54,558 bases of DNA from a virus: IMG/VR virus record IMGVR_UViG_3300027974_000045, positions 1 to 54,558 of that record; one strand, 5' to 3'. Below are positions 1-54,558 of the stretch, piece by piece (the stretch's first letter is position 1; the number at the start of each line of letters is the position of its first letter). The notes below the pieces were generated by a model. It was not told where the DNA came from, searched no databases, and was given only the letters and a program-made list of their open reading frames with translations. The position numbers and the translations under genes are program-made.

Positions 1-1088
1 GTCAGGGGCGGGGGGGCGGGGGCATTTACCGGGTAAATGGGTGTCGGGGTGGGGAGGACCTGCGGCTCACCCTTCGAGGTTCCGAGGGTGATGGGTGATG
101 TGATCTTGCCGTTGTGCGGGCAGGCCGCGCAGATGGCTGGCTGGAAGTCCGACAGCTTGCGGCAGGTGGTGGGATTGAACCGCTTGACCTGCGCCACCTT
201 GGCTGTCGTCTCGGCCTGATTGTACTCAGGGTGCCCGGCCGACCAAGCGTGGCAGACATCCTCGCCCTCCTCAGTGAAGGCGATAACGCCAAGCCCGTGG
301 AACCACGTGGGCTGGTCGACGTTCCCGGCTGTGTCCCGCAACAGGCGGATGACACCGCAGTGCTCGGCGACGACATGGGCCGACGACGGCGGGTAGTCAG
401 GCGTGGAGATCAGGTCCGCGTTTATGTTGGGGACGCCGGCCGACGAGCCCTTCAGGACAGGGACGTCAGTGACGTAGGCCACCAGCGCCTTGTGGAAGTC
501 CTCGCGGGTGGCGACAGGGCCGCCCCGCAGCAGCGTGACAGCGCGTCGGCCGCCGCCCTTGTAGTTGTGAGTGCCCGGCATCCGCAGGACGCTGGCGCTG
601 TCAGAGGTACGCGACGGGTCGGCCGCGAGGCCCCACTGTTTGCAGGCTGCCTTGAGCAGCGACGAGGTCTCGAGCCATACGCCCGGCAGCATGTCTGACC
701 ACATGGGCCAGTAGGCGTGGACGCCATAGCCTGATGACACCAGCCATGGGGCAGGCAGGCCGAGGTCGGCGCAGAAGCGCGTCAGCTCACGGACGGCCTC
801 CTTGCGGTCGGCGTATGCCTCGCGTGGCTTGCTCTCGCGTGTGTCGATGTCCAGCCAGAAGGCCCGCACCGCAGCCACGTTGGCCTGCTTGCGTCCGCCG
901 TTCGCCGAGGCAAACGTGGACAGGGCGTAGTAGGCATCGACGGCCCGGCTGTCGAGGCGGGCGGCTGACCGCTCGAGCCACGCGTTGTCGGGCCCGAACA
1001 CATTTGTAAACCGGCCCGCCGCCAGCGCTCCAGCGCAGCGGATGCCCGCCGTGGGTAGCACGGCGTCGAGGAAATCTTGAACTTGCAT
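1..1088 (-). CDS. AEP-type primase-helicase, N-terminal part (continues across the junction at 54558)
   Basis: N-terminal 355 residues of a 960-residue protein whose remainder is encoded at 52740-54558. The ATG is at 1086-1088. The domain is an archaeo-eukaryotic primase/PrimPol-type fold. It shows FWLDIDT (catalytic D80 and D82), SGYGVHAYW (119-127, nucleotide-binding H124) and RMPGTHNYK (169-177). A cysteine-rich segment near the end (CRKLSDFQPAICAACPHNGK) looks like a zinc knuckle. It probably makes primers and possibly short extensions at the fork ahead of the fused helicase. A Pro-rich linker (LPTPTPIYPVNAPAPPP) joins the halves, and its residues IYPVN (351-355) are encoded by a copy of the genome's 15-bp palindrome at 24-38. 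It is the last gene of the leftward block. The motifs are seen; primase activity is inferred from the family. Confidence 0.85.
   Translation of the reverse strand, partial: MQVQDFLDAVLPTAGIRCAGALAAGRFTNVFGPDNAWLERSAARLDSRAVDAYYALSTFASANGGRKQANVAAVRAFWLDIDTRESKPREAYADRKEAVRELTRFCADLGLPAPWLVSSGYGVHAYWPMWSDMLPGVWLETSSLLKAACKQWGLAADPSRTSDSASVLRMPGTHNYKGGGRRAVTLLRGGPVATREDFHKALVAYVTDVPVLKGSSAGVPNINADLISTPDYPPSSAHVVAEHCGVIRLLRDTAGNVDQPTWFHGLGVIAFTEEGEDVCHAWSAGHPEYNQAETTAKVAQVKRFNPTTCRKLSDFQPAICAACPHNGKITSPITLGTSKGEPQVLPTPTPIYPVNAPAPPPL
24..38. repeat. 15-bp odd palindrome, copy 1 (inside coding sequence)
   Basis: ATTTACCGGGTAAAT, perfect 7-bp arms around a central G. It lies in frame inside the primase-helicase and encodes IYPVN on the minus strand, in the linker between zinc knuckle and helicase. 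It is the only copy buried within a gene rather than at a gene edge. Confidence 0.9.
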
Positions 1089-1119
1089 TGGTGGTGTCGC
1101 TCTCCCAAACGCTACCTGA

Positions 1120-1380
1120 TCAGGGCTGCTTGTATCTCCGCAAAACCCCGTCGATCCGACGCCGACGCTCGAGGCGGGGCATGTCTTTCGGGGCGGGCAG
1201 TTCTCCAGCTTCTACTGCCCGACGCACCGCGTCAAGGAACCTGTCGACCTCAGCCGCATGCAATGCATGCGGCTGAGTGTGACCGTTGAGCCACGCACTG
1301 GCTGTCGCCCGCGTGACCGCGAGGTGGCGCGTGATGTCGTTGGGCTGTAGCCCCGCGCTCTCAAGGGTCTCGACAAGCAT
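1120..1380 (-). CDS. Small HTH DNA-binding protein
   Basis: An 86-residue protein with an XRE/Cro-like helix-turn-helix (about residues 10-40; DITRHLAVTRATASAWLNG) and a very basic C-terminus (ERRRRIDGVLRRYKQP). Its ATG lies 3 nt after the stop of the upstream gene, so it is co-translated with replication genes. It is the clearest candidate transcription regulator in the window and so a candidate ligand of the dispersed palindromes. A perfect 29-nt palindrome (1249-1277) lies inside its coding sequence just after the HTH, which could be an intragenic autoregulatory site. The fold call is by motif only; repressor and activator are both possible. Confidence 0.7.
   Translation of the reverse strand: MLVETLESAGLQPNDITRHLAVTRATASAWLNGHTQPHALHAAEVDRFLDAVRRAVEAGELPAPKDMPRLERRRRIDGVLRRYKQP
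1249..1277. repeat. Perfect 29-nt palindrome inside the HTH gene
   Basis: Arms CTCAGCCGCATGCA (1249-1262) and its exact complement (1264-1277) flank a single A at 1263. It encodes QPHALHAAE of the HTH protein. It could be an operator or a hairpin-forming site. It differs in sequence from the ATTTACCSGGTAAAT family. Confidence 0.9.
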
Positions 1381-1383
1381 GGC

Positions 1384-2358
1384 CTAGTCGTCGTCCAGCA
1401 TGGCGAGGATGGCGTCGAGGGAGGCGTCGGCTTCCTCCAGAACGCTACGCTCGGCCTTGGCGCGGACCGCCGGGGCCTCGGCCTTGACCGGGGCTTCATC
1501 CTCGGGCTCGGGCTCGGGCTCGGGGGCAGGCTTGGGCTTCGCGGCCACCTTCGCCTTGGCCGGGACAGGCTCGGCCACCTTGGCAGCGCGCTCAGGCCGG
1601 GGCCCAAGCTCGTCCACGCTGGCGGCCGTGTCGGTGCCGCCGTCGCCTTGCTCGATCATGGTGATCTGCCGCACGGTCTCGGACGACGCCAGCTCGTCGA
1701 CGGCGTCAGCCTCCGCCTCGGCCAGCCAGTTCAGGGCCTTAAAGGTCAGGGACGGGTACGCCACGGTGTGGTCGAACCCGATGCGCGTGACCACCGCCTG
1801 ATAGGGTGCGCCGCGCCTGTTGAGCAGCTCGGCGTAGGTGGACAGCCCCTTCAGGCTGGCAGCCGGGACACGCAGCAGCATGGACCGGGTCAGGTCGTCG
1901 GCCGGGGCCACGGCCAGACGGCGGCTGTCGGAGCATGCCTTGCCCTTGGACCCCATCTCCGTGATCTTGGAGCCCCACTGGTTGTGGGGGCAGATGGCGC
2001 ACTTGCCGGCCTGCGGGTCGCTGGCGTCAGCGGCGGGCTTCACGCTGTCGTTCGAGTAGCAGGCAGGCTTCTCGTTGGACCCCTCGCTGTAGCCGTCCGG
2101 GTAGTAGACCTTGGACAGGACGCCGTTGGCCTTCAGGATGACCACGTCCAGCGACGCGCGGGGCTCGCCCTCGTCGTTCATCACCAGCTCGCGGTTGCCG
2201 CTCTCGACCACGTGCCAGACCTTCCCCTTGTACGAGATGATCGGGTAGCCAAGGCCGACGCCGCCGGACAGGTCAGCGTTGCCGCCCCCCTGCGCGTGGC
2301 GCTTGCGGATGTGTGCCGGCACGTTGCCGTTATCTTCGAATGGAATGATGTTGCCCAT
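1384..2358 (-). CDS. Putative ssDNA-binding replication protein with CxxCPHN knuckle
   Basis: I start it at MGNIIPFEDN (ATG 2356-2358), which has AGAAGG upstream and leaves 4 nt after the preceding stop; an in-frame ATG at 2397 would overlap that gene by 35 nt. The product is 324 residues: a conserved N-terminal half containing CAICPHNQWGSK and a second cysteine (ACSDSRR), then a long Ala/Pro/Glu/Lys-rich flexible region, and an acidic tip ending LAMLDDD. A folded domain, disordered linker and acidic tail are the layout of phage SSB proteins, whose tails recruit replication partners. The CxxCPHN knuckle also occurs in the primase-helicase. The SSB role is inferred from architecture and neighbours. 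Confidence 0.55.
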   Translation of the reverse strand: MGNIIPFEDNGNVPAHIRKRHAQGGGNADLSGGVGLGYPIISYKGKVWHVVESGNRELVMNDEGEPRASLDVVILKANGVLSKVYYPDGYSEGSNEKPACYSNDSVKPAADASDPQAGKCAICPHNQWGSKITEMGSKGKACSDSRRLAVAPADDLTRSMLLRVPAASLKGLSTYAELLNRRGAPYQAVVTRIGFDHTVAYPSLTFKALNWLAEAEADAVDELASSETVRQITMIEQGDGGTDTAASVDELGPRPERAAKVAEPVPAKAKVAAKPKPAPEPEPEPEDEAPVKAEAPAVRAKAERSVLEEADASLDAILAMLDDD

Positions 2359-2362
2359 GGGC

Positions 2363-2737
2363 TTAGGACCTTCTGACGTTAAGGGTGATCTCTTCACGAT
2401 AGTTCACGCCCGGGGGCAGATCATCGTGTTCTTCTCGGAAGGCCACGACGGCCTCCTTGCTGACGCGGCGCTCGAGCATTTCCCACGCGCGGTTCTCGAC
2501 GATGAACCCGAGCGTGGCCTCCCAGTCCGCCACTGTGGCGGACGTGCGCACCGACTTGTAGGCGGTGCCGCTGTCGGTGCGGGCGCTCTCGATGCCCTGC
2601 TTGCCGAACTCCTGCAGGATCAGCGCTTCGATCTTGTCCATGGGACCTTCGAGCAACGCCGCCTTTTCCTTGAACTGTTTTGCCAGCGCCGCCTTGGCGT
2701 CACGCAGCTTGATGTACTTCTCCACGAGGTCTTTCAT
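2363..2737 (-). CDS. Conserved phage protein of unknown function
   Basis: A 124-residue helical protein starting MKDLVEKYIKLRDAKAALAK. A charged coiled-coil-like N-terminus is followed by TAYKSVRTSATVADWEATL and LPPGVNYREEITLNVRRS. I recognise this layout (TAY.S..TSATVADW and LPPGVN.REE...NVRRS) from hypothetical proteins beside helicase or SSB genes in many phages, but no function is known to me. It has a good Shine-Dalgarno (AAGGAG) and appears to have its own promoter just upstream, inside the helicase stop region. A replication accessory role is suggested only by position. Confidence 0.7.
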   Translation of the reverse strand: MKDLVEKYIKLRDAKAALAKQFKEKAALLEGPMDKIEALILQEFGKQGIESARTDSGTAYKSVRTSATVADWEATLGFIVENRAWEMLERRVSKEAVVAFREEHDDLPPGVNYREEITLNVRRS

Positions 2738-2750
2738 TGGGCTCTCCTTA

Positions 2751-2786
2751 TGTCAAGCAGTTTACACTTTTGGGGGCAGGTGTCAA
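2751..2786 (-). promoter_or_regulatory. Candidate sigma70 promoter
   Basis: On the minus strand, TTGACA (2781-2786, overlapping the helicase stop codon), a 16-nt spacer, then TAAACT (2759-2764). The predicted start near 2752 leaves about 15 nt before the ATG at 2737, including AAGGAG. It would boost the replication genes from 2737 downward. No palindrome copy is nearby. Confidence 0.55.
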
Positions 2787-4324
2787 CCATGCACCGCCTC
2801 CAGAAGCAGCCCTTGCATCGACTGTTTCTGGCGGAGGCGCTGGTAGATTTTCCGTTCCACCGGGCTGCCGCTGACGTTGACGATCAGCTGGCTGTGCTTC
2901 TGGCCGGGCCGCGAGATGCGGGCGTTGGCCTGCTGGTAGGTCTCGTTGCTGGTGACCGGCGCATACCACAAGATGGTGGACGCAGCGGTCAGGGTCAGGC
3001 CATGGGACATGGCGGCTGGTTGTGCCACCAGTACGCGCGGCCCGCTCTTGTCGTTCTGGAACGCGCTGAAGACGGCGTCCCGGTCGGACTTGCTGACGTC
3101 GCCGCTGATCACGCAGACCTCGTAGTCTGCGCTCAGCTGCTCGGCCACGCGCCGGAGCACGCTCTTGTAGGGGACGAACACGATGGTCTTGGTGCCCGCC
3201 TCCTCGATGGCCTCACGGACCACGGCGATCCGGTGGTCGTTGTCGAGGATGACCTCCTCGCCGTCGGTCCCGTACACCACGCCGCAGGCGATCTGCACCA
3301 GCTTGGACATCTTGACCGCCTCGTTGACGGCCACGACTTGGCTGGTCCCCAGCTCCATCACCAGCTTGGCCGCCATGGTCTTGTAGGCGAGGGCCTGCTC
3401 CTTGGTCATGGGCACCTCCCGCTCGACATAGACGCACTCGGGCAGGTCGATGCAGTCATCCATGGTGAACCGGATGGCAGGCTGCATGGCGTCATGCACG
3501 ATGGTCGTGGCGTCATCCCGGGCGACGGTCTTGAAGGGGCCCAGCTTGCGGGTGACGGCGTCCTGAAACCGGCCGAAGAACTTCGGCACCCGCTCGGGCG
3601 AGATGATGCGGCACTGGGCCCAAGCATCCGTGGGTGCGTTGGGTGTCGGCGTGCCGGTCAGGCCCCACAGCCGCTCGCGGCCACGGCACACGGCGTTGAG
3701 TGACCGCCAACGCCCGGTGCGGGCGTTGCGGAACGACGCGATCTCGTCGATGACGATGGTGTCGATGTCAGTGCGGGCGACCAGTGCGTCCTGCATGACC
3801 TTCACCCCGTCATGATTTATCAGGTAAATGTCGGCGTCTAGGTCGAGCATCTTCTGACGGCGGGCCGATGCCCCGTGAAGCACGGACGTCTGCAGGTGAG
3901 GGAAGTGACGGAACACCTCGTCCGCCCACGTGCGCTCCAGCGTGGACAGGGGCGAGATGACCAGCATCTTGCTCGCCATCCCGATGGACCGCAGGTAGTC
4001 GAACGCCCACAGGGTGGACAGGGTCTTGCCGGTCCCCATGTCCGACAGGACGAAGGCGCGGGGGTTGAGGCTCAGGAACCCTGCCGTCTCACGCTGTGCA
4101 TGGAACGGCTTGTACTCGCCGGACCAGTCATAGTGGTACTCGGTCGGCGACGGCGCGTTGATGCCAAGGTTCCGCAGCACCCGGGTCTCGGCCACGTTGT
4201 GGGGGACAGAGACCATGGTCATGCCGTGGTAGTCGAACGCCTTGGCCGACGGGATGACGGTCGTCACCCGGGCCGGGTCCTTCAGCTTGAGCACCAGCTT
4301 CTGGCTCTTGCGGGAGATGATCAC
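2783..4324 (-). CDS. SNF2/SF2-family DNA helicase
   Basis: About 513 residues, with superfamily 2 SNF2-like motifs in order: Walker A SDMGTGKTLSTL, motif Ia LVISPLSTLERTW, DEAH-like VIDEIASFRN, motif III LTGTPTPNAPTD, motif V MSHGLTLTAAS and motif VI YQQANARISRPGQKH. It probably remodels or unwinds DNA at the fork, or acts in recombination with the neighbouring VRR-NUC and Cas4-like nucleases. The start is uncertain. GTG at 4322-4324 overlaps the o-spanin stop (GTGA), a coupling used repeatedly in this genome; GTG at 4333 or 4345 is also in frame. The motifs are complete, so the family call is firm. Confidence 0.92.
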   Translation of the reverse strand: MIISRKSQKLVLKLKDPARVTTVIPSAKAFDYHGMTMVSVPHNVAETRVLRNLGINAPSPTEYHYDWSGEYKPFHAQRETAGFLSLNPRAFVLSDMGTGKTLSTLWAFDYLRSIGMASKMLVISPLSTLERTWADEVFRHFPHLQTSVLHGASARRQKMLDLDADIYLINHDGVKVMQDALVARTDIDTIVIDEIASFRNARTGRWRSLNAVCRGRERLWGLTGTPTPNAPTDAWAQCRIISPERVPKFFGRFQDAVTRKLGPFKTVARDDATTIVHDAMQPAIRFTMDDCIDLPECVYVEREVPMTKEQALAYKTMAAKLVMELGTSQVVAVNEAVKMSKLVQIACGVVYGTDGEEVILDNDHRIAVVREAIEEAGTKTIVFVPYKSVLRRVAEQLSADYEVCVISGDVSKSDRDAVFSAFQNDKSGPRVLVAQPAAMSHGLTLTAASTILWYAPVTSNETYQQANARISRPGQKHSQLIVNVSGSPVERKIYQRLRQKQSMQGLLLEAVHG

Positions 4325-4557
4325 TTGGAGCACAGCGCCTTCCACGCGGCGTTGTGCGCGACAGCCTGCTTCTGGGTGTCGACGGTGTCATCCTTCGACC
4401 AGTAGATCGGCTTGAACGCCACGCACATGGCGGACGGCGGCTCAGTCTCGACGGAAGCCGTCGTCTTGCACGCTGCCATCAGGAGCAAGGCCAGCCCCGC
4501 CAGCAGCCACGTTGCGTTCCGCATCATCCCGAGCTTGTACGGCGATCGTGAGGTCAT
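4321..4557 (-). CDS. Outer-membrane spanin lipoprotein (Rz1-like)
   Basis: A 78-residue lipoprotein with a basic N-terminus (MTSRSPYKLGMMRN), a hydrophobic stretch WLLAGLALLLM and a lipobox ending LMAAC, giving a predicted lipidated Cys30. The periplasmic tail of about 48 residues contains two further cysteines. The start is chosen for its AGGAGA 6 nt upstream. The first 116 nt overlap the i-spanin gene in another frame, the classic nested Rz/Rz1 arrangement. It would join the inner spanin to fuse inner and outer membranes at the end of lysis. Unusually it sits in the leftward replication block, far from the endolysin at 36 kb. Confidence 0.75.
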   Translation of the reverse strand: MTSRSPYKLGMMRNATWLLAGLALLLMAACKTTASVETEPPSAMCVAFKPIYWSKDDTVDTQKQAVAHNAAWKALCSK

Positions 4558-4684
4558 TGACTGTCTCCTGAAGTGTGGCTGCCGACTGCTCGGCTCTGCC
4601 TGCGTTGATGAGCTGTCGCTCTTGGAAGGCCGCGGCGACGGCGGCCAGAAGTTTGACGACGGTGGCGATGAAGCTAGTCCACAT
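4442..4684 (-). CDS. Inner-membrane spanin (Rz-like)
   Basis: An 80-residue protein with an N-terminal hydrophobic helix (FIATVVKLLAAVAAAF, about residues 5-20), then a charged, coiled-coil-compatible segment (QERQLINAGRAEQSAATLQETVNDL). This is the expected layout of an i-spanin anchored in the inner membrane with a periplasmic coiled coil. It overlaps the end of the VRR-NUC gene by 11 nt and the lipoprotein gene out of frame. Without the lipoprotein next door the call would be weak; with it, a two-component spanin is the best reading. It is shorter than typical Rz proteins. Confidence 0.65.
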   Translation of the reverse strand: MWTSFIATVVKLLAAVAAAFQERQLINAGRAEQSAATLQETVNDLTIAVQARDDAERNVAAGGAGLAPDGSVQDDGFRRD

Positions 4685-4976
4685 GGAACCCGACCTCCTT
4701 GAAGGCAGCGATGACCTGATCGACGCTCTCGGCCACCATGGCCAGCGAGCCCGCCTGCATGATGGCTTCCAGCTGCCGCTGCTGCAGGGGTGTGACGGTG
4801 CGGCTCTTGCCCGGGGCTTTCACCTCGATGGCAAACATCTGCCCGCGAACGCACCCCACAATGTCGGGCACGCCATGGGACGAGTAGGCCCCGCCGATAG
4901 GCTGGCAGTACCACACCGCCGGGATGCTGGCGAGGTAGGCCCTGATCTTGGTCTTGACCTTGGCTTCCGGGGTCAT
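4674..4976 (-). CDS. VRR-NUC domain nuclease
   Basis: A 100-residue single-domain VRR-NUC protein of the PD-(D/E)xK superfamily. Visible motifs are GVPDIVGCVRGQMFAIEVKAPG (catalytic D and ExK) followed by LQQRQLEAIMQAG. Stand-alone phage VRR-NUC proteins are thought to act as Holliday-junction-resolvase-like structure-specific nucleases, resolving replication or recombination intermediates before packaging. The ATG overlaps the upstream stop (ATGA), indicating coupling with the HTH/HhH-like protein. The length is normal for the stand-alone family. Confidence 0.85.
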   Translation of the reverse strand: MTPEAKVKTKIRAYLASIPAVWYCQPIGGAYSSHGVPDIVGCVRGQMFAIEVKAPGKSRTVTPLQQRQLEAIMQAGSLAMVAESVDQVIAAFKEVGFHVD

Positions 4977-5341
4977 CGGACGACCAGCTTCGGCAGAAGG
5001 CGGATCAGGTCGTGCATGGCGCGGGGGCCGAAGCGCGGGATTTCCACCAGTATTGAGGTGATCTCGTCAGGCTCCAGTCCCTTGAACCGCATGAGCGGGA
5101 TACCCGCACGCTCGAGCGCCGCCGCCGTGCGTGGCTGCAGCTGCTGGTGCGCCTTGATGAACTCGGGGTCGTTCCCACCCACCAGCTCGGGCAGGCGTCT
5201 CTTGTACTCGCGAGCTGAGGACAGGAGCTTGTTCACCCGGTCGATGGACAGGTCCATCTTGAGGGCGACCTGCTCTTTCGTCAGGCCGAGGGATATGTAC
5301 TGAAGGACCTGCATGTCCTTTCGTTGAATGAAGCGGGCCAC
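4973..5341 (-). CDS. Small HTH/HhH-like putative DNA-binding protein
   Basis: I start at GTG 5339-5341, which has GGAGA 7 nt upstream, rather than the TTG at 5356. The product is 122 residues. The N-terminus looks like a LuxR/sigma-type helix-turn-helix (QYISLGLTKEQVALKMDLSIDRVNKLL). The C-terminus (GLEPDEITSILVEIPRFGPRAMHDL) resembles the helix-hairpin-helix of the RNA polymerase alpha C-terminal domain. It is a possible regulator or DNA-structure binder and a second candidate ligand for the dispersed palindromes. Both domain calls are by eye and need profile comparison. Confidence 0.5.
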   Translation of the reverse strand: MARFIQRKDMQVLQYISLGLTKEQVALKMDLSIDRVNKLLSSAREYKRRLPELVGGNDPEFIKAHQQLQPRTAAALERAGIPLMRFKGLEPDEITSILVEIPRFGPRAMHDLIRLLPKLVVR

Positions 5342-5343
5342 GG

Positions 5344-6012
5344 TTATTCTCCACAATGTTCACAAAGATGCTTACCCACAGGGCAGTATGCCCTGCACAG
5401 TCCAGACGGCTTGGGGGGATAGTTGTTGTCTCGAGCGGCGATCTCCAGCCGCTGCACACGGGGGGCGAAGTGCTGCCAGATGTCGGGCAGCTCTTCGCGG
5501 GTAAAGGTCTCGGGCGTAGTGGTGCCGTCCTTCAGCCAGACGAACGCGCTGACCACCTTGTCGATCTTGGGGTTGAGCTGCATGGTGATCCCGGCCGTCA
5601 GCTTCAGCTGCGCGGAGGCAGGCGTGGGCCGGCCGGTCTTCCAGTCCCCGATGAACGCCTTGTTCCCCTTGAAGATCGTGAAGTCCGTGATAGCACGCAC
5701 CCACACATCCTTGGCGAACCACGACGTCGCGCCGAAGTTTGCGGTCATGGCCATCTGCTGCTCGCTGACCAGCTTGCCACCCTTGGCCCGGGCGATGACC
5801 GACGCAGCGAGGGGCTCGTACTCCTTGAGGGTGTCGGGCAGGGGGGTGTGCCCGGTCAGCCGCTTGTCGAGGGCTTGGTGAACCCTGTTGCCCCACGTCA
5901 TGGCGTCCGAGGGTTTCTCGGTCACCTGCTTGCTGACCTTGATCAGGTAGTGGCGACGGGGGCAGGTCTCGAAGCTGTCGAGGACGGAGTAGGACCACGC
6001 AATGCGGCTCAT
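5344..6012 (-). CDS. PD-(D/E)xK exonuclease, Cas4/RecB-like
   Basis: A 222-residue protein beginning MSRIAWSYSVLDSFETCPRRHYL, a typical RecB/Cas4 opening with its first cysteine. It has H in WGNRVHQALD, the catalytic GDWKTGRP (DxK), and a C-terminal CRAYCPVGKHLCEHC cluster. Four cysteines arranged this way often hold a 4Fe-4S cluster in Cas4/AddB-type nucleases. It probably processes DNA ends in replication or recombination. The ATG overlaps the upstream stop (ATGA). There is no cas1, cas2 or CRISPR array, so an adaptation role is not indicated. Confidence 0.85.
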   Translation of the reverse strand: MSRIAWSYSVLDSFETCPRRHYLIKVSKQVTEKPSDAMTWGNRVHQALDKRLTGHTPLPDTLKEYEPLAASVIARAKGGKLVSEQQMAMTANFGATSWFAKDVWVRAITDFTIFKGNKAFIGDWKTGRPTPASAQLKLTAGITMQLNPKIDKVVSAFVWLKDGTTTPETFTREELPDIWQHFAPRVQRLEIAARDNNYPPKPSGLCRAYCPVGKHLCEHCGE

Positions 6013-6230
6013 TGTTTCAGCTCTTTCGCGGCTCGCCTGATCTGGCCGAGCAGGTTCATGTATGACCTGTCGCCCACGCTTTTGGAGAGGCGGGGGTTCA
6101 TCGGTAAGATGCCCACCAGCCGGCCGGCAGGCACCACGGCGCGGTGCCTGCTCTTGGCAGTGATCTCCCACGGCAGGCCGGTCGCGTCCAGCTCTGCTCG
6201 TAGGTTGTCAGGTATTCGGAGTGCGCTCAT
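6009..6230 (-). CDS. Small conserved phage protein
   Basis: A 73-residue protein, MSALRIPDNLRAELDATGLPWEITAKSRHRAV. The segment GLPWEITAKSRHRAVVPAGRLVGILP recalls the small double-stranded-RNA-binding-like fold of HicA-type proteins, but the HicA GSH motif is only partly matched and no HicB partner is adjacent. The stop overlaps the nuclease start (ATGA). Function unknown; it moves with nuclease genes. Confidence 0.6.
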   Translation of the reverse strand: MSALRIPDNLRAELDATGLPWEITAKSRHRAVVPAGRLVGILPMNPRLSKSVGDRSYMNLLGQIRRAAKELKQ

Positions 6231-6546
6231 TGGCTGCCTCTGCTTTCTTTTTGGCTCGGTGACGGCGCATGTACAGGGTGCGCCTCATGGTCTCAAAGTC
6301 TTGTAGCTCAGCCTTCATGCGCACAATCCGTGTCTTACGACGGACGCGCACCTGCACTTCTGTAACCCGCCAAAGCTCGGCGGTGATAACCTTGACACTA
6401 CAGGGCTCGAACAAGTAGTGCAACCGTTCCATGGGGACATCCCCATGGCGTAGCTCGTCGCGCACGATGCGCTGCACCCGCCGCCACTGGCCCAGTGGCA
6501 GGGCTGCCATCTGGTCGATGCGGGTCTTAGAGAAGCTCGTAGGCAT
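6208..6546 (-). CDS. Basic hypothetical protein
   Basis: A 112-residue protein starting MPTSFSKTRIDQMAALPLGQW; the start is supported by GGAGGAGGGG 9 nt upstream. It has strongly basic stretches (RVRRKTRIVRMK and MRRHRAKKKAE) and a helical N-terminus, so nucleic acid binding is plausible. No recognised family. It overlaps the proteasome-like gene by 20 nt and the next gene by 23 nt. Confidence 0.6.
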   Translation of the reverse strand: MPTSFSKTRIDQMAALPLGQWRRVQRIVRDELRHGDVPMERLHYLFEPCSVKVITAELWRVTEVQVRVRRKTRIVRMKAELQDFETMRRTLYMRRHRAKKKAEAANERTPNT

Positions 6547-6958
6547 CCACCCCTCCTCCACAGGAAGTGTCCAGCTCGCTGGCAATCTCGACCGCCCGGC
6601 GGGCGTCAGCCCCGGCAGCCATGGCCCCGAGCGCGAAGTCCCGGCCGACCCCGTCAGCGAAGTGTACACCCAGCGGGAACACGGCAGGGATATGTACACC
6701 GCAGTAGTGCAGGATACACACCCGGGTGACGACGGTGAGGGCGCACCAGTTCTCCTCGCCGGGCTGCTTGGGCCAGTCGGCCGGCTCACCACCGCCACGC
6801 ATCCAGTGCATGAGCATGTGGCCGTAGACGAGGTCGCCGGCGAACGCGACGAGGTTGTTCCCCATCCGGTCGATCTTGGTGACCTTGCGGATGAGGTTGC
6901 CGCTCGTGCCTTGGCGGTCGGCGGCGAGGGTCTTGCCGTCCCATGCGATGACGGTCAT
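6527..6958 (-). CDS. Proteasome beta/HslV-like Ntn-hydrolase
   Basis: A 143-residue protein opening MTVIAWDGKTLAADRQG, the start expected of a proteasome-beta/HslV-type N-terminal nucleophile hydrolase. Removing Met1 would expose Thr as nucleophile, with conserved Asp (AAD) and a Lys (RKVTK) at plausible catalytic spacing. Later it has VAFAGDLVYG and a C-terminal GRDFALGAMAAGADARRAVEIASELDTSCGGGVDAYEL, matching the family's (D)F.AIG.G...A..A...A......GG.V. It would form a self-compartmentalised threonine peptidase or a degenerate homologue. No HslU-like unfoldase is adjacent; the only AAA+ protein nearby is the MoxR at 12.2 kb. The role (host or virion protein turnover) is unknown. Confidence 0.8.
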   Translation of the reverse strand: MTVIAWDGKTLAADRQGTSGNLIRKVTKIDRMGNNLVAFAGDLVYGHMLMHWMRGGGEPADWPKQPGEENWCALTVVTRVCILHYCGVHIPAVFPLGVHFADGVGRDFALGAMAAGADARRAVEIASELDTSCGGGVDAYELL

Positions 6959-6988
6959 GCGGGCGTGCCTCTCTCGGGGTTGGTTGGG

Positions 6989-7405
6989 TCAGTCATAGGC
7001 AAGCTCCTTCAGTTGCGTGAGGCACCAGTCGTCGGCCTCCATGGCGTAGGGGAAACTGAGTGTGATCTTCACCCAGAGCAGGGCCGCCTCACGGCGGAGG
7101 CGACGCAGGCTCAGCCAGAAGTTCAAGGCGAGAAACCCTGCGATGGCAACCACCGCGCCGACAAGGCCGGCGGCCCCGCCCCAGTGGACGCGGGTCACAC
7201 CTTGCTGCTCCAGTGTCGCCAGACAGATCAACGTCACAGACAGTCCGCCGAACAGAAGGCCGACAAGGGATAGCGCTTGACGCGCTGCCAGTTGCGTGTG
7301 ACCCGCCCTGTCAATCATGCGGAACACAGGCTTGTACACCTCGTCCTGCAGCCTGTTAAACCGTGCCGCGTCCCGCTGCGTGACGTAGTGCCCCACCATG
7401 TCCAT
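6989..7405 (-). CDS. Two-helix membrane protein
   Basis: A 138-residue protein with two clear transmembrane helices, LVGLLFGGLSVTLICLATL and LVGAVVAIAGFLALNFWL, separated by a short loop. The N-terminus is soluble and charged, and a basic/aromatic segment follows (LRRLRREAALLW). It has a good Shine-Dalgarno (GAGGAG) and lies immediately after the DNA polymerase stop. It could be a superinfection-exclusion, membrane-remodelling or holin-type protein; nothing in the sequence decides this. Confidence 0.65.
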   Translation of the reverse strand: MDMVGHYVTQRDAARFNRLQDEVYKPVFRMIDRAGHTQLAARQALSLVGLLFGGLSVTLICLATLEQQGVTRVHWGGAAGLVGAVVAIAGFLALNFWLSLRRLRREAALLWVKITLSFPYAMEADDWCLTQLKELAYD

Positions 7406-7408
7406 CGC

Positions 7409-9307
7409 CTAGCTCCTCTCAACAGCTGTCATCGAGCCCCACGACTTCCCCATCTTCACGTCGACAGGGAAGGCGACAGGCAGGTCCACGCCCCACGCTT
7501 TCTTGTAGGGCAGGTTGTCCAGCAGGTGGCCGATCTGGTGAGCGGCCTTCTCTGCGTAGCGGTCGGGCACGATGATGAACACACCATCGTGCAGCTCATA
7601 CGAAAACCGGCCGTCGAACTTGGGCAGCCAGTCGCGCAGGGCCATGAGCCCGAGGTACTTCTGGTCAGCACCCGTGCCTTGGACGGGGCCGTTGATAGCC
7701 GTGCTCTCCATGGCCCATGACCAGTCGGCCCAGCCCGAGGGGTCGGCCGCGTCGGGCCTGATCCACGTGTCGCCCTTGCCGGTGTGGATGCGCCGGCCGG
7801 CGACGGTGGTGACGTAGCCCTCCATGCGTGCGGTCTTGCTCTGGCGGGCCCAGTAGGTGGGCACCCCGGGATAGGTCGAGCGGTAGGTGGCGTGGATGGC
7901 GCGCGCCTGCGGCAGCGTCAGGTCCAGCCCATACTGCACACGCGCCACGCGCTGCAGGGTTGGCGGGCTGGTGCGGTACTGGCACGAGAGGTTTCCGACC
8001 TTCCCCATCTGGCGGTACTGCTTGGCCTGCCTGTCGCCTTCCTTCACGGCGTCCATCATGGCGTGGTAGTTCTGCTCGGAGATGGCCGCACCCATGAACG
8101 CGTGGGCGTCCTCGCCCGGCATGCAGCGGGCGATCATCTCCCGGTCCTTGGACAGCACCGCCATCCAGCGGAACTCCTGCCCGGACCAGTCGGCCTCGAT
8201 CAAGGTGTAGCCGTCGGGTGCGAGGATCACGTCACGAAAGGCAGGGTCTCGCTTCCACTGGTGGAGAGCGATGCCCGTCGGCTTCTGCGCCTTGCCCTTC
8301 AGGATCGACGAGCTGTAGGTCATGCGCCCAGTGTAGGTGCCGGACACCCGGGCGGCGGGCCTGACCCGGCCGTCGTCGTTGTAGTTGGACGAGTTGACCG
8401 CACCCAAGGCAAACTTGGTGCGGTTGTTGGTGGCCTCGCGATAGTCGTTGAGCAGGCCGGCGCGTGGGTCCTCGAACGCCAGCTGGCTGAGGCTGTCACG
8501 GTCGGTGCTGTCGGCCCCCTTCTCGGTCTGCTTCACAGGCTTGAGGCCCCACTGTTTGAACAGCAGGTCACGCAGCTTGGTCGGCGACGCCAGCACCTCG
8601 ACGTCGACGGGTCCGCCGCATGCCATCGACAGCTTCACGTGGGCAAGGGTGGCGTCATCCAGCAGCTTCTCCGCCAACGTGGCGGCTGCGTTCCTGTCAA
8701 CCACCAGCCCCTCGACGTTGGCCTCGGCCACCATGGGCAGGCATGCCGCCTCGATGCGGGCGGCAACGCGCTGCTCGGGTGACATCATGTGCCAGAAGGT
8801 GTTGGCCAGCCACAGGGTATAGACGGCGTCCCGCTTGTTGTAGGTTGCCAGCTTGTCGAGGCCATCGGGTGACAGGTCGTCGTAGTCAACCCCGTCCTCG
8901 TAGCCTGCCATGCCCGGCATGAACTGGCGGACGGCATCCTTCAGGCCGTAGGACTTCGGCACGCCGTCAGCCATGGGGTGGCCGGCGGTGCAGTGCTTCC
9001 ACCACAGCATGGCGTCGGCCCACTTGCAGGCGAACACCTCCTCGCGCAGACCCATGGCGATCAGCCAGCCCATGTCGAACGGGGTGTTCCACCCGACGAT
9101 GGTCACGCCACGATCGGCGCAGTCCACCAGCCACGCACGCAGGGTCGCCTTGTCCGGCCGGCGCAGGCAGACAGCGCCGGTGACAGGCGAGGCCATGGCG
9201 CACATGGTCATGTAGGCAGCGCCCGACCGGGCGAGGTAGGGCTGTAGCCCTGCCCCCTCCCGGTCCCCGGTGGTCTCGACGTCGAAGGCTTCGAGTAGCG
9301 GGCTCAT
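7409..9307 (-). CDS. Family A DNA polymerase with 3'-5' exonuclease
   Basis: 632 residues; the ATG (9305-9307) overlaps the stop of the DnaA-like gene (ATGA). DEDD exonuclease motifs: ExoI FDVETTG (D9, E11), ExoII VGWNTPFDMGW and ExoIII YNKRDAVYT. Polymerase motifs: A TLIEADWSGQEFRW, B RQMGKVGNLSCQYR and C ELHDGVFI. It would be the replicative polymerase, fed by the AEP primase-helicase. Two oddities: motif C reads HDG instead of the usual HDE, and the O-helix ends YR instead of YG. The metal-binding aspartates of motifs A and C are present, so it should be active. There is no 5'-3' exonuclease domain. Confidence 0.95.
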   Translation of the reverse strand: MSPLLEAFDVETTGDREGAGLQPYLARSGAAYMTMCAMASPVTGAVCLRRPDKATLRAWLVDCADRGVTIVGWNTPFDMGWLIAMGLREEVFACKWADAMLWWKHCTAGHPMADGVPKSYGLKDAVRQFMPGMAGYEDGVDYDDLSPDGLDKLATYNKRDAVYTLWLANTFWHMMSPEQRVAARIEAACLPMVAEANVEGLVVDRNAAATLAEKLLDDATLAHVKLSMACGGPVDVEVLASPTKLRDLLFKQWGLKPVKQTEKGADSTDRDSLSQLAFEDPRAGLLNDYREATNNRTKFALGAVNSSNYNDDGRVRPAARVSGTYTGRMTYSSSILKGKAQKPTGIALHQWKRDPAFRDVILAPDGYTLIEADWSGQEFRWMAVLSKDREMIARCMPGEDAHAFMGAAISEQNYHAMMDAVKEGDRQAKQYRQMGKVGNLSCQYRTSPPTLQRVARVQYGLDLTLPQARAIHATYRSTYPGVPTYWARQSKTARMEGYVTTVAGRRIHTGKGDTWIRPDAADPSGWADWSWAMESTAINGPVQGTGADQKYLGLMALRDWLPKFDGRFSYELHDGVFIIVPDRYAEKAAHQIGHLLDNLPYKKAWGVDLPVAFPVDVKMGKSWGSMTAVERS

Positions 9308-9870
9308 GACGTCACCTCCAGCGCGTGGACGACGCGCTCGTTGTCCTCGCACAGCTGCAGCGCCGCCTCGTAGGTGTGCCAGCGCCGGGCCCGGTCGAGT
9401 GAGCGTGTGTAGGGTTTCACATAGCCGACGGGGGCGGCGTAGGCCCGCTGCCCCGACGTGCGCATGATGATCCACGGCATCTCGTCGGTCCTCGCCAGCC
9501 GCGCTGCGTGCTGGGTGCAGTTGTGCATGATCGAGCTGTGGTGGCGGTTCATGAACCTGCCGATCTGCGTGAACTTGTAGCCCTGCTGGCGCATCAGCCA
9601 GCACGCCTCGTTGCGGGCCAGCACGATCAGCCCACGGGGGCGGGGCGCGTCGCGCTCCAGCGGGGCGGCGATGCGCCCCGCTGGGATGTGGTAGCGGTGG
9701 GACACCCCTCTCAGGATGTCCGCCATGCTCGGGCGGGGCGGGGCTTTAACGTCGGCCCCTGCGACGGCGCTCGCCTCAGCGAAAGGAGTATTCTGATCGA
9801 GCGCAGCCGGTGATACTACCGCCTCGGAACCGGCTTGGCGGGTGACCCCTCCACGGGATGGGATAGACAT
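9304..9870 (-). CDS. DnaA domain IV-like initiator protein
   Basis: 188 residues. The middle (about 48-130) resembles the DNA-binding domain IV of DnaA: MADILRGVSHRYHI, then RGLIVLARNEACWLMRQQG, then FTQIGRFMNRHHSSIMHN, where RHHSSIMH aligns with the DnaA signature RDHSTVLHA. There is no AAA+ ATPase domain, so it would recognise DnaA-box-like DNA without an ATP switch. Possible roles are origin binding for the phage polymerase downstream, or titration of or competition with host DnaA. A near-consensus DnaA box lies in the control region at 18317-18325. A palindrome copy sits 33 nt upstream of the start. Confidence 0.75.
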   Translation of the reverse strand: MSIPSRGGVTRQAGSEAVVSPAALDQNTPFAEASAVAGADVKAPPRPSMADILRGVSHRYHIPAGRIAAPLERDAPRPRGLIVLARNEACWLMRQQGYKFTQIGRFMNRHHSSIMHNCTQHAARLARTDEMPWIIMRTSGQRAYAAPVGYVKPYTRSLDRARRWHTYEAALQLCEDNERVVHALEVTS

Positions 9871-9902
9871 TAGAGTGGTGTCCTTCGTGTTTCAAGCTGT
9901 GG

Positions 9903-9917
9903 ATTTACCGGGTAAAT
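9903..9917. repeat. 15-bp odd palindrome, copy 2
   Basis: ATTTACCGGGTAAAT in the 53-nt gap between the VWA gene stop (9924) and the DnaA-like gene start (9870). I see no convincing promoter in the gap, so this copy is well placed for control within an mRNA (roadblock or attenuation) or for a DNA-structural role. Confidence 0.9.
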
Positions 9918-9923
9918 CCCGGG

Positions 9924-11033
9924 TCAGAACATCTCGACGATCTCGCCCCACGGGGCCTTGCCGGACTGGGTGGTCGCCCACAGCACCGGATAGGCAGGGG
10001 CTGGGCCGAAGTCGTTGCAGCACAGGTCGGTCAGCACCACGGTCACGGCGGGCTCGATGCCTGCCTTGTCGATGTAGCTGAAGATCGGCGAGAAGGCAGT
10101 GCCGCCGCCGCCATGGGCAGCCACGGTCAGCTCCTCGTCGGGGCCGAACTCGTCGTGGTGCTGCACCCGGCTGTCGAAGTAGACGACGTGGGTGCGACGG
10201 GGCGAGCAGTCGCCGAGGATGGCGCGCATCTCTGCGGCAAACGCGGCCAGCTCCTTGGCCCCGATGGAGCCCGAGGTGTCGACGGCGATGACCACCTCAC
10301 CCATGCCCTCGCCGTCCCGGGTGGGGACGAGCAGGTCGTAGGTCAGGTAGACTTGGTTGAGGTTGGCGTAGCTGTAGTCGTCCTTGATCTTGGACGTCAT
10401 CCAGCGGCGCAGCACCTCCTGCCACGGAACCTTGGGGTTCAGCAGCTCGTCGACCATGCGGGCGATGTCGCCCGGCAGCTGGCCCCGCATCTTGGCGGCG
10501 TTGGCAGCCTGAGCCACGGCAGCCTTGACCTCGGCAGCCATGGCGGCAGCCTCCGACGGGTCGCCGGGCGCATCCATCACCTCGTCTAAGGCCGTGCCGT
10601 TGCCGGACGCACCGCCGCCACCACCCTTGGGCTGGTCAGGCAGGAGGTTGTAGACGCCGACGGTGTCCTTGCCACGGGCGACGAGGTCAGGATCGTTGAG
10701 CCCGATGGATGGCATGCGGCCGACGCCTGCCTTGATCAGCATGTCGTTGATCACATAGTCGGCGGCGATGTTCCACTTCTGTGGGTCACGGTCGCCACGG
10801 CGCAGCATGTGCTGGAACACGCAGTGCATGACCTCGTGGCAGCAGACGAACACGGTCTCGTCGACAGACATGCTGTCGACAAAGGCAGGGTTGAACCAGA
10901 TGGTCTTGCCATCGGTCGCCATGGTGGGGATCGTGGTGCTCTCGACGAGGGGCATCTTGAGCATGAGGGTGGCGAAGAAAGCGTGCCAGAGCATGAGCTG
11001 GCCGCGGGCCTTGGTCATCTTGTCCATGGACAT
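9924..11033 (-). CDS. VWA-like metallopeptidase partner of the MoxR ATPase
   Basis: 369 residues. The N-terminal zincin-like half has ETVFVCCHEVMHCVFQH (HExxH). A Gly/Ala-rich linker (GGGGGASGNG) follows, then a VWA-like domain with the MIDAS signature VIAVDTSGSIG and later VVLTDLCCND. This zincin plus VWA layout is typical of the DUF2201-type proteins that pair with MoxR AAA+ ATPases. Here the MoxR gene lies two genes upstream in the same transcript. Together they may form a metal-dependent chaperone or protease module acting on phage or host complexes. The function in phages is not established. Confidence 0.85.
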   Translation of the reverse strand: MSMDKMTKARGQLMLWHAFFATLMLKMPLVESTTIPTMATDGKTIWFNPAFVDSMSVDETVFVCCHEVMHCVFQHMLRRGDRDPQKWNIAADYVINDMLIKAGVGRMPSIGLNDPDLVARGKDTVGVYNLLPDQPKGGGGGASGNGTALDEVMDAPGDPSEAAAMAAEVKAAVAQAANAAKMRGQLPGDIARMVDELLNPKVPWQEVLRRWMTSKIKDDYSYANLNQVYLTYDLLVPTRDGEGMGEVVIAVDTSGSIGAKELAAFAAEMRAILGDCSPRRTHVVYFDSRVQHHDEFGPDEELTVAAHGGGGTAFSPIFSYIDKAGIEPAVTVVLTDLCCNDFGPAPAYPVLWATTQSGKAPWGEIVEMF

Positions 11034-11069
11034 TGGGGTAGCCTTTCAGGTTGGGGTGTAAAGAATTGG

Positions 11070-11105
11070 GTAACTAAAACTACGGCGGATAGGCATAGCT
11101 GTCAA
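11070..11105 (-). promoter_or_regulatory. Weak candidate promoter upstream of the VWA gene
   Basis: On the minus strand, a perfect TTGACA (11100-11105) with TAGTTT (11077-11082) 17 nt further on. The -10 match is poor. The ATG of the VWA gene is at 11033. Listed because the -35 is exact and in the right place. Confidence 0.3.
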
Positions 11106-11358
11106 GCGCGCCGAACGCTTGCATTACCTCGAACGCAGCCTTGGCCGAGGTGATGTCAGGGAAGGGGCCGGAGATGGTCTTGCCCCGGCCCTTGGTGATC
11201 AGGATGTTCGTGAGCGGGTCGACACGGGTGACGATCCAGTAGTTCTTTTCCCACTGCTCGATGAACACCCGAGGGGGGTGTGGCACCTCGGGGTGCCACT
11301 GGCTGAAGGTCCCCTCGGGGCGGACGTGACGGCGGTGACGCCACTCACCGAGCGCCAT
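11080..11358 (-). CDS. Hypothetical protein in the MoxR-VWA cluster
   Basis: A 92-residue basic, His/Trp-rich protein (MALGEWRHRRHVRPEGTFSQWH) with a compact C-terminal half rich in beta-type sequence (NYWIVTRVDPLTNILITKGRGKT). It overlaps the upstream gene by 14 nt and has a strong GGAGG, so it is clearly part of the cassette. No family recognised. Confidence 0.6.
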   Translation of the reverse strand: MALGEWRHRRHVRPEGTFSQWHPEVPHPPRVFIEQWEKNYWIVTRVDPLTNILITKGRGKTISGPFPDITSAKAAFEVMQAFGALDSYAYPP

Positions 11359-12193
11359 ACATTTCCTCCATCTTTGCCATCATGTCGGCCATCTCGTCGA
11401 CCACGGCCTCACGCTTGTGCGGCTGGACCCGCAGCTGGCCCGGGGTGTGGGCGCAGAGCGAGCCCTGCAGCCTGACACGCATGGCCTCGAGGTGAGGGTC
11501 GTCGGTCAGGTTGAGGCTGGGCAGGATGCTCACCAACTCCTGCGCGTTCTCGACGAGGCTGTCACGGAACACGTTCTCCGGGCCGGACAGGCGCTCGTGG
11601 GCCTTGGCCACCACGTCGTGGATGCGTGACCACGCCTCACGCATGGCCTCCTCGGTGTTGGCGCTGATCTGTGCGGTCAGCTGCTCACGCAGGTCCTTGA
11701 TGGCGTCGTCGCCGAGCGAGACCCGGAAGTCATCGCCGACCGGCATGAACGCCACCTCGAACCGGAACCGCCGGCGCAGCTCGTACACCGACGGGTAGTC
11801 AGCGTCGCTGTACATGCCGCCCAGCCGCTGGGGTGCGGCCGCCTTGAGTGCGGGGTAGTCCTGCATGAAGTGGTCGGCGACGCCCTCCCACTGCGACTTG
11901 TAGTCGCCGAGCCGCTTGGCGAAGGCCATGTAGCCGACCGCCTTGCAGATGCGGGCGACCGGGCCCCACGGCAGGGTGTTGGCGAGGAAGTAGGTGCGCA
12001 CCTCGCCGGTGAGCTTCTGCAGGTCGGCGAGGCTGGCAGCGCCGGGCAGCAGGGACTTGTTGACCCGGGCCACGTCGTTGCGGATGCCGTGCTTGGCGGC
12101 GACGTCGAGGGTCTCGCGCTTGTCCAGCTTGCGGGCGGACCACTGCGACATGTTGAGCGATACGAGGAGGGCGCGATCTGCGAGGGAAGTCAT
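11345..12193 (-). CDS. DUF3150-like protein of the MoxR-VWA cassette
   Basis: 282 residues, mostly helical. The opening DRALLVSLNMSQWSARKLDK, then NDVARVNKSLLP and a long helical C-terminus (DEMADMMAKMEEMYG), recall the DUF3150-type proteins that accompany MoxR ATPases and VWA proteins in phage and plasmid cassettes. I make the family name tentatively. It sits between the ATPase and the VWA protein, so it is likely an adaptor or substrate of the complex. It has a good AAGGAGA Shine-Dalgarno; a palindrome copy and a GC hairpin lie upstream. Confidence 0.6.
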   Translation of the reverse strand: MTSLADRALLVSLNMSQWSARKLDKRETLDVAAKHGIRNDVARVNKSLLPGAASLADLQKLTGEVRTYFLANTLPWGPVARICKAVGYMAFAKRLGDYKSQWEGVADHFMQDYPALKAAAPQRLGGMYSDADYPSVYELRRRFRFEVAFMPVGDDFRVSLGDDAIKDLREQLTAQISANTEEAMREAWSRIHDVVAKAHERLSGPENVFRDSLVENAQELVSILPSLNLTDDPHLEAMRVRLQGSLCAHTPGQLRVQPHKREAVVDEMADMMAKMEEMYGAR

Positions 12194-12215
12194 GTGGTAG
12201 TCTCCTTGGGTGTGC

Positions 12216-12236
12216 GGGGCCCCACCATGGGGCCCC
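12216..12236. repeat. GC hairpin between MoxR and DUF3150-like genes
   Basis: GGGGCCCCA (12216-12224), loop CCA, TGGGGCCCC (12228-12236): a perfect 9-bp stem with no T-run, directly beside the palindrome at 12239-12253. It could be an RNA processing or pausing structure that sets the ratio of the cassette proteins. Confidence 0.6.
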
Positions 12237-12238
12237 TG

Positions 12239-12253
12239 ATTTACCGGGTAAAT
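12239..12253. repeat. 15-bp odd palindrome, copy 3
   Basis: ATTTACCGGGTAAAT in the gap between the MoxR stop (12260) and the DUF3150-like start (12193). Confidence 0.9.
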
Positions 12254-12259
12254 GGGGTA

Positions 12260-13258
12260 TCAGGCCCCGGCGATCATCTTGCCGGTGGTGATGGCCCACT
12301 TGATGAACGTCTTGCTCTCCTGCAGCTTGGGCAGGCGGGCAACCACGTCACCGATGACGACCGCCGAGAACTCGGCGGGCAGGCGGTTCACGAATGTCAT
12401 CACGTCGGCGAAGTTCGCCTCGGTGGTGGCCATGGCCAGCGAGCTGGCGACAGCGAACCGGATGTCCGGCTTCTCCGGCACCGGGTGGGTGTCGGGGGCC
12501 TTGAGGATGTCCGAGATGCGGGGCAGGTCACGCCACATCCGCATGTGGGCCTTGAACTCTGCGGCCGGGCCCTCGCCGACAGCTCCGGCGAACAGCTCGT
12601 ACTCGAGGTGCTCGGGCAGCTGGCCGATGAACGGCGAGATACCCTCGGCCCACGCACGGGGCGTGGGGTTGATGTCCCGGTTGGGGTCGAAGCTGTGCAG
12701 CAGGTCGGTCTTGAACCTCAAGAACGCGATCAACTCCATGCGCACACCGGCCGGGATAGCCCACGCCACCCAGTCGTCGAGGCTGACATCGTAGGTCAGC
12801 GTCGTCATGCGGTTGCGCAGGTGGGACAGGATGCGGTTGGCCCCGGCCCTGTCACTGGCGCGGTTGCCGGTCATGACGATCGACCAGCCAGCCTTGAGCT
12901 TGTGCCCGTGGATTTCCCGCTCCTGCACAAGGTTGGCGAGGATTTTCTGTATGGCGTTGTCCGCCTGCGGGGCCTCGTCGATCAGGATCACGCCAGCGTC
13001 CGGGTAGTCGGTACCCTCCAGCGGCCAGCAGGAGTTGGCGATGAAGTTATAAGACAGGCGGTCAACGCTCGGCATGCCGAGCGCGACATGCTCGGGCAGC
13101 ATGGTCGGCGCATGGAAGAGCAGGATCGGCAGGCCCATGGACTTGGCCACCTGCTGCACCACCTGCGTCTTGCCGCCGCCGGGGGGGCCTTCGATCATGA
13201 CCGTGCGACGGCCGGTGATCATGACGCGGAGGACATTGGAAAGGTCGGAGGGTTTCAT
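12260..13258 (-). CDS. MoxR-type AAA+ ATPase
   Basis: 332 residues. Walker A EGPPGGGKTQ (K30), Walker B VILIDEAPQAD, sensor-1-like SIVMTGNRASD and arginine-rich LSHLRNRM. The order and the PxxxxxEH substrate-loop region (TMLPEHVALGMPS) match MoxR-family chaperone ATPases. Such ATPases typically act with a VWA protein encoded nearby, as here (9924-11033). It has its own strong sigma70 promoter and a 5' UTR containing a palindrome copy and a 5' hairpin, so the module looks independently controlled. Confidence 0.85.
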   Translation of the reverse strand: MKPSDLSNVLRVMITGRRTVMIEGPPGGGKTQVVQQVAKSMGLPILLFHAPTMLPEHVALGMPSVDRLSYNFIANSCWPLEGTDYPDAGVILIDEAPQADNAIQKILANLVQEREIHGHKLKAGWSIVMTGNRASDRAGANRILSHLRNRMTTLTYDVSLDDWVAWAIPAGVRMELIAFLRFKTDLLHSFDPNRDINPTPRAWAEGISPFIGQLPEHLEYELFAGAVGEGPAAEFKAHMRMWRDLPRISDILKAPDTHPVPEKPDIRFAVASSLAMATTEANFADVMTFVNRLPAEFSAVVIGDVVARLPKLQESKTFIKWAITTGKMIAGA

Positions 13259-13276
13259 TGGGTAGTTCCTTCAGTG

Positions 13277-13291
13277 ATTTACCGGGTAAAT
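13277..13291. repeat. 15-bp odd palindrome, copy 4 (5' UTR)
   Basis: ATTTACCGGGTAAAT at about +35 to +49 from the predicted start of the MoxR promoter and 19 nt before the ATG. Bound protein here would act as a roadblock rather than occlude the promoter. Confidence 0.9.
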
Positions 13292-13304
13292 CCCGGCGGG
13301 GTTG

Positions 13305-13325
13305 GCGATGGGTGTGTTCCCATCG
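13305..13325. other. 5'-end hairpin of the MoxR transcript
   Basis: CGATGGG (13305-13311) pairs with CCCATCG (13319-13325), followed on the plus strand by TTTT. In the leftward mRNA it falls at the extreme 5' end, where such hairpins can protect against decay. Confidence 0.45.
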
Positions 13326-13361
13326 TTTTAATAGTATAGCAGAAGTTGCAGTCTATGTCAA
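13326..13361 (-). promoter_or_regulatory. Sigma70 promoter for the MoxR-VWA cassette
   Basis: On the minus strand, TTGACA (13356-13361), exactly 17 nt, then TATACT (13333-13338). The predicted start is near 13326, 68 nt before the MoxR ATG. The best promoter match in the window. Confidence 0.8.
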
Positions 13362-13576
13362 GACCCCTCACAGTATTCGACCGGGACCTGTGAGTAGAGC
13401 CATGCTGCTGCCTTCAGGTAACCTTGGGCAGCCAGTGTCTTTGCTACGGCGGCGATCGTGTCACCTGATATGTCAGCCGCAAGCTGGCGGCTGTGACCTG
13501 TGATGGTCTGGCCGGTCAGCACCTCGGTAAAGAACGCGCGCTGGGTAGCAAGCGAGCAGGTGTCATGCAGGGTCAT
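13358..13576 (-). CDS. Small hypothetical protein
   Basis: A 72-residue protein (MTLHDTCSLATQRAFFTEVLTGQ), helical and rich in Ala/Leu. Its stop overlaps the -35 of the MoxR promoter, so it ends the array transcript's last gene before the MoxR unit. It lacks the GD-V signature of its neighbours. Function unknown. Confidence 0.55.
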   Translation of the reverse strand: MTLHDTCSLATQRAFFTEVLTGQTITGHSRQLAADISGDTIAAVAKTLAAQGYLKAAAWLYSQVPVEYCEGS

Positions 13577-13805
13577 CGGGGTTCTCCATCTCTAGGGGTT
13601 CGACCTCGCGGTCGTGAGCGGGCCATGTGTTGCCCGGCCATTCCGCCCGCTTGTGTGGGTCCGGGTGCGGGACCAGCAGTCGGAGCAGCAAGGGGTAGTG
13701 TCCCGGGTTGTTTGCCTTAACCACGACAGCGACGTGCCCCCTCACAGGCCCGTCCACGCCCTTGCCCTTGATCCTCACCCAGTCGCCGACCTTGAACTCA
13801 CTCAT
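13563..13805 (-). CDS. SH3/KOW-like small protein, array member
   Basis: 80 residues, MSEFKVGDWVRIKGKG, with GPVRGHVAVVVKANN behind it. The start F-K-V-G-D-W-V-R-I-K is the hallmark of small SH3/KOW-like beta-barrels. AAGGAG lies upstream. It is the last member of a set of twelve related genes between 13.5 and 17.5 kb. Function unknown; protein- or nucleic-acid-binding adaptors are the usual fate of this fold. Confidence 0.65.
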   Translation of the reverse strand: MSEFKVGDWVRIKGKGVDGPVRGHVAVVVKANNPGHYPLLLRLLVPHPDPHKRAEWPGNTWPAHDREVEPLEMENPDDPA

Positions 13806-13984
13806 CTCGGCAGCTCCTTCAAGGCCGCACGCACCTCCCGCTCCAGCTGGCGCAGGTCCTCACGGGCCCGGGCTACCATGGTGTCGGTGGTCCACCCGTG
13901 GGTGGTGTTGTGGGCGGTGAGCGCCCGGGTTTTTATTGACAGCAGCAGGTCCTTGGCCTGCGGGGACAGGACGACGTAGGTCAT
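13802..13984 (-). CDS. Small helical hypothetical protein
   Basis: 60 residues from ATG 13982-13984 (GGAGA just upstream, ATGA overlap with the previous stop). MTYVVLSPQAKDLLLSIKTRAL, then a long charged helix (AREDLRQLEREVRAALKEL). It does not carry the SH3-like signature. Function unknown. Confidence 0.6.
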   Translation of the reverse strand: MTYVVLSPQAKDLLLSIKTRALTAHNTTHGWTTDTMVARAREDLRQLEREVRAALKELPR

Positions 13985-14202
13985 GGGGTCTCCTCCAGAA
14001 GTTTGAAGTGATCGGTTGAGAGGTACAGGTAGGTGCGGCCCTGTCCCCGCAGGTAGTCGCGGACGTAGGGTGTCGGGCACAGCGGACGGACGGCGACGCC
14101 TCCGTTCAGGAAGCGAGTGCGGTCTTCGACGACCACGCAAACCATGTCCTTGTAGCGGCCGGCAGTGCAGCAAACGACGACATCACCCGGTTGGAAAGTC
14201 AT
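13981..14202 (-). CDS. SH3/KOW-like small protein, array member
   Basis: 73 residues, MTFQPGDVVVCCTAGRYKDMVCVVVEDR. The barrel signature F-x-P-G-D-V-V opens the protein, and a second strand pair (NGGVAVRPLCPTPYVRDYL) resembles the member at 14463-14726 (NTPVRPLVAAPPVRAHL). These two are therefore the closest pair in the array, most likely a duplication. AGGAGG lies upstream. Confidence 0.65.
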   Translation of the reverse strand: MTFQPGDVVVCCTAGRYKDMVCVVVEDRTRFLNGGVAVRPLCPTPYVRDYLRGQGRTYLYLSTDHFKLLEETP

Positions 14203-14473
14203 CGGGTCCTCCTATCCTTGTCAGTTCGCTGGCGCGCATCTCCGTGAGCTGGCCGGGGGCGGGGCGTGTCCAGTTGTCCCTCGCAGGGTTGCCCACCAGT
14301 ATCACGATCGACGCCACCCAGTGCCCGTAGGTGCCGGGCGTGAGGATGCAGTGCTGGACGATGTAGGTGTGGCCCTCACCCCTGCTCTCGGTGATGCGGA
14401 CCACATCCCCCTCCTTGAGCGGGGGCGGGGGCTCGGTCGAGGGGGCGGGTTTCGATCTGGGTTTACGTGCCAT
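14183..14473 (-). CDS. SH3/KOW-like small protein with basic N-terminal tail
   Basis: 96 residues. A Lys/Pro-rich tail (MARKPRSKPAPSTEPPPP) precedes the signature LKEGDVVRITESRG and the strand-rich GHWVASIVILVGNPARDNW. The basic tail suggests nucleic acid or membrane contact. It overlaps its neighbours by 20 and 11 nt. Confidence 0.6.
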   Translation of the reverse strand: MARKPRSKPAPSTEPPPPLKEGDVVRITESRGEGHTYIVQHCILTPGTYGHWVASIVILVGNPARDNWTRPAPGQLTEMRASELTRIGGPDDFPTG

Positions 14474-14726
14474 CTGGGTTCTCCACGAGTTGTAGCCATG
14501 CGGTCTTGAGCAACAGGTAATCCCTACCGACCTCGTTCAAGTGTGCCCGGACGGGGGGTGCGGCCACCAGCGGGCGCACCGGGGTGTTGCCCTGCATCGA
14601 GTAGGGGGGGTCGGGCGGATACTCGATCACGACACCAACCATGCCCTTGTACCTTTTGCGGTACTCGGGACTGGGCGGCAAGCCTTTGGAGAAGCACACG
14701 ACGTCTCCTATCTTGAAGTCAGTCAT
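14463..14726 (-). CDS. SH3/KOW-like small protein, start abutted by a palindrome
   Basis: 87 residues, MTDFKIGDVVCFSKG, then YKGMVGVVIEYPP and NTPVRPLVAAPPVRAHL. It is paralogous to 13981-14202. The ATG has no recognisable Shine-Dalgarno; a palindrome copy (14730-14744) occupies that position instead, 3 nt upstream. Translation may rely on coupling to the upstream gene, whose stop lies inside this gene. Confidence 0.65.
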   Translation of the reverse strand: MTDFKIGDVVCFSKGLPPSPEYRKRYKGMVGVVIEYPPDPPYSMQGNTPVRPLVAAPPVRAHLNEVGRDYLLLKTAWLQLVENPDGT

Positions 14727-14931
14727 CTGTTTTACCCGGTAAATACGGGTCCTCTACTAAGGTGAAGCTGTTGGGGTAGTCTCTGAGGCGGGGCTTGTCC
14801 CACCAGTAGGGTACGCCCAGCAGGAACCGCACCGTGATGGTGCCGTCCCCGGTGTGGGTGGTGACCACGACCCCCAGCTCCTCCCCCTCGTACTTGTAGC
14901 GGACGAGGTCGCCGGGCTTGAGCCTCACCAT
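14719..14931 (-). CDS. SH3/KOW-like small protein ending in palindrome-encoded residues
   Basis: 70 residues from ATG 14929-14931 (GGAGG upstream). MVRLKPGDLVRYKYEGEELGVVVTTH, a clear barrel opening, then TVRFLLGVPYWWDKP. The C-terminal YLPGK is encoded by the palindrome at 14730-14744, which suggests that the gene's end was extended or rewritten by the repeat. Confidence 0.65.
   Translation of the reverse strand: MVRLKPGDLVRYKYEGEELGVVVTTHTGDGTITVRFLLGVPYWWDKPRLRDYPNSFTLVEDPYLPGKTDD
14730..14744. repeat. 15-bp odd palindrome, copy 5 (one outer mismatch)
   Basis: TTTTACCCGGTAAAT; the 13-bp core TTTACCCGGTAAA (14731-14743) is perfect and has a central C on the plus strand. It encodes YLPGK of one gene and takes the place of a Shine-Dalgarno for the next. 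Confidence 0.85.
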
Positions 14932-15212
14932 GCCAGTGGCCTCCGCTCGTGGGCCATGCGCAGCAGGCATGTTGTGTCCCAGCACGCTACCACGCGGTGT
15001 GCAATGTGGGCGGCCGAGATGGAGCGGTCGCCAAGCAGGGTGTCTGGCAGGGTGGCGAGGTCCCGCCGCACCTTGTCACTGGCGTCGGTCGTCCAGAGAT
15101 GGGCAGCGTCGAGGGCCTCGCCGATGGCGTGGAACAGCAGTTGCCTGACCGTGTCGGCGGACATGGGTGCGGGGCGGGTATGGTGGGTGGGTGTGGGGGT
15201 CGTGGTTACCAT
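14925..15212 (-). CDS. Helical hypothetical protein in the array
   Basis: 95 residues from ATG 15210-15212, chosen because AAGGAG lies 7 nt upstream; the ATG at 15218 (ATGA overlap) has the Shine-Dalgarno too close. A Thr/Pro/His-rich start is followed by helical MSADTVRQLLFHAIGEALDAAHLW and SISAAHIAHRVVACWD. No SH3 signature, no family recognised. Confidence 0.55.
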   Translation of the reverse strand: MVTTTPTPTHHTRPAPMSADTVRQLLFHAIGEALDAAHLWTTDASDKVRRDLATLPDTLLGDRSISAAHIAHRVVACWDTTCLLRMAHERRPLAW

Positions 15213-15214
15213 GG

Positions 15215-15466
15215 TCATTCTCCTTCGGGGTCTAGGGGCATGGGGGTTACTTCGTTGGCGTTGAACCACCAGCCGCCGCTGGCATACGCGTCCGGGTCAC
15301 CACGCTGGGCGAGCGAGGGATCGAACGTGCCAAGGAACCGCAGCTTGACGCCGTCGGGACCTGTATCCACCACCATCCCGGCGGCAGGCAGGGCGAAGGG
15401 CGGCTGGCCCCGGCTGTATTGTTTCACGGGCACGAGGGCCCAGTCGCCTATCTTGAAGTCAGTCAT
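15215..15466 (-). CDS. SH3/KOW-like small protein, array member
   Basis: 83 residues, MTDFKIGDWALVPVKQ, then GMVVDTGPDGVKLRFLGTF and GGWWFNANEVTPM. The start MTDFKIGD is identical to that of 14463-14726, direct evidence of common origin. GGAGA lies upstream. Function unknown. Confidence 0.65.
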   Translation of the reverse strand: MTDFKIGDWALVPVKQYSRGQPPFALPAAGMVVDTGPDGVKLRFLGTFDPSLAQRGDPDAYASGGWWFNANEVTPMPLDPEGE

Positions 15467-15740
15467 CGTCGGTCTCCAGTGCCTCTAGGTTCCTGATCTG
15501 GTAGTGGGCCCGGCCTCCGTTCGCGAACCGCACGCCGACGGTCCACTCCGGCTGGGCTTCAGCCAGCCGCACCTCCTCGGCCGAGTACTTGTCGACCGCC
15601 GTCAGCGCGTCCTTGTGGTACATGCTGAACAGGTTCTCGATCCACCCCACCCAGCCGGGCTCGCCGTAGCCGTCGTAGGCATCGTAGGTGTCGGCGATCC
15701 GCACGGGCAGGCCGACATACAGTTTTGTGCCGCGTTTCAT
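15459..15740 (-). CDS. SH3/KOW-like small protein, divergent member
   Basis: 93 residues, MKRGTKLYVGLPVRIADTYDAYDGYG, with the barrel pattern VGxPVRIA but no Asp after the Gly. The C-terminus (WTVGVRFANGGRAHYQIRNLEAL) resembles the closing strands of YodC/KOW-type small proteins. GGAGA lies upstream. Confidence 0.6.
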   Translation of the reverse strand: MKRGTKLYVGLPVRIADTYDAYDGYGEPGWVGWIENLFSMYHKDALTAVDKYSAEEVRLAEAQPEWTVGVRFANGGRAHYQIRNLEALETDDD

Positions 15741-15961
15741 GGCTCATTCTCCACGAGGGTCAGCCGGCTGACATGGGTGAAACCCCCATGGGCTATGACG
15801 CCGGCGTCGAGGGCGGGGTGCGGCAGCAGGGGCTTGAGCCACCGCTCGTGCGTGCCCTCGGGCAGCTTGTCGGAGCCCCACGGGACCACGACAAACAGGC
15901 ACCCCTTGAAGTGGGCGTTGTCGTTGATGGCGACGACGTCGCCTATCTTGATGTCAGCCAT
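15737..15961 (-). CDS. SH3/KOW-like small protein, array member
   Basis: 74 residues from ATG 15959-15961 (GGAGA upstream). MADIKIGDVVAINDNAHFKGCLFVVVPWG, a good match to the set's opening, ending THVSRLTLVEN. It overlaps its upstream neighbour by 8 nt. Confidence 0.65.
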   Translation of the reverse strand: MADIKIGDVVAINDNAHFKGCLFVVVPWGSDKLPEGTHERWLKPLLPHPALDAGVIAHGGFTHVSRLTLVENEP

Positions 15962-16142
15962 CGATGATCTCCATCTCGTGGGCCCACATGGCCTGCTGCT
16001 CGGCACCGTCGACAAACCTGACGACCTGCGGCAACAGGCCGTCGAGGACCCACCCCACCTTGCCGACGTAGCTGATGGGGGTAGCCCCCTCGACGATGCG
16101 GACGAGGGAGCCGACGGGCAGGCTGGTATTGTGAACTCTCAT
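15954..16142 (-). CDS. SH3/KOW-like minimal protein
   Basis: 62 residues, the shortest member: MRVHNTSLPVGSLVRIVEGATP, YVGKVGWVLDG and VVRFVDGAEQQAMWAHEMEII. It shows the five-strand barrel pattern with nothing else attached and can serve as the array's core domain. Confidence 0.65.
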   Translation of the reverse strand: MRVHNTSLPVGSLVRIVEGATPISYVGKVGWVLDGLLPQVVRFVDGAEQQAMWAHEMEIIDG

Positions 16143-16363
16143 GGGGTTGGGACCTTTCTCAGGTGGATGGGGCGGTGGTTCGAGGTGTTGCCGTCCACTC
16201 CCCGCATGGTGGCGTACCAGATGCCCGAGTTATGGTACTTGTCGAACTTGACGACCCATCCGAACCACTGGCGCCTGCTGCCAAACACGACATAGTCGCC
16301 GACCTTGAGCCCGTTGTGGGCTTTGATGCGGCGTGGGCGGGATTTACCGGGTAAATCAGCCAC
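16139..16363 (-). CDS. SH3/KOW-like small protein with palindrome-encoded N-terminus
   Basis: 74 residues from GTG 16361-16363, the only usable start; AAGGG lies upstream. The first residues MADLPGKS are encoded by the palindrome at 16342-16356, before the barrel opening LKVGDYVVFGSRRQWFGWVVKF. The GTG overlaps the stop of the preceding gene. Confidence 0.6.
   Translation of the reverse strand: MADLPGKSRPRRIKAHNGLKVGDYVVFGSRRQWFGWVVKFDKYHNSGIWYATMRGVDGNTSNHRPIHLRKVPTP
16342..16356. repeat. 15-bp odd palindrome, copy 6
   Basis: ATTTACCGGGTAAAT overlapping the stop of the 142-residue gene by one base and encoding LPGK near the N-terminus of the next protein. Confidence 0.9.
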
Positions 16364-16784
16364 GGCCCTTGCCCCCGTGGATTTCGGTGGTCTGCAGTAT
16401 CTCGGCCATCCGGCGCATGTTCCGCGCCCGGGTCTCCGCCTCGATGGCCGGCTCCTTTACCACGCGCCAGTGCAGGCGGACGGCGTCCCGCATGGCGAGA
16501 AAGATCGCACGCTCGGCCTCGTAGCGGCCACGTCCGTCGGCCGCCATGTCGCCACCCGAGGGGAGCGAGTGGGTGCCCTCACGGGCGATCAGGTGGTATG
16601 CCTCCGCCTCGGCGGCAGGGGCCTCGACCCCACGGTTTGCGGCGTTGACGAGGTCGAGCCCCGCCAGCGCCATGCGGCGCACGATGTGGCCCCACTCAAG
16701 CGCGGGGTTGCGCATGGCCGCCATCATGGCGTCGAGGATGTCGGTGGCGTCGCGGTAGCCATAGCCGTTGTTCGGGGTGGTCAT
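16356..16784 (-). CDS. Hypothetical helical protein
   Basis: 142 residues, MTTPNNGYGYRDATDILDAMMAAMRN, largely helical with acidic and basic patches. No family recognised. It is the first gene downstream of the strong promoter at 16865-16900 and has AAAGGA before its ATG. It is not SH3-like. Its position suggests early expression. Confidence 0.65.
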   Translation of the reverse strand: MTTPNNGYGYRDATDILDAMMAAMRNPALEWGHIVRRMALAGLDLVNAANRGVEAPAAEAEAYHLIAREGTHSLPSGGDMAADGRGRYEAERAIFLAMRDAVRLHWRVVKEPAIEAETRARNMRRMAEILQTTEIHGGKGRG

Positions 16785-16809
16785 GGTGTCAGTCCTTTCA
16801 GGGTCAGGG

Positions 16810-16824
16810 ATTTACCGGGTAAAT
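16810..16824. repeat. 15-bp odd palindrome, copy 7 (5' UTR)
   Basis: ATTTACCGGGTAAAT at about +41 to +55 of the promoter at 16865-16900 and 26 nt before the ATG at 16784. The placement mirrors copy 4. Confidence 0.9.
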
Positions 16825-16864
16825 GGGTCGGGCCCGGCACTGGTTGGGAGGGGTCTCTCAACAC

Positions 16865-16900
16865 AACCTGTATTATGGCACATTTGTGATGCTATGTCAA
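16865..16900 (-). promoter_or_regulatory. Sigma70 promoter within the array
   Basis: On the minus strand, TTGACA (16895-16900), exactly 17 nt, CATAAT (16872-16877); predicted start near 16865. The bases after the -35 (TTGACATAG) are the same as in the MoxR promoter. It lies in a 157-nt gap (16785-16941) that otherwise holds only palindrome copy 7. Confidence 0.75.
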
Positions 16901-16941
16901 TGGTTGTGTTAATGGATGGGGCCACGGCTGGATGCCGTATG

Positions 16942-17190
16942 TCAGGGTGTGGGGGCCTTCTGGAGCTCGTCGTAGCCGAACCACCACGTCTCGCCGCTGA
17001 CGATATGCCGGCACTTGCAGGTGCTGGAGGCAAGGTCGATCACCACCAGCAGTGACGGGGACTTCATGACAGGCGGGGTGCGCAGCAGGCGACCACCCGT
17101 CAGGGCCGTGATGCTGTCCAGCCGCCACGGGTTGGCGCAGGTGACCACGTCACCTAGGGCGAAGGGGGCTGCGAGGTCGTGGTCAGTCAT
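16942..17190 (-). CDS. SH3/KOW-like small protein, start abutted by a palindrome
   Basis: 82 residues, MTDHDLAAPFALGDVVTCANPWRL, with strand-rich LLVVIDLASSTCKCRHIVSGETWWFGYDEL. It has no Shine-Dalgarno; palindrome copy 8 (17195-17209) lies 4 nt before the ATG. It overlaps the upstream gene by 8 nt, so coupling is likely. Confidence 0.6.
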   Translation of the reverse strand: MTDHDLAAPFALGDVVTCANPWRLDSITALTGGRLLRTPPVMKSPSLLVVIDLASSTCKCRHIVSGETWWFGYDELQKAPTP

Positions 17191-17524
17191 GGGGATTTAC
17201 CGGGTAAATGTCGTCGCCGATGACCCACTTGTGGGTGCCATCGACCATGCGGATGATCCACGCAGGCGTCATGACGAAGGTATCGGAGGCGAGGGGGTGC
17301 GTGGGCTCGGCGCGGGGGTAGAGGCTCACCACCCACCCCACGGAGCCTTCGGGGTGAATGTTGGCGATCGCGTAGCTGGAGCCAGAGAGACGCCACCCCG
17401 GCTCGTGGGGTATGGGCGTAGCCGTGCGGGCCAGACGGCGCTTGAGCGCCACGCAGTCGCCGGGGGCGAAGGCGGGCTCAGGTGTGGGCGCAGGGTTGGT
17501 AGGGTGTCGGGGTGTGGGGGGCAT
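17183..17524 (-). CDS. SH3/KOW-like protein, first gene of the leftward block, probably leaderless
   Basis: 113 residues. A Pro/Thr-rich N-terminus (MPPTPRHPTNPAPTPEP) precedes the barrel signature FAPGDCVALKRR and VGWVVSLYPR. The ATG is only a few nt from the predicted transcription start and has no Shine-Dalgarno, so the mRNA is probably leaderless. The C-terminal IYPVNPHD is partly encoded by palindrome copy 8. As the promoter-proximal gene it should be among the first phage proteins made. Confidence 0.6.
   Translation of the reverse strand: MPPTPRHPTNPAPTPEPAFAPGDCVALKRRLARTATPIPHEPGWRLSGSSYAIANIHPEGSVGWVVSLYPRAEPTHPLASDTFVMTPAWIIRMVDGTHKWVIGDDIYPVNPHD
17195..17209. repeat. 15-bp odd palindrome, copy 8
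   Basis: ATTTACCGGGTAAAT; encodes IYPVN at the end of the first leftward gene and sits 4 nt before the next ATG. Confidence 0.9.
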
Positions 17525-17525
17525 G

Positions 17526-17559
17526 AAGCGAGATTATGGCCGGGGCCGGGAAATGTCAA
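17526..17559 (-). promoter_or_regulatory. Main leftward promoter of the control region
   Basis: On the minus strand, TTGACA (17554-17559) and CATAAT (17533-17538), with a short 15-nt spacer. The predicted start near 17526 is almost at the ATG (17524). Palindrome copy 9 lies 10 bp upstream of the -35. The short spacer may make it dependent on an activator. Confidence 0.6.
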
Positions 17560-17569
17560 CTGCTTGACC

Positions 17570-17584
17570 ATTTACCCGGTAAAT
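17570..17584. repeat. 15-bp odd palindrome, copy 9 (upstream of leftward promoter)
   Basis: ATTTACCCGGTAAAT, 10 bp upstream of the leftward -35, an activator-like position. The layout mirrors copy 10 at the divergent promoter. Confidence 0.9.
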
Positions 17585-17588
17585 CGCT

Positions 17589-17625
17589 TCACGCTATGTC
17601 TGCCCACAGACATAGCGTGATTTTT
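17589..17625 (+). terminator. 14-bp perfect hairpin with T-run (rightward terminator form)
   Basis: TCACGCTATGTCTG (17589-17602), loop CCCA, exact complement (17607-17620), then TTTTT. By sequence it is a canonical intrinsic terminator for rightward transcription, yet no rightward gene lies to its left. It may insulate the control region from antisense transcripts, or be a structural element of an origin. Confidence 0.7.
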
Positions 17626-18453
17626 AGGGGTGCGCAAGCGGAAACGCCACGAGGGGGCTCGCGCAGCGCCCGGGGACACCACCGGGGGACGAATGCGCGC
17701 TGAAAATGGTTGAGAATCGTGGTTTTTGGAGGAAAAAGTGTAGGGATTTCGGGGACTTGCCAGAGATGTCTAAGATGTACGCCTTTTTTGAGGGTGTCGG
17801 GGTTTTGGGGCCATTTTTGGCCGGGATGGGGGGTAAACTGGACGGTCACATCCAAACAACCCTAAATTAGGGACCAAAAAAAGTGGGATTGGTTTTACAA
17901 CCTAACAAATCAATGAATACAGCTTTTGTGGTTTATCTTTTTTCCTAACCCATTGGTTTCGTTGGATTTCTCCGATGGCTTCCCGCCGGCCCCCCCGCGT
18001 GCATCGCACCTAGCAGGGTACCCGTTCGGGCTAAGTGGTTGATTCTTATGACATACACGTAACCCGTCGCCAATTGCACAATTGTCGCCCAATATCGGGG
18101 CTCCGCCCCGGACCCCGGCAAACCCCCGTGGCGTAAGGATTTCCGGCTCATTTCCCTGTGACCGATTTATAACCGTAAATATCGCCCTCCGGCCACATGT
18201 TCCGCTATACATGCCGGGGTTTTATGCGCAGTTGCTAATGTATGCAGCCCCCGGGTGTATTTCGCAACCTGATCGGGTATTTCAAATAGTTCCACCGTCC
18301 AAAAATGAAACCCAGTCTATCCACATTTCGATGCGGTATGCCCAGATCGGGTATGTTTTCGTGCAACCCACGATCACATATGCCCGCCTACGCCTGCCCG
18401 GCCCGCGCGCCCCACACATGTGCGGTTTCCTCTTAGGGCGGCGCGGCGCTGGC
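17626..18453. other. Non-coding control region, possible replication origin
   Basis: No convincing gene: the short open frames lack Shine-Dalgarno sites and coding character. The stretch is richer in A/T runs than its surroundings. It contains an odd palindrome CCCTAAATTAGGG (17860-17872), a CAATTG-CA-CAATTG doublet near 18072-18085, a GGGGC-TCC-GCCCC hairpin near 18097-18110, a repeated GATCGGGTAT (18271-18280 and 18345-18354) and the DnaA-box-like CTATCCACA (18317-18325). Divergent promoters flank it. An origin or a small RNA locus is plausible. Confidence 0.5.
18317..18325 (+). promoter_or_regulatory. DnaA-box-like site
   Basis: CTATCCACA, one base from the consensus TTATCCACA. A single near-match can be chance, but the phage encodes a DnaA domain IV-like protein and this is its largest non-coding region. 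Confidence 0.35.
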
Positions 18454-18468
18454 ATTTACCCGGTAAAT
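18454..18468. repeat. 15-bp odd palindrome, copy 10 (upstream of rightward promoter)
   Basis: ATTTACCCGGTAAAT, 9 bp upstream of the rightward -35 at 18478. Confidence 0.9.
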
Positions 18469-18477
18469 GCCGCCCCC

Positions 18478-18513
18478 TTGAATGTGGGCGGATGGGGCCC
18501 TATCTACTTGTGA
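18478..18513 (+). promoter_or_regulatory. Rightward early promoter
   Basis: TTGAAT (18478-18483), 17 nt, TATCTA (18501-18506); start near 18513, 43 nt before the ATG at 18556. The -10 is imperfect, which fits activation from the adjacent palindrome. Confidence 0.6.
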
Positions 18514-18555
18514 CCGGCGCATTCCGCGACCGGCCAAACCGAAAGAGACCTCACC

Positions 18556-19356
18556 ATGGCTAACGCCATCAACAAGACCGCCAAGACCGCCGCCAAGGCT
18601 TCCGCTAACACTGCAGCCAAGGTCCGGGCCGGGATTGGCCACAATAGCAAGGGTCCGTTTGTCGCGGACCTCAAGGCTTTCGAAGTCGCCTTAACCGCCA
18701 CCTCGAAGGCTGGCGCGGATAGCGTCGCCAAGGCCAAGGAAACCGCTACGGGCCAGATCGAGGCGCTGCTGGCGGACTGGGCGACCAAGCCCGGTTTCGC
18801 CTTCATGACGGCCGATACCTATCAAGCCAAGATCGACCCCATCTTGACCCGGGTTCTGGACGCGGCCGTCGTGGCATCTGTGGCGTCATTCAAGACCGGC
18901 GCTAAGGCGCTGTTCTTGTGCGCCTCGCATGGCGTCACCGTGACGTTCACGGATGCGGAGCCCAAGGGTATTGTGAAGCGCTCCCCCAAGCGCAACGCAG
19001 CCCTGCGGACGGCGGGGGTGATCCCGGCGCTTGCGGGCTCGGGTCAGCGCGGCCGGAAGGCGAAGGCGACCGAAGGCAAGGGCGTGCTCGCCAAGTCGCA
19101 AGGTCTTGAGACGGGGCAAAAGGTTGGGGCTCCCGGGCCCAAATTCACGCCCACGCCCCCCGTCGTCGCCACCCGCACCGACTTGCTGGCGGCCGGCGCG
19201 CTCCTGTTTGGGTTGGCGGATGACAGCGTCACCCTTGGCAAGGTGATCGACGTGGTACTGGCGAACCGCGCCATGGTGCTCGCGTACTTCACCTCTTTCG
19301 ACGGCGCGGCCGCCAAGCAGGCCAAGGGCGTGAAGGGCGGAGCACCCAAGGTCTAA
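18556..19356 (+). CDS. GIGHNSK-motif Ala/Lys-rich early protein
   Basis: 266 residues, rich in Ala, Lys and Thr, with an N-terminal repetitive basic stretch (NKTAKTAAKASANTAAKVRAG) directly followed by GIGHNSKGPF. GIGHNS-type motifs recur in proteins of alphaproteobacterial phages and prophages, with unknown function. The middle is helical, and a basic patch (KRSPKRNAALR, GQRGRKAKA) suggests nucleic acid binding. It is transcribed alone: own promoter with a palindrome, AGAGACC Shine-Dalgarno, then two tandem terminators. This isolation suggests high and early expression, for example as a host-takeover or nucleoid-associated protein. Confidence 0.7.
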   Translation: MANAINKTAKTAAKASANTAAKVRAGIGHNSKGPFVADLKAFEVALTATSKAGADSVAKAKETATGQIEALLADWATKPGFAFMTADTYQAKIDPILTRVLDAAVVASVASFKTGAKALFLCASHGVTVTFTDAEPKGIVKRSPKRNAALRTAGVIPALAGSGQRGRKAKATEGKGVLAKSQGLETGQKVGAPGPKFTPTPPVVATRTDLLAAGALLFGLADDSVTLGKVIDVVLANRAMVLAYFTSFDGAAAKQAKGVKGGAPKV

Positions 19357-19375
19357 CGTCTAACCGGACCCTTCA

Positions 19376-19408
19376 CCCCCCGGCCTCGCGGCCGGGGGGT
19401 ATTTTTTT
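19376..19408 (+). terminator. Intrinsic terminator 1 after the early gene
   Basis: CCCCCCGGCC (19376-19385), loop TCGC, GGCCGGGGGG (19390-19399), then TA and seven T. Very strong. Confidence 0.92.
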
Positions 19409-19421
19409 GTCCAAATTTTCG

Positions 19422-19461
19422 CGCGCTCGCCTCCTGTACAGGGAAGCGAGCGCGTTTTTTT
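19422..19461 (+). terminator. Intrinsic terminator 2, tandem
   Basis: CGCGCTCGC (19422-19430) pairs with GCGAGCGCG (19446-19454), with an inner CCTGTACAGG palindrome, then seven T (19455-19461). Two terminators 13 nt apart isolate the early gene from the late block. Confidence 0.88.
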
Positions 19462-19627
19462 GTGAGCAAATTCAAGGGGTTAGCAGGGGACCGGATAGGT
19501 TGCGCGGATAAGGCGTGCCACCGTGAGGGGCCGGGGGGAGGGGTGGGACCGCGGGCGGCCGAGGGCAGGGGGGTCTTAAGTAACCCATAAACCGCGACCC
19601 CTATTTTTCCCAAAAACCGTCAACCTC

Positions 19628-19663
19628 TTGACTTTTCCCACCAAAAAGCCCATAAAACCCCCA
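19628..19663 (+). promoter_or_regulatory. Candidate promoter for the late/structural block
   Basis: TTGACT (19628-19633), 17 nt, CATAAA (19651-19656). A second candidate lies at TTGCCC (19700-19705), 17 nt, TACACT (19723-19728). Between terminator 2 and the first late gene (19462-19749) I see only these sites. Neither has a palindrome copy. Confidence 0.5.
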
Positions 19664-19749
19664 CACCCCGCCACTTTCGCAGCCCCGCCCTCGACATCCT
19701 TGCCCGCGCCCTGCCAAAACCCTACACTCCCCCAAAGAGGGCCGATCCC

Positions 19750-19977
19750 ATGGCGAATACATCAGGCCGCACCTTCGCCATCGACGCCGAGACGCTGATG
19801 GAGTACATCATGCTGGAGGGCGACGCCTTCGTGGTTCACCGGCCGGGCCATGGTCACCGTTTCAACGGCAACGGCGACTGCTGGTGCAGCCCGTTGGTGG
19901 CGACCCACGAGGAAATGAGCGAGATGTCGCTCCCGGCCCTGCAGCGTCTGCTGGACGCGCACTTCCAGACCCACTGA
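19750..19977 (+). CDS. Small hypothetical protein preceding terminase
   Basis: 75 residues, MANTSGRTFAIDAETLMEYIMLEGDAFVVHRPGHGH, His-rich in the middle with CWCS. AGAGG upstream. It lies 7 nt before the small terminase candidate. No family recognised; a packaging accessory is possible by position only. Confidence 0.6.
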   Translation: MANTSGRTFAIDAETLMEYIMLEGDAFVVHRPGHGHRFNGNGDCWCSPLVATHEEMSEMSLPALQRLLDAHFQTH

Positions 19978-19984
19978 GGCGCGC

Positions 19985-20404
19985 ATGAGTGACACCGACT
20001 ACGACCTTCAGAAGGTGATGGACACCTACCGGCGCGATGGCTCGCTCATTCGCGAGAAGGCGCGCGTGCTGGTGGAGAAATGGCTGGATCAGGTCTATCC
20101 GCGGATGATCAGCGACGAGACGCCGACGTCCGTGCTCCTTGACATGGGCAAGGCGCTCATGGAGTTGGGCGACCTGAAGCCCAAGAACCAGCCCGTCCTC
20201 CAGCAACAAGGCGCGGGGTTCAGCATCACGATCAACGTGCCGAGCCCCAACGGGGGCAAGCCGGTGGTGATCGAGGGCACAATGACCCCGCAGCCGCCCC
20301 CGCTGGAGGTGGATTTCGACGCGCTGCCGCCGGCCCCAGCGTGGCTGACGCACGACAGCCGCACGCCCAACGCCGAGCTGGCGTTGCCGGAGGATTATGA
20401 GTGA
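19985..20404 (+). CDS. Putative terminase small subunit
   Basis: 139 residues. A helical N-terminal region (YDLQKVMDTYRRDGSLIREKARVLVEKWLDQVYPRM) is followed by a beta/linker segment and an acidic tail. Position directly before the large terminase with a coupled overlap, length and helical make-up suit a DNA-recognising small terminase. Sequence similarity to a named family is not obvious to me. Confidence 0.55.
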   Translation: MSDTDYDLQKVMDTYRRDGSLIREKARVLVEKWLDQVYPRMISDETPTSVLLDMGKALMELGDLKPKNQPVLQQQGAGFSITINVPSPNGGKPVVIEGTMTPQPPPLEVDFDALPPAPAWLTHDSRTPNAELALPEDYE

Positions 20405-21852
20405 GCAGCCTCACCTACAACCCGCCGCCGTCGATCTCCGGCTTCCTGACCAGCGAGAAGTTCATCTCACTGGCGGTGGGGCCAGTCGGGAGCACCAAGA
20501 CCACGGCAGCCCTGATGAAGATCGCCTACCACGCCAAGCGCATGGCCCCTTGTCGCGACGGTATCCGACGCTCGCGAGCCATCGTCATCCGCAACACGCG
20601 CGAGCAGCTGCGGGACACCACGATACCGGACCTTTTCAAGTGGTTTCCTCCAGACATCGCCGGCACTTACCTCAAGACCGAGTACAAGTTCGAGCTGCGG
20701 TTCGACGACGTGGTGTGCGAGGTGCTCTTTCGGGGGCTCGACGACACAAATGACGTCCGGCGGCTGCTGTCCCTGCAGGCTTCCTTCGGTGTGATGGACG
20801 AGTTTCGGGAGATCAACCCCCTCATTTTCGAGGCCCTGCAGGGCCGTTTGGGCCGCTATCCCGACGGGATGATGGTGCCGCACCGCCCAGAGTGGGGCGT
20901 GGATGCCAAGGGAAACCCGGTTCAGGGGTGCGTGACGGACGACGGGACGCCGAACCAGCACCTGTGGGGGGCGACAAACCCGCCGGATGCCGACACGTTC
21001 TGGGAAAAGTTCCTTAGCGACCCGCCGGTCAACGCCGAGGTGTTCTTCCAGCCGTCGGGCCTGAGCCCCGAGGCCGACTGGGTGCAGCACCTGCCCCAGA
21101 ACTACTATGAGAACCTCGCCGAGGGTAAGTCCCCCGACTGGGTGGACGTCTACATCCACGCAAAGTTCGGCCGGTCGCTCTCGGGGCAGCCGGTGTTCCC
21201 CAGTTTCAAGGCCGACTTCCATGTGGCCAAGAACCCCCTCGTGCCCATAAAGGCGACGGAGCGGCCGCTCATCATCGGCATGGATTTCGGGCTCACCCCC
21301 GCCTGCTGCATCTCGCAGGTGGACATGATGGGGCGGCTGCTGACGTTTGACTGCCTCGTGAGCGAGGGGATGGGGCTGACGCGGTTCCTGAACGAGAAGC
21401 TCAAGCCCCTGCTGGCCCAGAAGTACCCGGGCCTGCGAGCCGTGGTGGTGGGCGACCCCGCCGGGGTGCAGCGCTCGCAGACCGACGAGCGGACATGCTA
21501 CGACATCCTGCGGGCCGAGGGGTTTCACGCCCTGCCGGCGCGGACGAACAGCATCGTGGCGCGGGTCAACGCCGTGGAGAAGTTCATCAGCCGCCAGATC
21601 GACGGCAAGGCCGCATACCTGCTGGACCCGGGCCCGGGGTGCCGGCCGCTGGTGAAGGCCATGCGGGGCGGCTACCGCTACAAGATGAAAAAGGACGGCA
21701 ACGTGGAGCCGACGCCCGACAAGGGGCCGGACAGCCACATCGCCGACGCCCACCAGTACGCCTGCCTGCACGCCGACGGCGGGGACATGACAGGCCGGGT
21801 GACCGACGCCCGGCGGGAAATCGTGAAGGTCAGCCACGTCGGCTGGACGTGA
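20401..21852 (+). CDS. terL: Terminase large subunit
   Basis: 483 residues starting at GTG 20401, overlapping the previous stop (GTGA). ATPase: Walker A GPVGSTKTT (27-35), an adenine-binding-type segment (IVIRNTREQLRDTT) and Walker B FGVMDEFREI. Nuclease: RNase H-like IIGMDFGLTPACC with its first catalytic Asp, VVGDPAG with the second, and SHIADAHQYA near the end. It powers DNA packaging into the procapsid and cuts the concatemer. The length is typical. Given the circularly permuted assembly, headful packaging is plausible, but the sequence alone does not prove it. Confidence 0.93.
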   Translation: MSSLTYNPPPSISGFLTSEKFISLAVGPVGSTKTTAALMKIAYHAKRMAPCRDGIRRSRAIVIRNTREQLRDTTIPDLFKWFPPDIAGTYLKTEYKFELRFDDVVCEVLFRGLDDTNDVRRLLSLQASFGVMDEFREINPLIFEALQGRLGRYPDGMMVPHRPEWGVDAKGNPVQGCVTDDGTPNQHLWGATNPPDADTFWEKFLSDPPVNAEVFFQPSGLSPEADWVQHLPQNYYENLAEGKSPDWVDVYIHAKFGRSLSGQPVFPSFKADFHVAKNPLVPIKATERPLIIGMDFGLTPACCISQVDMMGRLLTFDCLVSEGMGLTRFLNEKLKPLLAQKYPGLRAVVVGDPAGVQRSQTDERTCYDILRAEGFHALPARTNSIVARVNAVEKFISRQIDGKAAYLLDPGPGCRPLVKAMRGGYRYKMKKDGNVEPTPDKGPDSHIADAHQYACLHADGGDMTGRVTDARREIVKVSHVGWT

Positions 21853-21916
21853 CATTGCGCCACCCCCCGGCGCATGGTAGCGTGCGACAACGCACTCCCC
21901 TCATACAGGACCTGCC

Positions 21917-22210
21917 ATGACACCGTTCACGCCGCTGTCCACCAGCAAGTTGACGAGCACGACCTCGTCCCAGACCGTGACCGTGCCCGTGGGCGCGAGC
22001 GTGCTGGTCGCCTACAACGGCGGCCCGCAGCCGGTCTATCTCAAGTACGGCGCATCTGTGGCGGTGCCCGGCGCTTGGGCCGGCAATGTCATGGCCGTGC
22101 AGCCGTACACCACTCAGGCGTTCGCCGTGCCGCAGGTCGGGGGCACGCTGGCCTACATCGCCGACACCACGGGTGGCTCGCTGGTCCTTTCGGTCGGCGA
22201 GGGCGTCTAA
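21917..22210 (+). CDS. Small beta-rich virion protein
   Basis: 97 residues, MTPFTPLSTSKLTSTTSSQTVTVPVGASVLVAYNGGPQPVYLKYG, nearly all short Thr/Val/Ser/Gly strands. It resembles head decoration or fibrous beta-sandwich proteins in composition, but no family is certain. Its stop overlaps the next start by one base. Confidence 0.55.
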   Translation: MTPFTPLSTSKLTSTTSSQTVTVPVGASVLVAYNGGPQPVYLKYGASVAVPGAWAGNVMAVQPYTTQAFAVPQVGGTLAYIADTTGGSLVLSVGEGV

Positions 22211-23007
22211 TGCTCGCCGCACGCCGCGTCTCCCGGGCCGGCGGTCGAGGCGACCCGGCGGCCTACGCCTACGCCGCCGCTGTCGGCACACCCCTGACAG
22301 GAGGTCAGTTCAGCGCGGTGTCGGCGGCGCTGGCAACCCTGCGCGCCACCGGCGTGCTGGCAAAGCTGGACATGCTGCAGGTCTACGGCGTGTGGGCCGA
22401 GGACCAAGTGAAGGATTGGGCGCTGCCCAGCCGCACGATCACCACCACAGGCTCGCCGACGTTTACGGCCCGAACGGGGTATGTGTTCAACGGCACGTCG
22501 AGCTACGTGCGGACGGGGTTCATTCCGTCGGCGGCGACGGTCATGACGACGAGCGACTATTTCATCGGAGCTGACGAGCGCACAAACGTGGGGGCGGCCA
22601 ACGCCCGGGTCATGGGATCATACAACGGCCCGACGCAGGGCCAGCTGCTGGTGCCTCGCAACGGGTCAAGTGTGGCGCAGGCCGGGCTTAGCTCGGCGAC
22701 CATACCGCTGGCCACGTCGGTGACGACGAGCGTCGGGCTGACGTGCGCTCAGAGCAGCGGTACACAGGGCCTCGGCTACAAGAACGGGATCGTGTCAGCA
22801 TCGGGGGCCCAGACGCTCGGGACAGCAAACGGCGCGCTGCCCACGGTCGAGCACTATGTGGGCTGCTATAACTCGGCAGGCAACTATGCCAACGGTCGCG
22901 CCGCGACCGTTGGCTACGTGGTGGCCGGCGCAGGCATGACCGCAGAGCAGCACCTGTCACTCTACGAGGCCATGACGGCGTTCCAGACTGCGGCGACAGG
23001 ACTTTAA
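22210..23007 (+). CDS. LamG/concanavalin-like virion protein
   Basis: 265 residues from ATG 22210 (TAATG overlap). The sequence TGSPTFTARTGYVFNGTSSYVRTGF is the typical first strand region of laminin-G or concanavalin-like domains, followed by Gly/Ser/Thr-rich strands. Between terminase and portal it is probably a carbohydrate-binding head or decoration protein. Residues before about 70 are helical. The fold call is by pattern. Confidence 0.55.
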   Translation: MLAARRVSRAGGRGDPAAYAYAAAVGTPLTGGQFSAVSAALATLRATGVLAKLDMLQVYGVWAEDQVKDWALPSRTITTTGSPTFTARTGYVFNGTSSYVRTGFIPSAATVMTTSDYFIGADERTNVGAANARVMGSYNGPTQGQLLVPRNGSSVAQAGLSSATIPLATSVTTSVGLTCAQSSGTQGLGYKNGIVSASGAQTLGTANGALPTVEHYVGCYNSAGNYANGRAATVGYVVAGAGMTAEQHLSLYEAMTAFQTAATGL

Positions 23008-23008
23008 G

Positions 23009-25075
23009 ATGGCCATGCCCAACACCAACGCCGCCATCTCGATCGGGCCGCTAAAGGCGGTGTCGCTGGCCGTCGTGCAGGACGAGGAGCGCCGCAACGC
23101 CGAGGTCCGGCAGGCCGCGCCACTGGTCACGGGCATCGCCGCCCATATCCGCCGCAAGTGGGACCACGCCCGGGAAGCCCGGCGCGATGTCGAGGACCGC
23201 ATGCTCGCAAACATGCGGGCCCGGCGCGGGGAGTACGAGCCCGAGAAGCTCAGCGCCATCATGGCGATGGGCGGGTCGGACATCTATGCTGGCATGACAT
23301 CCGTCAAATGCCGCGCCGCGGCCAGCTGGCTGCGGGACGTGCTGATGGCGACGGGCACCGAGCGCCCGTGGACCCTGCGACCCACGCCGGTGCCGGACCT
23401 GCCGCCCGAGGACAACGAGGCGCTGGTCGCCGAGGTGGCGCAGGCAATCCTGCAGTCGTCGATGCAGGGCCAGCCGCCCAACGACGCGGCCATCAAGGAG
23501 ATGATGGAGGAAGTCCGCGAGCAGGCGCTGGCAAAAGCCAAGGCCGAGGCGCGTGAGCGGTCTGAGAAGATGGCCGACAAGATGGAAGACCAGCTTGTCG
23601 AGGGCGGGTTCCTGCGGGCGCTGGACGCCATCGTCGACGACATCACCACATTCCCCTGCGCGATCCTTAAAGGGCCGGTCATCCGCCGCCGCAAGGTGCT
23701 GAAGTGGGTGCCGGGCCCGGCAGGCAGGTCCATCGCCCAGATGACCGAGGAGCTTGTGTCGTGCTGGGAGCGGGTGTCGCCGTTCAACATCTACCCGTCG
23801 CCGCAGGCCACGGACGTCAACGAGGGCGACCTGATCGAGAAGCACCAGCTGTCCCGTCAGGACCTGCTGGAGATGGTCGGGGTCGAGGGCTATGACGAGG
23901 GGGCAATCCGGCTGGCTCTGGAAGCCTACGGCAAGGGCGGCCTGCGCGACTGGTTGACCATCGACACCACGGCCATCGCCGACGCCACGGGGCTGGGCCA
24001 GACGGCCACCTCGACAAACTCCGAGGGGCTGATCGACGCCCTGCAGTTCTGGGGCCCGGTGCAGGGTCAAGAGCTGCTGGACTGGGGCATGGACGAGAAG
24101 GACGTGCCCGACCCGCTGAAGGACTACCACATCGAGGCGTGGCTGGTCGGCACCTACGTCGTCAAGGCGGTGCTCAACTACGACCCGCTGTGCCGCAAGC
24201 CCTACTACAAGGCGTCCTACGAGGACGTGCCCGGGAACTGGTGGGGCAACTCCATCGCCGACCTGCTGGCCGACACCCAGACGGTGATCAATGCGGCGGC
24301 CCGGGCCATCGTCAACAACATGGGCATCGCCTCGGGCCCGCAGGTGACCGTCAACGTCAGCCGGCTGGCGACGGGCGAGGACATCCAGCAGGTGACGCCG
24401 TGGCGCATCTGGCAGGTGAAGGACGACCCGATGGGGGGCAACTCCCGGCCGATCGACTTCTTCCAGCCGGACAGCCGTATCGGCGAGCTGATGGCCGTGT
24501 TCGACAAGTTCAACTCACTGGCTGACGAGTACTCCGGCCTGCCCAAGTACATGGCCGGCGACAACGCCGGCGGCGCGGGGCGGACGGCGTCCGGCCTGTC
24601 GATGCTCATGAGCAACGCGGGCAAGTCCATCAAGCAGGTCATCTCGAACATCGACATGGGTGTGCTGACCCCCATGCTCGAGCGGCTCTACGACCACAAC
24701 ATGCAGTTCGCCGAGGACCCTGACCTGAAGGGTGACGTCAAGATCGTGGCCCGCGGCGCGGCGTCGCTGATCACCAAGGAAACCGCGCAGCTGCGCCGGA
24801 ACGAGTTCCTGATGGCGACGTCCAACCCGATCGACATGCAGATCGTGGGCGTCGAGGGGCGTGCGGCCATCCTGCGGGAGACCGCCAAGAACCTCGACAT
24901 GGACACCGACAAGGTGGTGCCGCCGCTCGACACCCTGCGCAAAAAGTTCCTCGCGCAGCAGATGATGCAGCAGCCGCAGCAGGGTTCGCCTCCCGCCCCG
25001 CAAGGGATGGGCTCCGGCCAGACCCTCGCCGACGGCGCGCCGACAACCGACAACTTCAGCCCGCCGTCAAGTTAG
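23009..25075 (+). CDS. Portal protein
   Basis: 688 residues, the size of podovirus portals. Recognisable portal features include a charged helical region (MMEEVREQALAKAKAEARERSEKMADKME), central VSPFNIYPSPQATDVNEGDLIEKHQLSR, the wing and stem regions with GNWWGNSIADLLADTQTVINAAARAIVNN, and a Gln-rich C-terminal tail (MMQQPQQGSPPAPQG). It forms the dodecameric vertex through which DNA is packaged and ejected. It is followed by scaffold and capsid genes, the expected order. Confidence 0.88.
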   Translation: MAMPNTNAAISIGPLKAVSLAVVQDEERRNAEVRQAAPLVTGIAAHIRRKWDHAREARRDVEDRMLANMRARRGEYEPEKLSAIMAMGGSDIYAGMTSVKCRAAASWLRDVLMATGTERPWTLRPTPVPDLPPEDNEALVAEVAQAILQSSMQGQPPNDAAIKEMMEEVREQALAKAKAEARERSEKMADKMEDQLVEGGFLRALDAIVDDITTFPCAILKGPVIRRRKVLKWVPGPAGRSIAQMTEELVSCWERVSPFNIYPSPQATDVNEGDLIEKHQLSRQDLLEMVGVEGYDEGAIRLALEAYGKGGLRDWLTIDTTAIADATGLGQTATSTNSEGLIDALQFWGPVQGQELLDWGMDEKDVPDPLKDYHIEAWLVGTYVVKAVLNYDPLCRKPYYKASYEDVPGNWWGNSIADLLADTQTVINAAARAIVNNMGIASGPQVTVNVSRLATGEDIQQVTPWRIWQVKDDPMGGNSRPIDFFQPDSRIGELMAVFDKFNSLADEYSGLPKYMAGDNAGGAGRTASGLSMLMSNAGKSIKQVISNIDMGVLTPMLERLYDHNMQFAEDPDLKGDVKIVARGAASLITKETAQLRRNEFLMATSNPIDMQIVGVEGRAAILRETAKNLDMDTDKVVPPLDTLRKKFLAQQMMQQPQQGSPPAPQGMGSGQTLADGAPTTDNFSPPSS

Positions 25076-25114
25076 CCATTGACGGCTGTAATAAGTGCGC
25101 GCTAGGTTCCGACC

Positions 25115-25360
25115 ATGCTGTTGACACCCCCAGCTGACGTCCTGCGAAGCGTTTACCTGCTGAGCCGGATGAATGAGTGGAAGGTGTTCAGCGGTTTCCT
25201 CGCCGAGGAACGGGCGAAGGTGATTGAGCGACTGGTGGCAGCCTCTGACGAGGCGACCCTCCGACAGCTTCAGGGCCGCGCCAAGTGCTTGGACGAGCTG
25301 GAGGCCATGGTGCGCGACGCCCGTGACGACCTCGACAAATTGGGCGTGACAACGCTCTAA
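25115..25360 (+). CDS. Small helical protein between portal and scaffold
   Basis: 81 residues, MLLTPPADVLRSVYLLSRMNEWKVFSGFLAEERAKVIERL, fully helical and charged. Similar small helical genes occur at this position in many podoviruses; function unknown. Confidence 0.65.
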   Translation: MLLTPPADVLRSVYLLSRMNEWKVFSGFLAEERAKVIERLVAASDEATLRQLQGRAKCLDELEAMVRDARDDLDKLGVTTL

Positions 25361-25411
25361 CCCCAGCAGACCGTGAGGCGGCCAAGCCGCAGTCGGAGCA
25401 GGAGAACTAAA

Positions 25412-26377
25412 ATGGCGCTTCCCAAGCAGGTCCAAGCAGAGCTGGACGCAGCGGAGTTGATCGAGCAGCAGCTGGCCCAGAGCCAACCGCCCGCAGACGA
25501 CGCCCCCGCCGACCCACCCGCAGCGACCTCACAGGAGCCGCCGGCGACCGCGGCCACCCCGGTGGCAGCCGACCCTTCCGCCGAAGAACTGACCTTCAAG
25601 CAGCGCTATCTCAGCCTGCAGGGCATGTACAACGCGGAGGTTCCCCGGCTCAACGCGCAGGTCCGTGAGTTGACCCAGAAGGTTAACGACCTGACCGCCG
25701 CTTCGGTTCCCGCCCCCAAGGCGGAGCCACAGGCAGCGCCCGCACAGTCGCTAGTTACCGACGCCGACGTCGAAGCCTACGGCGCGGACCTCATCGGGTT
25801 GATGAAACGCTCGGCGCAGGAAGCTGCCCAAGCCAACGACGCCCGACTGGCCCAGCTGGAAGCGGAGAACGCGCACCTCAAGGCGCAAGTCGGTGGCGTT
25901 GCTGAGCAGCAGAGCATGTCTCAGCGTCAGTCCTACCTCTCTCAGCTGGCGGGCTCCGTGCCCGACTACGTTGAGGTGAACGCGGACCAAGGGTTCCTTG
26001 ACTGGCTTCTGGAAACAGACCCGCTCAGCGGGGTGGTCAGGCAGGCGTACCTCGACGACGCTTTTGCACGCTTTGATGTGGCTCGCACGGCAGCGCTGTT
26101 TGACGCGTACAAGGCCGGCAGTCGCCCAGCGACAACCCCCGCCAGCCCCGCGCAAACGGCTCGCCCGCGAGAGCTGCAGGCCCAGACAGCGCCCGGCACG
26201 GCGAGGGCCTCGGCCGCCGCCACCCCGTCGAATGCTGCCAAGTCTTGGTCGATGACCGAGGTCCAGTCGTTTTACACCGACGTGGCCAAGGGCAGGTACA
26301 AGGGCCAAGAAACCGAGCAGCTGCGTATTGAGGCCGAAATCGACCTCGCAATGGCCCAAGGCCGTCTCACAGCGTGA
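25412..26377 (+). CDS. Capsid scaffolding protein
   Basis: 321 residues from ATG 25412-25414 (AGGAG 9 nt upstream). Composition is typical of scaffolds: acidic, Ala/Gln/Pro-rich, with predicted coiled coil (RLAQLEAENAHLKAQVGG) and low-complexity Pro/Ala stretches. It lies between portal and major capsid. A C-terminal helix (SMTEVQSFYTDVAKGRYKG) probably contacts the coat. The start at 25373 in the same frame has no Shine-Dalgarno. Confidence 0.82.
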   Translation: MALPKQVQAELDAAELIEQQLAQSQPPADDAPADPPAATSQEPPATAATPVAADPSAEELTFKQRYLSLQGMYNAEVPRLNAQVRELTQKVNDLTAASVPAPKAEPQAAPAQSLVTDADVEAYGADLIGLMKRSAQEAAQANDARLAQLEAENAHLKAQVGGVAEQQSMSQRQSYLSQLAGSVPDYVEVNADQGFLDWLLETDPLSGVVRQAYLDDAFARFDVARTAALFDAYKAGSRPATTPASPAQTARPRELQAQTAPGTARASAAATPSNAAKSWSMTEVQSFYTDVAKGRYKGQETEQLRIEAEIDLAMAQGRLTA

Positions 26378-26385
26378 GGCTCCAG

Positions 26386-26431
26386 CCATAGTCGAGGTGT
26401 CCCAACCCCCTCTCGGAGATCACGACTATGG
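26386..26431 (+). promoter_or_regulatory. Inverted repeat masking the capsid start codon
   Basis: CCATAGTCG (26386-26394) is complementary to CGACTATGG (26423-26431), which contains the capsid ATG (26428-26430). The Shine-Dalgarno GGAG (26415-26418) would sit in the loop. It may tune capsid translation. Confidence 0.4.
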
Positions 26432-27468
26432 CCATTTCTGTCAACGGTTCGGGCACGTCCGGCGGCGCAACGTCGTCCGGCGCGTTCAACACCTCGCCCG
26501 CCTATAGCGGCTCGTTCATCCCGACCCTGTGGTCGTCCAAGCTGAACGCCAAGTTCTACGCCACCACCGTGTTCGGCGACATCGCCAACACCAACTACGA
26601 GGGTGAGATCAAGTCGTTCGGCGACAAGGTCATCATCAACACCGCGCCGACCATCGCGATCAGCAACTACACCGTCGGGTCGACCCTCTCCTACGAGGTC
26701 CCCACCCCCGACAAGACCGAGCTGAACATCTCGATGGCGAAGTACTTCGGCGTCACCGTCTCGGACGTGCTGGAATACCAGTCCAATCCGAAGATGATGA
26801 ACCACTTCACCGACGACGCGTCGAAGCAGATGGCCATCGCCATCGACACCGACCTGCTGAAGATGTCGGCTGACACCGCTGCTGCCACCAACAACCGTGG
26901 CACGCTGGCCGGTGTTCGCTCCGCATCCTACAACCTCGGCGGCGCTGGCGGCACCTACCATGCCTCCACCAACCCGTCGGGCGGTGCCCCGCTGACCCTG
27001 TCGACCTCGAACGTCCTGTCCACCATGACCGCCATGGCGTCCGTTCTGGACGAGCAGAACGTCCCCGACAGCGACCGCTTCCTGATCATCACGCCGGCTG
27101 TTCGCAACCTGCTGATGAACTCGGACCTGCGGCAGGCGTACATCACTGGTGACAGCCAGTCGATCCTGCGGAACGGCAAGATCGGGATGATCGACAGGTT
27201 CAACCTGTACGTCTCGAACCTGCTGCCCACCGCCGCGGCCGGTCAGAACTTCGACACCACGACCACCGGCACCGGCATCTCCGCCAACGCTGTGGCGCGC
27301 AAGTCCATGATCGCCGGCCACAAATCCGCGATCACCTTCGCGTCGCAGATCACCAAGGTCGAAGAGCTGGCCAACCCGCTCGACTTCGGTCGCCTGATCC
27401 GTGGCCTCAACGTCTACGGCTACAGCACCATCAAGTCGACCTCGCTGGTCCTCTGCCAGTACCTGTAA
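26428..27468 (+). CDS. Major capsid protein
   Basis: 346 residues. Ser/Gly/Thr-rich N-arm (MAISVNGSGTSGGATSSGAF), then FIPTLWSSKLNAKFYATTVFGDIAN and FGDKVIINTAPTIAISNY, leading into a beta-rich core with DTDLLKMSAD and SDRFLIITPAVRNLLM. It appears to be an HK97-fold coat of the P22/N4-related podovirus kind, judged from the position after scaffold, length and strand pattern. It would be the most abundant virion protein. A stable hairpin follows the stop. Confidence 0.88.
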   Translation: MAISVNGSGTSGGATSSGAFNTSPAYSGSFIPTLWSSKLNAKFYATTVFGDIANTNYEGEIKSFGDKVIINTAPTIAISNYTVGSTLSYEVPTPDKTELNISMAKYFGVTVSDVLEYQSNPKMMNHFTDDASKQMAIAIDTDLLKMSADTAAATNNRGTLAGVRSASYNLGGAGGTYHASTNPSGGAPLTLSTSNVLSTMTAMASVLDEQNVPDSDRFLIITPAVRNLLMNSDLRQAYITGDSQSILRNGKIGMIDRFNLYVSNLLPTAAAGQNFDTTTTGTGISANAVARKSMIAGHKSAITFASQITKVEELANPLDFGRLIRGLNVYGYSTIKSTSLVLCQYL

Positions 27469-27483
27469 ACCACTGGCGCGAAG

Positions 27484-27513
27484 CAGGAGAGTAGGCTACC
27501 ACCTACTCTCCTG
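27484..27513 (+). other. 12-bp perfect hairpin after the capsid gene
   Basis: CAGGAGAGTAGG (27484-27495), loop CTACCA, perfect complement (27502-27513), no T-run. Likely an mRNA-stabilising or processing structure that raises capsid expression over downstream genes. Confidence 0.7.
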
Positions 27514-27528
27514 ACTACGAGGACCCTC

Positions 27529-28215
27529 ATGCCTGTCACAGCGCAGACGATCCTCGACAAGGTCCGTGACCAGCTGGTCGATAACGGGACTACCCCGCGC
27601 TGGACTGACGTCGAGCTGCTCAGCTACCTGTCAGACGGACAGCGCACAGCTGTGTCCTATGTTCCCTCCGCAGCCAGCACTATCGACGTGGTGGCGATGG
27701 TCGCCGGGACCAAGCAATCCCTCCCTTCCGACGGCTACATGCTGCTGACCGTAGTCCGCAACATCGCCGATGACCTGACCACCGGCGGCCGGGCCTGCCG
27801 TATCGTCAGCCGGGAGCTGCTCGACGGCTACATGCCTACTTGGCACGCCAGCACGGCGTCCGCGATCGTGCAGAACTACATCTACGAGCCGCAGTCGCCC
27901 GAGACCTTCTACGTCTACCCGCCGAACAACGGCCTCGGGCACGTGGAGATGGTCTACGCGGTCCTGCCGCCTGTCCTGACCACCGGCTCGAGCAACCTGA
28001 CGCTGGGCGAAATCTATCACTCGGCCCTGTTCGACTACGTCATGTATCGGGCCCACCAGAAAGACGGCGACTTCGCCGCCGGCCAAGGCGTGGCCGCAAA
28101 CTACCTCCAGCTGTTCATGCAGGCGCTCGGGCAGGGCGACGCGGCACAGCTGTCCAACAACCCCAATCTCCAGCTCTATCCGCCGAACCCGGCGAGCAAG
28201 GGGACGGCCAAGTGA
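27529..28215 (+). CDS. Head-tail adaptor protein (DUF6682-like)
   Basis: 228 residues. The opening TAQTILDKVRDQLVDNGTTPRWTDVELLSYLSDGQRTAV and later YEPQSPETFYVYPP match the phage DUF6682/adaptor type found directly after the capsid gene. It probably forms part of the connector ring under the portal. The family name is from memory of the motif. Confidence 0.65.
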   Translation: MPVTAQTILDKVRDQLVDNGTTPRWTDVELLSYLSDGQRTAVSYVPSAASTIDVVAMVAGTKQSLPSDGYMLLTVVRNIADDLTTGGRACRIVSRELLDGYMPTWHASTASAIVQNYIYEPQSPETFYVYPPNNGLGHVEMVYAVLPPVLTTGSSNLTLGEIYHSALFDYVMYRAHQKDGDFAAGQGVAANYLQLFMQALGQGDAAQLSNNPNLQLYPPNPASKGTAK

Positions 28216-28853
28216 GCACGCGATACGAGAGCTTTCTCCCCGAGGTGGTGCCCTACGTCCACGACGTCGCCGAGTTCGTGGCGGTCAACGCCGTGCGCAA
28301 CGCCTGCATCGAGTTCTGCCGCCAGACCCAGATGTGGCTGTACGTCCACGACCCGATCTCGTCGGTTGTCGGCGTCGGCACCTACGACATCACGCCCCCC
28401 GAGGGGGCCACCCCTGTGCAGATCGTCGCGGCTTGGTACGACGAGGCCCGGCTGATCCCGGTCACGTCCGGCGAGCTGCGTGAGAACTACAACAAGGACT
28501 GGACGACCGAGACCGGCACGCCCTGCTTCTTTACCCACAACAACCCGACCGATGTCGAACTGGTGCCCACGCCGGACACCGCCATCGCCGGCGCGCTGCG
28601 GCTGCACCTCGCGCTCTGCCCGACCCGGGACAGCGTCGAGGTGGACGACAACATCTACCAGTACTGGGCGGAAGTCATCGGCTACGGGGCCCGGTCCCGG
28701 CTGTATGACACCCCCAACCAGCCCTACTACGACCCGACGCAGGCCATGAACTACGCCAGCAAGTTCAAGGCGGGCATCGACCGGGCTGTCATCGAGCGCA
28801 ACAAGGGCCTGACCCGGCGCTCTGTCTACGTGCGCATGCCGAGGATCGTCTGA
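28212..28853 (+). CDS. Tail/neck protein
   Basis: 213 residues from GTG 28212 (GTGA overlap). MSTRYESFLPEVVPYVHDVAEFVAVNAVRNACIEFCRQTQMW, then YDITPPEGATPVQIVAAWYDE. The general helical-then-beta layout and position between adaptor and tailspike fit a podoviral tail tubular A-like or neck protein. A direct family match is not certain. Confidence 0.6.
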   Translation: MSTRYESFLPEVVPYVHDVAEFVAVNAVRNACIEFCRQTQMWLYVHDPISSVVGVGTYDITPPEGATPVQIVAAWYDEARLIPVTSGELRENYNKDWTTETGTPCFFTHNNPTDVELVPTPDTAIAGALRLHLALCPTRDSVEVDDNIYQYWAEVIGYGARSRLYDTPNQPYYDPTQAMNYASKFKAGIDRAVIERNKGLTRRSVYVRMPRIV

Positions 28854-31800
28854 TGTCGCGGATCAAGCTCGTCCAAGGCGACACCCGCCCCGACATCACC
28901 ATCGTGCTGGTGGACGCTGACACGCGCGCAGGCATCGACGTGTCAGGAGGGGGCACGTCGGTCAAGCTGAAGTTCCGTCCAACTGACGGCGAGACGCTGC
29001 AGGAGATCACGGGGATCAAGCTGGCCGGCGCGGTGGCCGAGGACGGGTCGATTGACGAGACTGTCACGACTGCTGGGCAAGGCGGCAGGGTCAGGTTCGT
29101 GTGGCCTAACGGAGCGCTGAACGTCGACCCCGGCTACTATGAGGCCGAGATCACGATCGACTACGCGGACGACACGACGCAGACGGTTTACGACCTGCTC
29201 AAGTTCGACGTCAGGGCGAATGTCGACGGCGTCCAGACACCGGCAGCGCCCTATATCCCTACAGGTGCGACCGAGACCTTGACGGCCAATGACATGGCCA
29301 GCGCTGAGGCCCTGCAGGCGGCGGTCGACGCGCTGGCGGGGAAGTACCCCGTTATCCCGCCCGGGACATGGCCTCTCGACATGCTGTCGTCGCCGACCGA
29401 GATTGACATCTCGGGACTGGGCGGCCTCGCGTTTTCGCCGGGCGCGCTGCTGACGACGAACAACCCGTCTCGCGGCCTGTTGCGGATGCTTGAGACGGAC
29501 AGGCTGATTATCCACGGCATGGACCTGCGACAGCAGTTTCTGGCAGGCATCGCCCGGCCGGACATCGGGTGGACGCACACGCTCAACGCCGCGGGCACGG
29601 CGGTGGTCAGCGCAAACAGCGACATGATCGCGTGGATCAACGCGTGGAACCTCGCCTACGGGGTCAACATATCCAACTCCGGGACGTCGACCGCGACCTT
29701 CAAAGAGAGGTGGAACGCCGTCTACACGAGCAGCCCGTTCGCCACTCTTGGCCAGATCAGCTCCAACGGACGGCCGTCCGGTCTGCTGATGGACGGGTGC
29801 AGCCGGACCCAGATTCTTGGCCCTCGCGGCAACCACCTCGTCGCCCTGATCAACGACCAAGGCGGCACGCGCACGGGCGAGGATGTCTACGGCTTTGGGA
29901 CCTACGTCGACAGCGTCGAAGTGACTGACGACATCCGCTTCGGCTACCTCGGCAAGGGCGTCGCGACGACCATCGACCGGGTGACCTGCAACACCAACGG
30001 TACGCGCGACAGCCAAGGCGCGCCTCACGGCGTGTACGTGGCAGGCTCCGCCGCCGCCGGCAACGTCAACACCGCTCTGCAGATCAGGTCGGTGCAGGCC
30101 CGGTTCTGGGGCATCGGGCCGTTCATCAAGGCGCGCGAGGCATCCCTCGCGCTTGGCCCGATGGTGGGCGAGCAGGTCCAGTCCATGCTGGGGCTTGTGC
30201 ACTGCACCGGCTCCGTGGGCCCGATCACGTCCGTCGACCAAGTGCTCAACACCGAGGCGACGGGTTCGGGCTCCAAGTTTGTCGCCAATTTCACAGACTG
30301 CTACGACCTGAGTGTTGGCCGGATCAGCGCGCAGCACAGGGCCTCAACCCCGACCGTGTCGCAGGACGCGCTGAGGGCGGTGGACATCAACGGTGCCGAC
30401 CGGCTGCGGCTCGAGGGGATTGACGTCACGTGCAACCGCCTCTCCTCGGCGAGTGCAATGGTGCGTCTGGCGCTGGCAGATAGCTGCTCCTTCGGTCCCG
30501 GCTCGCTCCTCAACACAGGCGACACATCGGCGACCATGTACGAGTTCCCGGCCGATGGCCTTGTCGGCGGCCCCTCGATCGGTAACCGCTTCGCCCCCGT
30601 GCGCTGCTCGACCAACGCGACCATTGCGGCCATCTCCGGCTCCTCGCGCGGGAACATTTTCGAAGTGGATGCCCGCCTCCTGACGGACGGCTACACCGAA
30701 GGCACGACCATCGACGACGAGAGCTTCGGCGCGTCGAACCAGATCAACCTGACCAACGGTGTCCGAGTGGTCCCGCTCTCGGCGGCACCGTCATTCCTGA
30801 CCCGCTCCAACGCGACGCTGATCATGGACAGCGGCGGCGACGAGGACGACACCACGGTCATCGACGAAGAGTACGGGACCAGTTTCGTCAACGGGCAGAT
30901 TGTCACGACGCCGGGCGCGCGGCCATACACCGCCCGTACAGCCCTCACCGGATCGGGCGACGAGTTCAAAATTGCGACGACGGCGGAGGGCGGCCTCTCC
31001 ACCTCGATCAAGCGCTTGCGTGCAGCCATCAACAACGAGCTGCTGGGCGGTCGCGGCTCCACCGCTGTATCGGGCGCGAACGCGATCTACAACAACGGCA
31101 ACAACGACCACGACACGTTCTCCGCCATTTCGTCTGGCCGGACCCTGACAGTCTACGCCAAGACGACGGGCCCGGCGGCGGACGGGCAGGCTGTGTCCAT
31201 CTCTGGCACGGGCGGCGCGTGGACTTCTGCGACCACCACGGGCGGCGACGGCGTCGATCGCAAGCTGTTCGGCGCCCGGCTGGCCTACACCACAGCGGGC
31301 TCCGCCCTGACCGTTGCCATGCCGTCTACTGCCGAGACCGGCGAGACGCTGGAGCAGGTCATTGTCGATCAGGTCGGCGGGTCGCTGAAGATTCAGACCA
31401 GCGCCGGGGTGCCCATCTCCACGGTCACGCGGTCGGACGCACCGATCAAGCACGTCTACGACGGCGGGTGGGTTCTGGACCACGTCCCCAATGGGTATCT
31501 GGACCTGAGCCTGTTCGGAGCGGTTGGCGACGGGACGACTGATTGCTCGGCCGCGTTCGCTGCCGCGCTGGCGCAGGCCGCCGAAGAGCGGCTGACGGTT
31601 CAGGTGCAGGGCGGGCCCGACAAAATCTATTACTGGCCCACGACGCCGGGAGCAGTGATTAACGCGGCTGTGTCCACCATCAAGTCGGTGACCTACGACT
31701 GGATCAGTATCGAGGCTGTCGGCGGGCCGGTCACCATCCTGTGCGGGATCGAGCAGACCGCAGCCGCAGCGGCGGTTACGCCCACGGCACGTGGCGCTTC

Positions 31801-33886
31801 GACCAAGGCATTCCTGAAAGCCAACTCGTCTACCGGCGGGACGTTCCAGCTCAAGGGCACGTTCATTGTCGACGGAGGTAAGGACCAAGGCGCGTGGGAC
31901 TTCTCGACTTTCACCGGCGCGGACCCGGCGGCGGCGGCGGCGCTGGAGGTCACCGGCTACGATCAAGTGCTGTTCGATGACCTCCGGGTCAAGAACACCT
32001 ACGGCAACGCCGACATGCGCGCCGATCCTGACTACGGGGTCTACAACGCCACCAACAACCCGCTGGGCTCGCTGTACAAGGGCGGCATCGTCATCTCCGG
32101 CAACGGGCTGGTCAAAGGCAAGTTGACGGTAGGCTCCGTCTGGAGGGAAGGCCCATTCATCACGGCCTCGAATGTGCGTCGCGAGATCGAGTTCGAGTAC
32201 ATCAACCCGATCGCCTACGGCGCTTCGACCGGGCTGCGCGAGCCTGTCTCGACACCGCTCAACCTCTTCGGCCGCCAGAAGAGCGGTACGTCGCCATACT
32301 CCCTGTATGGCCCGGAAAACGCAGACACGTACACTTATCTGAAGATCGGTAAGGTGTCGGGCCCGTGGCGTGGGTCGCTGGTCAACGTCGGCTGGTCGGG
32401 CGACCTCGTGCTGGAAGGCACGTCGGAAATCACCGGACTTGTCCCGACGACGGTTGCGGCGAACGCTACCGCGAGCGCGACACAGTACGGCCCGGGCATC
32501 GACTGCAGCAGCGAGGTCAACTTCGGCGTCTCGCGGTCCATCGAGCTGCGGAGCCTGCGCTTCAAGGACAACCATCGCTACAGCCTGAGCCTTGCGCGCT
32601 CGTCGTCGGGCACGAAAATCCGGCGCGCGATCGGCGACGTGGCGGTGCAGGGCGGTTGGTCTGGTCCGAACATCCAGAACATCGACTTCGCCGACTTGGC
32701 CATCCGCTGCTACGATGTCTGCGACTACACCAACGCCGGCGACTACGGCACGGCGCTGCGCCTCTACACGGTCGGGTCGGGTGACGTCCGGGTCGACCTC
32801 AACGGCGCGACGCAGGTGGGGACAGCCAAGTCGTACATCGGCATGGCGCGGCAATACAGCGGCTGCGTCGTTCGCGGCCGGATACAGGACTTCAACCTCT
32901 GCTGCATCTCCGACAACAACGTGTCGAGCATCACGGACAACACCTACGACAGCCTCTACGGCGACATGGAGGTGGTCACCTCTACCTACACGACGTCGTC
33001 TGACAGCGGTAAGATCATCCGCATCGGCAGGTCCGACAGCAACCGCGCCAAGCGCGCGGAGATTAGCCGGCTGCGGCTGGATGGCGTGCCTGTCATTGGG
33101 ACGGGCCGCGCCGCGGTGTATGCGGTGAGCCTGCCCGGCGTCGGCGATCTGGTGCTGGGCACAGGCAAGCAGTCCCTCACCAGCGACGAGTTTGGGCGTT
33201 TGATCTGGGTCAATGACGACCCGTCCTCGCCGGGCCCGGGCACAAAAGCCCGGCTGTACGCCGTCACCGACGCCAACGGCCGGGACGCCGAGCTGTACGC
33301 CGAGACGCGCGAGAACACGTCAGGGAGCATGCACCGCTACCCGCTGCGCGGCCCGTCGCTGCGCAACATTTCCGGCGTGGATTACTACCCGCCGACGGGT
33401 CTGGGCTTTGGGACCAACACGCTCATTCTCATCCCTGACACCTTGTACCTTCTCGGGTGGGATGGCCACGTCAAGTCGCTTGGCCCTGCCATCGAAGTGA
33501 CCGCTGCGGTGCCGGCGTCGTCCCTGCGGCTGGGGGTGTATCAAGGCACGCCGGAAGGCAACGTCGGCGCACTGCTTGAGGAAAGTGCGACCATCGATAC
33601 AACCGCCGCAGGGCTCAAAGCGTTCTCGTTCTCGACGGACGGCACGCGCCGGCGACTGGGCCCCAACCAGTTTTTGGCGCTAGTGGCGTCGCACGGCATC
33701 ACCGTCCGCGCATACACATCGGACCCCGTCACCCTGCAGCGCGTCAACGGCTCGGCCTCCCTGACCGCCACGACGGGCATCAGCCACTGGACCGGCTCCC
33801 ACACCTACGGCGCCCTGCCGACGACGATCCCGACCTTGACCGGGCAGACGACTAACGCACCGATGATTTACGTGAGACGGGGGTAA
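28853..33886 (+). CDS. Tailspike with two pectate-lyase-like beta-helices
   Basis: 1677 residues. The N-terminus (KLVQGDTRPDITIVLVDADT, then GYYEAEITIDYADDTTQTV) resembles the BppU-type baseplate/anchor domain. Two beta-helix modules follow. The first begins near residue 135 (TANDMASAEALQAAVDAL). The second begins near residue 880 with the diagnostic LSLFGAVGDGTTDCSAAFAAAL of the pectate lyase superfamily. The C-terminus is beta-sandwich-like and Thr-rich. It probably binds and depolymerises host surface polysaccharide. The size and the two enzyme-like modules suggest two substrates or a duplicated spike. The catalytic residues cannot be assigned by eye. Confidence 0.8.
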   Translation: MSRIKLVQGDTRPDITIVLVDADTRAGIDVSGGGTSVKLKFRPTDGETLQEITGIKLAGAVAEDGSIDETVTTAGQGGRVRFVWPNGALNVDPGYYEAEITIDYADDTTQTVYDLLKFDVRANVDGVQTPAAPYIPTGATETLTANDMASAEALQAAVDALAGKYPVIPPGTWPLDMLSSPTEIDISGLGGLAFSPGALLTTNNPSRGLLRMLETDRLIIHGMDLRQQFLAGIARPDIGWTHTLNAAGTAVVSANSDMIAWINAWNLAYGVNISNSGTSTATFKERWNAVYTSSPFATLGQISSNGRPSGLLMDGCSRTQILGPRGNHLVALINDQGGTRTGEDVYGFGTYVDSVEVTDDIRFGYLGKGVATTIDRVTCNTNGTRDSQGAPHGVYVAGSAAAGNVNTALQIRSVQARFWGIGPFIKAREASLALGPMVGEQVQSMLGLVHCTGSVGPITSVDQVLNTEATGSGSKFVANFTDCYDLSVGRISAQHRASTPTVSQDALRAVDINGADRLRLEGIDVTCNRLSSASAMVRLALADSCSFGPGSLLNTGDTSATMYEFPADGLVGGPSIGNRFAPVRCSTNATIAAISGSSRGNIFEVDARLLTDGYTEGTTIDDESFGASNQINLTNGVRVVPLSAAPSFLTRSNATLIMDSGGDEDDTTVIDEEYGTSFVNGQIVTTPGARPYTARTALTGSGDEFKIATTAEGGLSTSIKRLRAAINNELLGGRGSTAVSGANAIYNNGNNDHDTFSAISSGRTLTVYAKTTGPAADGQAVSISGTGGAWTSATTTGGDGVDRKLFGARLAYTTAGSALTVAMPSTAETGETLEQVIVDQVGGSLKIQTSAGVPISTVTRSDAPIKHVYDGGWVLDHVPNGYLDLSLFGAVGDGTTDCSAAFAAALAQAAEERLTVQVQGGPDKIYYWPTTPGAVINAAVSTIKSVTYDWISIEAVGGPVTILCGIEQTAAAAAVTPTARGASTKAFLKANSSTGGTFQLKGTFIVDGGKDQGAWDFSTFTGADPAAAAALEVTGYDQVLFDDLRVKNTYGNADMRADPDYGVYNATNNPLGSLYKGGIVISGNGLVKGKLTVGSVWREGPFITASNVRREIEFEYINPIAYGASTGLREPVSTPLNLFGRQKSGTSPYSLYGPENADTYTYLKIGKVSGPWRGSLVNVGWSGDLVLEGTSEITGLVPTTVAANATASATQYGPGIDCSSEVNFGVSRSIELRSLRFKDNHRYSLSLARSSSGTKIRRAIGDVAVQGGWSGPNIQNIDFADLAIRCYDVCDYTNAGDYGTALRLYTVGSGDVRVDLNGATQVGTAKSYIGMARQYSGCVVRGRIQDFNLCCISDNNVSSITDNTYDSLYGDMEVVTSTYTTSSDSGKIIRIGRSDSNRAKRAEISRLRLDGVPVIGTGRAAVYAVSLPGVGDLVLGTGKQSLTSDEFGRLIWVNDDPSSPGPGTKARLYAVTDANGRDAELYAETRENTSGSMHRYPLRGPSLRNISGVDYYPPTGLGFGTNTLILIPDTLYLLGWDGHVKSLGPAIEVTAAVPASSLRLGVYQGTPEGNVGALLEESATIDTTAAGLKAFSFSTDGTRRRLGPNQFLALVASHGITVRAYTSDPVTLQRVNGSASLTATTGISHWTGSHTYGALPTTIPTLTGQTTNAPMIYVRRG

Positions 33887-33888
33887 GG

Positions 33889-34218
33889 ATGGCGTTGACG
33901 AAAAGCGAGCAGGAAGCCCTGAACCACGACCGATTGGAGGCGGCGGAGTTTCGCGAAGAAATCCGAGGCGCGGTGCATGAGCTGCAGAGCCAGCACAAGG
34001 CGATGCTCGACGCCATCGGCACGCCGTCCGCTGACGGCAAAGGCGGCACGGGCCTGCTGGGCGAGCTGCTGCGCCTGAAGGCCGACGTACGGGGCCTCCT
34101 CGACCTCAAGACCAAGGGCATGGGGTTTGTGGCGGCGATCGTCGTGTTCGGCACGATTATCATCACCGGCATCAAGGGCTGGCTGACAAACCTGCTGAGC
34201 GGGGCGCACACCGGATGA
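33889..34218 (+). CDS. Membrane protein with coiled coil, holin-like
   Basis: 109 residues: a charged helical N-terminus (SEQEALNHDRLEAAEFREEIRGAVHELQSQ) and one C-terminal transmembrane helix (GFVAAIVVFGTIIITGIKGWL). This layout occurs in hemolysin XhlA-type and some class III-like holins. The lysis role is an inference from the endolysin 2 kb downstream. Confidence 0.5.
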   Translation: MALTKSEQEALNHDRLEAAEFREEIRGAVHELQSQHKAMLDAIGTPSADGKGGTGLLGELLRLKADVRGLLDLKTKGMGFVAAIVVFGTIIITGIKGWLTNLLSGAHTG

Positions 34219-34769
34219 CCATCGCAGCGCGCCTCGAGGGTGTAGACACCAAGACAACGATGGATGCGTTCGCGCCGGAGATCGACGCGATCATCACCGA
34301 CGTCGACATCGCCTACGCCTACGCTTTCGCGGAGACCGTCACGCCGACAGGCAGCGTCGTGCTCCAGCACCGCAACGCGGGCGGTACGCTGCTCGCAGAG
34401 ATCACGGCCACGAACATGGTAGTGACGGCAGGCAAGGTGCTGATCGCCGATCGCATGCTCGCGACCCCGTCGAAGGCGGCCGTCGGCTACCTCGCCGTCG
34501 GCAAGTCCGACACAGCGACAGCTGTGACCCAGACCGCCCTGTCCAACGAGACAGCCCGCACCGCCAACGCGTTCACAGCTGCGGCTGCCGCTGGCGTCCT
34601 GACCTACACCGCCACCCTGCCGGCCGGCGTCGGCACCGGCAAGATCAGGGAGGTGGGGCTGTTCAACGCTTCGTCAGGCGGCGACATGTTGTGCAGGACC
34701 ACGTTTGCGGTTATTCAGAAGGCCCAGACGGACACCCTGTCCATCACGTGGTCGATCACGGTGGCATAA
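34215..34769 (+). CDS. Tail-associated structural protein
   Basis: 184 residues. Ala/Thr-rich with a C-terminal domain VGTGKIREVGLFNASSGGDMLCRTTF, a pattern recurrent in phage tail fibre adaptor proteins. GTGA-type coupling to the preceding gene and to the fibre gene downstream supports a tail role. Confidence 0.6.
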   Translation: MTIAARLEGVDTKTTMDAFAPEIDAIITDVDIAYAYAFAETVTPTGSVVLQHRNAGGTLLAEITATNMVVTAGKVLIADRMLATPSKAAVGYLAVGKSDTATAVTQTALSNETARTANAFTAAAAAGVLTYTATLPAGVGTGKIREVGLFNASSGGDMLCRTTFAVIQKAQTDTLSITWSITVA

Positions 34770-35930
34770 ATGACAGCCCTGTTCGCGAACAACGCAACTA
34801 CCACCCTTTCGGCAGGCATCAGCGCGGTCGACACGTCCATATCTGTCGTAGCAGGTAGCGCGTTCCCTACCCCCAGCGCCGGCCAGTATTTCTACCTGAC
34901 GCTCGTCGACGCCTCGAACAACATCGAGATCGTCAAGTGTACGGCACGGGTCTCCAACGCACTTACAGTCGTCCGCGCGCAGGAGGGCACGACTGCGCGT
35001 AGTTACATCAGCGGTAGCCGAGCGGAGCTGCGCATCACCGCCGCCGGCATGGCCAACAAGCTGAGCACGGCAGGCGGGACCATCACCGGCAACGTGGGCA
35101 TCACCGGCACGTTCACGGTGGACGGCAACATGACGTTCGGCACCTCGGACGACACCATCACCCTCGGGTCGGTGGCCGTCACGATGCCCGCCGCAGGCGT
35201 GGACTTCAACGGCGGGGCGATCCGTTCCAACCGGACGATCAAAGGGGCCACCCCGGACGCCGGCGCGTCTGGTTACGCGTCGGTTAATCTGCCGCATGGT
35301 GCTGCGCCGACGACCAACCTCGCCAACGGCGACATGTGGACGACCACGGCCGGGCTGTATGTGCGCGTCAACGGCGTGACCTACGGCCCGCTGCTCGCTG
35401 CCGACAGCGCGCTGGTGAAGACCAACAACCTGTCGGACATTGCGGTGGCCGCCACGGCCCGCACCAACCTCGGCCTCGGCACCATGGCGACGCAGGCCGC
35501 GTCAGCTGTGGCCATCACCGGCGGCACCATCACCGGCCTGTCTGATCCGCTCCCGGTCGCGTCGGGGGGCACGGGCGGCGAGACGGCGGCTGAGGCGCGC
35601 ATCGCGTTGGGGATCGCGCAGACCCTCGGCAACAACCCCGGCAAGCTGCAAGTGGGCGGCGTGCTTATCCAGTGGGGTGCTGTGCTTTGCACGGTCGGCA
35701 ACACAGCGATATACCCGGCGGCCGTGGCCTTCGCCACTAGTTACGCCAATACCACAACCCGCGTGCTTCTAGGGATCGACACCGGCTACACCTCGACCGG
35801 AGGCGGCGGCAAAAACTGCGCCCCCTACTTCACGTCGGTCACGACAACCGGGATGAACGTGGGCGTCGACAGTAGCGGCAGCGACGGCGGCACAGTCTAT
35901 GTCCACTGGCTCACCATCGGAGACGCATAA
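34770..35930 (+). CDS. Tail fibre protein
   Basis: 386 residues. The N-terminal attachment part (TTTLSAGISAVDTSISVVAGSAFP) is followed by fibre-type repeats (GNVGITGTFTVDGNMTFG), NNLSDIAVAATARTNLGLG and LPVASGGTGGETAAEARIALG, both standard fibre linker motifs. The C-terminal QVGGVLIQWGAVLCTVGN domain resembles fibre tips that bind receptors. It would act with the tailspike in adsorption. No chaperone gene is evident nearby. Confidence 0.75.
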   Translation: MTALFANNATTTLSAGISAVDTSISVVAGSAFPTPSAGQYFYLTLVDASNNIEIVKCTARVSNALTVVRAQEGTTARSYISGSRAELRITAAGMANKLSTAGGTITGNVGITGTFTVDGNMTFGTSDDTITLGSVAVTMPAAGVDFNGGAIRSNRTIKGATPDAGASGYASVNLPHGAAPTTNLANGDMWTTTAGLYVRVNGVTYGPLLAADSALVKTNNLSDIAVAATARTNLGLGTMATQAASAVAITGGTITGLSDPLPVASGGTGGETAAEARIALGIAQTLGNNPGKLQVGGVLIQWGAVLCTVGNTAIYPAAVAFATSYANTTTRVLLGIDTGYTSTGGGGKNCAPYFTSVTTTGMNVGVDSSGSDGGTVYVHWLTIGDA

Positions 35931-36373
35931 TGATCAGCAGCCGCTCACTCGAAGTCCTGCACCCCACGGTCAAGCGCATGGCGCAGGACTTCCTGCAGCG
36001 CTGCGCGGCCGACGACATCGACCTGCTGGTCACCTGCACCTTCCGCGACGCGGAGGAGCAGAACCGCCTCTATGCCCGGGGCCGCACGGTCCTGTGGGAG
36101 AACGGTGCGAAAGTCCGCAAGGTCACCAACGCCAAGGCCGGCCAGTCGTTCCATAACTACCGCCTCGCGCTGGACGTTGTCCCGCTGCGCGGGGGTAAGC
36201 CTGTGTGGGGCACGGCCGGCGCTGACGGTCTTCTCTGGCAGCGCGTCGGCGCGCATGGTAAGGCTGCAGGGCTTGAGTGGGCCGGCGATTGGCTCCGGTT
36301 CAAGGAGATGGCGCATTTCCAGTTTACAGGAGGCCACCCGCTCTCCTACTTCCAAAACGGCGGGACGCTCTAG
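35930..36373 (+). CDS. M15-family endolysin (L-Ala-D-Glu peptidase type)
   Basis: 147 residues. Zinc ligands are visible: SFHNYRLALD (H75, D82) and AHFQ (H129), with the family's TCTFRDAEEQNRLYARGR upstream. This matches single-domain M15 endolysins such as that of phage T5, which cleave the peptide stem of peptidoglycan. There is no signal peptide, so a holin must release it. The start overlaps the fibre stop. Confidence 0.9.
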   Translation: MISSRSLEVLHPTVKRMAQDFLQRCAADDIDLLVTCTFRDAEEQNRLYARGRTVLWENGAKVRKVTNAKAGQSFHNYRLALDVVPLRGGKPVWGTAGADGLLWQRVGAHGKAAGLEWAGDWLRFKEMAHFQFTGGHPLSYFQNGGTL

Positions 36374-36382
36374 GAGACCACC

Positions 36383-36553
36383 ATGTTTGCTGGCTACAAG
36401 ACCTACATCGTCGCCGCCGTGGCCGTGCTCAGCGCGGTCGCCACCTACTTTGTCGGCGACGCCTCACTGGCCGACACCGCCCAGCTGGTCCTGACCGCCG
36501 TGCTAGGGGCAACGCTCCGCGCCGGCATCAACCCCCCCAACAGCCCACGGTAA
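36383..36553 (+). CDS. Small membrane protein, holin candidate
   Basis: 56 residues beginning MFAGYKTYIVAAVAVLSAVATYFVG; a second hydrophobic segment AQLVLTAVLGATLRAGI follows, ending in PPNSPR. GGAGACC Shine-Dalgarno, 9 nt after the endolysin. Two short hydrophobic helices and this position make it the best holin candidate in the window, ahead of 33889-34218. Confidence 0.6.
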   Translation: MFAGYKTYIVAAVAVLSAVATYFVGDASLADTAQLVLTAVLGATLRAGINPPNSPR

Positions 36554-36562
36554 CCTGCGCAT

Positions 36563-38389
36563 ATGCCGTCCCTCAAGATCATGGGCTTCGACGGACTGGC
36601 TCCTCGCCAGTCCGCCACCATGCTTGGGGATACGCAGGCACAGACGGCCGATAATGTGAAGCTGTACTCCCGCGAGCTGCGCTACTGGCGCGGCCCCGCC
36701 GCCGACGAGTACAACGGTCACAACACGGCGACGCCGCCGTTGACTAACGTGGCGACGATCTACAAATACTACAGCAACGCCGCTGCCCTGTGGCTGACAT
36801 GGAGCAGCGTCGTTGATGTGGTGCAGTCTCCGTCCGCCGACCTGACGGACTATCGGCTCTATTACACCGGCGACGGGGGGCCGAAGAAGACGAACTACAG
36901 CTTGGTGTCGACTGGCTCGGGTGTCTATCCCCGGGCCAGCCGACCCATGGGTGTGCCAGCCCCAACCGTGGCCCCAACCGTGGCGCGCTCCGGAACAGGC
37001 ACGCTCGACCCCGAGAGCCGCGCGTACGTCTACACCTACGTGACGACCTTCGGCACTTTGCGGGAAGAGAGCGCGCCGTCGCCGGCCTCGTCCGTCGTGA
37101 CCATCTACACCGGCGATACCTGCAACGTGTCAGCGTTCACCGCCCCGCCGGCGGCCCCCCCTGACTACGGCATCAACGCTATCCGCATCTATCGGACGGT
37201 CACCGGGGCGACGACGGACAGCTACCAGTTTGTCGCCGAGATCACGACAGCCTCGCTGCCCGTCACCTACAACGACACCAAGACCGCCGCCCAGCTCGGC
37301 GAAGTCCTGCCCACCCTCGGCTGGCTGCCGCCGCCCACCGACCTCGAGGGCCTGCAGGCCCTGCCCGGCGGCACACTGGTCGGCTTCACCGGCAACACCA
37401 TCTGCTTCTCCGAGCCCTACTACCCGCACGCGTGGCCCATCAGGTACGTCCTGACCACGCCCTCCCCGATCGTCGGCCTCGGCGTCTACGGCTCGATGGT
37501 CGTGGTCCTGACCGACCGCTACCCCTACGTCATCAGCGGCGGCGTCCCCGGCTTCATGTCCATGGAGCGGGTGCCGATCCTCGAGCCCTGCGTCTCGGCC
37601 CGGTCGATCGTCAGCGACGAGTTCGGCGTGGTCTACGCCAGCCCCAACGGTCTCGTGGGTATCGGGGCCGGGATGCGCGGCGTCATCACGACCGGCCTGT
37701 ACCGCCGCGACGAGTGGCAGGACGTCAACCCGGACGACCTGATCAGCGTCATCTACGACGGCCGCTACATCGGCACCTACAACACGACAGACGAGGACCA
37801 GCGCGCCCTTGTGATCAGCCGGCAGGACATCCCCGCCCTGTCGCACGCGTCGCTGCAGGCGAGCGCTGTCCACGTCGACAGCCGTGACGCCAAGCTCTAC
37901 TACGTCTCGCCGCTGGACAACAAAATCTACGAGGCCGACGCCGACGAGCTGAACCCCCTGACGTACGAGTGGAAGTCCAAGCGCTTTGTCCTGCCGCAGG
38001 GCACGACTTTCTCGGCCCTGAAGCTCGACGCCAACTTCGACCAGCAAAACAACGCCGCCGACTACGCCGCCGCGGTCGCCGCGGTTTCCGCGTCCAACGC
38101 CGTGATCTTCGCAGGCGGGGCCCTCGACGGCGTTCTCAACACTACGGCGCTCAACACCTACGACGTCAACGGCAGCCGCATGACCAACCTCCCGGCGCAG
38201 GCATCCCTGCGTACGGCGCAAGTCCTGCTCTACGGTGACGGGGAGCTGGCGGCCACGCTGTCGATCACGTCGTTTGACCCGGTGCGCATCCCGTCGTTCC
38301 GCTGCCGGACACTGGAGGTGGCGATCGCCGGCACCATGGACGTCAGGTCCGTGCAGCTGGCCACGACGGTGGTGGAGCTGCACCAGTGA
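36563..38389 (+). CDS. Large tail structural protein
   Basis: 608 residues. MPSLKIMGFDGLAPRQSATMLGDTQAQTADNVKLYSRELRYWRGP is a typical start of the long tail-tube or tail-hub-like proteins of N4/P22-like podoviruses. The body is beta-rich with repeated short strands (GTLRYES-type and ISGGVPGFM regions). It is placed after the lysis genes and before the internal proteins. The functional name (tubular B-like) is inferred. Confidence 0.6.
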   Translation: MPSLKIMGFDGLAPRQSATMLGDTQAQTADNVKLYSRELRYWRGPAADEYNGHNTATPPLTNVATIYKYYSNAAALWLTWSSVVDVVQSPSADLTDYRLYYTGDGGPKKTNYSLVSTGSGVYPRASRPMGVPAPTVAPTVARSGTGTLDPESRAYVYTYVTTFGTLREESAPSPASSVVTIYTGDTCNVSAFTAPPAAPPDYGINAIRIYRTVTGATTDSYQFVAEITTASLPVTYNDTKTAAQLGEVLPTLGWLPPPTDLEGLQALPGGTLVGFTGNTICFSEPYYPHAWPIRYVLTTPSPIVGLGVYGSMVVVLTDRYPYVISGGVPGFMSMERVPILEPCVSARSIVSDEFGVVYASPNGLVGIGAGMRGVITTGLYRRDEWQDVNPDDLISVIYDGRYIGTYNTTDEDQRALVISRQDIPALSHASLQASAVHVDSRDAKLYYVSPLDNKIYEADADELNPLTYEWKSKRFVLPQGTTFSALKLDANFDQQNNAADYAAAVAAVSASNAVIFAGGALDGVLNTTALNTYDVNGSRMTNLPAQASLRTAQVLLYGDGELAATLSITSFDPVRIPSFRCRTLEVAIAGTMDVRSVQLATTVVELHQ

Positions 38390-38580
38390 AAAAGCCCGGC
38401 ATCCCGCCGACCCCGCTGGTGATGGGCGAGATGGCCCAATTCCTCGACGCTCTCAAGACGCACCTCGAGATGCTGGGCGGCGTGCGCGGCGGCGTGATCG
38501 AGCCACTGGCGACCGACGCGACGCTTGCTGACGTGATCGCCAAGGTCAACCAGCTCGTCGACAGGGTCAACGCCCGGTGA
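38386..38580 (+). CDS. Small helical virion-region protein
   Basis: 64 residues starting at GTG 38386 (GTGA overlap), helical and amphipathic (GEMAQFLDALKTHLEMLGG; DVIAKVNQLVDRVNAR). Probably a small virion or assembly protein; no family recognised. Confidence 0.6.
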   Translation: MKKPGIPPTPLVMGEMAQFLDALKTHLEMLGGVRGGVIEPLATDATLADVIAKVNQLVDRVNAR

Positions 38581-39023
38581 CGCTGGAGGTCTCGTCCGAC
38601 GAGCCGGCCGCGTGGGATTTCATCACCAGCTTCTACTCGCTCTACCGCGCCGACAGGCAGAAGGGCATCGTCCTGCGCAAGGACGGCGAGGTCATCGCGG
38701 CCACCCTGTACGTCGAGAACAACGGCTCGAACATGTTCATGCACTGCGCCGCCAAGCCCGGCAGGCGCTGGCTGAACAGGGATTTCCTGTACTGGGTGTT
38801 CCACTACCCGTTCGAGCAGTGCGGGGTGCGGCGCGTAACGTGCTGGGTTGAAGCATCAAATGTAGACTGCCACCGATTTATCAAGCATATAGGGTTCACC
38901 CACGAGGCTACGCTGGCGCAAGCCGCAGCCGACGGCGGCGATGTTTTCATCTATGTGATGCACAAGGAACATTGTCAGCATGTATCGCAGGTACGTTTGT
39001 GGCGGCGGCAAAGGCACGGATAA
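38577..39023 (+). CDS. GNAT acetyltransferase-like protein
   Basis: 148 residues. The pattern matches GNAT folds encoded in podovirus tail modules: GIVLRKDGEVIAATLYVENNG, NRDFLYWVFHYPFEQCGVRRVTCWVEASNVDCHRFIKHIGF. It may acetylate a virion or host protein. Coupled to the previous gene (GTGA), and its end overlaps the next gene by 44 nt. Confidence 0.7.
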   Translation: MTLEVSSDEPAAWDFITSFYSLYRADRQKGIVLRKDGEVIAATLYVENNGSNMFMHCAAKPGRRWLNRDFLYWVFHYPFEQCGVRRVTCWVEASNVDCHRFIKHIGFTHEATLAQAAADGGDVFIYVMHKEHCQHVSQVRLWRRQRHG

Positions 39024-40020
39024 CCCGTACGACCCCCAGATCGGCGCAGCCGCTGCCAAGAGCGCGGAGACGGCCGACAGGGCTATCGCCTTCGCCGAAA
39101 AATACCAGATGGAGGTCGTGGCTCCGCTGCTGAGGCAGAGCGCTGAGGCGTCTGCCAAGACGCAAGGCCAGCTCGGCGAGCTTTACGCCACGAACAAGGC
39201 GGGCATGGACCTCTCCATGGAGCGCTACAAGGAGTTCGGTATCCCCGCCGAGCAGCGCTATTACGACATGGTGTCGAAGTACTCCGAGCCCGCCGAGATG
39301 GAGCGTCAGGCCATGGCCGCCAAGGGCGACCTCGGCGTGGCGCAGGCCAACCAGTTTGAGGCGCTGCGTCGTCGGCAAGCGGCTGTCGGCATCGACCCCA
39401 CATCCCCGGCAGCCATTAGCGCGATGACCGACGCGTCGGTCATGGGTGCAGCGCAGGAAGCGTCGGCCATGAACCGGGCCCGTGGCGCAGCGCGCCAGCT
39501 GGGCATGCAGCTCACCGCCGACGGCGCAAACTTCGGGCGCGGCGGCCAGTCAGGTGTTCTCCAGTTCGGCGCAGGCGCGCAGGGCAACGCGATGGGTGGC
39601 GCAGGCGTCGCGAACAGCGCGCTCGGCGCAGCGGCTGGCGCGAGCAGCGGCATGATGCAGGGCTTCAACACAGGTCTGCAGGGCTACGGCCAGAACCTCA
39701 ACGCCTACACCAGCCTCGGCAACACCGCCATGAACGCGCAGGCGCAGCAGCAGGCGGCGCTCTACAGCGGCCTCGGCTCCATGGCGGGCTCGGCGGCAGG
39801 CGTCTATGCCGCTGGCGGCTTCTCGGACGTCCACTTGAAGGAAAACATCGAGCTGATCGGCCACACCCCCGAGGGGCTCGGCATTTATCGGTTCACCTAC
39901 GTCGGCGACCCGACCGTCTACGAGGGTGTCATGGCTCAGGAGGTCATGACCGTCCGGCCGGAAGCGGTCGGCTTTACCAACGACGGCTACATGTACGTCG
40001 ACTACGCACAGCTGGGGTAA
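38980..40020 (+). CDS. Internal virion protein with C-terminal S74-type self-cleaving chaperone domain
   Basis: 346 residues. The N-terminal 280 are Ala/Gln-rich helices, like podovirus ejection proteins. The C-terminal 65 are FSDVHLKENIELIGHTPEGL, then YRFTYVGDPTVYEGVMAQEV, the peptidase S74 (endosialidase intramolecular chaperone) signature with catalytic S282 and K287. Autocleavage would release an N-terminal chain of about 281 residues. S74 domains are best known from tail fibres and spikes; here the partner is a helical protein with no fibre sequence. Confidence 0.75.
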   Translation: MYRRYVCGGGKGTDNPYDPQIGAAAAKSAETADRAIAFAEKYQMEVVAPLLRQSAEASAKTQGQLGELYATNKAGMDLSMERYKEFGIPAEQRYYDMVSKYSEPAEMERQAMAAKGDLGVAQANQFEALRRRQAAVGIDPTSPAAISAMTDASVMGAAQEASAMNRARGAARQLGMQLTADGANFGRGGQSGVLQFGAGAQGNAMGGAGVANSALGAAAGASSGMMQGFNTGLQGYGQNLNAYTSLGNTAMNAQAQQQAALYSGLGSMAGSAAGVYAAGGFSDVHLKENIELIGHTPEGLGIYRFTYVGDPTVYEGVMAQEVMTVRPEAVGFTNDGYMYVDYAQLG

Positions 40021-40023
40021 ACC

Positions 40024-42258
40024 ATGGCCGGCCTTCCATCCTTCGGCGACAGCTTCTCGTCCGCCTTCAGTTCGACCTACGGCATGCTCAAGCAGAAGCA
40101 GAGCCAAGAGAAGGCGGATGAGCGCGCGGCAGCCGCCGAGGCGCGTGCGCAGGAGGATGCGGACTACCAGAAGGCCCAGCGCGACCGGCTCGACCGGCAG
40201 CGCGAAGCCGTGAACGCATCTGTCTTCAAGGTCAAGGACCCGGTGCTCGCGCCCGAAAACAACGCCAACCCCGTCAGGGCAGGTATCGACACCGCCCCCA
40301 CCATCACTGCGGACCTACCGTGGAAGACGGGCGAAACCGTGCAGGCTGCGGGGCTCCCGTTCGACCCCAACAACCCCGGCATCAAGCCGCAGCTGGAGGG
40401 GGCCACGTACACTCCAAAGGGTCTGCCCTTCCGTCCGCCTGAGCAGGAGCTGCTGGTGCCGAAGGCCCCGGCGCAACCCCCGCGCCCTGTGGCGGAGAAC
40501 GTCGTCCCGACCATGGTCGACGGCACGATCCGCTACATGCCGAAGGACGCGGTCGAAGAGCTGCAGGGCTCCGCGCGCACCCGCGCCATGGCGTCGGCCA
40601 TGAGTGAGTTCGACACAGCGATGAGCGTCAGCTTGAACGCCACGGCAGACGCTCAGGAAGACCGCGAGGTGGTCAAGAAGTCACGCGAGTTCGGTCAGAA
40701 GGTGGTTGACGCGTGGGGGATTTTCCAGACCGACCCCGTCAAAGGGCTGCAGTCACTTACGAACACGGCTTACAAAAGTCTGCCCGACGGGCAGGAGGCG
40801 TCGTTCGAGTACGACGCCAAGACCGGCAACGCTATGATGACGTTCAAGGCGCGCACCGACAAAGGGCTGATAACTGTCGGCGAGCCTCAAACGCTGCCCG
40901 CCACGGAGTGGTTCAAGCGGGGGATGGCACTGGCGGACCCGGCGGCATTTGCGACGTACCTCACGCAGTCCAGCGAGGATGCGTTTCGCGCGCTCACCCT
41001 GAAATATGCCGGCAACAACGACGCCCGCGCCGCTGCCGCAGAAGCCCGAGCCGCCGCCCTGCACCCCGCGCAGCTCCGCGCAGCTACTGCGGGCGCTACC
41101 GCCGCAGAGCAGGAGACCGACATCAATGGGTTGAAGATCGCCGGAGCTGTCGCAGGTACAGCGCGCGACCCCGCCGTTGGCTCCTACATCGCGGAGGCCG
41201 CTACAAAGGCCATCCCGGGACTGGTCGTGACGAGCGACTTCAGGGACGAGGCCGCAAACAAGAAGGCCGGCGGCGTCAGCGACAGCTACCACAAGTACGG
41301 CGCAGCCCGCGACTTCCGCATCCCGCAGGGTATGACGTCCGCGCAGGTGGCGGCCAAGCTCAAGGGTACGTTCGGCGCAGGCTACGATGTCGTGGACGAG
41401 GGAGACCATGTCCACGTCGAGCCCTCGCCTGCGTGGTCTCCCAAGATTGCAGGGTTCACCGGCACGACGCCGGCTGTTGACCAAAAGACGCGGGACCGCG
41501 TCGACACGTCTGTTAACCAGATCGTTGTGGACGCGGCAAAGCGCAACGAGGACCCTCTGCCGGCTCTGCGGATTTACTATAAAAACTCGTCGGGTCAGGC
41601 GAGGGCGTACCTCGACAGTCAGTTGGTACGGCCGCGTCCCGACGAGGGGGCCGCCGCCTCGACAGGCTCCACAGAAGAAAAACGGCCAGCCGCTGGCGAT
41701 CGGCGTCCTGATCCGAAAGAGAGGGTTGTGGACGGTGTCACGGTTGTCGACACTAGCGCAGGCGGCGCGCTCAGTCGGTCCCTTAACCAAGCCGGCAAGG
41801 GGATGTCGCAGGTAAACGCCGAGATGCAGCGTAAACCTGTCGAGCAGTTCAACGCGCTTGTTGCAAGCGGGAGGGTCACGACGTCGGACATTGCGCGTGT
41901 TCGCAGATACCCGGCCGGAGAAATCTTTCTGTCCCCCGCAGCGCGCAAGGTTCTCGGCCTCCCCGCGGCAACGCCGGTGGCCGCCCCCAAGGCACAGCCG
42001 CCCGTGCGTGTCGGTCTCCCAGACGTGGGAAAGATGATGCGCGACGCTGGCGAAAAAGCGGGGAAAGCGGAGGCCGACAAGCGCGTACGCGAAGCCCGGC
42101 CCCAAGTCGACGCGCTCAACAAGGCGGTGGCCAACGGCACAGCCACCCGCGAGCAGGCACTGGACGTGGCGCAGCGCTTCAGCCGCTACCCGGCGGTCAA
42201 GAGCATCGTGTCGCCTGCGGCGCTGCGTTATATCTCCTCTGTGTGGGATAAGAAGTAA
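40024..42258 (+). CDS. Virion protein with M15/VanY-like peptidoglycan peptidase domain
   Basis: 744 residues. The N-terminal half is helical and charged. A zinc peptidase motif set lies at 421-464: SYHKYGAARD (H423, D430) and GDHVHVE (H462, H464), with GLVVTSDFRD before it. This is the D-Ala-D-Ala carboxypeptidase/M15-like arrangement used by virion-associated lysins to open a hole in the cell wall for genome entry. The C-terminus has two helical repeat segments of the form L-N-x-V/A-A-N-G and R-Y-P (residues about 610-630 and 700-725). It is expected to be ejected with the neighbouring proteins. Confidence 0.75.
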   Translation: MAGLPSFGDSFSSAFSSTYGMLKQKQSQEKADERAAAAEARAQEDADYQKAQRDRLDRQREAVNASVFKVKDPVLAPENNANPVRAGIDTAPTITADLPWKTGETVQAAGLPFDPNNPGIKPQLEGATYTPKGLPFRPPEQELLVPKAPAQPPRPVAENVVPTMVDGTIRYMPKDAVEELQGSARTRAMASAMSEFDTAMSVSLNATADAQEDREVVKKSREFGQKVVDAWGIFQTDPVKGLQSLTNTAYKSLPDGQEASFEYDAKTGNAMMTFKARTDKGLITVGEPQTLPATEWFKRGMALADPAAFATYLTQSSEDAFRALTLKYAGNNDARAAAAEARAAALHPAQLRAATAGATAAEQETDINGLKIAGAVAGTARDPAVGSYIAEAATKAIPGLVVTSDFRDEAANKKAGGVSDSYHKYGAARDFRIPQGMTSAQVAAKLKGTFGAGYDVVDEGDHVHVEPSPAWSPKIAGFTGTTPAVDQKTRDRVDTSVNQIVVDAAKRNEDPLPALRIYYKNSSGQARAYLDSQLVRPRPDEGAAASTGSTEEKRPAAGDRRPDPKERVVDGVTVVDTSAGGALSRSLNQAGKGMSQVNAEMQRKPVEQFNALVASGRVTTSDIARVRRYPAGEIFLSPAARKVLGLPAATPVAAPKAQPPVRVGLPDVGKMMRDAGEKAGKAEADKRVREARPQVDALNKAVANGTATREQALDVAQRFSRYPAVKSIVSPAALRYISSVWDKK

Positions 42259-45200
42259 TGCCCGGAGAACTCGTCCCGCTACCCGGCGGCGGTTTCGGCG
42301 TCACGCGTGGCGACGAGACGCCTGACGACGTACTTCGCGCCTACGGCTACACGCCCGCCCCGCCCGTCGGAGGCAAGCGCAAGCCCTTCGCGGCAGGCTT
42401 CGACGCAGCGGCCACAGGGCTGACGGCCGGCCTACCATACGCCGTGCGCCAAGTCACCGGCGGCACCACGGCGCGTGAGGAGTACGACTACAAGCAGAAG
42501 CTCCGCGAGAGCGCCGCCCGCCAGCAGGAACTCCTGCCCGGCGGCCCGGCGTGGTTCGACAACGCTCCGCTCGGTCAAGTCATCTACGAGAACCTCGCCT
42601 ACCCGGCCCCCCAGATGGTCGCGCAGGTTGCTGGCGGTCTGGTCGGCGGTGCGGTGGGCTCCCTCGCGGGCCCCGGCCCCGGCACGGCCATCGGCGCGGG
42701 TCTTGGCGCTGGTGCTGTCGGCTCGCCCTTCTACGTGGGGTCCAACGTCGCGCGTGCGACCGAGGACGGCCAGAAGAACCTGACGGCTCAGGCGGCTGGC
42801 CGCTCCATCGGCATCGCCGGCGTCCAGTCGCTTCTCGACGTTCCGGTGGCCGCGTTTGCTCCGGGTGTCGGCAAGCTCATCCCCGGCGCAGGCGGGTTTG
42901 CTGGCAACGTCTTGACCCGCGCCGCCAAGGGTGCGGCCCTCGCCGCTCCGCTGGAGGCCGGCACTGAAGTCCTGCAGCAGGCCGGCGAGCGCTACGCCGC
43001 CGGGCTCGACCTCGTGTCGCCGGATGCGGGTAACGAGTATTTCCGAGCGGGGACACTCGGCGGCCTGCTCGGCGGCATTACTGGCGGCGTCGGCGGCCCG
43101 TTCAACGTCAAGCGTACGCCTGCGGCGGTCCCGACACCCACGGCCAACGCCATGCAGGCCGGCGCACCTGTCGACATCTTGCAGATCGGCGGCCCGACCT
43201 ACGACGCCCGGGGCCTCGAGGATTACGGCATCGCGCAACAGCGCGCGAACTACATGGCCGCCGCCCCCGTCGGCGCGCAGTCCGACCTGTTCCAGTTCCC
43301 GCTCGTCGAGCCCGAGCCTGTCGTTCAGCAGGAGGACATGGCGGCAGCGCCGCCGCGCGACAACCGCACCGAGGACCTGTTCGAGTACGCTCCCACGGCT
43401 GAGGTGCGGTCGCAGTTCTCCCCGAACAGCGTCGTGGCCGCGGTGCGGGAAGCCGTTGCCCCGAGGGACGAGGCCGGTAACCGGATCAAGAACAAGAAAG
43501 GCGAACTGGTCGAAGGCAAACTGGATAACTGGTCCCTGCAGTTGGTCAACAAGGTCAACAACCTGATCTTCACCGGCAACGACGAAGAGCTGGCCGCCTA
43601 CGTCGACGCCGCGCAGGAGACACTCCAGACCGCCAAGTTGTCGGGGAAGACGATCGCCTACCGCGAGGCGGCCCTCGGCGCAGCGGCCGGCATCGCCAAG
43701 GCCCACGGCGACCTGATGGGCACGGCTCGTGGTATCGAGGGACTGCGCACGCCGCCTGTCGCCAAGGAAGCGCCGGCCATCGCTGAGCCCCCGGCACCCA
43801 TCCCGACGCCGGACGCCCTGCAGCCCGAGGCGCAGTTTGCTCAGGCGGCGCAGACCGTGGCGGATACTGAGCGTAGGGACGCTCAGCTTTCGGAGGACGC
43901 CAAGAGGCAGGACCTTCTCGATTACGTGCTCAATGCACCGGACACCGTCGATCCCGTTCGCCGGTTCGTCGCGCTGCTGAAGCGAAACGGCCTCGAGCCG
44001 ACGCTCCGTGGTTACGAGACCAAGAAAATCGACAGTGCCGTGACGTTCGCAGCGATGCCGGAGCCTGAGCCGGAGTTTGCTGACTTCGACCCCGGCCCGC
44101 AGGAAGATGGCGTCGGCTCGCTGGAAGCCATGATCCCCGAGCGTGGGACCGTGCGCAGCCAGCCTCAGCCCCGGCCTGCCCCGCTGCCCAAGCCCGAGGC
44201 CCCGCCTCTGGTCATGCGTACCTACAGTGACGAGGACATCGCCAACATCGAGGCGGCTGCCGTGCGTCGTGCGGCCAAGGCTGCGAAGCTGGCGACCGCT
44301 GCGGCGGATGCCATGCCCACCGGGCCCAAGCAAACGGAGATGTTCACCCCCAAGGGGAAGGTCACCGCGACCGTCGAGAAGGCCATGAAGCGGGCGGCCG
44401 ACGCCGCCGAGGAGCGGCGTGCTGCTGCCAAGGCCCGCCGCGATGCGACCAACGCGAAGACCAAGGCCACCCGGGAAGCCAACAGGGCGGCCCAGCAGGC
44501 GGCGAGAGAAGCCGAGCAGCGGGCTGCCGAGGAAGCTGCAGCCAAGGCGGCAGCCCAGCCCAAACCCAAACCCAAACCCGCCCCGGCAAAAACGGACGCA
44601 CCGACGCAGCCGCGTGCAAAACTGACGTTGCCTCCCAAGGCCGCAGCGGCGGCCGACACGTCGAAGGCGAAAGAGAAGCCCGAGGCTACGGCGACGGCGG
44701 AGCCTGCCGAGAAGGTCGCCGAGTTCAAGACCGCCAAGGGTTCGACCTACAAGGTCAACGCTGACGGCACGACCACGCGCGACAAGGCTGCACGGCCGGA
44801 GCATCCCGGCAAGGCGGAGCGCGGCCCCCAACCTACGTCCGAGGACACTTTCTACGCCACGAAAGAGCAGGCCGACGCGCTGGCGATCATGCAGGCGAAG
44901 GGCGGCCCGCGCACCCGGGTGATCCGCGATCGCAACAGCTACGCGGTCGAATACGTCGAGGGCCCTGACGCCGGCAAACTCGTGAAGGGCTCAGTCATCA
45001 CGCCCTCGCGCACGCCTGCTGTGGGACTGCTGCCCGTTGAACTGTGGGACGGCGGCAAGCGCATCCACTTCGGCAACGAGATCGTCTCGACGTCGGCAGC
45101 CGAACCGAAAGCCCCGCCCGCCGCAGAGGCGGCCAAGAAAACGTCGCAAGCCCGGTCGGCCCCGGCCGCTGAGACCCAGACCACGACTGCCGAGAAGCCC

Positions 45201-48200
45201 GCTGCACCGCCCGAGTTCAAGGCCCCTGCGGGCGGCATCACCCAAGAGGATGCTGTGGCGTGGGCGACGGCTCGCGCCAACAGTTTGGGCATCCGCGACA
45301 ACGACCCTATCCGCGCAGCACTGGCGGACGGTGCCCGCACGCAGGTCCAGTACAAGCAGGGCCTGCTCACCCCCGGCGCGTTCAACGCCAAGGTTCCCCC
45401 TGACGGCCCGAGAAAGACCGCGTGGCTGATGGGCGCGCAGTGGGCCATGACCCAGCGGGCCGCCGCGCCTGAGGTCAACGCCACTCCCGAACCCAAGGGC
45501 GACCCCGTCGAGAAGATGGTGGAGCGGAAGGCCGCGAAAGCTGCGGCCACGCTCGAGCCCGCCCCCGAGCCCACACCTGCCCCCGAGCAGCGGGCCAGCA
45601 AAGAGACCATGGCCGCCGTCAAGAAGGCGTGGCAGGCGATCGACAGGAAGGTCGACAAAATCCGCGACGACCTCTCCGAGTACATCGACACCGGGAATTA
45701 CAAGACCAACAAGCAAATTGTGGCCTACGCCGCCAAGCTGAACAAGGCCGGCGTCATCGACGATGGCACACTGGCCGAGATCGAGCGCACCATGTCCGAC
45801 AAGGACATGGGCTGGGGCAACGTCGACACTGATTTCAACTTCGCCATCGACGAGTACGAGAGCCGGCTCAAGGAAGAGGCGAAGGCTGAGCTTGGAGGAG
45901 GCACCGCCCGACAGGAAGCCGTCACCCGCCGCGGACTGGTGGGCGGCCTCATGGGCGCGGCCGCCACGCTGGCGGCCGGTGCCGCGAAGGCTAAGACTGC
46001 GCTGGCCGGCACCTCGTTTGCCGACGCCATCGGCCCGAAAGGCTGGGTGGCGGACGCGTTCGAGCGGGGCCAGTGGCTTTACGACGCTGACCTTTCCAAG
46101 GCAGTCGCGTGGGTGCGCGACAACAGCACCAACCCCGCTCACCGCGACCTCGCCCGGCTGCTGATGTTGGGCGGTTTCGGTAAAGGCGCGACGCTGTCCA
46201 TCGCTCCCCCCGGCGCGGTGTTCGGTCTGGCAGGTCTCACAGAGTTTAAGGGCGACCACATTGCCGTTAAACTGATGATGAAAAACGGCGACCAGACCGC
46301 GTGGAACAACGGTCTATCCGAAGAAACCCTGCTGCACGAAGCCATCCACGCGTGGGTGATGGCTCGGTATGAGGGTGTCGGCACGTACCTCTCCCGCAAT
46401 CTGGAAATCCTGAAGATCGCTCCGGTCGAAGGCGAGCCGTTTGTCGCGGCTTTCCGCGAGCTGTGGCGGACTGTGAGCGGTCGGCTGGAAAAAGAGTTCG
46501 ACTTCGAAAACAAAAGTGCGGATGATCCCATTTTTGACGACCCGCGCATGTTGAATCTCCGCGAGGCATGGGGCTCGCCGGACGAGCTGCTGGTGCGCGT
46601 GTTCGTTGACCCCTACACACGGGAGTGGCTCAAGACCCACGACATGGACGGTCGGGTGGTCAAGCCCGCCGACGCCAAGCCGTCGCTGTGGGACAAGATC
46701 GTCAAGTTCTTCGGCGACATGCTGGGCATCAAGGCCGCGCCGACCCGTGCAGCGTTCGACGAGCTGATGGACGCCGGCACACGCCTGCTGAAGGCCGGCA
46801 CGCTGGACCCGGCAGACCTGAAGGTCGCCAGTGCGATGAACGCCGAGCTGGCTAAGGAGACTACGCGGGCTGAGACCACGGCGGCTGACCCCGAGCCTCG
46901 TGGCGGCCTGTACGGCGACTTTCTTGCGGCGTCGTACCCTGACGTCCTCGATGATCTGGACGGCGAGGGGTACGTCAGGCGTATCGACGCGGAGCCCGCG
47001 ATCGAGTGGATCGCCTCGCACCCCGAGAAAAATCTGGAGCACCTGTCGACGCTGGCGCAGGTCATGCTTGACGCAGGTCTCGGCAAAGGCATCGACGTTT
47101 CAGTCTACTCTGAAGACTGGCTGGACAAGAACCCTGACGCGGAACCCGGCTTGGAGAACGCCCACGGGTATGTGCGGCAGGGGGTGTCCCCAGACAGCCG
47201 CCACGAGGTGGTTCTGGCACAGGCCAGAGGCACGTACATGGGCGACCTCCTCCGCGACGGGTTGTCTCCCGTCGCGTTTATGCACGAGGCTTTCCACGCG
47301 TGGGTCGGGGGGAGGATCGGTACGCTGCGGCGCTATACGTCCGATCAGGTCACTCCGGTTACAGTGCTGCGCAACGCGCCTGCAGAGATCAAGCAACTGC
47401 ACAAGCTGTTCCGCGAGTTTGTCAATATGCCGGCGACAGACCATATAGATAACCTGCTCGATCAAGCCTCTAACCTCCACAGCGGCGTGATCCAGATGTT
47501 TAGTTACGCCAAGACAAACATGGACGAGTTTGCCGCTGTTATACTGACCGAGCCCTATGTGCGGTGGGTGCTCAAAAACACTGCCATGGATGGCCTGCCG
47601 GTCAACGCAGACAGGAAGTCCGCGTGGGACCGCATCATGGACTGGATGGCGAGCCTGTTCCAACTGCCTCCTCGTAAAACCCGGCAGGTCAGGTCAGCGC
47701 TGGACGAACTCTCCGAAGCGTTTGACAAAACGCTCGCCGCTGTAGGTCGGCTGCCGTCGGACAACAGCGTCGCCGAGGGCGATTACGCCTACATCGAGAG
47801 CAGGAAGGCCAGACGCTTTGCTGCAAGCGGCCCCGACCGTATCGCTAAACTTGAGCCCGAGGGCGGAGCCAGACCCCGCCAAAACATCGACCAGCGCCAG
47901 ACCGACCGGCCCGAGACCGACGTGGCGCGGGAGATCGACGACTACCTCAGGGCCAGCGACGCCGCCAAGGCCGACAAGTTCTCGCCCGAGGACTACGCCA
48001 AATTCCGCGCCCGCCTTGATGCGCTCGGGCTGGCGTCGGTGCAGCTGATGGTCCGCAAGCCTGTCATGGGTGAGAAGTTCACCGGCTACTTCGGGCCCAA
48101 CACGAAGGGCCAGCGCCTGATCACCCTGTTGCTCGGCAACGATGGTAAACTCAGGACGCTGAACCACGAGGTCATCCACGCCCTGCGTGACATGGGCGCG

Positions 48201-51200
48201 TTCTCTGACAGCGAGTGGGCGTCCCTCACCCTTATCGCCAAGTCCGCGGGCACACGGCTCGAGGACGCCAAGGCACGCTACGGCGGCAATATTGCCTACC
48301 AGAACAAAGATGGTAGCGTGAACGAGGACGCCATCGTCGAGGAAGTGGTGGCGGATATGTTCGGGGACTGGGCGCAAAAGCGCGCTACCTTCCCGGGCCG
48401 CGCCTCGGCGCTGTTCGATCGCATCGGGCGGTTCTTCCACCTGCTGCACGACACCCTGCGCACGGGGCGCGGCTGGCCCCAACAGTCCCTCACCCAGATT
48501 TTCAACGACATCGACAGCGGCAAGATCGGCGCGCGAGGTAACCCAAGCTCCCAGATGCGTGAGGGCCCCGGCCGCATGAGCCTTGGCCCGACAGCCCAGA
48601 GCGCAGGCAACGTCCTGAAGAACGTCATCGCCGACAGGGGCCAGCGCTACCCGGCCATGGCGGTCATGAGCCCGAAGCTGATCGAGATGGGGGACAAGCT
48701 GGGGCTGACGGCCCTGCGCACCTACCAGCGCCTGCTTGACCTGAGCGCCGCCGTGGTCTCCCGCCACAACACCCAGTTCGAACAGCTGTCCACCGACGCC
48801 GACGCCCTGCCCGTGGCAGCCCGGGCCAGCGCCAACAAGCTGATCGAGACCATGACCCGCAAGGGCTTGTGGGCGTTCAACCCCGGCTATCTGGCCAGCC
48901 CACCGCAGGTGGACGCCGCACTGGCCGCACAGTTCAACGCCATGCCGGTCAAGGCGCAGGAGGCCATCAAGTCCGCCTTCAGCCTGATGCGCCAGACGCT
49001 GCTGGAAAAGAAGGCCGCCGTCATGGAAGCAGTGGGCAGCGAGTACGACGCCCTGATCCGTGGCGCGACTAGCACTGGCGACACCGCCGAGGCTGCCCGG
49101 TTGACCCGGGCCAAGGCCAAGGAGCTGACCCGCTTCCGCTCCCTGCTGTCGATCAACGAGGGCATGCCCTACGCGCCTCTCCGCAGGTTCGGGGACTACG
49201 TGGTCGTCGGCACCTCGCAAGCCTACCTCGACGCTGTCGAGGCCGCGCGCAGCGGCACGGGCACGTGGGACACCGTGACCAGCATGCAGAAGGACGACCG
49301 GCACTACTTCGTCGACTTTGCCGAGAACGCTGCTGCGCAGGCATCCATGCTGGCGCGTGTGACGGCCGCCTACGACGTGCCTTACGCCTTCAAGAAAGAC
49401 GACCGCGTGGACCGCGGTGTTGGCCAACCCATGTTCAGCATTTTCCAGCGCCTGCAGAAAATGATCGAGGACGAGGAACTGGACCCGGTCGCCACGCGCC
49501 GCCTCCAGAAGATGGCCACCGAGATGTACCTCGGCGCACTGGCCGCCACCTCTGCTCGCAAGTCCGAGCTGCATCGCCGGCTGGTGGCCAGCGAGGACCT
49601 CGACATGATGCGGGGTATCATCCAGCAGGGGCGGGCGGACGCCCACTTCATCGGTGCGGTCAAGAACAACAGCCAAGTGCTGGACGCACTGGCCGAGGCC
49701 AAGCAGCAGGCAGAGGTGCGTGGGGCCACGGCTGACGAGCGGGCACAGAACGCCACCATGCGCGGCCCCCGTCAGGCGGTGCTCAACGAGGTGCTGCTGC
49801 GCCACGCAGCCAACCTCGACCAGCCCCCGCCCAACACGCTGGTGGACGCTGCCACGAGCCTGACGTCCATGTGGATGCTCAGCACCAGCCCGAGCTACTT
49901 CCTGCAGCAGGCGCTGCAGCCGATGGTCTTCTCGGTGCCGGCCGCCGCTGCCCGCTACGGCTACGGCCCTGCCATGTCGACCCTGATGAAGGGCTACAAG
50001 CAAATCGTCGGCGCATGGGGTGGCTCCGGTGTCACCGGCCCGCTGGACATCGACCAGCTCGACGAGCAGTACCGCCCCCTCGCCCACTTCCTCGCCGAGC
50101 GTAACCGCCTCGACGTCGGGATCGACAAGGACATGGGCAGCTGGACCTCGGGTGGCGACAACCCGGCCGCTGTCGTGTGGCGCACCATCGACGGCAAGCT
50201 GCGCGGGATCACCCGCAAGGCCGAGATGGTCAACCGCCTGTCCACGGCGGTCATGGTCTACGATCTGGAGCTGGCGGCCACGGCCAAGGCTCCGGTCAAC
50301 TTCGACCCCGGGGCCTACACCGCCTATCGCGACGACTTCGCCACGGCCCACCCCGACCTGACGCCGATGACGCCCGAGCAGTTCGCGGCGGCCAACCAAG
50401 CGCTGAAGCTGATCGACGACACCCACGGCGACTACAGCACGGCGTCGGCTCCCCGTTTCCTGCGCGGCAACTTCGCCCGGCTGATCACCCAGTTCCGCAA
50501 GTTCCAGATCATGACGGTCACCCTCTACGCCCAGTCGATCAAGGACGCGTTCTTCGCGCCCAACATCGACCCGGTGGAGCGGGCCGTCGCACGTCGCACC
50601 ATCGCCTACCTGCTGGGTCACGCTGCCCTGTTCGCCGGCGCTGTCGGCCTGCCGGGAGCCATGATGGCCATGGCGGTGCTGGAGGCGGTGCTCGACACGG
50701 TGGATGACGACGAGCCCCACGACGTCGAGGAGATGTTGCGCAAGGCCATCGGCAACGACGCCATCGCCGACCTCCTGCTCAAGGGTGCGCCGACACTGGC
50801 GGGGCTGGACCTGTCCGGCTCGCTGGGCCAAGGCGCGTCCCTGTCGCTGGCCCCCTACTCCGACCCGCCCCTCGATCGTCAGGGCTACGAGAAGTACGTG
50901 TTCGCCCTGACGGGCCCGGCCATCGGCGGCGTGGGGGCGAACCTGTTCAAGGGCATCGGCCTCATGCGTGAGGGCGAATACTACAAGGGCCTCGAGGCCA
51001 TGATGCCCAAGGGTATCGCCAACGGCATGCGGTCCTACCGCGAGGGCACCGAGGGGATCACCAACGTGCGCGGCGACGTGCTCGATCAGGTGGACGCCTA
51101 CACCACGGCGGCCGGGGTCCTCGGCCTGCGCACCTCGCGCCGGGCTGACCAGCAGGAAGCCGTCGGCCGCAAGATCGAACTCGACACGTTCTTCAAGCGC

Positions 51201-51476
51201 AAGGGTGTGCGGGTCAAGCGGGCCTACGTGGAGGCGGTGCGCAAGAACGACACCGTCGCCCAGACCCGGCTGCGGGCCCAGTGGATGGCGCTGCAGGAGG
51301 CACGGGCCGAGAAGGGCTACGCCAAGCAGCCGCTGTCCATGCTGCTGCGCGCTCCGGCGGCCCAGACCAAGAAGGAAGCCCGCACGGTGGAGGGCATCCA
51401 GTTCTCGCCGGGCAACGCCGACGCGGCCGAGGAACTGGCCGACATCTACGGCCTCAGCTCAGAGGACGACACCTAA
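42258..51476 (+). CDS. 3072-residue polyvalent internal virion protein with three HExxH zincin modules
   Basis: Starts at TAATG 42258. After a short N-terminal segment, hydrophobic Gly/Ala-rich stretches (APQMVAQVAGGLVGGAVGSLAG) could insert in membranes. Residues about 640-1000 are Lys/Ala/Pro low complexity. Three zincin motifs follow: HEAIH (1360-1364), HEAFH (1676-1680) and HEVIH (1970-1974). The first two lie in tandemly duplicated domains. The C-terminal 500 residues (RLITQFRKFQIMTVTLYAQS, then LGHAALFAGAVGLPGAMMAMAV) resemble LPD38-type polyvalent-protein tails. Such giant proteins are injected with DNA. The peptidases may process head or host proteins. Catalysis is inferred from motifs. 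Confidence 0.75.
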   Translation: MPGELVPLPGGGFGVTRGDETPDDVLRAYGYTPAPPVGGKRKPFAAGFDAAATGLTAGLPYAVRQVTGGTTAREEYDYKQKLRESAARQQELLPGGPAWFDNAPLGQVIYENLAYPAPQMVAQVAGGLVGGAVGSLAGPGPGTAIGAGLGAGAVGSPFYVGSNVARATEDGQKNLTAQAAGRSIGIAGVQSLLDVPVAAFAPGVGKLIPGAGGFAGNVLTRAAKGAALAAPLEAGTEVLQQAGERYAAGLDLVSPDAGNEYFRAGTLGGLLGGITGGVGGPFNVKRTPAAVPTPTANAMQAGAPVDILQIGGPTYDARGLEDYGIAQQRANYMAAAPVGAQSDLFQFPLVEPEPVVQQEDMAAAPPRDNRTEDLFEYAPTAEVRSQFSPNSVVAAVREAVAPRDEAGNRIKNKKGELVEGKLDNWSLQLVNKVNNLIFTGNDEELAAYVDAAQETLQTAKLSGKTIAYREAALGAAAGIAKAHGDLMGTARGIEGLRTPPVAKEAPAIAEPPAPIPTPDALQPEAQFAQAAQTVADTERRDAQLSEDAKRQDLLDYVLNAPDTVDPVRRFVALLKRNGLEPTLRGYETKKIDSAVTFAAMPEPEPEFADFDPGPQEDGVGSLEAMIPERGTVRSQPQPRPAPLPKPEAPPLVMRTYSDEDIANIEAAAVRRAAKAAKLATAAADAMPTGPKQTEMFTPKGKVTATVEKAMKRAADAAEERRAAAKARRDATNAKTKATREANRAAQQAAREAEQRAAEEAAAKAAAQPKPKPKPAPAKTDAPTQPRAKLTLPPKAAAAADTSKAKEKPEATATAEPAEKVAEFKTAKGSTYKVNADGTTTRDKAARPEHPGKAERGPQPTSEDTFYATKEQADALAIMQAKGGPRTRVIRDRNSYAVEYVEGPDAGKLVKGSVITPSRTPAVGLLPVELWDGGKRIHFGNEIVSTSAAEPKAPPAAEAAKKTSQARSAPAAETQTTTAEKPAAPPEFKAPAGGITQEDAVAWATARANSLGIRDNDPIRAALADGARTQVQYKQGLLTPGAFNAKVPPDGPRKTAWLMGAQWAMTQRAAAPEVNATPEPKGDPVEKMVERKAAKAAATLEPAPEPTPAPEQRASKETMAAVKKAWQAIDRKVDKIRDDLSEYIDTGNYKTNKQIVAYAAKLNKAGVIDDGTLAEIERTMSDKDMGWGNVDTDFNFAIDEYESRLKEEAKAELGGGTARQEAVTRRGLVGGLMGAAATLAAGAAKAKTALAGTSFADAIGPKGWVADAFERGQWLYDADLSKAVAWVRDNSTNPAHRDLARLLMLGGFGKGATLSIAPPGAVFGLAGLTEFKGDHIAVKLMMKNGDQTAWNNGLSEETLLHEAIHAWVMARYEGVGTYLSRNLEILKIAPVEGEPFVAAFRELWRTVSGRLEKEFDFENKSADDPIFDDPRMLNLREAWGSPDELLVRVFVDPYTREWLKTHDMDGRVVKPADAKPSLWDKIVKFFGDMLGIKAAPTRAAFDELMDAGTRLLKAGTLDPADLKVASAMNAELAKETTRAETTAADPEPRGGLYGDFLAASYPDVLDDLDGEGYVRRIDAEPAIEWIASHPEKNLEHLSTLAQVMLDAGLGKGIDVSVYSEDWLDKNPDAEPGLENAHGYVRQGVSPDSRHEVVLAQARGTYMGDLLRDGLSPVAFMHEAFHAWVGGRIGTLRRYTSDQVTPVTVLRNAPAEIKQLHKLFREFVNMPATDHIDNLLDQASNLHSGVIQMFSYAKTNMDEFAAVILTEPYVRWVLKNTAMDGLPVNADRKSAWDRIMDWMASLFQLPPRKTRQVRSALDELSEAFDKTLAAVGRLPSDNSVAEGDYAYIESRKARRFAASGPDRIAKLEPEGGARPRQNIDQRQTDRPETDVAREIDDYLRASDAAKADKFSPEDYAKFRARLDALGLASVQLMVRKPVMGEKFTGYFGPNTKGQRLITLLLGNDGKLRTLNHEVIHALRDMGAFSDSEWASLTLIAKSAGTRLEDAKARYGGNIAYQNKDGSVNEDAIVEEVVADMFGDWAQKRATFPGRASALFDRIGRFFHLLHDTLRTGRGWPQQSLTQIFNDIDSGKIGARGNPSSQMREGPGRMSLGPTAQSAGNVLKNVIADRGQRYPAMAVMSPKLIEMGDKLGLTALRTYQRLLDLSAAVVSRHNTQFEQLSTDADALPVAARASANKLIETMTRKGLWAFNPGYLASPPQVDAALAAQFNAMPVKAQEAIKSAFSLMRQTLLEKKAAVMEAVGSEYDALIRGATSTGDTAEAARLTRAKAKELTRFRSLLSINEGMPYAPLRRFGDYVVVGTSQAYLDAVEAARSGTGTWDTVTSMQKDDRHYFVDFAENAAAQASMLARVTAAYDVPYAFKKDDRVDRGVGQPMFSIFQRLQKMIEDEELDPVATRRLQKMATEMYLGALAATSARKSELHRRLVASEDLDMMRGIIQQGRADAHFIGAVKNNSQVLDALAEAKQQAEVRGATADERAQNATMRGPRQAVLNEVLLRHAANLDQPPPNTLVDAATSLTSMWMLSTSPSYFLQQALQPMVFSVPAAAARYGYGPAMSTLMKGYKQIVGAWGGSGVTGPLDIDQLDEQYRPLAHFLAERNRLDVGIDKDMGSWTSGGDNPAAVVWRTIDGKLRGITRKAEMVNRLSTAVMVYDLELAATAKAPVNFDPGAYTAYRDDFATAHPDLTPMTPEQFAAANQALKLIDDTHGDYSTASAPRFLRGNFARLITQFRKFQIMTVTLYAQSIKDAFFAPNIDPVERAVARRTIAYLLGHAALFAGAVGLPGAMMAMAVLEAVLDTVDDDEPHDVEEMLRKAIGNDAIADLLLKGAPTLAGLDLSGSLGQGASLSLAPYSDPPLDRQGYEKYVFALTGPAIGGVGANLFKGIGLMREGEYYKGLEAMMPKGIANGMRSYREGTEGITNVRGDVLDQVDAYTTAAGVLGLRTSRRADQQEAVGRKIELDTFFKRKGVRVKRAYVEAVRKNDTVAQTRLRAQWMALQEARAEKGYAKQPLSMLLRAPAAQTKKEARTVEGIQFSPGNADAAEELADIYGLSSEDDT

Positions 51477-51499
51477 CAACGAAAGCGGAGAGCAGTGCC

Positions 51500-52624
51500 A
51501 TGAGCCGGATGGGTGGTCCCCCGATTAAACGTGAGTTGGCTGAGCAGACCATAGCGGTTTGCGAGGAAGTGCTGGCGGAGGGTACGAAGGACTACCAGTC
51601 CGAGGTGGCGCGGCGGATGGGCCTGTCCATCCCGGCTGTCCGCAACCGGCTCCGGTCTGCCGAAGCCAACTACGGCATGAAGGTGGACCCGGACGCGTAC
51701 CAGCCCAGACGCGCCGCCTCTGCCTTTACGGTGGACCCCCTGCCGGATGACGGCGAGCCGGACGCCGAGACACTGATCGCAGAGCTGACCGCCCGTCACG
51801 CAAAGCGGGCGGTCCACGACACCGCGACAAAGATGCACACCATCAAGATCAACGTCGACGGCCCCATCGCCGTTGCCTTTCTCGGCGACCCCCACATCGA
51901 CGACCCCGGCTGCGCGTGGGGTGACCTGTCCCGGGACGTGGCGATCTGCCGGGACACGCAGGGCTTTATGGCTGTAAACATTGGGGATACAACCAACAAT
52001 TGGGTCGGCCGCCTGATGGGTCTGTACGCCAACCAAGAGGTCACGTCCAAGCAGGCGCTCAAGCTGATCGAGTGGCTGCTGTCAGAGCTGCCGTGGCTGA
52101 TGACCGTGGGTGGTAACCATGACACGTGGAACACGCAAAAGGGCGATGTCTCCGAGGTGATCCACCGACTGCAAAAGATGCCGGGGCTGTACGAGAACGT
52201 CGGGGCCCGCATGAGGGTGGTGCTGCCCGGCGACGTCGAGTTCACGATGAACTGCAGGCACGATTTCCCGGGCGGCTCGCAGTTCAATCCGGCGCATGCG
52301 CTGGTGCGTGAGACCCTGTTCGGGTTCCGCGACCACATCCTCGCCTGCGGCCACAGGCACCACTCGGGCTACATCCCTGTGTGGCACAACGACCCGCGCC
52401 GCCTGTGCCATGGTTTCAGGGTCGGGACCTACAAAGATTTCGACCACTACGCCCGCGAGAAGGGTTTCAAGGAGGCGAACTGGGCCCGGTCCATGGCCGC
52501 TGTCATAGACCCGGCATATGCCGACGACCCGGTACGGTTCATTAAGCCCTTCTTTAACCTCGAAGAGGCGTCCGAGTACCTGACGTGGAAGCGTGGCCGG
52601 TTCGACGTGAGCCGCAGCACCTGA
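51500..52624 (+). CDS. Calcineurin-like metallophosphoesterase with N-terminal HTH
   Basis: 374 residues from ATG 51500-51502 (AAAGCGGAGAG upstream). The N-terminus (SEVARRMGLSIPAVRNRLRSAE) is an HTH; then metal-binding motifs FLGDPHIDD, VNIGDTTNNW, VGGNHDTW and CGHRHHSG, the full set of the calcineurin-type phosphoesterase fold. It could hydrolyse phosphodiesters or nucleotides during infection, or damage or process DNA ends. Last gene of the rightward block, following the polyvalent protein by 23 nt. Confidence 0.88.
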   Translation: MSRMGGPPIKRELAEQTIAVCEEVLAEGTKDYQSEVARRMGLSIPAVRNRLRSAEANYGMKVDPDAYQPRRAASAFTVDPLPDDGEPDAETLIAELTARHAKRAVHDTATKMHTIKINVDGPIAVAFLGDPHIDDPGCAWGDLSRDVAICRDTQGFMAVNIGDTTNNWVGRLMGLYANQEVTSKQALKLIEWLLSELPWLMTVGGNHDTWNTQKGDVSEVIHRLQKMPGLYENVGARMRVVLPGDVEFTMNCRHDFPGGSQFNPAHALVRETLFGFRDHILACGHRHHSGYIPVWHNDPRRLCHGFRVGTYKDFDHYAREKGFKEANWARSMAAVIDPAYADDPVRFIKPFFNLEEASEYLTWKRGRFDVSRST

Positions 52625-52627
52625 ACG

Positions 52628-52664
52628 AAAAACCCCGCCCTGCATGTCCATCTGCAAGGCGGGG
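52628..52664 (-). terminator. Intrinsic terminator for the leftward block
   Basis: Stem CCCCGCCCTGCA (52633-52644) with TGCAAGGCGGGG (52653-52664), one mismatch, then TTTTT on the minus strand (52628-52632). It ends the leftward transcript after the primase-helicase. Confidence 0.85.
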
Positions 52665-52676
52665 TCAGTCGCGGGA

Positions 52677-52732
52677 CGTTGGAGTGGGAGAGCGCCAACG
52701 CCCGAACGATATGCGCGCTTTATGTAAAGCGC
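52677..52732. other. Two further hairpins between the convergent blocks
   Basis: CGTTGG (52677-52682) with CCAACG (52695-52700), and GCGCTTTA-TG-TAAAGCGC (52715-52732). Neither has a T-run on either strand. With the terminator they fill the 115-nt convergent gap and may protect 3' ends. Confidence 0.55.
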
Positions 52733-52739
52733 AAGACGG

Positions 52740-54558
52740 TCAGACCACCTTTGACGTGAGCACGCTCACGATTTTCGGGGCGGTGGGGCTGATGCCCACG
52801 GCGTCCCGCACGGCGGACGGGTTGATCTCCCAGACCTTCACGGGCCCGGCCAAGCTGCTGTATTGGTTCGTGCCGCGGCCCAGCGACATGCGCTTGACCT
52901 CCGGCGCTGCGAAGCTGTGACGCACCAGCTCGTCGTGGATGACCTTCATGGACACCCCCTTGCGGCTGCACCACTCCCTGACAGCCGCCACGCTGATGAA
53001 CAGTTTCTCCGAGCTGTAGCGGTCGGGCAGGATGGAGCGGCCGGTGATGACGCCCCCCTTGGGGTGGCAGGCCACCGTTGCGGCCGCGCCGTGGGTCAGG
53101 TTGCCCTCGCCCTCGGTGACCAGCACCCCGGCCCAGATGTCGGTGAGCATGTCGGCGAACTGCTCGACAGGCTTGCTGACCGACGAGATCATCTGGCCGC
53201 GGTTCTTCTCCAGCTCGAGCAGTATCCAGTCGAACATGGCGTTGACGTCGAACGACACCAGCCCGAGCTTGCGGCAGATGACCAGCGACGTGAGGGTGCA
53301 GGCATGGAGCATCGACCAGTAGCGCTCGGCCTGCATGATCTTGGCGCGCTGGTTGAACACCCGCCGCATCTCGAACAGCATGGCCTGCACCTTGTCCTTG
53401 TTGTCGACGAGGTACTGCGCGTAGACCCGGCCGGCGTGGCCGTAGTTGTCGCTGAAGCTGGCGAACAGGGGGTCGGCTACGTTGGGCGGGATGGTGCTTT
53501 TCTTTGTGAGGGTGAACTCCCACAGGCGGGCCAGTTCCGCCTCGGCGTTGGCGCGGTGGAGTGACAGCTTGTCGCTGAGCAGGTTGTTGCCCGACGCCGC
53601 CACGATCGTCGACCAGTGCAGGCTCTCGCGCTCGCCGCCCTCGGCCCGCATCCGCAGCTTGCCCTGTCCGGCCGAGGCCGCATAGACCAGCTGCGATGCG
53701 AACTCGGGCTTGCAGTTCGTCATCTCGTCGATGACGCCCGGCAGGTTGTGCATGATGCCGAGGTGCTGCCACAGGGCGTTCTCGGTGTAGCTGCTCTCAC
53801 GCAGCAGCAGCTCGCTGGCCTTGCCCCATGCCGACAGGCCGACCATCTGGGCGGTGGTCTTGCCGTAGCCGGAGCCGGAGCTGTGGGCGAAGACCGTGAC
53901 CCCGCCGTTCTGGCCCCAGAGCCGCCACAGGGGGGCGGCGAACGCCACCAGCACGCAGAACTGCAGGCCCTCCTCGCCCGGCCTGTTGTAGGCCCGGTCG
54001 ACGTTGGTGACCCACGTCTGCAGGTCACCGCCCGTGACGAGGTGGCGGGCCTTGGGGGTGGCGTCCGAGTGAACCACGGCGGCGCGCATGCCACCCTTGG
54101 CCACGTAGTCCTTGCCGATGACGAAGTCGTCGCCATGCCAGCCGAACTGGCGGATGGCCGGGGTCTTGGTGTAGCCGTCCTGCAGGGCGCTGATCCACTC
54201 CAGCAGGTAGCGGTCCACCTCGGGGCGGGCGGCCGGGCCCACCGCGATCTCTTGGGATGCCAGTGCTGCGCTCAACGGCTTGCCTCCTTCGGCGACCAGA
54301 CTGTGAGGGATGACGAAGTCCTTCTCGTCACCGTTGGGGTATATAGCATGGATGTTCATCTCGAACTTGCTGTCGGTGCTCTCGATCCGAACCGTCGGGT
54401 AGAACAGGATGTTGGAGAAACCCTGCCGGGCCCACGTGACCTGCCCGGTGTCGGGGTCTTCCTCGCGCACCGAGCGCCAGAGCATCTTGTCTGCGTGGCC
54501 CGGCACCACGCCGAAGCCATAGCCGTCAGGGAATGTCAGGGGCGGGGGGGCGGGGGCA
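52740..54558 (-). CDS. AEP-type primase-helicase, C-terminal part (DUF927-like helicase)
   Basis: C-terminal 605 residues of the protein that starts at 1088 and crosses the junction. If the 24-base overlap is collapsed, the frame runs on through VNAPAPPPLTFPDGYGFG. The helicase half shows the DUF927-type layout: RQFGWHGDDFVIG, Walker A AHSSGSGYGKTTAQM, Walker B LPGVIDEMTN and a later ASGNNLLSDKLSLHRAN (sensor-like). It would unwind DNA for the fused primase. If read as a separate gene the first possible start is a GTG near 54509, but the continuous upstream frame and the split AEP motifs make one gene far more likely. Confidence 0.85.
   Translation of the reverse strand, partial: APAPPPLTFPDGYGFGVVPGHADKMLWRSVREEDPDTGQVTWARQGFSNILFYPTVRIESTDSKFEMNIHAIYPNGDEKDFVIPHSLVAEGGKPLSAALASQEIAVGPAARPEVDRYLLEWISALQDGYTKTPAIRQFGWHGDDFVIGKDYVAKGGMRAAVVHSDATPKARHLVTGGDLQTWVTNVDRAYNRPGEEGLQFCVLVAFAAPLWRLWGQNGGVTVFAHSSGSGYGKTTAQMVGLSAWGKASELLLRESSYTENALWQHLGIMHNLPGVIDEMTNCKPEFASQLVYAASAGQGKLRMRAEGGERESLHWSTIVAASGNNLLSDKLSLHRANAEAELARLWEFTLTKKSTIPPNVADPLFASFSDNYGHAGRVYAQYLVDNKDKVQAMLFEMRRVFNQRAKIMQAERYWSMLHACTLTSLVICRKLGLVSFDVNAMFDWILLELEKNRGQMISSVSKPVEQFADMLTDIWAGVLVTEGEGNLTHGAAATVACHPKGGVITGRSILPDRYSSEKLFISVAAVREWCSRKGVSMKVIHDELVRHSFAAPEVKRMSLGRGTNQYSSLAGPVKVWEINPSAVRDAVGISPTAPKIVSVLTSKVV
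54535..54558. repeat. 24-bp terminal overlap, identical to 1-24
   Basis: GTCAGGGG-C-7G-C-5G-CA at both ends. It is interpreted as the overlap of a circular assembly. A true direct terminal repeat is much less likely because the repeat lies inside one continuous gene. 24 is a multiple of three, so frame alone does not exclude a tandem pair. Confidence 0.85.

Follow-up and report, generated by a model that had tools for sequence, protein, structure and literature searches.

Phage early regions contain many host-facing genes of undescribed role, and the small genes that open the leftward block of this viral record raise the question of whether they are copies of a single gene and what their products do in the infected cell. 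The window, by which we mean the whole stretch of DNA analysed here, spans all 54,558 bases of an IMG/VR virus record. The portal protein encoded there shares 37% identity with its counterpart in Rhizobium phage RHph_TM3_14A and about 27% with the portals of HMO-2011 and Roseobacter CRP phages. Based on these portal relatives, we infer that the unclassified phage is podovirus-like; DNA comparison identified no named relatives of the record. The leftward block encodes PolA, a DUF2201 metallopeptidase/VWA protein, a protein with a weak match to DUF3150, and a MoxR-type AAA+ ATPase, and because of this gene content the block is probably early. The array of small genes is located at the start of the block, upstream of MoxR, and both gene order and promoter-like sites place it at the promoter-proximal end, the position of a host-takeover module. 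Elsewhere in the record, an ORF at 42258–51476 on the plus strand encodes a very large protein of 3072 aa, residues 1–1247 of which gave no match to PHROGs at E 0.01.

The first-pass annotation had described an array of twelve small SH3/KOW-like paralogues and interpreted them as adaptors for host interaction or anti-defence, each aimed at a target of its own. The analysis partly confirmed the observation and partly supported the interpretation. Twelve minus-strand ORFs with an SH3/KOW-like pattern (A–L) are present between 13563 and 17524, and all of them have coding-type codon-position GC (GC3 0.74–0.87). Four further genes (x1–x4) lack the pattern; x2–x4 are interspersed with the twelve, and x1 follows them. 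For E, H, x2, and x3, translation probably begins inside the ORF as originally listed. From right to left, the features are as follows.

17570–17584, no strand assigned: palindrome ATTTACCSGGTAAAT upstream of L
17183–17524, minus: L, 113 aa, opening gene of the leftward block, SH3-like domain preceded by a Pro-rich N-terminus
16942–17190, minus: K, 82 aa, divergent SH3-like paralogue, 8-nt overlap with L
16872–16900, minus: sigma-70-like promoter site TTGACA-17-CATAAT ahead of x4, 11 of 12 matches
16356–16784, minus: x4, interspersed, not SH3-like by the profile test, with its own sigma-70-like promoter site
16139–16363, minus: J, SH3-like paralogue, GTG start overlapping the x4 stop, pI 10.4
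15954–16142, minus: I, 62 aa, SH3-like paralogue
15737–15961, minus: H, 74 aa, SH3-like paralogue, start MADIKIGD
15459–15740, minus: G, 93 aa, SH3-like paralogue
15215–15466, minus: F, 83 aa, SH3-like paralogue, start MTDFKIGD
about 14925–15218, minus: x3, interspersed, not SH3-like by the profile test
14719–14931, minus: E, 70 aa, SH3-like paralogue, likely start MVRLKPGD
14463–14726, minus: D, 87 aa, SH3-like paralogue, start MTDFKIGD, structure modelled
14183–14473, minus: C, 96 aa, SH3-like paralogue, Pro-rich N-terminus
13981–14202, minus: B, 73 aa, SH3-like paralogue, 49% identity to D
13802–13984, minus: x2, interspersed, not SH3-like by the profile test
13563–13805, minus: A, 80 aa, SH3-like paralogue, start MSEFKVGD
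13358–13576, minus: x1, last small gene ahead of MoxR, not SH3-like by the profile test
13361–13333, minus: promoter-like site belonging to MoxR, from the promoter scan
12260–13258, minus: MoxR-type AAA+ ATPase, the next gene after x1

The twelve genes had been said to overlap head to tail throughout. Every junction from x4 to x1 does overlap, by 4–20 nt, and so do L and K, but x2, x3, and x4 interrupt the twelve, and K and x4 are separated by a gap of about 157 bp that contains a sigma-70-like site. Therefore, the array probably comprises two transcription units, L-K and x4 to x1. The promoter scan returned sites at chance level, but the one at 16900–16872 occupies a leader position. A TTGACA-17-TAATCT element before L, at about 17556–17528, was read by eye and is absent from the scan output. 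Just upstream of L, a hairpin at 17589–17620 has a stem of 14 pairs and, on the plus strand, is followed by a T-run; a similar hairpin is present in a sibling contig (L022).

The structures of two of the twelve proteins, D and K, were modelled with the paralogues as the alignment; for the other ten, the fold is predicted from profiles. The AlphaFold2 model of D is a small, five-stranded SH3-like barrel (pLDDT 83, pTM 0.74). Nearly all of its structural matches are SH3-like barrels, including Spt5/NusG KOW domains, ribosomal eL21, PWWP, PsaE, and YorP, with low scores (Z no higher than 6.5, best Foldseek E 0.015). A search of PDB sequences with D gave no match. YorP of Bacillus subtilis (2heq), which is encoded in prophage SPbeta, is likewise a small SH3-like protein, but its identity to D is 13–15%. 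Structure prediction, one of the checks proposed in the first-pass annotation, thus gave a good model for D but a poor one for K (pLDDT 61, pTM 0.49). For K, PWWP, SH3, Agenet, Tudor, and NDH-subunit barrels make up most of the top Foldseek matches. Some of these barrels belong to larger proteins, among them kinases and the fucosyltransferase FUT8, and the matches are no more than a weak indication that K is an SH3-like barrel. The fold says nothing about function, since small phage proteins often have SH3-like starts.

Neither an anti-defence family nor any other named family was matched in Pfam and PHROGs by the twelve proteins, or in NCBIfam and PADLOC by the ten searched (all except I and J); none of these libraries focuses on anti-defence families. 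Most members have a neutral to acidic pI, and J alone is clearly basic. The promoter-proximal place, the small size, the mostly neutral to acidic charge, and the lack of matches to catalytic families make it plausible that the proteins are host-interaction or anti-defence adaptors with a target each. Alternatively, they may bind nucleic acid or the transcription or translation machinery in the manner of KOW domains and modulate host RNA polymerase, the nucleoid, or the ribosome. Spt5/NusG KOW domains and eL21 rank with the closest structural matches of D, and the T4 protein MotB provides a precedent, as this DNA-binding protein has a predicted KOW domain and was found to copurify with H-NS (PMC7827196). 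MotB is comparable to the array members as an early protein of a phage for which a KOW/SH3-like domain is predicted, but it has two domains, binds DNA, and does not belong to an array (PMC7827196, PMC6070864). However, the Z-scores of D are low and common to many unrelated SH3-like folds, and the KOW family is absent from the Pfam matches of all twelve proteins. The charge of most members mildly disfavours plain nucleic-acid binding. We regard the KOW-type role as unlikely, although less so than the other alternatives considered here, and retain adaptors of host or defence proteins as the preferred reading.

Whether the twelve genes form one family was assessed by leave-one-out profiles, in which a profile built from eleven members scores the twelfth. 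None of the 1000 shuffles or 4056 decoy ORFs scored as high as A, B, D, E, H, K, or L, and the scores of C, F, G, I, and J were reached by 0–9 of the 1000 shuffles and 4–12 of the 4056 decoys. The interspersed genes x1–x4 fail against both shuffles and decoys. In the all-against-all comparison, 11 of 66 pairs within the twelve had p≤0.01, versus 0 of 48 pairs between the twelve and x1–x4. The shared pattern proposed from reading the genes is thus beyond chance, and the similarity held in profile comparison. Few single pairs are clearly similar, B and D being the strongest with 49% identity, and pair support clusters in D, B, H, F, A, and E, and in G with L, I, and J. A similarity between x2 and x3 was dropped, as its z of 5.5 with over-long starts fell to 2.6 once these were trimmed. 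A regular expression for the first-strand motif matched 12 ORFs within 4 kb, and the runner-up among about 165 loci had 5. This count is biased by selection because the expression was written after the array genes had been read; the leave-one-out test is less affected.

Traces of duplication are also preserved in the DNA. A 36-nt repeat recurs at four gene junctions (A, D, F, and H), and codon 6 is ATA in D, F, and H, a codon that accounts for 19 of the 471 Ile codons counted (4%). The repeat and the rare codon point to real duplication; therefore, A, D, F, and H at least look like true duplicates. D and F have the identical start MTDFKIGD, as had been noted. However, starts of the type M[TA]D[FI]K[IV]GD were found in many unrelated small phage proteins in a scan of IMG/VR, so similar starts mean little alone, and we rejected MTDFKIGD as a family signature.

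Most pairs lack pairwise similarity, and some members may be convergent rather than homologous. Alternatively, B, D, H, F, A, and E would be true paralogues, and C, G, I, J, K, and L would be SH3-like proteins acquired independently and serving unrelated roles. The concentration of pair support in two groups and the occurrence of SH3-like small proteins with similar starts in many unrelated phages speak for such a mixture. Nevertheless, all twelve proteins match profiles built without them, whereas their interspersed neighbours do not, and no other locus examined has an equal density of such genes, so that we consider independent acquisition improbable. The profile tests, one good model, and the DNA duplication traces support the view that an SH3/KOW-like family in the early block has expanded and is old and divergent, and the structural side of this reading is fairly well supported.

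The distribution of the family was examined in related phages. The sibling contig L022 matches the window with 72% identity over 17499–18538 and, within part of the terminase gene (20401–21852, plus strand), with about 90%. Its block opens with the beginning of a homologue of L, two of the palindromes are at matching places, and the contig ends there. A cousin, L053, is 67–73% identical over parts of the leftward block, but contains no recognisable array between the divergent region and MoxR. A matching array was found at 0 of 80 MoxR loci from viral contigs, some of which extend little upstream of MoxR. Neither tblastn with D nor an IMG/VR scan with B and D identified a relative, named ones in the case of tblastn, and the twelve-member profile, which gave 12 matches in the window used as a control, had no match in 11 related records. 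Two weak partial profile matches among 385 genomes of the Bradyrhizobium class were read as chance. The array looks lineage-specific.

A different family of small paralogues, AMLLG, is present in the corresponding stretch of the related RHph_TM3_14A, where 13 strong profile matches were found, most of them at 21.6–25 kb, upstream of its MoxR. AMLLG and AMLLG-like genes were recorded at the following places.

Rhizobium phage (L115), 21650–25026, also 33759 and 37507: AMLLG small paralogues
Bradyrhizobium assembly (L182), 1674–5877: about eight AMLLG-like proteins upstream of MoxR, identified by reading

The profile of the Rhizobium-phage family does not reach the Bradyrhizobium proteins, and the kinship between the two is suggested by motif reading. 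Three AMLLG members that were tried had no Pfam or PHROG match. Profile comparison with hhalign showed the SH3-like and AMLLG families to be unrelated. At another locus, L057, at least eight small paralogues (LxPGxKxKC...RFTLDL) at 9789–16788 are interleaved with, and located downstream of, the MoxR/DUF3150/DUF2201 genes. They had been taken by eye for SH3-like proteins, an assignment that profile comparison did not support (probability 3.5%). The possibility that the array supplies substrate adaptors to the MoxR AAA+/DUF3150/DUF2201 (VWA-metallopeptidase) module of the phage just downstream is suggested by its location immediately before MoxR on the same strand and by the arrays in L057 and the Rhizobium phage, but it is very doubtful, because most phages with the module have no detectable array, the array families are unlike in sequence, and MoxR is preceded by a promoter-like site of its own.

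The lineage-specific presence of the array and the different paralogue family in the corresponding stretch of the Rhizobium phage add to the plausibility of host-facing adaptors. We tentatively favour, at slightly below even likelihood, a single-domain SH3/KOW-like family that was duplicated and diverged, with its loops re-aimed at different host or defence proteins. One gene for an SH3/KOW-like barrel would have been duplicated, and the copies would have diverged strongly. Encoded promoter-proximally in leftward, probably early, operons, the barrels would serve as stable binding scaffolds whose loops differ between members. Early in infection, the members may then engage distinct host (or defence) proteins and act as a host-takeover or counter-defence module of the phage. 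If this is true, the dozen diverged copies provide a compact, testable set for the re-aiming of one scaffold at host or defence proteins.

The unrelated AMLLG array in the corresponding stretch of the Rhizobium phage fits a site for fast-turnover host-facing cargo. We speculate, with low expectation, that a cassette site upstream of MoxR in this group of podoviruses carries arrays of one fold each, SH3-like here and AMLLG in the rhizobial phage, which are swapped between lineages and diversified by duplication and recombination at conserved junctions between genes, each member having its own host target. The change of family at the corresponding place in relatives would show where such genes can be sought.

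One parallel among the systems compared is the host takeover module of phage SPO1, for which the source passages describe 26 mostly small early genes and the adaptor-like Gp53, which binds ClpC (PMC6873191). The module, like the array, brings together small early genes, for many of which no target is known; unlike the array, it is not described in those passages as one single-fold family, and phenotypes have been demonstrated for it (PMC6873191). Nip of phages phi3T and rho11 is a counter-defence protein with predicted SH3-like domains (PMC11984713). As described, it differs from the array members in being the 279-aa product of a single gene, with two SH3-like domains and one HU-like domain (PMC11984713).

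The palindrome ATTTACCSGGTAAAT occurs in 11 copies in the window, at 24, 3815, 9903, 12239, 13277, 14730, 16342, 16810, 17195, 17570, and 18454, four of which (17195, 16810, 16342, and 14730) are inside the array. Nine copies are exact and two have one change; 0.12 copies are expected at up to three mismatches. The copies mostly adjoin start codons of the leftward block, and all eight located at 9.8–17.6 kb are near a start codon, compared with a random fraction of 0.21 for a proximity window that was set after looking. The repeats of Cluster O mycobacteriophages are likewise short, palindromic, and often intergenic, and ATTTACCSGGTAAAT is a putative operator- or stoperator-like element. The minus-strand gene at 9304–9870, downstream of a palindrome, matches the DnaA C-terminal helix-turn-helix with an E of 3e-7, just below the curated cut-off, and its product is a candidate regulator or replication initiator.
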